From a virus, in IMG/VR virus record IMGVR_UViG_3300044623_001146, positions 1-26,935 of that record: a DNA stretch of 26,935 nucleotides; one strand, 5' to 3'. Below are positions 1 through 26,935 of this stretch, one piece after another. The position numbers were made by a program, and so were the translations under genes. The notes under the pieces are model-generated. The model had not been told where the DNA came from. It saw only the letters and a list, made by a program, of their open reading frames with translations, and ran no database searches. Every line of letters begins with the position of its first letter. Within the stretch, counting starts at the first letter, position 1.

Positions 1-1021
1 CGGCTAATCTACCACCAAATATAAACTTATCAGTATCAATTTTTTGTTTATATTTTAAATACAATTGGTTGTTAATTTCATCATTTACTGGATAGAATTT
101 ATCTTTAGTTTTATCCCACTTTTGTGGATATTCTTTTGTAACAACTGTAGTTTCTTGCTTTCCAAATTCAAAATGTTTATGTTCTATTATTCTAGTATAA
201 GGAACATCTTCCTCTGTATTGTTTATTACTGCATTACCTTGATAATCTTTAATATTTAATACTTCATGTTGAAACTTTAAACTTCTCCATTCCAACATTC
301 CCAAATCATAATCAAAAAATTCATCAATAGCACCAGTATATACAATTTTTGTTGCAATAGAATCTAACCGCGTTCTATCCTGCAAGTAATCTACACCCGT
401 TTCTAATGGTATATCTTTTAATAGTTTTTCAAATATTTGTGTATATCCACCGATAGGTATTCCTTGATAGATATCATCAAAATAATTATCATCCATTGTA
501 AGACGAATGGGTAAGCGTTTTATGATGGATGCTGGCAAACTATTAGGATGTTTACCCCATTGTTTTTTTGTATATCCGTAGATAAATTTTTCATATATTT
601 CTTGACCAACTTGTGTTAAAATCCATTCTTCTAGATTTTTGGGATTTTCTATAGATATTCTTACTTCTTTTAATTTTTGTTCCGCCTGCTGCGGTGTTTC
701 AGTTCCCCATAACTGATACATTGTAAAAAGATTTATAGGAAATGAATATAATTTATTGTTGTGTTTTACTTTTGGTCTATAAACAAAATGATTAAATGTA
801 GTCCATTTATTCATATAATCCCAAATAGATTTATTACTAGTGTGAAATATATGTGGACCATACTCATGGACATTAATTTCATTAATTTTACTAGTATAGC
901 AGTTGCCACCTATATGATTTTTTTTATCAACAACAAGACATCTGGCGCCTTTATCTGTCATTTGCCGTGCAAATATTGCACCAAACAATCCAGATCCAAC
1001 TATAAGATAATCATATATCAT
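1..1021 (-). CDS. glf: UDP-galactopyranose mutase, C-terminus cut by window edge
   Basis: Flavoenzyme that interconverts UDP-galactopyranose and UDP-galactofuranose, the donor for galactofuranose in surface glycans. The reverse strand reads MIYDYLIVGSGLFGAIFAR, an N-terminal FAD-binding Rossmann motif. It continues with HIGGNCY, EYGPHIFHT, YGYTKKQWG, IPIGGYTQIFE, a GAIDEFFDY segment followed by LEWRSLKF, and NQLYLKY near the edge, all recognisable Glf signatures. About 340 residues are visible; family members are roughly 370-390, so only the C-terminal tail is missing. The ATG overlaps the TGA of the upstream glycosyltransferase gene (ATGA), which fixes the start and couples it to the operon. 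Identification is by motif recognition and is firm. Confidence 0.96.
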   Translation of the reverse strand, partial: MIYDYLIVGSGLFGAIFARQMTDKGARCLVVDKKNHIGGNCYTSKINEINVHEYGPHIFHTSNKSIWDYMNKWTTFNHFVYRPKVKHNNKLYSFPINLFTMYQLWGTETPQQAEQKLKEVRISIENPKNLEEWILTQVGQEIYEKFIYGYTKKQWGKHPNSLPASIIKRLPIRLTMDDNYFDDIYQGIPIGGYTQIFEKLLKDIPLETGVDYLQDRTRLDSIATKIVYTGAIDEFFDYDLGMLEWRSLKFQHEVLNIKDYQGNAVINNTEEDVPYTRIIEHKHFEFGKQETTVVTKEYPQKWDKTKDKFYPVNDEINNQLYLKYKQKIDTDKFIFGGRLA

Positions 1022-1878
1022 AAAAGTAAATCTTTCACCGCTTTTTTAATTTCTTCATCCCAATAACTCATCCGCATTCTATCAGTAGATGTTTTTCTAT
1101 TTTTTAATTCTTGTAAAGCATTATCACACCATTCTCTTGTAATATTCCAATCTTTTGTATAAACCACAGGCAGATCTTGAAAATGACGCAATTCTGGACA
1201 ATCAGACCAAATAGGAATACCTCCCATAATTATAGTTTCATATGTTCTCAGACAATCTTTTCCTTCCCCTGCTGAACAGGCAGTAAATGTATGAGATTTC
1301 ATGTTCCTGTACATGTCATCTGCTCCAACCGCATTTAATTGTATTGTAAAAATTGGATTATTTTTATTCAATTCTACCAATTCTCTTCTTTCTCTTCCCG
1401 CTTCAGTTCGCGTCAATGTCAGTCTACAATATATCAATTTATTAAATTGTTTTTCAATATTTTCTTTACTTATAATTGGCAACAATCCAGAAAAACCACC
1501 AGTTGTTGCACAACCAACGGGTATTGGTTCTATTATGTCATTTTTTATTTTAGTGTTTATTGCGTAAATTTTTTTAACGCATTTAGGAACACGATCCATT
1601 AATTCTTGTTCTATATTCCAATCTCTATTTCTACTTATTATTATGTAAGATCCATCTGGATGTAAAGTATCAAATAAACTGTATATACTGAAATGTCCAT
1701 TATGGAATATTACTCCTTTTTGACCTAATTCGGATTTGTGTCTATATTTTTTTATATTAGGATATAAATTAAAAATTCTAGTTTCCCACGGATCATGACC
1801 GTTTGGTAAATTACTAAAAAAATAATTTGCGTATTTTGCCCAATTATCAGAATTTATTTGATCTTCGCAAAGTAACAT
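1018..1878 (-). CDS. Exostosin-like (GT47-type) glycosyltransferase
   Basis: Predicted cytoplasmic glycosyltransferase of 286 residues. The C-terminal half contains CSAGEGKDCLRTYETIIMGG followed by IPIWSDCPELRHF, which resembles the nucleotide-sugar binding segment of exostosin/GT47 proteins (arginine, then E..xxGxIPV). The N-terminal half includes a HNGHFSIY segment and a run describing arginine- and aspartate-rich loops but no clear GT-A DxD. A strong ribosome site (AAGGAGATGAC before the ATG) sets the start. It lies between the FkbM methyltransferase gene and glf, overlapping glf by ATGA. Family assignment is by motif only; sugar and acceptor are unknown. Confidence 0.75.
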   Translation of the reverse strand: MLLCEDQINSDNWAKYANYFFSNLPNGHDPWETRIFNLYPNIKKYRHKSELGQKGVIFHNGHFSIYSLFDTLHPDGSYIIISRNRDWNIEQELMDRVPKCVKKIYAINTKIKNDIIEPIPVGCATTGGFSGLLPIISKENIEKQFNKLIYCRLTLTRTEAGRERRELVELNKNNPIFTIQLNAVGADDMYRNMKSHTFTACSAGEGKDCLRTYETIIMGGIPIWSDCPELRHFQDLPVVYTKDWNITREWCDNALQELKNRKTSTDRMRMSYWDEEIKKAVKDLLL

Positions 1879-1879
1879 G

Positions 1880-2452
1880 TCATCTCCTTATAAATAAGCA
1901 ATCTATGTATTTGTATTGGTTGTTTTCCATTATATAAACTAAATCATACCACTTAGATAAGTTATCCACAACAGATCTAAAATAAGTATCATGCAATTCT
2001 TTAAGATTGTGTTCGTGAAATTCTACTGTTATTTGTTTAGCTTTTGGTTTAAATAAATTGTGACTTAATATAGGATACTCGCCACCCTCAATATCTATTT
2101 TTAATAATTCGTAATCGTTATTTGGTTCTATTTCTTGCAATGTAACGCATTGTACTGTTACTCCAGCATCATTGTGATATAATCTAACATCTGATGTATA
2201 TCCGCTTTCTGTTAATGTATTATAAATTTTAACTTCTTTGCGTTCGGTGCAAATCGCTTTATTTATACAAACTATATCACTTTGTAATGTATTAAAAACC
2301 AATGGATCTGCATCTACAGCAATAACAGAATAACCTAAATTCTTAAAATAATTTGCGAAAACAAATCCTCTGCATCCCAAATCTACAACAATACCAGAAT
2401 TTGTTAATAAATCCAAATCTATAGTATGACCATCTATTCTTTGTAGGTTCAT
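1880..2452 (-). CDS. FkbM-family SAM-dependent methyltransferase
   Basis: Class I methyltransferase of 190 residues, probably O-methylating a sugar of the glycan made by this operon. Motif I is VVDLGCRGFVFANYF near residue 28, followed by VIAVDADP (acidic loop for SAM ribose) and NKAICTERKEVKIYN, the usual FkbM spacing. The signature LLKIDIEGGEYPIL is the strongly conserved FkbM KxDxEGxE motif, followed by a TVEFHEHN segment. FkbM domains are normally about 150-200 residues, so the gene is full length. Its ATG overlaps the stop of the upstream gene by ATGA. In FkbM proteins of polysaccharide clusters the role is glycan methylation; this is inferred here from context. Confidence 0.9.
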   Translation of the reverse strand: MNLQRIDGHTIDLDLLTNSGIVVDLGCRGFVFANYFKNLGYSVIAVDADPLVFNTLQSDIVCINKAICTERKEVKIYNTLTESGYTSDVRLYHNDAGVTVQCVTLQEIEPNNDYELLKIDIEGGEYPILSHNLFKPKAKQITVEFHEHNLKELHDTYFRSVVDNLSKWYDLVYIMENNQYKYIDCLFIRR

Positions 2453-3081
2453 AAAAATCGTTTCCTTATTTCTTCTATTGCTTTTAAGTAATCCGTATTA
2501 TTAAATTCATAGGCTTTATAGTGTATCCATAAATTTGGTGGCAATAATTTTTTAGTACAAGCCCACTTATCTGTCATATAAGAATTAAAAGTATCATCCG
2601 CTACATTTATATTTGAAGGAACCATTTCTTTATGTACCACATGGTGTATTTCTTCGCTTGTTAGATTTTTTAATCTATTTGCTATATGTCCTTTAAAAAT
2701 TTGCATTTGCCCTGATAAATGAAACAGACCGGTTAAACTATCTCTACCACCAACTCCACAATGATCTATATTTACTTCTTTTAAAAAGTTATCAAATACA
2801 ATAATATCTGAATCCGATATTATCACAGTATCTTCATCATCAAATTGTAAATTATTTAAACCATTATGCAATAAACCAACAACTCCTGCATGTCCTCCAT
2901 AATTGTTGGTTTCTTTCTTGTATATAATTTCTGTTTTGTTTATATCAATTATATGTTTGTAATTACCATCATCTGCTAAAAAAATGTAATTACCATCAAT
3001 TTTGGCAAGTTTAAACGATTCATAGCAAAGCCTTGCCAGATAATCGTCTTTTACACAAGTTCTTATTATTATATGATTCAT
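2449..3081 (-). CDS. Small GT-A-like glycosyltransferase
   Basis: 210-residue protein beginning MNHIIIRTCVKDDYLARLCY, the N-terminal strand/helix layout of a GT-A nucleotide-diphospho-sugar transferase. VIISDSDIIVFDNF near residues 85-98 supplies a DSD metal/UDP-sugar binding motif in the position expected for DxD. A later GVGGRDSLTGLFHLSGQMQ stretch resembles the acceptor-side loop of such enzymes. No signal peptide or membrane segment is seen. It is translationally coupled by ATGA overlaps on both sides within the glycan operon. Specificity cannot be read; the fold call is moderately secure. Confidence 0.65.
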   Translation of the reverse strand: MNHIIIRTCVKDDYLARLCYESFKLAKIDGNYIFLADDGNYKHIIDINKTEIIYKKETNNYGGHAGVVGLLHNGLNNLQFDDEDTVIISDSDIIVFDNFLKEVNIDHCGVGGRDSLTGLFHLSGQMQIFKGHIANRLKNLTSEEIHHVVHKEMVPSNINVADDTFNSYMTDKWACTKKLLPPNLWIHYKAYEFNNTDYLKAIEEIRKRFL

Positions 3082-3605
3082 GTTATTTTAAAGATTGCAG
3101 TTTTCCAATCTTCATGTGTTGGTTCTTTATAAATCCAACTTTGGTATTTAATTAATAATTGTTTAGATTTACTCCAATATGATTCCGACATACCAGTAGT
3201 AGTTTGATACCAATTGTCTATGATAATGTATCCATTTGGATTAATACATTTTAACGCATATTCGGTACATTCATCTCGGAATATACCATCAATAACAATA
3301 ATATCATATGTTTCACCAATACAAGAAGTAATATATTGTTTTTCATCCGTTAAATGTATACAGGAACATTGTTTTGCCCAAGTTTCATTAGAATCCACGC
3401 CTTTCCATTTTTTGCTTTTATTTTTCCACCATAAAGATGAAAGACCACAACCGTATTCAAATACAGACATATTGCTTAAGTCCATATTATCTAGCATTTC
3501 TAATGCACCAAATGTGTACCACGGACATGTTAAATCATTTGAAGTGTCTAAGTATCTCCATCCAAAATCCGGACTAGAACCATTCTCTGGGTGTGATATA
3601 ATCAT
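3078..3605 (-). CDS. Class I SAM-dependent methyltransferase
   Basis: 175 residues. MSVFEYGCGLSSLWW gives the glycine-rich SAM-binding loop (motif I), followed by WKGVDSNETW, in which the aspartate would bind the ribose, and YDIIVIDGIFRDE and GYIIIDNW as motif II/III-like strands. The layout matches short methyltransferases found in phage and capsule clusters that act on sugars or small molecules. The N-terminus reads MIISHPENGSSPDFGWRYL. It overlaps its neighbours by 4 bases on each side. It is similar in design, though not closely in sequence, to the next upstream gene, so the operon carries at least three separate methyltransferases. Confidence 0.8.
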   Translation of the reverse strand: MIISHPENGSSPDFGWRYLDTSNDLTCPWYTFGALEMLDNMDLSNMSVFEYGCGLSSLWWKNKSKKWKGVDSNETWAKQCSCIHLTDEKQYITSCIGETYDIIVIDGIFRDECTEYALKCINPNGYIIIDNWYQTTTGMSESYWSKSKQLLIKYQSWIYKEPTHEDWKTAIFKIT

Positions 3606-4243
3606 ATATTAACCTCAAAATTGCCAATTTTCATTCCATCAAATTTAGTAACATCATGTTTGTTGCTTACTATCGTGGCCCAATCGCCCCATTTTTTCAT
3701 ATTAAGTTTGTATTTAAATAATCCCCAGATTTTGTCCATCATATATCCCGTAGCCGGCGGTTGACTGTCATGTATTATCATAAAATCACAGTTTTCGTGT
3801 ATTAATTTTATATCACTATGTCTGCGTTCACCACATGCATGATCAACCAAACAAACAGAAATACCATCTTTACTAACATCAGTCAACCAATCTACTATTT
3901 CTGGTGTTTTGTCATACCATTCTTGTGATTCTTGATTATAAGCAAAATTATCTGGTTTATAAACAAACTCATGTTTATTTGATTGTAAGTGAATAAATTT
4001 ATTGAGCCATTCTTGATTTGTATCAAAACTTATAAGTTTTCTTTTATCTGTTTGGATATATTGATTTAATTGAGTTGTACTTCCATAACCACAACCAAGT
4101 TCTACAATGGGTTTATTGGAACTTTTAGTCATTTCTAAAGCCAAATACAAAAGAGGTCGATGACTACACCAACCTTCGACCTCATTTAATAAATAGTTTG
4201 CTTCCGGTTTTTTAGCAATATTATCTAGATATTTCTGTGTCAT
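3602..4243 (-). CDS. Class I SAM-dependent methyltransferase-like protein
   Basis: 213 residues with motif I as PIVELGCGYGSTTQLNQYI near residue 47, followed by KLISFDTNQEWLNKF with the acidic residue for SAM ribose. ISVCLVDHACGERRHSDI and FMIIHDSQP occupy the motif II and post-motif positions; the HDS segment is similar to sugar-methylating enzymes. The N-terminal 40 residues, including YLLNEVEGWCSHRPLLYLAL, are outside the core fold and might contact the acceptor. Coupled at both ends by ATGA overlaps. Substrate unknown; a glycan target is inferred from the operon. Confidence 0.78.
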   Translation of the reverse strand: MTQKYLDNIAKKPEANYLLNEVEGWCSHRPLLYLALEMTKSSNKPIVELGCGYGSTTQLNQYIQTDKRKLISFDTNQEWLNKFIHLQSNKHEFVYKPDNFAYNQESQEWYDKTPEIVDWLTDVSKDGISVCLVDHACGERRHSDIKLIHENCDFMIIHDSQPPATGYMMDKIWGLFKYKLNMKKWGDWATIVSNKHDVTKFDGMKIGNFEVNI

Positions 4244-5025
4244 TGGTTGCTCCTAAGTATTAAATCAACTACTCTATCTATTTCTGGTTTGTGTCCGGAA
4301 TTATAAGGACGAATGCTATGACAATCATTATACCAACCACTTAGTATTTTTGAATCGTCTGGTTTCCAACTAGCACGGTCGAGTCTTCTTTGACAAAATC
4401 CACCCGGTCTTTGTACTCTAATTATACGATCTTTGTCCGCAAATTTTTTAATTTTTGCACAGGAGAATGACTCGTCTATGCCCCAATTTGCCATATGAGT
4501 CTGATCAGGCTCATAAACACTAAAGGATTCTGGTGTATGGTTATAATTTATTTGTTTTGATCGTTCATCAATTTCGTTGATGGATTCTTCCCATGTATTA
4601 GGCAATTCTAATACTTCTTTGAATGTTTTGCCAGTACCACCATTGTAGCAAGCAGGAAAATAATCTTTATCTGCATTTAAATTAATATAAGCATCCGATC
4701 TAACATTCACTAAAGAATTGATAAAATATTCCCTAGACATTGGAAACATATCAATGTCCGAAACTAACCAAGTAGTATCTGGTTCTGTAATTGGATACCA
4801 ATATCTTGCCCACTGTGCTTGTATGTGCGGTAATATGTTTGAATTTGTTTTAAACTCCACAACAGTTCCATATTCTTCTGAAACATTTAATTGTTTCTTA
4901 TCTCCGAATAATATTAAAACAGGATGAATATTGAATTTCAACTTCCATACTTTAGACACCAACGGCCAAAAATCCAAATAGTACCGTTTATCATCACACG
5001 ACATTATTACTTTATTAATTTTCAT
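4240..5025 (-). CDS. GT-A-like glycosyltransferase
   Basis: 261 residues from the ATG at 5025, which has AAGGAT upstream; an in-frame TTG two codons earlier is a poorer start. TWLVSDIDMFPMSREYF near residues 88-104 contains a DID motif in the DxD position of GT-A transferases. CYNGGTGKTFKEV and WGIDESFSCAK could form acceptor and catalytic loops. The N-terminal KVIMSCDDKRYYLDFW is a typical first strand for proteins that read a nucleotide sugar. It lies two bases downstream of the next glycosyltransferase gene. Not closely similar to its neighbours at the motif level; product and linkage unknown. Confidence 0.62.
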   Translation of the reverse strand: MKINKVIMSCDDKRYYLDFWPLVSKVWKLKFNIHPVLILFGDKKQLNVSEEYGTVVEFKTNSNILPHIQAQWARYWYPITEPDTTWLVSDIDMFPMSREYFINSLVNVRSDAYINLNADKDYFPACYNGGTGKTFKEVLELPNTWEESINEIDERSKQINYNHTPESFSVYEPDQTHMANWGIDESFSCAKIKKFADKDRIIRVQRPGGFCQRRLDRASWKPDDSKILSGWYNDCHSIRPYNSGHKPEIDRVVDLILRSNQ

Positions 5026-5027
5026 GT

Positions 5028-5768
5028 TCAATCCTTATAATATTTTTCATCTTCAAAGTTTTTATGATATTCATTGTGAGTACACCCACCTGCTGCCAAT
5101 TTACCAATAAAATCATTATCATCACCATTCCAATCACACCCTCTCCATTCGCCTCTTAATGTTTTTTCGTACCAAGGCAAATTTCGTGGTATGGGAAATT
5201 CTTTCCCGTGTCCAAATCTACATAAGGGATCGTGTACTAGTGCTCTGTTGATTACGATAGGATAGACTATTTCCGCTAAAAATTCTTGATCTATGTTTTT
5301 TCTATTATTTGTATTTTTTCTGGAATAATTGTCTATCAATTCTTTCATATTTAAAATAACCTTGTTTCTTGCACCCCACATACCACCTAATATTTTTGTA
5401 CTATGGGCTCGATTATCTCTCATTATATGAAAATCTTTATTGCTTGCTAACCATTCATCTACTGCTGCTTTATCTCTAATATTCAATAAACTATCAGTAT
5501 CTCTGCTGATCATAACATCAACTGTTGGATCTGCAGCAGCATAGAATCTCCAAAACATTCCATTCCAACTTTCATCTTCTTGCATTAAAACAATTTCTGC
5601 TCCACGATTTTGTAATTCCTCTATTATTGCCTTTGGTACTGTAGGAGCAACATAAAATCGACAAATCCAGTCTGGAAATATTTGTTTTGCCAAATCTACA
5701 TTTCTAATTCCATTTACAGTATAGAATCCATTATTACCCCAAAGACAATATGATATTATTTTTTTCAT
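5028..5768 (-). CDS. Glycosyltransferase, tandem paralogue A1
   Basis: 246 residues starting MKKIISYCLWGNNGFYTVNG. VDVMISRDTDSLLNIRDKAA holds the RDTDS motif that fits a GT-A DxD, followed by HIMRDNRAHSTKILGGMWG. The same order of motifs (MKKIISYCLWG, WICRFYV, WxGMxxRFY, SRDTDS, MRD, GGMWG) recurs in the next upstream gene, so the two arose by tandem duplication. The C-terminus lacks the cysteine-rich zinc-ribbon-like part of its paralogue and ends in a short NDFIGKLAAGGCTHNEYHKN segment. This family is seen in phage and surface-glycan clusters; its reaction is not known to me. Confidence 0.68.
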   Translation of the reverse strand: MKKIISYCLWGNNGFYTVNGIRNVDLAKQIFPDWICRFYVAPTVPKAIIEELQNRGAEIVLMQEDESWNGMFWRFYAAADPTVDVMISRDTDSLLNIRDKAAVDEWLASNKDFHIMRDNRAHSTKILGGMWGARNKVILNMKELIDNYSRKNTNNRKNIDQEFLAEIVYPIVINRALVHDPLCRFGHGKEFPIPRNLPWYEKTLRGEWRGCDWNGDDNDFIGKLAAGGCTHNEYHKNFEDEKYYKD

Positions 5769-5772
5769 TGTT

Positions 5773-6684
5773 TTACTCGTAAATAGTTGTTAATCCCAAT
5801 ATATCTCTATCTTTTTGATAAAGTTTATAATACTTTACAATATTATTTCTTTCTTCAAGCTGCTCTGGAGTCAAATTGATATATTTGCATTCTTCATCGG
5901 TTAAGCATTCATCTCTTCCTATGAAATCTGAATCATGGTGCAATCCACAGCTGGGACATGCTTTATATTGTTTTCCATATTTTCTAGGAATAGGTAGTTT
6001 GTACATCAATTCCCCATCACTTGGTTTTCTAGCAAAATTTGGAAATCTTTTACAACCAAAAGCTATATCATCATGAGAAAGAATACTGATTTGATTTGGA
6101 TCAAATCCCATCAATTTATTTATAAGATTGCCAGTAGCATCAAGCAAACCAACAGCGTACATATATACAATTTCGTTTAAAAATTTCTGATCACAACCTT
6201 TTATAGCCGATCCACCTCTCATCGTGGATAAATGATGATCAATGTGGGGTTTGATCCATTTCAAATATCCTCGTCTAGTTCCCCATAAACCACCCATCAT
6301 CTGTGATTGATGTACACACGCATCGCGTATAACATGTAAATTTTTATCAGGCTCTTTTAACCACTGATCTACACAAGCTTTTTCTCTTGTAGACAATCTG
6401 CTATCAGTATCTCTGCTGAGCATAACTTCAACATCATCTTCTGTTGCTGGATAGAAACGATACAACATTCCACCCCAACCAACATCATCTGTATAAAACA
6501 CAATTTCTACATTGTCTTGCTTTTGTAATTCTTCTACTACCCAAGCCGGAACGCTTGGTTGATGAATATAGAAACGACAAATCCAGCCAGGATAGATTTC
6601 CTTTGCTTGTTTTGCATTGGATATTGCACCGACTGTATAAAGTGGCAGATCACCCCAAAGACAATATGATATTATTTTTTTCAT
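5773..6684 (-). CDS. Glycosyltransferase, tandem paralogue A2 with C-terminal cysteine motif
   Basis: 303 residues, clearly paralogous to the gene just downstream: MKKIISYCLWGDLPLYTVG, YPGWICRFYI, WGGMLYRFYPA, VEVMLSRDTDSRLSTREKA and QMMGGLWGTRRGYL match it in order. The RDTDS motif is the likely metal/nucleotide-sugar site. It is 57 residues longer, mainly in the C-terminal half, where CPSCGLH, DEC and DEEC provide four or five cysteines that could bind zinc. Its stop overlaps nothing and the next gene starts 4 bases on; its ATG shares the A with the TAA of the upstream gene. Sugar specificity is unknown. Confidence 0.68.
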   Translation of the reverse strand: MKKIISYCLWGDLPLYTVGAISNAKQAKEIYPGWICRFYIHQPSVPAWVVEELQKQDNVEIVFYTDDVGWGGMLYRFYPATEDDVEVMLSRDTDSRLSTREKACVDQWLKEPDKNLHVIRDACVHQSQMMGGLWGTRRGYLKWIKPHIDHHLSTMRGGSAIKGCDQKFLNEIVYMYAVGLLDATGNLINKLMGFDPNQISILSHDDIAFGCKRFPNFARKPSDGELMYKLPIPRKYGKQYKACPSCGLHHDSDFIGRDECLTDEECKYINLTPEQLEERNNIVKYYKLYQKDRDILGLTTIYE

Positions 6685-7271
6685 TAGTTCTTCTTCATAA
6701 ACTTGACAGTTTCTGATGTTCTAGAATCAAATTGATAAATGTACATTCTATCACCAATCAATGATTCAGTTTTCATTAATCCACTAGACCAGAGACGATG
6801 AGAATAGTCTTGATCTTCTCCATGTGAAATTTCAGGATATCGCACTTCTTTTGCTATGGAAGTCTTAATTGTATTCAAATGATTTGGTGTTCTGAATTGA
6901 ATGCCATCTTTTCTAAAATGCCCACCACAGTTTAGATTATGAATGAATGGCAAATTATACTTTGGCAAAAATCCAACAAGTTCAACAACATCCGGTCTTG
7001 ACTCCAACGCTTTTAGAGTTTTTGAAACATAGATGTCGGTAACCATATCATCATCGTCAATAAAGCAAACATATTCTCCTCTTGCTTTATCTAATACTGT
7101 GTTTCTTTTTTTACCTACAGTATTTTCACCATTATCAGTTTCAGTAATAATCTCAACAATATCTTGTGCATTTGCTGCTGCAATTTGTGTGTTGAGTACG
7201 GCGATCAATTTATTGTAAACATCTGCTCGTTTAGGCAAATGCAAAATACCTATAGTCCATAATATACTCAT
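6684..7271 (-). CDS. Family 2-type glycosyltransferase
   Basis: 195 residues with a compact GT2 fold. WTIGILHLPKRADVYNKLI forms the first strand and helix. TVGKKRNTVLDKARGEYVCF followed by IDDDDMVTDIY is the classic GT2 arrangement: a helix ending in N-x-x-L/A, then the DDD metal-binding motif at residues about 72-76. HGEDQDYSHRLWSSG near the C-terminus is the expected ED catalytic-base region. Full-length GT2 catalytic domains are about 180-230 residues. AAGGA lies upstream of the ATG, which overlaps the stop of the preceding gene. One of the more secure glycosyltransferase calls in the operon. Confidence 0.85.
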   Translation of the reverse strand: MSILWTIGILHLPKRADVYNKLIAVLNTQIAAANAQDIVEIITETDNGENTVGKKRNTVLDKARGEYVCFIDDDDMVTDIYVSKTLKALESRPDVVELVGFLPKYNLPFIHNLNCGGHFRKDGIQFRTPNHLNTIKTSIAKEVRYPEISHGEDQDYSHRLWSSGLMKTESLIGDRMYIYQFDSRTSETVKFMKKN

Positions 7272-7933
7272 AACGGAAATCCTTTTTCTTTTCTAGATTC
7301 AAATACAAGTTTATCTGTTTGATAAAACTTTTCTGTATGGGTTCTCAAATCATCTTTGATGTTGTGCCAATCGTGTGTGATTATTTTGTTGTTTATATCT
7401 TTGATTTTACTCATAGATCTAGCAACAACAGTTTGTTCTTCATCACAAAACAGACTAGTATAGTCTGGATGATATATGTAGTTGAATCTTTTGTAGTACG
7501 GATTTCCAATTACAGAAAGAACCATGACTTTAGGATATGCATGTCCTCCGCAATTATAATTCAATGCACCATCTAAATCTGGAAAATGTTGATTCATATC
7601 ATTCATTATAACACCATCATACCCATGCTGTTTTGGTGTCATATCATCAGAAACTAGAATACAAACCTTCCAACCATCTGCAGGAATATCTCTATTGCAA
7701 GCATGTATTTTATTTTTACTTGTACCGTAATGATATTCCAAATTAACTTTGGTTTTCATTTGCTCCAAGAAATATCGCATAGGATCGTTGTTACAGGATT
7801 CGTCATTCAAATCCATAGAAATGATAAACTTAACTTTATACATACCAGTTAACTTGTTCACATAATCTGTGAGTATTCTTTTGAATTGATCCGGTCTAGA
7901 TCTAGTTGGATATTTTATTAATAAGTCAATCAT
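7268..7933 (-). CDS. GT2-like glycosyltransferase
   Basis: 221 residues. MIDLLIKYPTRSRPDQFKRI opens like GT2 enzymes (xxYPTRxRP). KNKIHACNRDIPADGWKVCI followed by LVSDDMTP places an SDD motif where the GT2 DxD sits. HPDYTSLFCDEEQTVVARSM would be the catalytic D/E region, with HDWHN near the C-terminus. It is coupled by ATGA overlaps on both sides and shares the general plan of the adjacent 7930-8631 product. No membrane segments. Specificity not readable from sequence. Confidence 0.72.
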   Translation of the reverse strand: MIDLLIKYPTRSRPDQFKRILTDYVNKLTGMYKVKFIISMDLNDESCNNDPMRYFLEQMKTKVNLEYHYGTSKNKIHACNRDIPADGWKVCILVSDDMTPKQHGYDGVIMNDMNQHFPDLDGALNYNCGGHAYPKVMVLSVIGNPYYKRFNYIYHPDYTSLFCDEEQTVVARSMSKIKDINNKIITHDWHNIKDDLRTHTEKFYQTDKLVFESRKEKGFPL

Positions 7934-8631
7934 AGTGGGTTACTGTTTGGAAAATTGTTTTGTTTTCTTTCTCTGTATAACTTTTCCGCGATATGTTTAT
8001 TACCAGAAGGAATTGATGGAATAAAGTTATGAGATCCTCTCAATCTGTGTTCATGAAATTGACTCAGATCTCCTCGAATCCATAAGCAGTTATATTTAGT
8101 GGCAACTTGATACAGTTCAGTATCTGCCCACATGTGCCAATACCCTTCCCACATAGGTCCTTTGCCTTCATATATTCGTTCTCTGAATTCTTTTCCTAAC
8201 CAAGCACTGCCACATATCTGTTCGCAGGTTTCACATGCCATGCTTCCAAACTTATCACCATATGGTTGCATAACACCGAATGTGCCACCAAAATGCCTAA
8301 CAAACTGCAATCGCAATTCGTGTGCTTTATAATTTGGATCTGGGTGCATATCATCACCCGCTGCAATGATTATGTCATACTTAGTCAATTGTTTGGATAA
8401 ATGATTGACTGCATTAGGCCATCCTTTATATCCACCAATTTCTGATTCTAGAACTTTCAGATCAACCAGAGAAGAATATTCATTGCTGTGTTTATCTGGA
8501 CAGACAACTGCTATTTTATATCCAAGCTCTCTCCATTTTGGAAAAGTTTTCTTTGCCATTTGCAGATTTGCACTTGGAAGAGCCAACCAGACCTGTTCGT
8601 GTTCCTCGAAACTATTATATAATGTTGTCAT
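7930..8631 (-). CDS. Glycosyltransferase-like protein
   Basis: 233 residues. YDIIIAAGDDMHPDPNY near residues 86-102 has the GDD motif expected for a GT2/GT-A nucleotide-sugar site, and WEGYWHMWADTELYQVA has the later acidic motif. GWPNAVNHLSK is the GT2-like helix that precedes the metal motif. A CETCEQICGSAW segment carries three close cysteines of unknown use. It lies in the operon with 4-base overlaps at each end. The call rests on motif order; the protein diverges from well-known GT2 members at the N-terminus. Confidence 0.66.
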   Translation of the reverse strand: MTTLYNSFEEHEQVWLALPSANLQMAKKTFPKWRELGYKIAVVCPDKHSNEYSSLVDLKVLESEIGGYKGWPNAVNHLSKQLTKYDIIIAAGDDMHPDPNYKAHELRLQFVRHFGGTFGVMQPYGDKFGSMACETCEQICGSAWLGKEFRERIYEGKGPMWEGYWHMWADTELYQVATKYNCLWIRGDLSQFHEHRLRGSHNFIPSIPSGNKHIAEKLYRERKQNNFPNSNPL

Positions 8632-9260
8632 CTGCCTACCACAGATTTCAGTCTTCGACTTGCTTGGGTGTGCTCAATCACTACGGGTTGTTCCGGCTCA
8701 AACCATTTGCAATCAAATACCTTGCAATATGATTGTGGAAAATTAAAAGTACGCAAGCCTTTGTTGTCAAATTCTTCCCATACTTTTTGCAAGCTTTGCT
8801 GTTCCCATACCTTTGGATTTGCTTCGCTTTGTTTTTGCCATGCGTGAATCAAGTCTATAGCAATCTGGGTATTGTTGAAAAACAATGTACCACCTGCCAA
8901 GGCTTCATTCCCACGAGTCCAAGGCTTTAGATGCTTATTTCTTTCCTCATTCCAGACATTTGGAATCCAATAGCAACCAAAATCATAATTCTCTAATTCA
9001 TCGAATAATTTTGGATATCCTACAAATCTAGCATCAGCATCAGTCCATACAACTCCACATTTCAATTCGTGTATTGCACTTAATGTGACTTGTGCTTTCA
9101 TTGTGCAATTATGAACCCAAGAGTTTTTACTTGGCATTTCATATGATTTAAATGGATATTGTGCAGCAGTATTCTCTTGTAAAAAACTGTGACAAGATCT
9201 TCTCCATGCCACAGCTTCTTCTTTATATTCTGGCGTATAAAATGTTATAACTGAAATCAT
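8628..9260 (-). CDS. GT-A nucleotide-sugar transferase, tandem paralogue B1
   Basis: 210 residues. WTDADARFVGYPKLF near residue 75 supplies a DAD motif like that of nucleotide-diphospho-sugar transferases of the GT77-like group, followed by AGGTLFFNNT, the loop that usually follows it. The downstream neighbour repeats the same landmarks: W-V-x-N-C-x-x-KA, W-x-D-x-DA, a WEQQSLQKVW segment matching WDQWTLQQAW, and FPQSYCKVF matching LPQSYCQID. The two genes are therefore diverged tandem copies. Coupled by ATGA overlaps. The donor sugar is unknown. Confidence 0.72.
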   Translation of the reverse strand: MISVITFYTPEYKEEAVAWRRSCHSFLQENTAAQYPFKSYEMPSKNSWVHNCTMKAQVTLSAIHELKCGVVWTDADARFVGYPKLFDELENYDFGCYWIPNVWNEERNKHLKPWTRGNEALAGGTLFFNNTQIAIDLIHAWQKQSEANPKVWEQQSLQKVWEEFDNKGLRTFNFPQSYCKVFDCKWFEPEQPVVIEHTQASRRLKSVVGR

Positions 9261-9883
9261 GATCTATTCACCTTCTGTTCAACGGATGCTAATTTATGTA
9301 GGATCACTGCACCATGTCTACCATGTAACCGATCTATCTGACAATACGACTGTGGTAGGAACTCTGTAATGGGTTGTACATCGCACCAGGCTTGCTGCAG
9401 TGTCCATTGATCCCATGCACGAGGATCTTGCTGCTTCAGCTCAATCCAACGATCACACAGTTTTATGCTATTGTCACACACTCTTATAAAGATTGTGCCA
9501 GAATTGAACCAACAAGAAGGCGTGGTTGCTGGCCAATTATTAGGTAAATGAATTCGTTCTCTACCAGCCGGTAATTTACTTTTACCGCCTGGTTCTCCCC
9601 GAATCATAAATTCTTGATTACCCAATAATAATAAATCTGGATACTTTATTATTTGTGCATCGCTGTCGATCCAAACGAGACAGTCTCCTTGTGCAGATTC
9701 TAACAGCATTTCTTTTATGAATTCTGCTTTCAATGCACAATTTTCTACCCAAGTGCCTTTATCTTGTTTTTGTTTAATGACAAAATCTAGAGAGTGTTTC
9801 TTCAAACTACTCTCCAATTCTTTTATTAATTGTGGATATATCCCATTCGGTGTATAGAACGAGATAAATTTTAACTTATTCAT
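9257..9883 (-). CDS. GT-A nucleotide-sugar transferase, tandem paralogue B2
   Basis: 208 residues; diverged copy of the gene just downstream. CLVWIDSDAQIIKYPDLLLL gives the DSD motif near residue 75, GTWVENCALKAEFIKEML precedes it, SCWFNSGTIFIRVC follows it, and RAWDQWTLQQAWCD and FLPQSYCQIDRLHGRHGA close the domain. The order matches small GT-A transferases in which the N-S/N-G loop after DxD contacts the sugar. Start ATG overlaps the stop of the DUF115-like gene. Likely a step in the same glycan. Confidence 0.72.
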   Translation of the reverse strand: MNKLKFISFYTPNGIYPQLIKELESSLKKHSLDFVIKQKQDKGTWVENCALKAEFIKEMLLESAQGDCLVWIDSDAQIIKYPDLLLLGNQEFMIRGEPGGKSKLPAGRERIHLPNNWPATTPSCWFNSGTIFIRVCDNSIKLCDRWIELKQQDPRAWDQWTLQQAWCDVQPITEFLPQSYCQIDRLHGRHGAVILHKLASVEQKVNRS

Positions 9884-10734
9884 TTTTTGCGTTTATGCAT
9901 CATATTAAAGTACACACCCATGTCTAATTTAGGCTTGGGTTTTTCTTTTTCTTTTTGTCTAGTTTCTCGCATCAGGCGAAAATAATTATTCATATTATTG
10001 TCCTGCTCTGGTTCTTTATTCTTAGGAATTTCTGGTGGTTCATCTGCTTGATACGATCCCATATCAAATTTTATTTCTCGAAACACCGCGCCTTGCGAAA
10101 CTTCTGGAGTATATTTTGGAACTCCCATATTTTCAAAAGCAGATCCACACTCCCAAGAATACCAATTATATCCTTTGTTTTTTGCAACAGGATACCATGT
10201 CTGTAAAAATGCTGCAGTCTGATCTAATGTCTTTTTAAAATTGTGTTCTTTCTTTTTATCGAATGCTGCTATAGGATATGAATACTTTGATTCAAAATTA
10301 TCAGCAGTAAGATCATTACCAGCAAATATTAAATTCTTGACACCAGACACATGCAACCATTGTATTGCGAAAGTCAGGGTTTTGTGTGGTCCACGAAGCA
10401 AGGGATTCGATGGATCAAAGAGCAGCGATTCATATTTTTGATTGGCTTCTCTTCCCTCATGATATGGATGTTGTATCACATGCTTACCGGGAGTTCTAGT
10501 AGTTTTGTTTGGGACTACCTTTATTACATCCGGATCATCCCAAGCAGTCTTTCCTTCTTCCCCATGCATCTCATTCAAATTATCTGCAATGAACCAATAG
10601 TTCGGTTTCTTTATTGATCTTATTGTTGTGCTTATTGCACACACAGGAAGTCCAAGAGAAAACACATCAACTTTATTAAGAGAAGGTCCAGAGCAAGCAA
10701 CTACACATGTATCAGTTGGGAATAAGTAACTCAT
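9880..10734 (-). CDS. DUF115/Maf-like glycan-associated protein
   Basis: 284 residues from the ATG at 10734, which has an AAGGAA site eight bases upstream; TTG and ATG codons further up at 10761 and 10758 lie deep in the upstream gene and lack a site. TCVVACSGPSLNKVDV is the GPSL loop of DUF115 and related nucleotide-sugar-binding proteins (Maf glycosyltransferases and sialyltransferase-like enzymes). NYWFIADN and KNLIFAGNDLTADNF are the following strands. The last 60 residues are charged and proline/lysine-rich, with two similar YFRLM and YFNMM elements. It overlaps the nuclease gene by 23 bases. Enzymatic role uncertain. Confidence 0.65.
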   Translation of the reverse strand: MSYLFPTDTCVVACSGPSLNKVDVFSLGLPVCAISTTIRSIKKPNYWFIADNLNEMHGEEGKTAWDDPDVIKVVPNKTTRTPGKHVIQHPYHEGREANQKYESLLFDPSNPLLRGPHKTLTFAIQWLHVSGVKNLIFAGNDLTADNFESKYSYPIAAFDKKKEHNFKKTLDQTAAFLQTWYPVAKNKGYNWYSWECGSAFENMGVPKYTPEVSQGAVFREIKFDMGSYQADEPPEIPKNKEPEQDNNMNNYFRLMRETRQKEKEKPKPKLDMGVYFNMMHKRKK

Positions 10735-11386
10735 TATTGTTTTCCTTGTAATACTCATCAATGGCTTCTTTGAGATCTTTTACATAATCCATAGGATCTC
10801 TTTCATAAACCATTACGCTACCTTCTTCGCATGACATCAATATTGCTATATTACGAATGGCAATTCCCGTTCTTTCCTGAAACATTATTGCATATGCAGT
10901 CGCTTGCATGAAGTATTCTTTAATGTCTTTATCTGATTTGGGTGCTTTACTTGTCTTAAAATCTATAACAGATAGTTTACCATTATATTCAGCAATACAA
11001 TCTACTCTACCTGCCATCTTTAGAGTACCCGACCACAATGCAGTTTCCAGTGATTTGATGTTGGTTATCTTATCAAGTTCTTCCTTGATTTGAGTAAACA
11101 TGTAGTAATCACCAGGGCGTTTCTGCTTACCGGCTTCTACTGCAACCTCGTCATTGAGTATGTAGTTTTCAATTATAGTATGGAAGTGTGTTCCGCGAGC
11201 CAACACTCGACGAGATTCATCGGGATTCTTTCTACGCCATTCGGCAAAGAAAGCCCGCTTCTTCCATCCTGTTATTGTAGTCACGGAAGGATACTTGTTG
11301 CCATCTGGAGCAACATAGAATCGTTTACCGTTTATTTCTTCTGTTCTTAAATTGTCTTCAATTACCACTATATCATGATTAAACAT
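10712..11386 (-). CDS. PD-(D/E)XK family exonuclease
   Basis: 224 residues resembling RecB/Cas4-type and MGME1-like phage exonucleases. YPSVTTITGWKKRAFFAEWR is the usual N-terminal helix-rich segment. ARGTHFHTIIENYI provides the conserved RGxxxHxxIE motif near residue 64. AGRVDCIAEYNGKLSVIDFK followed by TSK is the PD-(D/E)XK core (D, then DFK), and EYFMQATAYAIMF is the following Q-xxx-Y motif. All catalytic residues appear present. In T4-like marine phages such genes act in DNA processing or degradation. It is the first gene of the coupled run into the glycan operon, with only a weak ribosome site. Confidence 0.85.
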   Translation of the reverse strand: MFNHDIVVIEDNLRTEEINGKRFYVAPDGNKYPSVTTITGWKKRAFFAEWRRKNPDESRRVLARGTHFHTIIENYILNDEVAVEAGKQKRPGDYYMFTQIKEELDKITNIKSLETALWSGTLKMAGRVDCIAEYNGKLSVIDFKTSKAPKSDKDIKEYFMQATAYAIMFQERTGIAIRNIAILMSCEEGSVMVYERDPMDYVKDLKEAIDEYYKENNNELLIPN

Positions 11387-11395
11387 ATTTTACTT

Positions 11396-11986
11396 TCAGT
11401 CTAGGGTGGGAGTTCCACCTTGTATTCTCATCTTAAATTTAGAACCAATGCCACTCTTTTCTACTTGATCAGGGGCAAATGTTCTGATGTCATTCTGTGA
11501 ACCTGTTCCGCCTGGAATGTATCCGATTGGTGAAGCAGATCGGTTGCCTTTAGAGTATGGCATTACAGCAATCATTCCGTGCTCGCCAGGTATCATGGAT
11601 GCTATTTTTCTTGTCTTGTTACCACTTACAAGATAATGTCCGTCTGTGTGAGGAACGATATAATGTCTGTCTAGTTCGCCTTCTTGTTCTACACCAAATC
11701 CTGGTTGTTTTTGGAGATACACTGCAACACCTCTACCACCTTGGAGATGTGTGTTTATATGTCCATGAAGCTTTTTAGAAGACTCGCTTCTTGCTGCGCT
11801 TGTTACGCTACCAGCAATATCCTTGTTGGTCAACTTAACAGTATTCAGCAGATCTATATCTTTTGCAAATGTTTTATCAGGTCTGATTGCTGCGGTGTAA
11901 GCCGCTGGAACTGAACGCTTTGCTTCTTCTAATTTTTGAGCAATAAGCTGGGTTACTTGTCTGAGTGTAAAGAAATTGATTGCCAT
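11396..11986 (-). CDS. Unknown protein, 196 aa
   Basis: I do not recognise a family. The product begins MAINFFTLRQVTQLIAQKL, with a helical N-terminal half rich in Ala, Lys and Ser, and a glycine-rich C-terminal half including HYIVPHTDGHYLVSG, MIPGEHGMIAVMPYSKG and GYIPGGTGSQND. Such glycine/aromatic patterns suggest a beta-rich, possibly virion or RNA/DNA-binding domain, but no motif settles it. The ATG follows AGGAGAAC. It ends nine bases before the nuclease gene and could be co-transcribed with it; a GCTAAATA late-promoter-like box lies at 12015-12022. Confidence 0.7.
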   Translation of the reverse strand: MAINFFTLRQVTQLIAQKLEEAKRSVPAAYTAAIRPDKTFAKDIDLLNTVKLTNKDIAGSVTSAARSESSKKLHGHINTHLQGGRGVAVYLQKQPGFGVEQEGELDRHYIVPHTDGHYLVSGNKTRKIASMIPGEHGMIAVMPYSKGNRSASPIGYIPGGTGSQNDIRTFAPDQVEKSGIGSKFKMRIQGGTPTLD

Positions 11987-12014
11987 ATGCCAGTTCTCCT
12001 GTGAATTATATTAC

Positions 12015-12022
12015 TATTTAGC
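12015..12022 (-). promoter_or_regulatory. Late-promoter-like box GCTAAATA
   Basis: The minus strand reads GCTAAATA, one base pair class away from the T4 late consensus TATAAATA, 29 bases upstream of the 11986 start and its ribosome site. An identical GCTAAATA lies upstream of the 18636 start, which supports use as a late -10 element. Confidence 0.4.
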
Positions 12023-12025
12023 ACT

Positions 12026-12040
12026 AATAGAACTTCTATT
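12026..12040. repeat. 15-bp palindrome AATAGAA-C-TTCTATT
   Basis: Perfect 7-bp inverted repeat with one central base, placed between the late-promoter-like box at 12015 and the terminator hairpin at 12056. It could be a protein-binding operator or a weak hairpin; nothing else indicates its role. Confidence 0.3.
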
Positions 12041-12043
12041 GGC

Positions 12044-12077
12044 ATATATAAAGAACCGGACTCTTGATAGAGTCCGG
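12044..12077 (-). terminator. Rho-independent terminator, minus strand
   Basis: CCGGACTCT and AGAGTCCGG form a perfect 9-bp stem with a 4-base loop (12056-12077). On the minus strand it is followed by TTCTTTATAT. It would end transcripts coming from the DksA-type gene or from the late promoter at 12190. The plus-strand side is followed by C residues, not U, so it is directional. Confidence 0.7.
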
Positions 12078-12175
12078 CCCCCCTGACGGTCTAAAGGTAG
12101 CGAAGTTCCTATAACGCATGAATAGCGTAATCAAGTTCGCAACTGTCTCCGAATCCTGACTCCCGGTATTCAATC
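12076..12175 (+). ncRNA. 23S rRNA domain IV-like segment (helices 69-71)
   Basis: Read on the plus strand this gap carries blocks of bacterial 23S rRNA in the native order. ACGGTCTAAAGGTAGCGAAG plus TTCCT (12086-12110) matches the E. coli H69/H70-71 segment at 22 of 25 positions. GCATGAATAGCGTAAT (12116-12131) matches 13-14 of 16. CTGTCTCC (12143-12150) is identical, and GACTC (12158-12162) follows at the right place. The H71 tip hairpin (about 20 nt in E. coli) is replaced by about 5 nt. GGCC at 12076 can pair with GGTC at 12088-12091, as in the base of H69. Comparison is from memory of the E. coli sequence. Local promoter and terminator signals point to the minus strand, so transcription of the rRNA-sense strand is unproven. 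Confidence 0.72.
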
Positions 12176-12189
12176 CCTCAAACCACATG

Positions 12190-12197
12190 TATTTATA
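12190..12197 (-). promoter_or_regulatory. T4-type late promoter TATAAATA, minus strand
   Basis: Exact TATAAATA on the minus strand, just after the stop of the DksA-type gene. It would transcribe the 23S-like segment in antisense and stop at the 12056-12077 hairpin, giving a transcript of about 130 nt with no ORF. Exact consensus copies also precede 13184, 15446 and 24376. Confidence 0.5.
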
Positions 12198-12204
12198 AAG
12201 GCAA

Positions 12205-12414
12205 TCATCTAGATCTTGCTGAAATTCTTTTGGCTCTGCGTAGATTTTCCTTATCCGCAGAACTAATCATAACCAGTTCAGGGGCAGTCTTATGTGCCCA
12301 GTCCATAAAGCCTATCATAGGTTTTGCTGTAGAGCAGCCTACGCAGGTTTCCGTGTCGGGTAGGATCTCCAGACGGGCAACAGGAATTGGTTTACCACAC
12401 TTAGCACAGTACAT
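12205..12414 (-). CDS. TraR/DksA-type C4 zinc-finger protein
   Basis: 69 residues. MYCAKCGKPIPVARLEILPD followed by TETCVGCS is the DksA/TraR zinc-finger signature: two CxxC pairs with the conserved I-P-x-x-R-L and P-D/x-T-x-x-C between them. It lacks the long coiled-coil N-terminus of DksA and so resembles the short phage/TraR forms that bind the RNA polymerase secondary channel and alter promoter choice, often rRNA promoters. The C-terminal half, including GFMDWAHKTAPELVMI, is unrelated to DksA. A GAGG site precedes the ATG inside the end of the upstream gene. Confidence 0.85.
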   Translation of the reverse strand: MYCAKCGKPIPVARLEILPDTETCVGCSTAKPMIGFMDWAHKTAPELVMISSADKENLRRAKRISARSR

Positions 12415-12417
12415 AAA

Positions 12418-12606
12418 TTACCTCACAAAGAAAGAGTTTTTAACAGTCTTACGCTGAACTGCAAAAAATGCATCACCGTGCATCTTTCGGGTCTTTAGAG
12501 TTACTTTACCAAGACCTTTCTTGGCAATCTGGGTGGTGAGTTGTTTATGAAAAGCAGCACCTTGGTTACATGCTTCTTCATCCATTTCATCCCAATGTCG
12601 CTTCAT
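12418..12606 (-). CDS. Small basic unknown protein, 62 aa
   Basis: Starts MKRHWDEMDEEACNQGAAFH and is lysine/arginine-rich thereafter (KKGLGKVTLKTRKMHGDAFF). A GGAG site lies before the ATG, and the DksA-type gene follows three bases after the stop, so the two are co-transcribed. A host-type promoter with an overlapping terminator lies just upstream. No family recognised; basic charge hints at nucleic-acid binding. Confidence 0.65.
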   Translation of the reverse strand: MKRHWDEMDEEACNQGAAFHKQLTTQIAKKGLGKVTLKTRKMHGDAFFAVQRKTVKNSFFVR

Positions 12607-12612
12607 GATATC

Positions 12613-12647
12613 TCCAAATAAAAAGAGAACGAGGATTAGTCGTTCTC
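12613..12647 (-). terminator. Rho-independent terminator, minus strand
   Basis: GAGAACG (12647-12641) pairs with CGTTCTC (12631-12625) around a 9-base loop whose outer bases can extend the stem, followed by TTTTTATTT on the minus strand. It would end transcripts from the 13184 gene. Its 5' arm starts one base after the -10 box of the promoter at 12649. Confidence 0.7.
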
Positions 12648-12648
12648 T

Positions 12649-12676
12649 ATTATACTGGTATTCTTATGTAAGTCAA
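12649..12676 (-). promoter_or_regulatory. Sigma70-type promoter, minus strand
   Basis: TTGACT (12676-12671), 16-base spacer, TATAAT (12654-12649): a near-consensus host housekeeping promoter driving the 12606 and DksA-type genes. The start site should fall about 12642, inside the 5' arm of the terminator hairpin. Confidence 0.65.
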
Positions 12677-12746
12677 GGTGGTCTTAATAGGTCTTGAAGG
12701 GCCTTAGTAAGACTACACAGGTATGTAGAATTTTAAAGAAGTGGCC

Positions 12747-13184
12747 TTATGGGGTTTTTCTTAATAGATCTGCTTTTTCTTTTCTCATTGCAGCCAATTG
12801 TTTGGCTGCGGCTCGTTCGTTGGATGCTGCTTTTATTTTTGCACATTCAGCTTTTGCGTCTTTTAATTGATCTGCTACAGCGGCTTCGTCGGGTTTACCT
12901 TTTCTTCTCAGTAACTCTTTTTCCAAAGAAGTCTCTCTAGCAGAACATTGGATAACTGCATTATCTAACATTTCTGAGCCTTGTCTTCGTCTCTCGACTG
13001 CAGCCGTTCCACCTTGAATAATACCACTAACACCAGTGCCACCAATTACTTTACCGGCACTGCTTAATAGTCCTTTACCTATTGTGCCCAATGCACCTTT
13101 CATGAATGTGCCAACTTCTTCGTCAACAGATTGATCACAATTGCAGTCTTCATTTGAATTAATATATTGGGAGAATTTCTTCAT
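12747..13184 (-). CDS. Unknown protein with possible capsid-targeting N-terminus
   Basis: 145 residues from the ATG at 13184. MKKFSQYINSNED resembles the MKxFxxY/F N-termini of T4 internal-head proteins that carry capsid-targeting sequences; the 24376 gene has a similar start. A glycine-rich middle (GALGTIGKGLLSSAGKVIGG) is followed by a charged, cysteine-containing helical tail (EKELLRRKGK, DAKAECAKIK, AAAKQLAAMRKEK). No ribosome site is visible; a TATAAATA box ends nine bases before the ATG. Virion location is an inference. Confidence 0.65.
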   Translation of the reverse strand: MKKFSQYINSNEDCNCDQSVDEEVGTFMKGALGTIGKGLLSSAGKVIGGTGVSGIIQGGTAAVERRRQGSEMLDNAVIQCSARETSLEKELLRRKGKPDEAAVADQLKDAKAECAKIKAASNERAAAKQLAAMRKEKADLLRKTP

Positions 13185-13192
13185 AGTGCCAT

Positions 13193-13200
13193 TATTTATA
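13193..13200 (-). promoter_or_regulatory. T4-type late promoter TATAAATA, minus strand
   Basis: Exact late consensus. Its 3' end is nine bases before the ATG at 13184, with no Shine-Dalgarno in between, so the mRNA would have almost no leader. Confidence 0.6.
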
Positions 13201-13212
13201 AACAAACAGAAT

Positions 13213-13295
13213 GCAAGAGGAGGGATTCGAACCTTCGTAGAAATTAATCAGCAGATTTACAGTCTGCCCTCGTTGACCACTTGAGTACCCTTGCC
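13213..13295 (-). tRNA. tRNA-Tyr (anticodon GTA)
   Basis: Acceptor GCAAGGG pairs with CTCTTGC; anticodon stem GCAGA/TCTGC around CTGTAAA gives GTA; a long variable arm marks class II, as expected for tyrosine; T-loop TTCGAAT. One A-C mismatch in the T-stem. Discriminator A, followed by TTC; CCA is not encoded. Confidence 0.92.
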
Positions 13296-13299
13296 AAAT

Positions 13300-13371
13300 A
13301 TCCAAGGTCGGGATCGAACCGACGACTTCTTCCGTGTAAAGGAAGCACTCTAGCCGCTGAGTTACTCGGAC
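13300..13371 (-). tRNA. tRNA-Val (anticodon TAC)
   Basis: Acceptor GTCCGAG/CTTGGAT with two G-U pairs, D-arm AACTCAGCGGCTAGAGT, anticodon stem CTTCC/GGAAG around TTTACAC (TAC, reads GUA), T-stem GTCGG/CCGAC with TTCGATC. Discriminator A, then TTT; no CCA. Confidence 0.93.
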
Positions 13372-13375
13372 AAAA

Positions 13376-13448
13376 CTCCCCGAACTGGACTCGAACCAGT
13401 GACATGCGAGTTAACAGCTCGCCGCTCTACCAACTGAGCTATCAGGGA
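13376..13448 (-). tRNA. tRNA-Asn (anticodon GTT)
   Basis: Acceptor TCCCTGA/TCGGGGA, anticodon stem GCGAG/CTCGC around CTGTTAA (GTT), T-stem ACTGG/CCAGT with TTCGAGT. Discriminator G as in bacterial Asn tRNAs, then TTT; no CCA. It starts seven bases after the 13455-13784 gene ends. Confidence 0.94.
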
Positions 13449-13454
13449 ATGCTT

Positions 13455-13784
13455 TCATATCTTTGCAATAAGTAATCCAACTATTGCAATCGTGCAACCT
13501 ATTACAGTTTTCATATCCAGTTTCACATTATATAGCATAATAGGAAACACTACACATAACATAGTGGCACCAACATCCCATATAATGTTGGTAATGAAAA
13601 CCTCTTTGGGTGTTTTCACATTTCTTATCAGTAGAACCCATGCAGCAGTGGTTATTGCTGCTGCTAGAATTGAAACTGCATATGCACTTAATGGTCTATC
13701 TTGGAAATACTTATTATACGAAACATGGGCATAGACCCAGTTCGCAAATACAATTCCAAATATAGAAAATAAAAGATGTATCAT
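13455..13784 (-). CDS. Small multi-pass membrane protein
   Basis: 109 residues with about four hydrophobic helices: MIHLLFSIFGIVFANWVY, SAYAVSILAAAITTAAWVLL, VFITNIIWDVGATMLCVVF and VIGCTIAIVGLLIAKI. Size and topology recall small multidrug-resistance/EamA-half proteins and small phage inner-membrane proteins, but no diagnostic residue pattern is clear. Preceded by the 13790-14140 gene with a short gap; AAAGTAG may serve as a weak ribosome site. Cytoplasmic membrane location is inferred. Confidence 0.7.
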   Translation of the reverse strand: MIHLLFSIFGIVFANWVYAHVSYNKYFQDRPLSAYAVSILAAAITTAAWVLLIRNVKTPKEVFITNIIWDVGATMLCVVFPIMLYNVKLDMKTVIGCTIAIVGLLIAKI

Positions 13785-13789
13785 ATAAA

Positions 13790-14140
13790 CTACTTTACTG
13801 ACTTTGAATGTTCTAGATCACTCCAATAATCAATTTCTGCAACCACCGACACTTGTTCGTAATACAATTGAAGAATCTTTTGATAAAGAATTTCTTCTCT
13901 ACGGCGAAGATCTGTTCTTCTAGAGTCTTTATAGTAATCCTGTTTCTTTGCTTTTACTTCTACAATCAAACATCCTATGGCTTCTTTGATAGATCCATAT
14001 TCTTGAACAAGAAGAGAAATTGGCATATTTTTTATATTCTTTTCAAATTCCTCGAAAGAAGTATCTAATATCCAATTCAATGTTCCAGTTACTTCTAATG
14101 GAAAAGTTTTTGTAATCAAAAGTTTCTTCTTACTTGCCAT
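13790..14140 (-). CDS. Unknown protein, 116 aa
   Basis: Begins MASKKKLLITKTFPLEVTGT at the ATG at 14140, overlapping the end of the upstream gene by 11 bases; the open frame extends further up only through that gene. Charged and helical, with a KKQDYYKDSRRTDLRRREE stretch and an EYGSIKEAIGCLIVEV segment. No family recognised. Part of a run of four small genes (14604 to 13455) bounded by tRNAs. Confidence 0.65.
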   Translation of the reverse strand: MASKKKLLITKTFPLEVTGTLNWILDTSFEEFEKNIKNMPISLLVQEYGSIKEAIGCLIVEVKAKKQDYYKDSRRTDLRRREEILYQKILQLYYEQVSVVAEIDYWSDLEHSKSVK

Positions 14141-14351
14141 TTTTATTCTTTCTATGTTCTTGTGAAAACGCAATAAAATCTTCTGGAACATCTTCTGGAT
14201 TGTTATCTGCTCTAACCTTTGCTCTATTGTACTCAACATCAGTCAACAACAGTGGAGTAACTTCTCCATCAGAATCCACATGTGCCACAAAATAATAAGA
14301 ATTATTTTCTGTTGGCTTTTTGTTTTTGTTTATAATTTTCTTTTTTGCCAT
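14130..14351 (-). CDS. Small basic unknown protein, 73 aa
   Basis: Starts MAKKKIINKNKKPTENNSYY at the ATG at 14351, with AGGA seven bases upstream; an in-frame TTG at 14375 would overlap the upstream gene. A lysine-rich N-terminus is followed by FVAHVDSDGEVTPLLLTDVE, which could be a small beta domain, and a charged tail. It overlaps the next gene by 11 bases and starts four bases after the previous one stops. Confidence 0.65.
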   Translation of the reverse strand: MAKKKIINKNKKPTENNSYYFVAHVDSDGEVTPLLLTDVEYNRAKVRADNNPEDVPEDFIAFSQEHRKNKNGK

Positions 14352-14355
14352 TGGT

Positions 14356-14604
14356 TTATCCTGATTGTTCGTCAAACAATCTACGCATTTCTAATATACC
14401 TTGGAATTTTTCATTTTGTCTATATGAATCAAATAGTTTGGTTTCCAAATCTACGATTACATCTTCGCTATTGTTTACAATTTTACGAACATCTTCTAAC
14501 AAACAAGAAAGACATTCAGTAGTTTGTTCATGTGTTTTGGCATGAATACTAGAAGTTTCTTCTATGGCACGATCTAGACGATTGATTATACTTGAATTTT
14601 TCAT
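14356..14604 (-). CDS. Small helical unknown protein starting at a tRNA 3' end
   Basis: 82 residues from MKNSSIINRLDRAIEETSSI. The ATG lies two bases after the discriminator of tRNA-Leu (A-TT-ATG); upstream bases are all tRNA, so no Shine-Dalgarno exists and no other Met occurs until near the C-terminus. The sequence is mostly amphipathic helix, with CLSCLLEDVRKIV. Its mRNA is expected to be leaderless after tRNA processing. Function unknown. Confidence 0.62.
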   Translation of the reverse strand: MKNSSIINRLDRAIEETSSIHAKTHEQTTECLSCLLEDVRKIVNNSEDVIVDLETKLFDSYRQNEKFQGILEMRRLFDEQSG

Positions 14605-14606
14605 AA

Positions 14607-14679
14607 TAGCACTGGTGGGACTCGAACCCACACTGTATTGATTTTAAGTCAATTGTCTCTGCCTTTGGACTACAGTGCC
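14607..14679 (-). tRNA. tRNA with anticodon TAA (Leu UUA), class I form
   Basis: Acceptor GGCACTG/CAGTGCT, D-stem GTC/GAC with G18-G19 present, anticodon stem ATTGA/TCAAT around CTTAAAA (anticodon TAA), T-stem GTGGG/CCCAC with TTCGAGT, discriminator A then TTA. All arms pair well in 73 nt. The variable region is only ACAGT (5 nt), whereas bacterial tRNA-Leu normally has a long variable arm, so the amino acid is assigned from the anticodon only. Confidence 0.85.
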
Positions 14680-14693
14680 GAAATACTAAGTGA

Positions 14694-14717
14694 TTGTTGG
14701 GAATTTCTTCCCAACAA
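14694..14717 (-). terminator. Stem-loop after tmRNA
   Basis: TTGTTGGGAA and TTCCCAACAA form a perfect 10-bp stem with a GAAA tetraloop just 3' of the tmRNA pseudoknot. No good U-run follows, so it may be a 3' stabiliser or processing element rather than a true terminator; tRNA-Leu begins 15 bases on. Confidence 0.6.
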
Positions 14718-14930
14718 CCGTGATCCGTTCAGTCGCCGGTGGATCAAGCCCCACTGCTTTAAGCAGCCATTGCTAATTGGTTAGCAATCATGGTTTGCAA
14801 CGGTTTATTTGCGACACTTGTTACCCGTGTCGGCCATCTCCTCTAATGTATATCTTTACTATTCGATTCTAGTTCGGCCCCGTAAGTGTTTGAATGGAGC
14901 CGGCGGTTACTGCCACCGCGTGATATATAA
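14717..14930 (-). ncRNA. ssrA: Circularly permuted (two-piece) tmRNA
   Basis: Rescues stalled ribosomes. Minus-strand order is 3' half first: T-arm GCGGT-GGCAGTA-ACCGC (14919-14903), then acceptor CGGCTCC and discriminator A (14902-14895), a 13-base intervening segment, then 5' acceptor GGGGCCG (14881-14875), which pairs with CGGCUCC. A tmRNA-like D region follows (CTAGAATCGAATAG). The resume site is GTC-GCA (14812-14810) and the tag reads ANKPLQTMIANQLAMAA followed by TAA (14761-14759), with its typical small hydrophobic end. CTGCT/AGCAG pairs around the stop. An H-type pseudoknot follows: TGATCC/GGATCA with ACCG/CGGT. GATATA and TATATC could form helix P2. The T-loop is atypical. Outer ends are approximate. 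Confidence 0.9.
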
Positions 14931-14965
14931 AGTTTAATATTAGTATCAACAATGACAAAGTGTAT

Positions 14966-15265
14966 TTAGGAAGTTGTCTTCAACTTCCGCTTGTTAGCAG
15001 CATCCTTAATAGCCAATGCATATAAGGCGTAATTTTTATCAACTTCATTTCTGATAGTTTTTGTACTGAAAAGGTCCAAACTTTTCAAACTTTTAATCAT
15101 AGATGCTTGATTTCTATTGAACTCATGAAGCTTTTCATTTTCTTTTTTGAGTTCCGCATTTTCTTTCTCTAATCGTTCAATTTCACAAGCACATATAGAA
15201 ATTTCTTCTACTAATTTCACAATTACAGGCGATACGGTTTCACCAGGTCCAGTATCTTCATTCAT
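14966..15265 (-). CDS. Coiled-coil unknown protein, 99 aa
   Basis: From MNEDTGPGETVSPVIVKLVE at 15265, overlapping the stop of the upstream gene; GGGTAAAG precedes the ATG. A leucine/glutamate heptad segment (EIERLEKENAELKKENEKLH) spans about residues 28-55, so it likely dimerises. The C-terminus is basic (KDAANKRKLK). A longer frame runs up to 15367 but only through the preceding gene. Function unknown. Confidence 0.65.
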   Translation of the reverse strand: MNEDTGPGETVSPVIVKLVEEISICACEIERLEKENAELKKENEKLHEFNRNQASMIKSLKSLDLFSTKTIRNEVDKNYALYALAIKDAANKRKLKTTS

Positions 15266-15446
15266 CTTTACCCTTTCCCCATCCCGTTCCATGCTTGTAT
15301 GCATTGATGATATCGTCTGTGTATTTACCTGATGCTTTGAGTACTCGAATTTCTTCGGCAGCATCACGACACATATCGTAAACTTCTTGGTTTACTGTGC
15401 GCCACTTGTCAGCCATATTTCGTAATCTTGTTTCTATATCATTCAT
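15258..15446 (-). CDS. Small unknown protein with promoter-adjacent start
   Basis: 62 residues, MNDIETRLRNMADKWRTVNQ followed by EVYDMCRDAAEEIRVLKA. The LR..A.W...N.......AA.EI..L pattern is common in small phage proteins of unknown role, and resembles the 15480-15779 product. A TATAAATA box ends eight bases upstream of the ATG and there is no ribosome site. Followed by a coupled overlap with the coiled-coil gene. Confidence 0.65.
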   Translation of the reverse strand: MNDIETRLRNMADKWRTVNQEVYDMCRDAAEEIRVLKASGKYTDDIINAYKHGTGWGKGKDE

Positions 15447-15453
15447 AGCGTTT

Positions 15454-15461
15454 TATTTATA
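15454..15461 (-). promoter_or_regulatory. T4-type late promoter TATAAATA, minus strand
   Basis: Exact late consensus. Its 3' end is eight bases before the ATG at 15446, leaving room for only a very short leader. Confidence 0.6.
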
Positions 15462-15479
15462 TCAAAGGCGTACTTTGCT

Positions 15480-15779
15480 TCATGCTCCGCGTGGGCCACC
15501 TGCCGTATGCGTATGCTCGGTGTCCCACGGGGGACACTTGCTCATTCTCTCTGCATCCTTGGCATAAAAAGTCATCTTCAATTCATAGTAGTCTCTCTCC
15601 TTAGTAAGAAACTGAATTCGATCCGAAGCCTCCCTCAGGAGATCGCGCACCACCTTGTGTGCAAAATCTGAATGTTCCTCTAGACGAGCCACAAGAGTAG
15701 ATGCGTCATTGATTGGTGCATTGTCATTTGTCATTGTCATGGCAATCTTTTCTCCAAGTGTGGGTGGTTTAATTCTCAT
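15480..15779 (-). CDS. Unknown protein, 99 aa
   Basis: MRIKPPTLGEKIAMTMTNDN, then a helical middle (HKVVRDLLREASDRIQFLTK followed by ERDYYELKMTFYAKDAERM) and a polar tail with CPPWDTEHTHTAGG. The ARLEEHSD..A...LREA.DRI..L pattern recalls small phage proteins annotated as restriction-alleviation-like or unknown, and is similar to 15258-15446. It overlaps the upstream gene by 11 bases. No function assigned. Confidence 0.65.
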   Translation of the reverse strand: MRIKPPTLGEKIAMTMTNDNAPINDASTLVARLEEHSDFAHKVVRDLLREASDRIQFLTKERDYYELKMTFYAKDAERMSKCPPWDTEHTHTAGGPRGA

Positions 15780-16008
15780 TGGTGTTCTCGTCCTGTGCTA
15801 ACTTAAAAAAAATATCGTGGTGTTTGTGAAGAATCTTTTCGTAACTCTTTGCTACAGATTCCTCGTGTTTATATAACGCTTTTAATTCGTTAAGTTCATA
15901 GGCAAGTTGCACAACATCCTCACGGAGTGTTTTAATCGTTTGCAATAGAACATCAGTAGGCGGAACTGCATCACCATGATCGTTATCTCCGACAAATATA
16001 TCAGCCAT
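15769..16008 (-). CDS. Small coiled-coil unknown protein
   Basis: 79 residues; MADIFVGDNDHGDAVPPTDV followed by a single long helix with heptad-like leucines (LLQTIKTLREDVVQLAYELN). AGGAAAG lies upstream of the ATG. It starts five bases after the end of the membrane-protein gene and overlaps the next gene by 11 bases. No family recognised. Confidence 0.65.
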   Translation of the reverse strand: MADIFVGDNDHGDAVPPTDVLLQTIKTLREDVVQLAYELNELKALYKHEESVAKSYEKILHKHHDIFFKLAQDENTNEN

Positions 16009-16012
16009 TGAT

Positions 16013-16201
16013 TTACTTTCCTACAGTAATGGTAATCTTCTGACAGAGTTGCAGACTCATGAGAAACAATGTACTAGCGGCAAAGGTGAGCATGGCTATA
16101 ATAGCCAAGTCAAGCAGTACAGAGAATACACCCGGTGGGGGCATTAGTGAAAGAGTATAACGCTTGTAAGCAGGCTTAGTGATTTTCTTTTTAGTAGTCA
16201 T
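16013..16201 (-). CDS. Single-pass membrane protein, 62 aa
   Basis: Basic cytoplasmic N-terminus (MTTKKKITKPAYKRYTLSLM) and one hydrophobic helix, VFSVLLDLAIIAMLTFAAST, running into LFLMSLQLC. AAGGAA precedes the ATG, which overlaps the stop of the phosphoesterase gene (ATGA). Likely an inner-membrane peptide; role unknown. Confidence 0.68.
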   Translation of the reverse strand: MTTKKKITKPAYKRYTLSLMPPPGVFSVLLDLAIIAMLTFAASTLFLMSLQLCQKITITVGK

Positions 16202-16755
16202 GTGTTTTCCTTGTGATGAAGTGCGGCAACGCGGTTTCGTATCTCATCGATACTTATTGGAGTATACCCGATTCTCTCTACACAGCAAGAGAAATATCTG
16301 AGATCTGTCACGCCTTCTACAAGCATCACTTCTTCGGCGTGTAGGTGAGCATGTATGTTCAACCAAAATGCATTTCGTTTGGCTCTCCATAGAGACACAG
16401 GATGAATAGGAATATGCGACAGAACTTCATTGTCGAGTTTGTGATATGCACGAACATCTCGAAAGTATTTAGCATACTGCGACAAAGGCAGATCATCGTG
16501 GTTGCCCTTGATGAGAATCTTTGAGCCATTGAGTGATCCAAGGATTTTTAGATCTTTAGGCTTAAATGCCACATCGCCCATGACATAAACCTTATCGCCC
16601 TTGCGAACGGTATTATTCCAGTTTGCCACCATGACTGCATCACCTTCTTCGGCACAAGAATATGGACGAACCTTTTCGCCATTTGCACGAACAAAGCGAT
16701 ACATGGCTTCGTGTCCGAAGTGAGTACAACCTATGAAATATGTACATGCGCTCAT
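16198..16755 (-). CDS. Calcineurin-like metallophosphoesterase
   Basis: 185 residues. Motifs in order: FIGCTHFGHEAMYRF (usual D-x-H with the aspartate replaced by Cys), VYVMGDVAFKPKDL (GD), ILIKGNHDDLPL (GNHD), VLSHIPIHPV and LNIHAHLHAEE (H-x-H), and a final GYTPISIDEI typical of this subgroup of phage/bacterial phosphoesterases. They build a two-metal site for phosphodiester or nucleotide hydrolysis. All ligands but the first aspartate are present. Coupled at both ends by ATGA overlaps with small membrane-protein genes. Substrate unknown. Confidence 0.88.
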   Translation of the reverse strand: MSACTYFIGCTHFGHEAMYRFVRANGEKVRPYSCAEEGDAVMVANWNNTVRKGDKVYVMGDVAFKPKDLKILGSLNGSKILIKGNHDDLPLSQYAKYFRDVRAYHKLDNEVLSHIPIHPVSLWRAKRNAFWLNIHAHLHAEEVMLVEGVTDLRYFSCCVERIGYTPISIDEIRNRVAALHHKENT

Positions 16756-16874
16756 GTGTTTCCCCTAAATGCGCGGATGGCAATAGACACCACAACGGCA
16801 AAAACAGCAGAAAGTATTGCAAGACCGACTACAAGGACAAACATAGTAGCAATAAAACTTATAAAATTATCCAT
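16752..16874 (-). CDS. Small membrane protein, 40 aa
   Basis: Reads MDNFISFIATMFVLVVGLAI then LSAVFAVVVSIAIRAFRGNT. One long hydrophobic helix ends in basic residues. AAGGAA lies upstream of the ATG and the TGA overlaps the phosphoesterase start (ATGA), which supports it despite the short length. Probably an inner-membrane peptide. Confidence 0.7.
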   Translation of the reverse strand: MDNFISFIATMFVLVVGLAILSAVFAVVVSIAIRAFRGNT

Positions 16875-16886
16875 GATATATTTCCT

Positions 16887-17165
16887 TTATGCACAAATAA
16901 TTTTTACTGCCAACCGTCCTTCAGTCTCCGACTTTATAATTTCTATAGATTTGACTATGCCACAATCTTTAGTATCAAGCAAAGGATCTCCAACTTGAAT
17001 ATATGGCCCACCTTCAAAATCGATCATATACAAACCAGAAACATCCTCAGACAATCCGGCGCATCTATAGTATTCCGTTTCTCCTTCAACAATAAAAGAA
17101 CCATCGGCTTGTTCAGTTATTGTGCGGATTTGACCATACCTAGATTTTATATTTTTAGTATTCAT
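16887..17165 (-). CDS. Unknown protein starting at a tRNA 3' end
   Basis: 92 residues, MNTKNIKSRYGQIRTITEQA, then beta-rich sequence (GSFIVEGETEYYRCAGL, GLYMIDFEGGPYIQVGD). The ATG lies two bases after the discriminator of tRNA-Gly (A-TT-ATG), so upstream bases are tRNA and no Shine-Dalgarno is possible; the next Met is near residue 47. Likely leaderless after tRNA processing. No family recognised. Confidence 0.65.
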   Translation of the reverse strand: MNTKNIKSRYGQIRTITEQADGSFIVEGETEYYRCAGLSEDVSGLYMIDFEGGPYIQVGDPLLDTKDCGIVKSIEIIKSETEGRLAVKIICA

Positions 17166-17167
17166 AA

Positions 17168-17239
17168 TGCGGTAGAAGAGAATCGAACTCTTGTGTCAGG
17201 TTTGGAAAACCAGCGTAATGGCCATTATACGACAACCGC
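17168..17239 (-). tRNA. tRNA-Gly (anticodon TCC)
   Basis: 5' GCGGTTG with 3' CTACCGC (one T-T mismatch), D-arm TCGTATAATGGCCATTACG very like phage T4 tRNA-Gly, anticodon loop TTTCCAA (TCC), T-stem AAGAG/CTCTT with TTCGATT. The anticodon stem also has one T-T mismatch. Discriminator A, then TT directly before an ATG; no CCA. Confidence 0.88.
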
Positions 17240-17247
17240 CAACAAAG

Positions 17248-17321
17248 TACTCCCACGGGGACTCGAACCCCGACTCTTCGCCTTGAAAGGGCGGTGATTT
17301 AGCCGGTTAATCTATGGGAGC
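17248..17321 (-). tRNA. tRNA-Glu (anticodon TTC)
   Basis: Acceptor GCTCCCA/TGGGAGT, anticodon region CACCGCCCTTTCAAGGCG as in bacterial Glu tRNAs (TTC), T-stem CGGGG/CCCCG with TTCGAGT. Discriminator A, then CTT; no CCA. Confidence 0.92.
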
Positions 17322-17376
17322 AGAAAGCCCCAAACAAACTTCATTATATATCGCCGGGGCCCAGCGGATGTAATTA

Positions 17377-17913
17377 TCAGCATGTCTGCGTTCTATTGCA
17401 GACCTTAGAGCAGTAATCGTACATCGCGATACCGCTTGCTGTACCAACATTGAGACTTCTGACAGATCCATATTGCTTAATATACACCATTTCATCACAC
17501 AAGTCAATCAGATTATGTGGAAGTCCAATTTGTTCTTGACCAAACATCATCAGCACAGGACGAGATTGTGGCCAAACAAATTCATCAATACTTTTGGCTT
17601 TACCAATATTGTCCACTCCAACAACATACATTCCACGCATGGCTTCTAACAATTCTTCCTCTTGTTTGAATTGTCTAAAATGCGTATAGTGATGTGTACC
17701 TACAGTACCTCTACGATCATATTGTTTGTGACCATAGATCCAAACTTCTTTTGCAAGAAAAGCGTTTGCATTTCTAATGACCGTGGCAATATTAAAATCA
17801 TTGCCAAGATTGCTGCATAGTACAGTAAAATTATTTCTCTTAGAATCAAGATTGGCAACAATGTCATCGTGATTCCAATAATGATAATGATCTATGATAT
17901 TGCGAGTTTCCAT
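17377..17913 (-). CDS. SPOUT (TrmH/SpoU) RNA 2'-O-methyltransferase
   Basis: 178 residues with the three SPOUT motifs: FNIATVIRNANAFLAKEVWI (motif 1, with the catalytic-type Arg), PVLMMFGQEQIGLPHNLI (motif 2) and YGSVRSLNVGTASGIAMYDY (motif 3, the knot that binds SAM). Family members methylate 2'-OH groups in tRNA (Gm18, Cm/Um34) or rRNA. The location between tRNA-Ile and tRNA-Glu suggests a tRNA target, though an rRNA target is possible. The ATG lies two bases after the tRNA-Ile discriminator with no ribosome site; the next Met is far inside. It lacks an N-terminal substrate-binding domain, as in short TrmH/TrmL forms. Confidence 0.9.
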   Translation of the reverse strand: METRNIIDHYHYWNHDDIVANLDSKRNNFTVLCSNLGNDFNIATVIRNANAFLAKEVWIYGHKQYDRRGTVGTHHYTHFRQFKQEEELLEAMRGMYVVGVDNIGKAKSIDEFVWPQSRPVLMMFGQEQIGLPHNLIDLCDEMVYIKQYGSVRSLNVGTASGIAMYDYCSKVCNRTQTC

Positions 17914-17915
17914 AA

Positions 17916-17987
17916 TACGCGATCCAGGAATCGAACCTGATTGAACCCGTTATAAGCGGGTCTGCGAAAACCGTCCGCCCATCGCGC
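17916..17987 (-). tRNA. tRNA-Ile (anticodon TAT)
   Basis: Acceptor GCGCGAT/ATCGCGT, anticodon stem ACCCG/CGGGT around CTTATAA (TAT, reads AUA), T-stem TCAGG/CCTGG with TTCGATT. Discriminator A, then TT and the ATG of the methyltransferase gene; no CCA. Confidence 0.9.
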
Positions 17988-18013
17988 TTGTTACTACTAC
18001 TGTATTATACTGA

Positions 18014-18280
18014 TTATTCTGTTTCTGTCAACGATGGAATCAGTACAATTTTTGATTTTTTGTTGTTTGCATGGCCAGAAGAATTCTTAATAAAGTAATT
18101 ACTCTTCTGGCGATCATCATCGTGGCCCAATCTATAATTGATAGATTCTACGCCAAGATCTTTGATGTGCTTTTCTGCAATCGCATTGTTAAAACCAAAT
18201 CGAATAATTTCTTCGGCAATTCTTAGTGCATCTGCTTCATTGCCATTAATCGGAATATCAATATGAAGTCTGTATGTCAT
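18014..18280 (-). CDS. Unknown protein, 88 aa
   Basis: MTYRLHIDIPINGNEADALR then IAEEIIRFGFNNAIAEKHIK. The alternation of a strand (YRLHIDI) with helices recalls a small ferredoxin-like fold, followed by a polar, basic tail. The ATG overlaps the stop of the upstream gene (ATGA), giving a two-gene unit. No family recognised. Confidence 0.65.
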   Translation of the reverse strand: MTYRLHIDIPINGNEADALRIAEEIIRFGFNNAIAEKHIKDLGVESINYRLGHDDDRQKSNYFIKNSSGHANNKKSKIVLIPSLTETE

Positions 18281-18636
18281 TCTTTGTATTCTTTCTTATC
18301 GTGCCAATATTCGTAATCGTTTTCTACGCCATGTCGAGTCTTCAAATCAATGTATTGAAAAACTGCCAATTCTTCTATGAAGCGATCTATCATACCAATA
18401 GATGTTTCATTGATAGGCCACTCATGTGGACCTGTTTCATTTCTATCACACGATTTGCATTTATCCGGATTCCGTTTGCAAATTTCCATTTCAGCAACTA
18501 TGAGATCGCCCATCTTGACCATATTCAAAAGAATCTCAAGTGCTTTTGCGCTTTGGTAATATAGATCTTTTTTAGGAAGTTCTTGCTCTTGGCGTGCGAG
18601 ATTGCGAAGTTCGTAACACATTTCTTGAATACGCAT
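18277..18636 (-). CDS. Unknown protein, 119 aa
   Basis: Mostly helical, MRIQEMCYELRNLARQEQEL, with CKRNPDKCKSCDRNETGPHE in the middle, where three cysteines and a histidine could bind a metal. AAGGAG lies upstream of the ATG and a GCTAAATA box lies about 30 bases further up. Coupled to the 18280 gene. Function unknown. Confidence 0.68.
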   Translation of the reverse strand: MRIQEMCYELRNLARQEQELPKKDLYYQSAKALEILLNMVKMGDLIVAEMEICKRNPDKCKSCDRNETGPHEWPINETSIGMIDRFIEELAVFQYIDLKTRHGVENDYEYWHDKKEYKE

Positions 18637-18666
18637 ATGATACTCCTTAATATAGATGTCTGATAT

Positions 18667-18674
18667 TATTTAGC
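18667..18674 (-). promoter_or_regulatory. Late-promoter-like box GCTAAATA
   Basis: Minus-strand GCTAAATA upstream of the ribosome site of the 18636 gene; identical to the box upstream of the 11986 gene. Confidence 0.4.
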
Positions 18675-18697
18675 ATCAACAACAATCAAAACACAAG

Positions 18698-18771
18698 CGT
18701 TCCCGGCTGGATTCGAACCAGCGACCATCAGATTAGAAATCTGATGCTCTATCCAACTGAGCTACGGGAAC
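18698..18771 (-). tRNA. tRNA-Arg (anticodon TCT)
   Basis: Acceptor GTTCCCG/CGGGAAC, D-arm AGCTCAGTTGGATAGAGC, anticodon stem TCAGA/TCTGA around TTTCTAA (TCT, reads AGA), T-stem GCTGG/CCAGC with TTCGAAT. Discriminator G, then CTT; no CCA. Confidence 0.95.
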
Positions 18772-18776
18772 AAAAA

Positions 18777-18806
18777 ACAATACGGCTGCTTTCGCACCCG
18801 TATTGT
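18777..18806 (-). terminator. Rho-independent terminator, minus strand
   Basis: ACAATACGG and CCGTATTGT form a 9-bp stem with a 12-base loop, followed by TTTTTTG on the minus strand. It ends the 18820-19137 unit just before tRNA-Arg. Confidence 0.75.
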
Positions 18807-18819
18807 ATCACAAATTTAA

Positions 18820-19137
18820 TTAAGCGTCAACTAACTTCAATTCAGGAACCGAAAGTTCTTGCGGGGTCGGAACAATGAGGCCATTACCAAATGCGCCATT
18901 GTAATGATTTGCAAGATCAGTCTTTGCTTCCACACTCCACACAATGGTATTGGTATTAATGAAAATACCATTTTCAGTGTTGCCATATGGAATCCAAGGT
19001 GCCATTCCCAATTCTCCCTTACCGGCTGGAATCAGAATCGCTGCTCCCTTTAGGAGAAGACCTCCGTCCTGTTCTTCCACCTTTGCGATTATCTGCTCCC
19101 CCGTCATCAGTCCCACAATCTGGATCTCGTTCTTCAT
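18820..19137 (-). CDS. Possible LSm/Sm-like small protein
   Basis: 105 residues: MKNEIQIVGLMTGEQIIAKV, then EEQDGGLLLKGAAILIPAGK. A first strand, then G-E-x-I-I-A-x-V-E, resembles the Sm1 motif and beta-barrel of LSm-like proteins reported in marine T4-like phages. The C-terminal half (GIFINTNTIVWSVEAKTDLA) ends in an acidic tail. AAGGAAT precedes the ATG. It overlaps the upstream gene by 119 bases in another frame. The LSm assignment is tentative; if right, it might bind RNA. Confidence 0.72.
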   Translation of the reverse strand: MKNEIQIVGLMTGEQIIAKVEEQDGGLLLKGAAILIPAGKGELGMAPWIPYGNTENGIFINTNTIVWSVEAKTDLANHYNGAFGNGLIVPTPQELSVPELKLVDA

Positions 19138-19243
19138 GATGTATTCCTTTCTTATTGAATATCATGTCGTAGTTTTTTGAGTACTTTTCCCAATCAACTT
19201 TTCTGTATGAGTCGCCTTTGCCAGCGCCATTTTTGCCTGCCAT
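19019..19243 (-). CDS. Small basic phage protein with long out-of-frame overlap
   Basis: 74 residues: MAGKNGAGKGDSYRKVDWEK followed by YSKNYDMIFNKK. The first 32 residues match a short protein common in tailed phages that begins MAG(K/R)NGKGD and usually ends soon after YDxIF. AGGAGG precedes the ATG with good spacing. Here no stop follows IFNKK, and the frame runs a further 42 residues into the 19137 gene, giving a Gly/Ser/Arg-rich tail. The overlapping tail is probably not under strong selection. Function unknown. Confidence 0.75.
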   Translation of the reverse strand: MAGKNGAGKGDSYRKVDWEKYSKNYDMIFNKKGIHHEERDPDCGTDDGGADNRKGGRTGRRSSPKGSSDSDSSR

Positions 19244-19258
19244 AAAAGACCTCCTGAA

Positions 19259-19330
19259 AGCTACTTACTGGACTCGAACCAGCAACCTGTGCTTTACAAA
19301 AGCACTGCTCTACCATTGAGCTAAAGTAGC
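19259..19330 (-). tRNA. tRNA-Thr (anticodon TGT)
   Basis: Acceptor GCTACTT/AAGTAGC, D-arm AGCTCAATGGTAGAGC, anticodon stem GTGCT/AGCAC around TTTGTAA (TGT, reads ACA), T-stem GCTGG/CCAGT with TTCGAGT. Discriminator T, then TTC; no CCA. Confidence 0.94.
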
Positions 19331-19333
19331 GAA

Positions 19334-19404
19334 TTGCCCTGCCTGGATTCGAACCAAGACAAAAACCTTCAAAGGGTTCGGTGCTACCGTTACACCACAA
19401 GGCA
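19334..19404 (-). tRNA. tRNA-Gln (anticodon TTG)
   Basis: Acceptor TGCCTTG/CAGGGCA, D-arm GGTGTAACGGTAGCACC, anticodon stem GAACC/GGTTT around CTTTGAA (TTG, reads CAA), T-stem CTTGG/CCAGG with TTCGAAT. Discriminator A, then TTC; no CCA. Three bases separate it from tRNA-Thr. Confidence 0.93.
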
Positions 19405-19406
19405 AT

Positions 19407-19435
19407 AGAAAAGACGGAGTTATTTATGCTCCGTC
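19407..19435 (-). terminator. Terminator hairpin with a late-promoter box in its loop
   Basis: GACGGAG and CTCCGTC form a 7-bp stem (19435-19413), followed by TTTTCTAT on the minus strand, ending the 19458-19718 gene. The loop contains CATAAATA (19428-19421), a late-promoter-like box that could restart transcription into tRNA-Gln and tRNA-Thr. Confidence 0.65.
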
Positions 19436-19457
19436 CTTTCGTTCACACAACTAGGTA

Positions 19458-19718
19458 TTAGCGAGTATCGCCAATACGGTAGTTCGAAGGACCAACGAGT
19501 CGAACACGCTTCATGCTGTAGCGAGTAGTACCTTCTCGCGTAGTGTGCGATACGATACGCCAGTTACCATAACGCTCAACAGTTTCCTTGATAGAACTAA
19601 TCGTTGCGCGAAAGTTCTTAACATCAAACAGTTGACGAGCCTGTGCAGAGGTGAGTCCGCGGCCGCTGTGCAGGTAATTCAAAACACGATCCTTCTTACT
19701 AGTAATGGTGGTTGTCAT
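19458..19718 (-). CDS. Winged-helix DNA-binding protein
   Basis: 86 residues. KKDRVLNYLHSGRGLTSAQA, then RQLFDVKNFRATISSIKETV, is the helix-turn-helix of a small winged-helix domain (residues about 9-48), with a wing-like beta hairpin in NWRIVSHTTREGTTRYSM. Similar proteins are common in phages with no known target and may act as regulators. AAGGA precedes the ATG. It is flanked by tRNA-Gln and tRNA-Lys. Confidence 0.78.
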   Translation of the reverse strand: MTTTITSKKDRVLNYLHSGRGLTSAQARQLFDVKNFRATISSIKETVERYGNWRIVSHTTREGTTRYSMKRVRLVGPSNYRIGDTR

Positions 19719-19789
19719 AAACCAATCCTTTCGTTACGGCATCAATAAATGGTAATACAAATTTGCCGAAAATCTGTATACACTGGAAG

Positions 19790-19861
19790 TGCCTCCAGTA
19801 GGGATTGAACCTACGACCTATCGGTTAAAAGCCGACTGCTCTACCGCTGAGCTATAGAGGC
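19790..19861 (-). tRNA. tRNA-Lys (anticodon TTT)
   Basis: Acceptor GCCTCTA/TGGAGGC, D-arm AGCTCAGCGGTAGAGC, anticodon stem GTCGG/CCGAT around CTTTTAA (TTT), T-stem GTAGG/CCTAC with TTCAATC. Discriminator A, then CTT; no CCA. Confidence 0.95.
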
Positions 19862-19880
19862 ATAAAACGGTTTTAAAGAT

Positions 19881-20130
19881 CCGTAAACTTTAGACGGTTA
19901 AGTTCGTTGTGAAAGTTGCCCGTAAACTTTCTCACACCGCCGAGAAACAAGTCTTCTCAGAAACTTTTTGCAACCATTTCATTCTTGGCTTAGTTGCTAG
20001 GTAGATGAGAGTTATCTCACCTAATGTTGCCCTGATCGTGTTCGCTAAAACACGCAATGTATGGCTAATATATATCATCTTGGCTTAGGGCATTGCCCGT
20101 TTTAAGAAACTATTAAAAGATACATTGCAT
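19881..20130 (-). ncRNA. Candidate structured RNA, about 250 nt
   Basis: No ORF. On the minus strand an 8-bp helix GCAATGTA/TACATTGC (20128-20121 with 20061-20054) encloses 59 nt. Local hairpins follow: CGTGTT/AACACG (20054-20037), TGAGA/TCTCA (20019-20006), GCAAC/GTTGC (19997-19970), CTGAGAA/TTCTCGG (19960-19940), GAAAGTT/AACTTTC with a 7-nt loop (19931-19911) and CCGT/ACGG (19897-19881). Two pairs of direct repeats occur: CTAAGCCAAGA twice and AAAGTTTACGG twice. It lies just upstream of tRNA-Lys. It does not look like tmRNA, RNase P, 6S or SRP RNA to me. Strand is inferred from neighbours. Confidence 0.5.
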
Positions 20131-20188
20131 TCTCCTGTAAGTGGTGAATCATCTATATGTCATCATTGTAACACAATTTGAAAAAGTG

Positions 20189-20407
20189 TCAAGTGTTTTT
20201 ATTGGGTAAAATGCTTTTGGCTTGGCCAATAACAAGTTTGCCAAATTCCTTGAAACAATCGGAATTCTTATAAGAAGTATTTTTTCCATGAAAAGAATCG
20301 GCCGAAGAAGTGGTATAACCATCTTCCCATGCCTTTTCCATTATGGATTGCATTTCTTTTTCACTATAAATTTTTGGATTGATTACTTCGCTTGGATTTT
20401 CTGTCAT
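20189..20407 (-). CDS. Unknown protein, 72 aa
   Basis: MTENPSEVINPKIYSEKEMQ, then SIMEKAWEDGYTTSSADSFH. The sequence is polar with two short helices. AGGA lies nine bases before the ATG. It follows the 20423-20746 gene with a 15-base gap. The KAWEDGY motif is common in small phage proteins of unknown role. Confidence 0.65.
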   Translation of the reverse strand: MTENPSEVINPKIYSEKEMQSIMEKAWEDGYTTSSADSFHGKNTSYKNSDCFKEFGKLVIGQAKSILPNKNT

Positions 20408-20422
20408 AATATAATTTCCTAT

Positions 20423-20746
20423 TCAAATATCTTCGGCGTCTGGATTTGGCTCGTCGATATATACGGATCCAAATTCTGTTTCTAGATCATCCTTGAGATT
20501 CTGTTCTACTTTTCTGACCCAACTGTGATATTCAAACGCTTCACAACTGATTATCTGTTCAATCACAGGTGGTATCACCATTATAAAGTCGTTTTCGTAT
20601 TTGTCAAGTGCATATTGCAGCAAATCTGATGGAGATTCGGCTTCTATTAACTTTTTATAGTCTCCGGCATGATACAACATCAAAGAATACATGCCATTTT
20701 TTTCATATTCTATCAATGCTTCGTGCTTTTTTCTTGCTTTTTTCAT
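20423..20746 (-). CDS. Unknown acidic protein, 107 aa
   Basis: MKKARKKHEALIEYEKNGMY, then mostly helix, with IMVIPPVIEQIISCEAFEYH in the middle and a very acidic C-terminus (SVYIDEPNPDAEDI). An in-frame GTG at 20779 would add 11 residues; neither start has a convincing ribosome site, so the start is uncertain. No family recognised. Confidence 0.62.
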   Translation of the reverse strand: MKKARKKHEALIEYEKNGMYSLMLYHAGDYKKLIEAESPSDLLQYALDKYENDFIMVIPPVIEQIISCEAFEYHSWVRKVEQNLKDDLETEFGSVYIDEPNPDAEDI

Positions 20747-20820
20747 ATATTTTCTTTTAAAAGCGATAAACCCGTTCACTTTAGTAAATTATATGATATT
20801 TCGATCCAAAAATCAAGAAA

Positions 20821-21120
20821 TTATTGTGGAGGTTGTTCTTCTTGTGGAGATTCTGGATTTTGTTGCTGTTGCTGTTGCTGTGCTTCCAGTTCTCTATTAC
20901 GCATTTCCTCTTCTTCTTGCTTTTGTTGAATAACTTGAGCAGAAATACTTGGTATGAGTTGTTGAACTACTCTATGCAAAAACCATTTTCTGTCTGGACT
21001 CTTCACATTTTGAGTTTTTGCCTTTGAAAGTGCCTCTGCATTAGCATTCACCACAGAAAATGCTGATGGTGTTATTGTTTTTTGTGCAGATGTTTCTTCT
21101 TCGTTTATATTATTGTTCAT
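20821..21120 (-). CDS. Low-complexity Gln-rich unknown protein
   Basis: 99 residues, MNNNINEEETSAQKTITPSA. A middle segment WFLHRVVQQLIPSISAQVIQ could be one amphipathic helix. The end is EEEEMRNRELEAQQQQQQQN followed by a Pro/Glu/Gln tail, encoded by a near-repetitive CAG/CAA run. A GATAAATA box ends nine bases before the ATG and no ribosome site is visible; no other Met lies nearby. Function unknown; a late or virion role is an inference. Confidence 0.65.
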   Translation of the reverse strand: MNNNINEEETSAQKTITPSAFSVVNANAEALSKAKTQNVKSPDRKWFLHRVVQQLIPSISAQVIQQKQEEEEMRNRELEAQQQQQQQNPESPQEEQPPQ

Positions 21121-21128
21121 GGTATTAC

Positions 21129-21136
21129 TATTTATC
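21129..21136 (-). promoter_or_regulatory. Late-promoter-like box GATAAATA
   Basis: Minus strand; one mismatch to TATAAATA. Its 3' end is nine bases before the ATG at 21120 and it overlaps the end of the upstream gene. Confidence 0.45.
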
Positions 21137-21425
21137 TTCCACTTTCTCTTTGCTCATCGTCTTCTAGTTTTTTATAATATTCGGTCATGCGATTTTTTAA
21201 ATACTTTTTTGCTTTTTGCAAAAGCATCAACTCTTGTTTAGTTAATTTATCTCCATCTTTTTGCCGCTCAGCCAATTCCTGCACAATGTCATGCATACGA
21301 ACTTCTATGTCTTCTGCACCATCTTCGTGCGTGTCTTTTGGAGAACTTCCACCTTGTTCTGGTGGAGTTCCAAACATCGCTTTGATGTAGTTGGCAAAGT
21401 CATCTGGAGAAAATTCTGGTTCCAT
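21132..21425 (-). CDS. Unknown charged protein, 97 aa
   Basis: From MEPEFSPDDFANYIKAMFGT at 21425; a GTG frame extends back to 21476 but lies over the terminator. Acidic and helical: EDIEVRMHDIVQELAERQKD, then LTKQELMLLQKAKKYLKNRM. An AATAAATA box ends six bases before the ATG and no ribosome site is present. Long helices suggest oligomerisation. No family recognised. Confidence 0.65.
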   Translation of the reverse strand: MEPEFSPDDFANYIKAMFGTPPEQGGSSPKDTHEDGAEDIEVRMHDIVQELAERQKDGDKLTKQELMLLQKAKKYLKNRMTEYYKKLEDDEQRESGR

Positions 21426-21430
21426 GCCAG

Positions 21431-21438
21431 TATTTATT
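21431..21438 (-). promoter_or_regulatory. Late-promoter-like box AATAAATA
   Basis: Minus strand; one mismatch to TATAAATA, six bases before the ATG at 21425. Confidence 0.45.
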
Positions 21439-21456
21439 GTATTTGATTTGTGTAAA

Positions 21457-21490
21457 TATAAACAAACAGCCCCCACCGAAGCAGGGGCTG
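21457..21490 (-). terminator. Rho-independent terminator, minus strand
   Basis: CAGCCCC and GGGGCTG pair around TGCTTCGGTG (21490-21467) with TTTGTTTAT following on the minus strand. It ends the outer-membrane-like protein and small membrane protein unit. Confidence 0.8.
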
Positions 21491-21515
21491 TTGAATTGGT
21501 AAATATGTAAATAAA

Positions 21516-21686
21516 TTACTTACCGACTACAGTGCCAACCAAGTTGTGTACTACATTGACAACCATAGTAACACCAACAACAGTGAAAGGTAATACAGCA
21601 AGGAAGAGGAACCAGTGAGTGGGGTTCTTCCAGCAAAAACCACCAATAGGGCACTTCTTAGTTTCGCAAGTCTTTTCATCAGCCAT
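21516..21686 (-). CDS. Small cysteine-containing membrane protein, 56 aa
   Basis: From MADEKTCETKKCPIGGFCWK at 21686, with AAGGAG upstream. Three cysteines sit in the first 18 residues, followed by one or two hydrophobic stretches (HWFLFLAVLPFTVVGVTMVV, then NVVHNLVGTVVGK). It follows the barrel-like secreted protein by 31 bases and shares its terminator, so the two may work together at the envelope, for example in altering the infected cell surface. That role is an inference. Confidence 0.75.
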   Translation of the reverse strand: MADEKTCETKKCPIGGFCWKNPTHWFLFLAVLPFTVVGVTMVVNVVHNLVGTVVGK

Positions 21687-21717
21687 AGTAATCTCCTTTA
21701 TAAGATTGTTTTTTAAA

Positions 21718-22455
21718 TCAGAACGAGAAAGCAACACCAGCATTAACTACGCAAGAATTCTCAACTGAGAGGTCTTGCCAAACAGGGAAACCAATACCGC
21801 CAGTAACATTGACTGACGATGCGGCTTTCCAACTCATCGATGGTCCAAGCAGCGCAACGCCGCCGCCATCGAAATATTCTTGAGTGATATTTACACCAAC
21901 AGTGAGTTCCTTACTCCACTTATAGTCGATATCACTAACAAGAGAAACAACATCTTGATCAACGCGATCAAGAAGTGGATCGTACATACTACCGGGAACA
22001 AAACGGTAATCTGCAGTCTGATTAAAATTCCAATCAGTCCAGTCCATGTTGAATCCAAATCCAATATGCGGATTCAGATCGGTGGTTTCATAACCCGCTG
22101 AACCTGTTGGCATCCACAAACCACCCTCAACATTGAGAGTTGTCTTTGATGCGAGGAATTCTGCATCCTTGAGAAATGCCCAAGAAACGCCGAGTTCCAA
22201 AGAACCGTAACCACTAGCATCCGAGACATACACCGGCACGGTAAAGTGCCAATCTAATCCAAATGCCTTTGCAGCAATAGTAGAATCTAATGCTGCGACT
22301 GAACTAGCAGAACCATTCTTAGCGTAGATACCGACTGTCTGCATAAGAGACAAGGCATCCACGATAGGAGCGGAGGCAGGAGCAGGTGCGACTTCTTGTG
22401 CAACTGTGGTTCCTGTTACTGCGAGTGCAGTCATAACTGTAAATACTGTGTTCAT
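21718..22455 (-). CDS. Secreted outer-membrane beta-barrel-like protein
   Basis: 245 residues. The N-terminus MNTVFTVMTALAVTGTTVAQ is a Sec signal peptide with likely cleavage near TVA-Q, followed by a Pro/Ala linker. The rest alternates polar and hydrophobic/aromatic residues in strand-like runs (WHFTVPVYVSDASGYGSLEL, HIGFGFNMDWTDWNFNQTAD, LTVGVNITQEYFDGGGVALL) and ends in VVNAGVAFSF, with the terminal Phe typical of outer-membrane barrels recognised by BamA. AAGGAG precedes the ATG. Unusual in a lytic-type phage. It might change host receptors or permeability; the function is not shown. Confidence 0.72.
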   Translation of the reverse strand: MNTVFTVMTALAVTGTTVAQEVAPAPASAPIVDALSLMQTVGIYAKNGSASSVAALDSTIAAKAFGLDWHFTVPVYVSDASGYGSLELGVSWAFLKDAEFLASKTTLNVEGGLWMPTGSAGYETTDLNPHIGFGFNMDWTDWNFNQTADYRFVPGSMYDPLLDRVDQDVVSLVSDIDYKWSKELTVGVNITQEYFDGGGVALLGPSMSWKAASSVNVTGGIGFPVWQDLSVENSCVVNAGVAFSF

Positions 22456-22490
22456 TCATTTCTCCTTTATAAAAATGTTGTAACAGTCAC

Positions 22491-22511
22491 ACACCCAAAT
22501 TCGTTGGGTGT
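22491..22511 (-). other. Hairpin in leader of barrel-protein gene
   Basis: ACACCCAA and TTGGGTGT form an 8-bp stem with a 5-base loop, about 35 bases before the start at 22455. There is no U-run after it on the minus strand, so a leader-stabilising or regulatory hairpin is more likely than a terminator. Confidence 0.4.
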
Positions 22512-22597
22512 AGGGGTATATAGTACTACATTTCTTTGGCTTGTCTAGGCTTTAACTGAAACAAAGCAAAAACTGCATTGCCTGTATCCTAGAGGGG

Positions 22598-22711
22598 TTA
22601 TTCTGTTTCTGTAAACATACAAATTAGTCCATATCCAATGATACCAAGTCCAGAAAGTCCGAGAGTCAAAAGCATTAAAAGTATTTGCCAATTCTGCAAT
22701 ATGTAATTCAT
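22598..22711 (-). CDS. Small single-pass membrane protein, 37 aa
   Basis: From MNYILQNWQILLMLLTLGLS, then GLGIIGYGLICMFTETE; a single hydrophobic helix with an acidic end. GAGAG lies before the ATG. The frame stays open upstream to a GTG at 22816, which would give a 72-residue protein with a basic N-terminus, so the start is uncertain. Function unknown. Confidence 0.5.
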   Translation of the reverse strand: MNYILQNWQILLMLLTLGLSGLGIIGYGLICMFTETE

Positions 22712-22855
22712 ATTTCTCTCGTCATTATATCTGACATGACATAATAGAAATTTTGAATCATCTTCATAAACTTCTGTAATTTTATTTTTCTTTTGCTTGT
22801 TTTTGTCATAGAACACATATCTATGTCAACTCACATTAGCATACTGTTAATAATT

Positions 22856-24376
22856 TTATTTTTTACTTTTTGCTGCTGTTCCGTGTGGTACTGTTACAAT
22901 TCCGCTTGCGTGTGGTTGAACTGCAAAGTCTCCAGCTTTTGCTAACATCTTCGATCCACCCTTGATACGGAGACCAGCAATCAATCCTTCGCCTGGATGT
23001 GCATCACTGAACACATGATCTATGTGACGGTGATCGTGCTTGTCCCCATCTACTACTCTGTATCGTTTGCCTGTTTCTTCATCATGTACATGTGTTGGAA
23101 GAGCATCGCCTTCTTTGCCACCACGACCTGCTTTCACAGCAAACACCATAGCAGAAACACCACCATTGTCTAAATGGTGACGCACATGATGCCAATTCTG
23201 ATCAGATCCTTTAATACCAGTAGAAGAAAGCGTCAGATGATAATTTGCAGGAAGTTGTTTCTTCTTTCCCTCTTTATCATAAAGTCTAGAATTCACCTTG
23301 GTATAGTCATAAAACTGTACATTTGGATGTTGTGTGAATACTTCTTTGTGAAGAACTTCATATGGAATATCCGAAACTACATTTAGACGAACAACAGGCT
23401 TCTTGCCGCTCTTCACAGAAGATTTTTCATGGGCAGCAATCTCAGTATGAAGCATTGACATAGCCATTTTGGGTTCCTTTACCACAAAATGTGTTTTTGC
23501 TCTTCTTCGTTCTTGGGTGAAGTTCATTGCTCCACGCCCAGCCTTGTTCAGACATGCCGCTTTACATGCGGCTGTTGCACACGAACAAGTATTAACTAAA
23601 CCAGATTCGTTAGCAGGAGACAGAGAAAGTCCTCTTGTAGAGAGAGCAGGAATATTTTTTGCAGATGTTGCTAATTTGGTATTAGTTTCTGCTCCTGCCA
23701 GTAATTTTTTTCCTCCTCTAATTTTTTTTCCAGCTTTAGCATGAATCTTCTGTTCAGCAGGATCCACAACAGCATCAAAGCCCTTTTTAATAGTTCCCCA
23801 ATTGTGGGTTTCTGGGGTAGCCGATGGCATTTGAGGAAGAGAGATTTCTTCAATCAAGAAATTCAGGTAATCATTGAATGTCAAAACCAGATCGTTTTCT
23901 ATTATATGTTTACTGAATTTGTGTATTGCTAGTTCTTCTTTTACACTTTTATTTCCCCAGTTCTCAGCACCAACCTTACGACACTTAACCAATGCGCCAG
24001 AAGCGTAAGCAGAGGGCCAAACGCTGTATCTGGACTTTACTTTACTATAGCAAGCATCTTTTGTACCGCTACCTTTGGATTTTTTGTCGGATTCTTCGTT
24101 CATAGTTTTTACATTCGTTGGTTTTGCAGCACCGGACTTCTGTTGTTGACCCGGATCTGCTGCTTTTTTTCTTCTTGATGCAGATTTTCTTTCTGCCTTT
24201 GTCATACTGGCTCTTTTTTGGGAAGAGACACACTTAGGAACACCCTCTCCTGGCTCATCACTTGCACAGGTTCCACCAGTGACAACATTTACCCAACCCT
24301 TCTTTCCGTCTTTTGATTTGGAATCACCAAACCAATCGCGAAGGCCTTCTCCTAAATGTTGTTTAAAATTCTTCAT
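22856..24376 (-). CDS. DUF5872 plus GP88-like fusion protein, possible virion protein
   Basis: 506 residues. MKNFKQHLGEGLRDWFGDS opens like a T4 capsid-targeting sequence. Residues about 26-145 (GWVNVVTGGTCASDEPGEG; KDACYSKVKSRYSVWPSAYA, then SGALVKCRKVG) match the DUF5872-type domain seen in marine phages. Residues about 240-400 contain NTCSCATAACKAACLNKAGR, then RRRAKTHFVVKEP, VRLNVVSDIPYEVLHKEV, QFYDYTKVNSRL and YHLTLSSTG, the layout of GP88-family phage proteins with a CxxxxxxCxxxC cluster. The final 70 residues are Gly/His-rich. A late promoter lies upstream. Both domain calls come from memory of motifs; function is unknown for both. Confidence 0.82.
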   Translation of the reverse strand: MKNFKQHLGEGLRDWFGDSKSKDGKKGWVNVVTGGTCASDEPGEGVPKCVSSQKRASMTKAERKSASRRKKAADPGQQQKSGAAKPTNVKTMNEESDKKSKGSGTKDACYSKVKSRYSVWPSAYASGALVKCRKVGAENWGNKSVKEELAIHKFSKHIIENDLVLTFNDYLNFLIEEISLPQMPSATPETHNWGTIKKGFDAVVDPAEQKIHAKAGKKIRGGKKLLAGAETNTKLATSAKNIPALSTRGLSLSPANESGLVNTCSCATAACKAACLNKAGRGAMNFTQERRRAKTHFVVKEPKMAMSMLHTEIAAHEKSSVKSGKKPVVRLNVVSDIPYEVLHKEVFTQHPNVQFYDYTKVNSRLYDKEGKKKQLPANYHLTLSSTGIKGSDQNWHHVRHHLDNGGVSAMVFAVKAGRGGKEGDALPTHVHDEETGKRYRVVDGDKHDHRHIDHVFSDAHPGEGLIAGLRIKGGSKMLAKAGDFAVQPHASGIVTVPHGTAAKSKK

Positions 24377-24409
24377 GGTGTTATATCTCTATCGACAGCG
24401 ATTTCATAG

Positions 24410-24421
24410 TATTTATAAATA
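24410..24421. promoter_or_regulatory. Bidirectional late promoter TATTTATAAATA
   Basis: A 12-bp symmetrical element holds TATAAATA on both strands (minus 24417-24410, plus 24414-24421). It sits between the divergent genes 24376 (minus) and 24454 (plus). Two overlapping late promoters would compete for the same site. Confidence 0.7.
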
Positions 24422-24453
24422 AGGTAAACAGAGAATACCAACGGAGAATACCT

Positions 24454-25107
24454 ATGACAGACTCAAGATGGTTAAATGAATTATCAAAAACATATGTTGG
24501 TAAATTGAATGAAGCCGAAGAACATGATCTTTCAGATCCTTCACTCATTTATCATTCTGAGCGACGAGATGGCGTAACACCAGATGCCGCGACTTTGCGT
24601 TTACGGGCCAGGGAAAAAGCTGCACATAACGCGTCGCTGAAGAATACAGAACCTAAAAAACTTGGGATTGGTACAGACGGTAAGAAGATGACGCGTGCTG
24701 CAACGGAAATTGAAGAAAGTCGTGTGCGTTACGAACAAACTCAATATATCTCTGACTTAGAAGAGTTGGTAGAACAACAACTCCAAGAGCACGCAGAATA
24801 CATCTCTACACTCGAAACCATGCTGGCTCTCGTAGTGGAAGAATTTGACATTGATGTTGATTCTTTGGTGGAAGCAGCAAAGAAGCCAATGCCAAAGAAG
24901 CCAATGCCAAAGAAAGCAATGCCAAAACAATCATTATCACCAGCACAATTGAAAGCACTTGGTATGACAAGATCGGGTGAGCGCGCCGCTGCTAGAGGTA
25001 CTGGTGGATCAGGATCTACAGTTGCAGCAAGAACCGCTGCTTTGAACAGATTAGAAAAAGTTGCTAGTACCGCTCAAGGTAGAAGCATGTTAAAGAAACT
25101 TGGATAA
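24454..25107 (+). CDS. Unknown protein with PMPKK repeats, 217 aa
   Basis: One of only two plus-strand genes. MTDSRWLNELSKTYVGKLNE begins an acidic/basic helical half; a coiled-coil-like segment LEELVEQQLQEHAEYISTLE lies near residues 105-125. A tandem PMPKKPMPKKAMPKQ segment joins it to an Ala/Gly/Arg-rich tail ending MLKKLG. CGGAG precedes the ATG. It shares a PMPK motif with the next small gene. Late, possibly virion or scaffold-like, but no family recognised. Confidence 0.75.
   Translation: MTDSRWLNELSKTYVGKLNEAEEHDLSDPSLIYHSERRDGVTPDAATLRLRAREKAAHNASLKNTEPKKLGIGTDGKKMTRAATEIEESRVRYEQTQYISDLEELVEQQLQEHAEYISTLETMLALVVEEFDIDVDSLVEAAKKPMPKKPMPKKAMPKQSLSPAQLKALGMTRSGERAAARGTGGSGSTVAARTAALNRLEKVASTAQGRSMLKKLG
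24886..24930 (+). repeat. Three 15-bp tandem repeats coding for PMPKK units
   Basis: Units starting CCAATGCCAAAGAAG, CCAATGCCAAAGAAA and GCAATGCCAAAACAA in frame within the 24454 gene; the third copy is diverged. Confidence 0.8.
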
Positions 25108-25124
25108 CAAACAAGGAGATACAA

Positions 25125-25298
25125 ATGAGTAATATACCAAACAATATCAAGAAGATGTGGGAAGAGGCTGCTAAAATTAAAAGTCCAATGCCTAAAGATG
25201 CTGGGAAGCAAATTAAGGATGCACATTTTAAAGCATCCGCTGATAAGCACGCAGCAGAAGTCAAGAAGCACAGAGATGCCGGTACTTACGAGTCTTAA
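25125..25298 (+). CDS. Small unknown protein, 57 aa
   Basis: Reads MSNIPNNIKKMWEEAAKIKS, then PMPKDAGKQIKDAHFKASAD and a basic end. AAGGAG precedes the ATG with good spacing, and a terminator follows 31 bases after the stop. It is co-transcribed with the 24454 gene and shares its PMPK motif. Mostly helical and basic; function unknown. Confidence 0.75.
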   Translation: MSNIPNNIKKMWEEAAKIKSPMPKDAGKQIKDAHFKASADKHAAEVKKHRDAGTYES

Positions 25299-25329
25299 AT
25301 TTTTATTAAAATAACATATGTTTGAAGAG

Positions 25330-25357
25330 CCTCCCAGAGATGGGAGGTTTTTCTTTT
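25330..25357 (+). terminator. Rho-independent terminator, plus strand
   Basis: CCTCCC and GGGAGG form a 6-bp stem around AGAGAT, followed by TTTTTCTTTT. It ends the plus-strand two-gene unit. Confidence 0.9.
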
Positions 25358-25635
25358 GGGGGGATCCATATGGAAATGTCTATAGGTTTTGACGGGGGGG
25401 TACCTTTTGAGTATCGTTTGAGGGAAAGGGGGGTATGTGGTTCCAAGTAATGGCCGGGGGGGATCCAGACTGAATCTGGCTGAGGGAAGGGGGGAGGGGT
25501 GGAGCCTTGCCCCCCGGGCTACCCTCCGACCCCCCTCATTTATACTGTTTTTCTCGCCAAGTCTCGGCGGGGTACGAGTCTTCCCGGTGCATGCCGACCT
25601 GCCCTAGCCCGGCAAGCCCGGCAGCATCAAACGAA
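25358..25635. other. GC-rich non-coding region with regularly spaced G-runs
   Basis: No credible gene. Plus-strand runs of 6-7 G start at 25358, 25394, 25428, 25456 and 25489, spaced 28-36 bases; two are followed by ATCCA. Complementary C-runs lie at 25510-25515 and 25530-25535. From 25550 the sequence is GC-rich without G-runs, with a repeated GCCCGGCA motif. A minus-strand TATAAATG late-promoter-like box lies at 25544-25537. Two convergent terminators bound it. Base composition differs sharply from the AT-rich genes on its left. Confidence 0.6.
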
Positions 25636-25670
25636 AAAACCCCCATGATGCCGTAAGGCATCACAGGGGC
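25634..25670 (-). terminator. Rho-independent terminator, minus strand
   Basis: TGATGCC and GGCATCA form a 7-bp stem around TTAC, extended by CCCC/GGGG across a small internal loop, followed by TTTTTTCG on the minus strand. It ends the VWA gene. Confidence 0.88.
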
Positions 25671-25697
25671 TATATGACCCATTCTACATTGAATGGA

Positions 25698-26935
25698 TTA
25701 GGAAAGATTCTTGGCGATCACATCAGCAATCCGAGACATCAGCACACGGCTACCGCGGATGCTCTTGGAAGACTTCATGAAAGCATTACGAAGATCCTTA
25801 GAATCACGGGCGGCTTTGTTGAGAGCATTCTTCACATCATCCGAAGAGGTCGTAGCCGTTGGGATGATAATGAAGTTCTGATCGAAACCCTCGGTCTGTA
25901 CTGAAGCGAATCCGTTCTCCTTGAGGCTAGCGAACTGACTATCCGCTTCGGCTGAAGCAGGAATGTAATGCTTGGCTGAGTTCATGCTATCAGTCAGGAA
26001 GAAACCAATCACATTGGCGCCCGTCTTGTACTTGAGATACGAACGGAACACCGCGGTCGTGGTCATCTTCTGCTCCACATAGGTATACCGTGAGCCGGAC
26101 ACCTTCACAGGCACAGCCCATGACTTGTTACCGTCAACAAGCACAGGGCGGCAGTTGTTGTTACCAAACTTGTCCGAAGTGTGGAAGGGCGATGAGCCCG
26201 ACTCACCATCGGTAAGGAAAACCACATTGGCTACCTGCAACTTGTAGTCAGCCTTGAACTGCTGCGTGAGCGGCACGGCTGCATACACTGCTTCATCAAG
26301 CGGCGTACCACCAAGTCCAAACCCCGGTGGCGTAGGATTCTGAGGATGATACCCACTGGCGCTGCAATCACCGAACGCAAGCATCATACCGGCGCACAGA
26401 TCGAACTGCGTCTTGGTCATCTTGTTGGAAAGCACATTGAGCAAGTGGAAACGGCGGAAGGTCAAGTACTCACCGTAGTTGGTCGACTTGTGACCGGTGC
26501 GTGGTTCGATCTCTTCTGCGTACTCCTTGCAGATATTGACATGGGTGGTCACATAGTTTGCAGAACCATTGCCGGTGAGGTTGTACTTCTCGCAGTAAGT
26601 ATCGTATGCATCAGTGAACAGATACACCTCGAATGGGATACCGACAGCCTTGCAGAACATGACCAGGTTCATCAGTTGATACACGGTGTTCTTGAGATTG
26701 CTAGACATTGAGCCAGACCAGTCCACGAAGATAATCATGCCGTGATTCTTACCCTTGGCATGCTCCTCGACAGAGAGGAAGATATCGTCAGAGAAACGAT
26801 AGTCCGAAACGCGATCCATGTCGATGACACCACAACGAGCCGAACGAGTACGGCGTGATTCATCAGCAGCCATCTTCATCTCAAACTGCTTGACGAGCAT
26901 CTTGATGGCATCGGTGCTGTTCTTGCGGAAGTCAT
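25698..26935 (-). CDS. CobT-like VWA-domain protein, N-terminus cut by window edge
   Basis: At least 412 residues are open to the window edge; the frame continues past the internal Met at 26900. The MIDAS metal site is complete: IIFVDWSGSMS (DxSxS), GGTPLDEA (Thr) and VVFLTDGESG (Asp). Before it lie DESRRTRSARCGVIDMDRVS and a DDIFLSVEE segment typical of phage VWA proteins related to cobaltochelatase CobT; such proteins usually pair with a MoxR/CobS-type AAA+ ATPase, which may lie upstream outside the window. The gene is visibly richer in GC and more optimised in codon use than its neighbours. Role in phages unknown. Confidence 0.88.
   Translation of the reverse strand, partial: DFRKNSTDAIKMLVKQFEMKMAADESRRTRSARCGVIDMDRVSDYRFSDDIFLSVEEHAKGKNHGMIIFVDWSGSMSSNLKNTVYQLMNLVMFCKAVGIPFEVYLFTDAYDTYCEKYNLTGNGSANYVTTHVNICKEYAEEIEPRTGHKSTNYGEYLTFRRFHLLNVLSNKMTKTQFDLCAGMMLAFGDCSASGYHPQNPTPPGFGLGGTPLDEAVYAAVPLTQQFKADYKLQVANVVFLTDGESGSSPFHTSDKFGNNNCRPVLVDGNKSWAVPVKVSGSRYTYVEQKMTTTAVFRSYLKYKTGANVIGFFLTDSMNSAKHYIPASAEADSQFASLKENGFASVQTEGFDQNFIIIPTATTSSDDVKNALNKAARDSKDLRNAFMKSSKSIRGSRVLMSRIADVIAKNLS

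Follow-up and report, generated by a model that had tools for sequence, protein, structure and literature searches.

A predicted late small RNA of T4-like phages with collinear complementarity to 23S rRNA domain IV

The locus and its transcription unit

The sequence analyzed here, referred to as the window, is the entire 26,935-base IMG/VR virus record IMGVR_UViG_3300044623_001146. A protein encoded in the window is similar to the peptidase of Pelagibacter phage HTVC008M (E 3e-41) and to that of T4-like cyanophages, and the window carries 11 tRNAs, spread out, amid which lies a permuted tmRNA of the alphaproteobacterial type (RF01849/RF04321; 14695-14987, minus strand). A tmRNA is also present in the cultured pelagiphage Mosig EXVC030M. 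Based on the HTVC008M-like peptidase, the type of tmRNA and the tmRNA of Mosig EXVC030M, the host of the phage is probably a SAR11-like alphaproteobacterium.

The element under study is flanked by long open frames on the minus strand. Directly upstream, on the same strand, is the gene for a DksA-like zinc-finger protein (phrog_54; 12205-12414, minus strand), and in several relatives too a minus-strand ORF of similar size precedes the small RNA. No second copy of the element was found elsewhere in the window. The features of the locus are as follows.

12190-12197, minus strand: T4-type late promoter TATAAATA, an exact match
12049-12186, minus strand: predicted small RNA of ~138 nt, taken as the promoter-to-terminator span with predicted ends; 93-170 nt in relatives
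12174-12187, minus strand: 5′ strand of the predicted closing helix P1, UGUGGUUUGAGGG, which pairs with ~12084-12098
12143-12150, minus strand: GGAGACAG, complementary to 23S CUGUCUCC by sequence and 23S alignment; variable among phages
12120-12131, minus strand: second conserved block AUUACGCUAUUC, identified by alignment and complementary to 23S ~1970-1980 (GAAUGGCGUAAU)
12095-12110, minus strand: core hairpin AGG-AACUUCGCUA-CCU, near-invariant in 34 representative copies
12084-12098, minus strand: 3′ strand of P1, ACCUUUAGACCGUCA, which in addition complements the 3′ strand of H69 (23S ~1919-1929)
12050-12077, minus strand: predicted intrinsic terminator CCGGACTC-TATCAA-GAGTCCGG followed by TTCTTT, read from the sequence; T-tract present in 32 of 32 copies
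12082-12164, plus strand: sequence resembling 23S domain IV by local alignment, on the strand opposite the predicted RNA; conserved in 51 further phage contigs

The order of these features suggests an independent small-RNA transcription unit of the phage, with a late promoter and an intrinsic terminator, a prediction that is strongly supported by conservation. Read on the minus strand, a typical copy shows TATAAATA or a near match to it, then a few bases and the RNA, and lastly a hairpin rich in G+C with a T-tract after it. Within the window, TATAAATA occurs in eight exact copies, several of them just upstream of genes. Among the 32 testable distinct copies, a T4-type late promoter lies just upstream on the minus strand in 22, against about 0.5 expected from flank windows, and a match lies upstream on the plus strand in 4. 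All 32 distinct copies have a T-tract after the flanking hairpin when read on the minus strand, compared with 2 that have a T-run on the plus strand.

Wobble pairs point in the same direction. In the core hairpin AAGG-loop-CCUU, eight variants are G-U wobbles if the RNA is the minus strand, as against none if it is the plus strand. Similarly, the P1 duplex of the window has a predicted energy of -15.2 kcal/mol for the minus strand versus -5.2 for the plus strand, and it includes several G-U pairs that are specific to the minus strand; the values for the window's clade are -15 to -17 versus -5 kcal/mol, and the mean advantage of the minus strand is 2.8 kcal/mol over 25 copies, which are not independent. 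Because the late promoter, the terminator T-tract and the wobble pairs all favor the minus strand, the functional strand is probably the minus strand, and the plus-strand assignment of the preliminary description, which had been made from the window sequence alone, is probably wrong.

Some copies (L046-L048, L051, L097 and L030/L042-L045) have no recognizable late promoter adjoining the small RNA. In L046, L047, L048, L051 and L097, a hairpin with A- and T-tract flanks is located close beyond the 5′ end of the RNA, and it is possible that this hairpin is a bidirectional terminator.

Relationship to 23S rRNA and distribution among phages

The preliminary description had proposed that positions 12076-12175 contain, in an intergenic gap and on the plus strand, a remodeled piece of 23S rRNA domain IV. 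This proposal is borne out: the plus strand at 12071-12180 aligns locally to the domain IV segment of E. coli 23S with a score of 26.8, whereas the highest score among 2000 shuffles was 17.4 and that of any other place in the window 15.6. The matched stretch is E. coli ~1914-2005 with helix 71 deleted, and the blocks are in native 23S order, i.e., ACGGTC..AAGGTAGCGAA.TTCCT, the point at which H71 is missing, GCA.GAAT.GCGTAAT, CTGTCTCC and GACTC. A search with the Rfam LSU model (LSU_rRNA_bacteria, RF02541), as had been suggested at the outset, gave no match to the window element at E≤10, probably because the element is short and diverged. The relationship could be recovered in the opposite direction, in that a covariance model made from the phage copies alone identified two real bacterial 23S genes, on the antisense strand and at full length, with E=2e-12 and 8.5e-12. 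The model covers 12164-12082 of the minus strand in the window with E=3e-20, a value obtained with the window in the training set.

Pattern scans of 2.9 million IMG/VR viral contigs yielded 51 further true copies, which together with the window gives 52 contigs and 34 distinct core sequences. Most of the scan patterns contained the core; however, in scans that left either GCGAARTTCC or AAAGGTAGCGAAGTTCC free, the free part was conserved in 12 of 12 true copies each, and thus the conservation of the core is not forced by the search. Chance pattern matches were discarded (L014, L016, L020, L021, L026, L027, L038, L040, L041, L095, L096, L098 and L099). Conservation in related phages is accordingly established, and it agrees with the earlier view that this is a remodeled, phage-maintained relative of rRNA rather than host contamination. 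The element was not found in a scan of ~85,000 cellular genomes, in which the sole pattern match was a true 23S gene containing two masked bases. BLAST searches of isolate phages with the window region, the consensus and a divergent copy gave only host 23S contaminants and chance matches, and no such RNA was found in Rfam or in isolate genomes. The covariance model gave nothing significant in HTVC008M, Mosig EXVC030M, the T4 tRNA region or PAK_P3; the best matches in these phages (E 0.04-0.06) are in coding regions and were taken as chance.

The family varies in form. Measured from promoter to terminator, the RNA ranges from a compact ~93 nt in L018 to ~170 nt in L005, and a permuted tmRNA and tRNAs are found near the L018 copy. 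Absence of the H71 tip hairpin, noted in the preliminary description, is typical of the copies; it is not universal, because L048 and L051 keep a hairpin at the H71 position, with an unrelated, self-complementary stem. The L048 contig also contains a manA RNA (RF01745; 7843-8046, minus strand) just above the gathering score. T4-type structural genes are present in some of the contigs checked. In the T4-like clade of L042-L045 and L030, the small RNA comes immediately after the gene for the major head protein and has the same orientation, and this clade has retained the most complete complementarity to 23S.

Complementarity and predicted fold

The sequence comparisons show a small RNA that would be collinearly complementary to domain IV of 23S rRNA, over H69-H70 and the following strand and usually skipping helix 71. 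The site is the intersubunit region H69-H70 of 23S rRNA. This collinear complementarity exceeds chance: when duplex energies that ignore internal structure were compared across 2.5 kb of 23S, the collinear site was the best pairing site for 16 of 16 copies. In some copies the duplex energies themselves beat those of shuffles by only a few kcal/mol, and L048 and L051 are not clearly better. Compared with real 23S loci, the window type is identical or G-U compatible at 25 of the 30 positions of 23S 1914-1943 and its longest run is 11 bp. The uninterrupted run of the L042 type is 24 positions when G-U pairs are counted, including 20 contiguous Watson-Crick pairs.

The pairing is nonetheless imperfect at particular positions. 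The core hairpin is complementary to 23S 1928-1943 with one C·A mismatch at A1938, and a C is opposite A1938 in 25 of 34 copies; A1918 and C1925-U1926 are mismatched in nearly all copies. Variation at 1915, 1917, 1922, 1923 and 1943 is mostly G-U compatible, but that at 1918, 1925-1926 and 1938 is not, and A1938, A1918 and C1925-U1926 are invariant in the 23S genes sampled. A 23S with G1938, which would repair the common mismatch, was found in none of 289 genomes from the class of G017 (probably Alphaproteobacteria); 83 of these genomes have A1938 and the remainder have no exact match to the pattern. Because the mismatches at A1938, A1918 and C1925-U1926 persist, selection for pairing alone is disfavored. 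The pairing may be short and tuned, or the conservation may come partly from the RNA's own fold or from a protein partner.

In the predicted fold, the 5′ and 3′ ends of the RNA are paired (P1), a middle arm contains block 2 and a hairpin displays AAxUUCGCUA, with the terminator following. For the window RNA, this fold leaves most of the loop segment AACUUCG unpaired, and the segment is exposed to a greater extent in L008, L012, L029 and L052; likewise, AAxUUCGCUA is largely unpaired in several copies and less cleanly so in others. Block 2 (UUACGCxAUUC) pairs in cis with upstream sequence in many of the predicted folds. RNAalifold on a MAFFT alignment did not recover a strong consensus structure because P1 and the middle arm shift position, and the detailed fold is therefore tentative.

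Possible roles

Phages take over translation with tRNAs, tmRNA and ribosomal protein S21 of their own, and an RNA directed at the ribosome could be a further means. On balance, and with somewhat better than even confidence, we favor the idea that the element specifies a small RNA of the late phase of phage infection, antisense to 23S rRNA, which would pair with free 50S subunits or new 23S and affect subunit joining, assembly or the fate of the rRNA. In the proposed scheme, a T4-like late promoter would start a non-coding RNA of ~140 nt that is ended by the intrinsic terminator; we infer transcription from these signals. The exposed hairpin loop AAxUUCGCUA would then probably pair with 23S UAGCGAAAUU at 1930-1940, together with the flanking blocks, the partner presumably being free 50S subunits or 23S rRNA that has just been synthesized. 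Occlusion of the intersubunit face could slow subunit joining or assembly, or alternatively the rRNA could be marked or protected; both inhibition and protection are compatible with the scheme. The timing would be late in infection, when host rRNA may be dispensable or in need of management. The RNA would most likely have originated either from a piece of a 23S gene captured in reverse or through selection for 23S pairing. We give about an even chance to the more general proposal that T4-like phages of aquatic bacteria have a widespread late RNA that, through pairing with H69-H71 in the host's 50S subunits or pre-rRNA, controls the capacity for translation or the assembly of ribosomes.

An antisense action is plausible because a synthetic antisense PNA against helix 69 is cited as inhibiting growth of E. 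coli (Kulik et al. 2017, as cited in PMC7038079). The PNA targets the same rRNA region as the phage RNA would, but it is not encoded.

We know of no earlier natural phage-encoded antisense RNA against ribosomal RNA. If the proposal is true, ribosomes would be controlled in a new manner, by a phage-encoded RNA antisense to the functional core of 23S, and the region that it pairs with would be a candidate for a natural antisense site of the bacterial ribosome. Phage small RNAs, a mostly unexplained class, would gain a testable function, for an RNA family that is absent from Rfam and for which at least 34 distinct core sequences are in hand.

The main alternative is that the minus strand produces a structured small RNA whose complementarity to rRNA is historical; its present partner would be a protein or an mRNA of phage or host, and its role the regulation of late gene expression. 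The promoter, the terminator and the conserved fold elements fit such an RNA, and the C at A1938 and the changes at C1925-U1926, which break the pairing with 23S, speak in its favor. On the other hand, conservation is highest at precisely the letters that complement 23S, which are located in the predicted loop, and no recurring second target site was found in 451 kb of phage contigs, so that we regard this alternative as rather unlikely. It is improbable, to a greater degree, that the plus strand is transcribed as an rRNA mimic, for example a decoy for rRNA-modifying enzymes, ribosome factors or rRNA-cleaving toxins. The preliminary description had put forward such a decoy, or a mini-rRNA, and the plus-strand identity to H69-H70 and the H71-like hairpin of L048 and L051 fit it, as does the MazF-mt6 toxin, which is cited as acting on 23S at the A site (in PMC4647672). 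A plus-strand decoy is nevertheless disfavored because of the promoter pattern (4 of 32 on that strand), the terminator after the left hairpin (2 of 32) and the wobble pairs, all of which favor the minus strand; in addition, conserved H69-H70 positions are altered, e.g., A1918 and C1925-U1926.

The two remaining explanations have very little probability. Ribosomal RNA genes are frequent contaminants, and BLAST with the consensus finds mainly host 23S in phage records, as would be anticipated for a contaminating rRNA gene piece or a functionless recombination relic, the latter having been raised in the preliminary description. Against this, 52 contigs from divergent phages have the element conserved, each time with its own terminator and with H71 either remodeled or deleted, and it was not found in the cellular genomes scanned; near-invariant core blocks in very divergent phages, accompanied by a promoter and terminator, likewise make a relic unlikely. 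Least probable of all is that the minus strand encodes a short peptide (..RNFATFRPS). Of 35 distinct sequences, 24 contain a start codon in frame, and the exchange of C and T opposite 1938 is synonymous (AAC/AAT), but the other 11 lack such a start, close relatives are set apart by frameshifts and stops, and the C-termini differ widely. There is no conserved open reading frame, and the coding interpretation was rejected because start, frame and C-terminus are not conserved.

Returning to the antisense RNA that we favor, it can be compared with several known systems. No phage RNA complementary to 23S rRNA was found in the open-access literature searched, and the view that no phage element of this kind had been described holds for those papers. 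RF02541 shares collinear plus-strand identity with the element over H69-H71; it differs in that the element is not recognized by Rfam, H71 is usually gone and the inferred transcript is the complement. Few small RNAs of virulent phages are known, namely RNAs C and D of T4 and sRNA1 and sRNA2 of PAK_P3 (PMC4933390). T4 RNAs C and D (rnaC, rnaD) are stable small RNAs of a T4-type phage located beside a tRNA cluster, but nothing in this part of T4 matches the covariance model. PAK_P3 sRNA1 and sRNA2 are late-expressed non-coding RNAs of ~100 nt in a virulent Pseudomonas phage (PMC4933390), and like the window RNA they are predicted or known late small RNAs near tRNA genes. They differ in that complementarity to 23S is not reported for them and that the best model matches in PAK_P3 have E of about 0.04, with nothing at sRNA1 or sRNA2. 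For sRNA2, its authors suggest that an 11-nt tRNA-like stretch may block ribosomes (PMC4933390).

Follow-up and report, generated by a model that had tools for sequence, protein, structure and literature searches.

The window analysed here, the whole 26,935-base stretch of IMG/VR virus record IMGVR_UViG_3300044623_001146, carries a circularly permuted (two-piece) tmRNA gene on the minus strand at 14954-14759. Judged from its sequence, this is very probably a working-type phage ssrA gene, permuted and with a tag of its own. An earlier note on this DNA had proposed a phage-encoded circularly permuted tmRNA with its own tag; gene order, the pairing of the acceptor strands (P1) and Rfam matches support the proposal, and its coordinates were correct, the feature lying on the minus strand. 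The features are listed below; "family" refers to the phage relatives of the window gene and "alpha" to the alpha_tmRNA type (RF01849).

14895..14956, minus strand: acceptor piece (3' half), 5' end approximate (sequence, RF04321/RF01849 alignments, conserved in relatives)
14953-14944, minus strand: family-type 5' end of the acceptor piece, ATTGTTGATA, followed by a P2 strand
14919-14903, minus strand: T-arm GCGGT-GGCAGTA-ACCGC (sequence)
14902-14896, minus strand: acceptor strand CGGCTCC (sequence)
14895, minus strand: discriminator A (sequence)
14882..14894, minus strand: intervening sequence TTCAAACACTTAC, 13 nt, predicted to be removed (sequence)
14881-14875, minus strand: acceptor strand GGGGCCG (sequence)
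14833..14881, minus strand: 5' part of the coding piece, with GGGGCCG, D-like arm and P2 strands (MFE fold)
within 14833..14881, minus strand: D-like arm GAACTAGAATCGA, alpha-type (alpha match 12/13, family maximum 10/13)
within 14833..14881, minus strand: P2 strands GATATA / ATTAG / ATGGC (MFE fold)
14797..14832, minus strand: pseudoknot PK1, stem CGACAC/GTGTCG, loop GTAAC with GTTGC (100% paired in 38 sequences)
14810..14812, minus strand: resume codon GCA of the earlier note, touching stem 1 of PK1 at its 3' end; not adopted (GTA in 34/38)
14769..14788, minus strand: hairpin in the tag codons, ATTGCTAA-CCAA-TTAGCAAT (register fits 25/38)
14759..14785, minus strand: tag frame GCT..TAA, most likely ANQLAMAA-stop, with translation resuming 11 nt downstream of PK1 (8-codon tag in 38/38)
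14753..14767, minus strand: stop-codon hairpin GCTGC-TTAAA-GCAGT (100% paired in 38, one two-sided pair)
14721..14754, minus strand: downstream pseudoknot-like element, GUGGG...TGATCC/GGATCA (CCCGC in 37/38, CCGGC in the window)
14694..14717, minus strand: GAAA-loop hairpin TTGTTGGGAA/TTCCCAACAA, terminator-like, near the 3' end (compensated in L109/L140/L141/L156)
14607..14679, minus strand: tRNA-Leu(TAA), directly downstream of the tmRNA, in the tRNA cluster

Genomic context

The record belongs to a T4-like phage known from metagenomes alone. Its T4-like genes encode a peptidase (phrog_459), an exonuclease (phrog_298) and GP88, and are closest to proteins of cyanophages and Pelagibacter phages. 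The tmRNA gene lies within a tRNA-rich region (13212-19861) with 11 tRNA genes, none of which encodes CCA; mostly TT follows instead. Since all 11 tRNAs lack an encoded CCA, CCA addition by the host would be general for this phage. The region also contains a gene for a SpoU/TrmH-type RNA methyltransferase (17377-17913, minus strand), and elsewhere in the window a run of about a dozen ORFs on the minus strand (1018-9883) looks by eye like glycosyltransferases and methyltransferases.

Gene order and the tRNA-like domain

The 3' tRNA half is located upstream of the 5' half in the window, and the same order was found in all readable relatives. The acceptor strands CGGCTCC and GGGGCCG pair at 7/7 positions with a lone G-U at position 3:70, and 13 bases (14894-14882) separate the two halves; the perfect pairing with one G-U and the 13-base gap are as the earlier note had described. 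Position 3:70 is the alanine identity pair. CCA is not encoded after the acceptor piece. A geometric scan of both strands for a 5-bp T-arm, xxxxTCC, A and a fully pairing GGG-strand, all within 130 nt, returned this one site, and dinucleotide shuffles gave a mean of 0.03 such arrangements per window.

The covariance-model check proposed earlier gave scores above cut-off for RF04321 (permuted tmRNA; 63 bits vs 47, E 3.4e-10, an end-to-end match over positions 1-213) and RF01849 (55 bits vs 50), and the best tmRNA clan match of the window was alpha. Parts of ordinary one-piece tmRNAs also score ∼56-72 bits with RF04321 and ∼43-60 bits with RF01849, so bit scores alone do not prove permutation, and the permutation call therefore rests on gene order together with P1. 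ARAGORN did not call a permuted tmRNA gene in the window. The MFE fold of the precursor recovered P1, the T-arm and P2, as well as stem 1 of PK1 and the hairpins at the tag and the stop codon; the fold of the shorter form had a z-score of -2.0.

We compared 55 distinct members in which both halves are readable. G1-C72, G2-C71, G3-U70 and A73 were invariant, so that the alanine identity pair with discriminator A was present in the window and in 55/55 members, and pair type varied at pairs 4 to 7 and in the T-stem. This set was selected for full P1 and T-stem pairing; what is informative is only that 3:70 never changes and that pair types differ. Two sequences outside the set (L105 and L124) have one mismatch each by eye. 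The outer P2 pairs switch jointly (GGTAT/ATACC, GACAT/ATGTC; GTCAT/ATGGC in the window).

Pseudoknots and the tag reading frame

Tag and PK1 counts come from 38 distinct coding pieces that were aligned with one another. PK1 is paired throughout this alignment: three pairs of stem 1 show two-sided changes (CGACAC/GTGTCG to CGTTTC/GAAACG) and stem 2 (GTAAC/GTTGC) is invariant. Two-sided changes in the alignment amounted to 26 cells, compared with 6.6 in shuffles. PK1 stands before the tag and is the better-supported pseudoknot, although the earlier note did not include it and described one after the tag. That downstream element is present in the relatives, where GUGGG pairs with CCCGC, but the window copy (GUGGG with CCGGC) has one mismatch. 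In many relatives (L096, L098 and L117 among them) a T-run comes after the stem CCCGG..CCGGG of the downstream pseudoknot; this stem could play a double role as an intrinsic terminator. The hairpin within the tag codons is less uniform: in the 13/38 sequences that do not fit its register, a CCGCA/TGCGG hairpin is possible instead by eye; at this site the AAPxRMAA group can form a different hairpin, again by eye.

The window tag is most likely the 8-residue ANQLAMAA, its frame preceded by PK1 and closed by a stop codon. Each of the 38 sequences has an 8-codon frame whose first codon, GCC or GCT, lies 10-11 nt beyond PK1. The tags of these coding pieces are ANQLAMAA, ANELAMAA, ANELAIAA, ANKLAMAA and ANQMAMAA, as well as ANYMAMAA, ANYMAVAA, AAPMAMAA, AAPMRMAA and AAPLRMAA. 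The earlier note had read a 17-residue tag, ANKPLQTMIANQLAMAA, resuming at GCA. The open frame is indeed present in the window and in 21/38 sequences, and GTGTCGCAAAT is similar to the resume site of E. coli tmRNA; nevertheless, this resume codon abuts stem 1 of PK1, a stem supported by covariation, and reads GTA in 34/38 sequences, and in 17/38 the 17-codon frame is lost through a length difference of one base that leaves the 8-codon tag intact. A permuted tmRNA using the longer tag is thus highly improbable. We prefer ANQLAMAA because its frame is kept in 38/38 sequences, the 17-codon frame is not conserved and starts at a codon touching PK1, and two one-piece bacterial tmRNAs (L180 and L181) with the same PK1 resume after it (GCC AAT GAC GAA AAC..). 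Calling tags by open frame alone can choose the wrong resume codon.

Phage relatives and sequences between the halves

Starting from a phosphoesterase neighbour, we reached 24 related viral contigs, of which 10 matched RF04321 (7 above cut-off); two related phage records (G003 and G006) gave no permuted tmRNA match. The PK1 pattern matched 87 IMG/VR stretches, 80 of which were read. In GTDB genomes (257 Gb, bacterial and archaeal), this 18-base pattern had 8 taxonomically scattered matches, which we judged to be at chance level. A blastn search of INPHARED with the window tmRNA found short chance matches only, and family-type queries found one 28-base tRNA match or nothing. With these 87 stretches, the analysis contributes a sizeable family of phage two-piece tmRNAs that seems not to have been annotated; the queries used gave no genuine match in INPHARED phage records. 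For the relatives L026-L032 and L082, the best clan match was beta_tmRNA (RF01850) at 37-55 bits, below the cut-off of 84. A search for the host lineage with a model of the body (R2) gave no assignment: it matched in 2/398 Pseudomonadota genomes, and both matches were one-piece tmRNAs.

The intervening sequence ranges from 5 to ∼200 nt in relatives. Some, such as L096, L113 and L114, have merely 5-6 nt between the halves. In others (L081, L098, L117, L128 and more) a structured RNA of 70-100 nt, type I, occupies this site. Its alignment (A2) shows five helices, one of them a contact between loops (CTGC/GCAG), and strong covariation: two-sided changes occur in 12 pairs and 48 cells, and 96% of cells are paired. 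A type I model (R3) found copies solely between tmRNA halves, and no copy in the window. A type II RNA of ∼120-200 nt, closed by GGTTAG/CTAACC, is found in L106, L107, L118, L137, L147 and L152 and is unrelated to type I by eye. Neither type had an Rfam match other than to tmRNA models.

Mosaic origin of the window gene

The T-loop GGCAGTA had been called non-canonical. This does not hold for alphaproteobacterial tmRNA, in which it is the normal type (RF01849 consensus GGCgGUA); the oddity is the family body beneath it, as TTCRANT is the loop in all 54 other members whose halves could be read. We scored the segments of the gene against both types. The 5' end of the acceptor piece matches the family at 11/11 positions and alpha at 9/11, the T-loop matches at 2/7 and 7/7, and the D-arm at 10/13 and 12/13, respectively. 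From PK1 to the stop codon, the match is 78/82 to the phage family and 37/82 to the best of 43 alpha-type phage sequences. DNA similarity to the syntenic L140, L141 and L152 starts at 14842 and runs on downstream through tRNA-Leu, further tRNAs and ORFs, which places the window body in a shared locus. A second copy of the acceptor piece was not found in IMG/VR, and an alpha-type tRNA-like domain on a family body was seen in this one contig only.

By these matches the window gene looks like a mosaic in which family sequence borders a tRNA-like domain of alpha type (∼14943-14843) on both sides, and it probably arose via replacement of that contiguous domain. A single exchange could swap it, because permutation makes the domain contiguous (∼100 bp including the intervening sequence). 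It is less likely, though far from negligible, that the domain came to resemble alpha by drift, without an exchange: P1 and P2 are fully compensated in the window, as after gradual change, and convergence is feasible in short sequences, but the T-loop is alpha at 7/7 and the D-arm at 12/13 positions between flanks that are still family-type, and there is no intermediate among the 54 relatives. With the combination in one contig only, exchange and rapid in-place change would look the same in a tree. Following the replacement reading further, we tentatively suggest that phages might exchange the tRNA-like cassette to suit the SmpB and AlaRS of a new host and keep the tag module, the site between the halves hosting interchangeable structured RNAs. 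If true, this offers a testable reason to favour permutation, as the host-facing half would be swappable in one step.

Proposed mechanism

On the model of the known tmRNA pathway, a single minus-strand transcript would fold with CGGCTCC and GGGGCCG base-paired. A cut before G14881 by RNase P of the host, together with trimming of the acceptor piece back to A14895 by host 3'-processing, would free the 13-nt intervening sequence. CCA would then be added by the tRNA nucleotidyltransferase of the host, and host AlaRS could charge the molecule via G3-U70. Together with host SmpB, it would enter stalled ribosomes, where translation would resume at GCU (14785) and add Ala plus ANQLAMAA; the AMAA end should serve as a degron for a host protease. 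The redirected proteolysis of stalled products put forward in the earlier note is hypothetical. No smpB was detected in this record or in 18 related fragments, which are fragments and not whole genomes.

The lack of smpB alongside the gene and the mismatch in the downstream pseudoknot would suit a decayed or captured remnant without function. We consider a remnant unlikely, as P1 is paired at 7/7 positions, P2 and the T-stem are complete, tag and stop codon are intact, and the family is conserved with covariation. Mycobacteriophage DS6A has a tag-less tmRNA reported, in work cited by PMC11915505, to compete with the host tmRNA. A decoy of this kind, competing instead of rescuing ribosomes, would fit a phage-encoded RNA presumably dependent on host SmpB and AlaRS; it is quite unlikely here, as the tag frame and stop codon, needless for a decoy, are conserved in 38/38 sequences.

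Comparison with known tmRNAs

The phage two-piece tmRNA is a kind already known, and the window copy is a variant of it. Such tmRNAs were described in Methylophilales phage Melnitz, and 53 of 133 distinct phage tmRNA structures called by ARAGORN were two-piece (PMC9004378). One alpha-type pattern alone found 45 IMG/VR contigs; "rare in phages", as the earlier note put it, is therefore not supported. RF04321 itself derives from PMC11915505, and Pelagibacter phages HTVC008M and Mosig match it at 91-94 bits. Melnitz, HTVC008M and Mosig resemble the window in gene order, two-piece design, T4-like phage background and possession of their own tag; the window differs from them in its 13-nt intervening sequence and PK1 body. 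HTVC008M also encodes CCA, unlike the window, and its tag, read in this analysis as ANFNEYALAA, differs from the 8-residue window tag.

Alpha_tmRNA shares with the window the T-loop GGC[AG]GTA and the D-arm TAG.ATCGA. However, in the genomes sampled most full alpha_tmRNA matches reach 200-317 bits, compared with 55 in the window, the alpha-type PK1/tag body is not that of the window, and CCA, missing in the window, is encoded in all 45 alpha-type phage sequences (which were picked by the alpha T-loop itself). The one-piece tmRNAs (RF00023) of the two Pseudomonadota genomes L180 and L181 have the same PK1, GGTAAC..GTTGC, before the resume codon, but they are not permuted and their longer tag starts with ANDENY. 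The family of uncultivated phages found in this analysis (L081-L160) shares PK1, an 8-residue tag, the stop hairpin, the absence of CCA and G3-U70 with the window, and in L140, L141 and L152 also the order of the tRNA cluster. The family has the canonical TTCRANT T-loop and an intervening sequence that is often 70 to ∼200 nt and structured, in contrast to GGCAGTA and 13 nt in the window.
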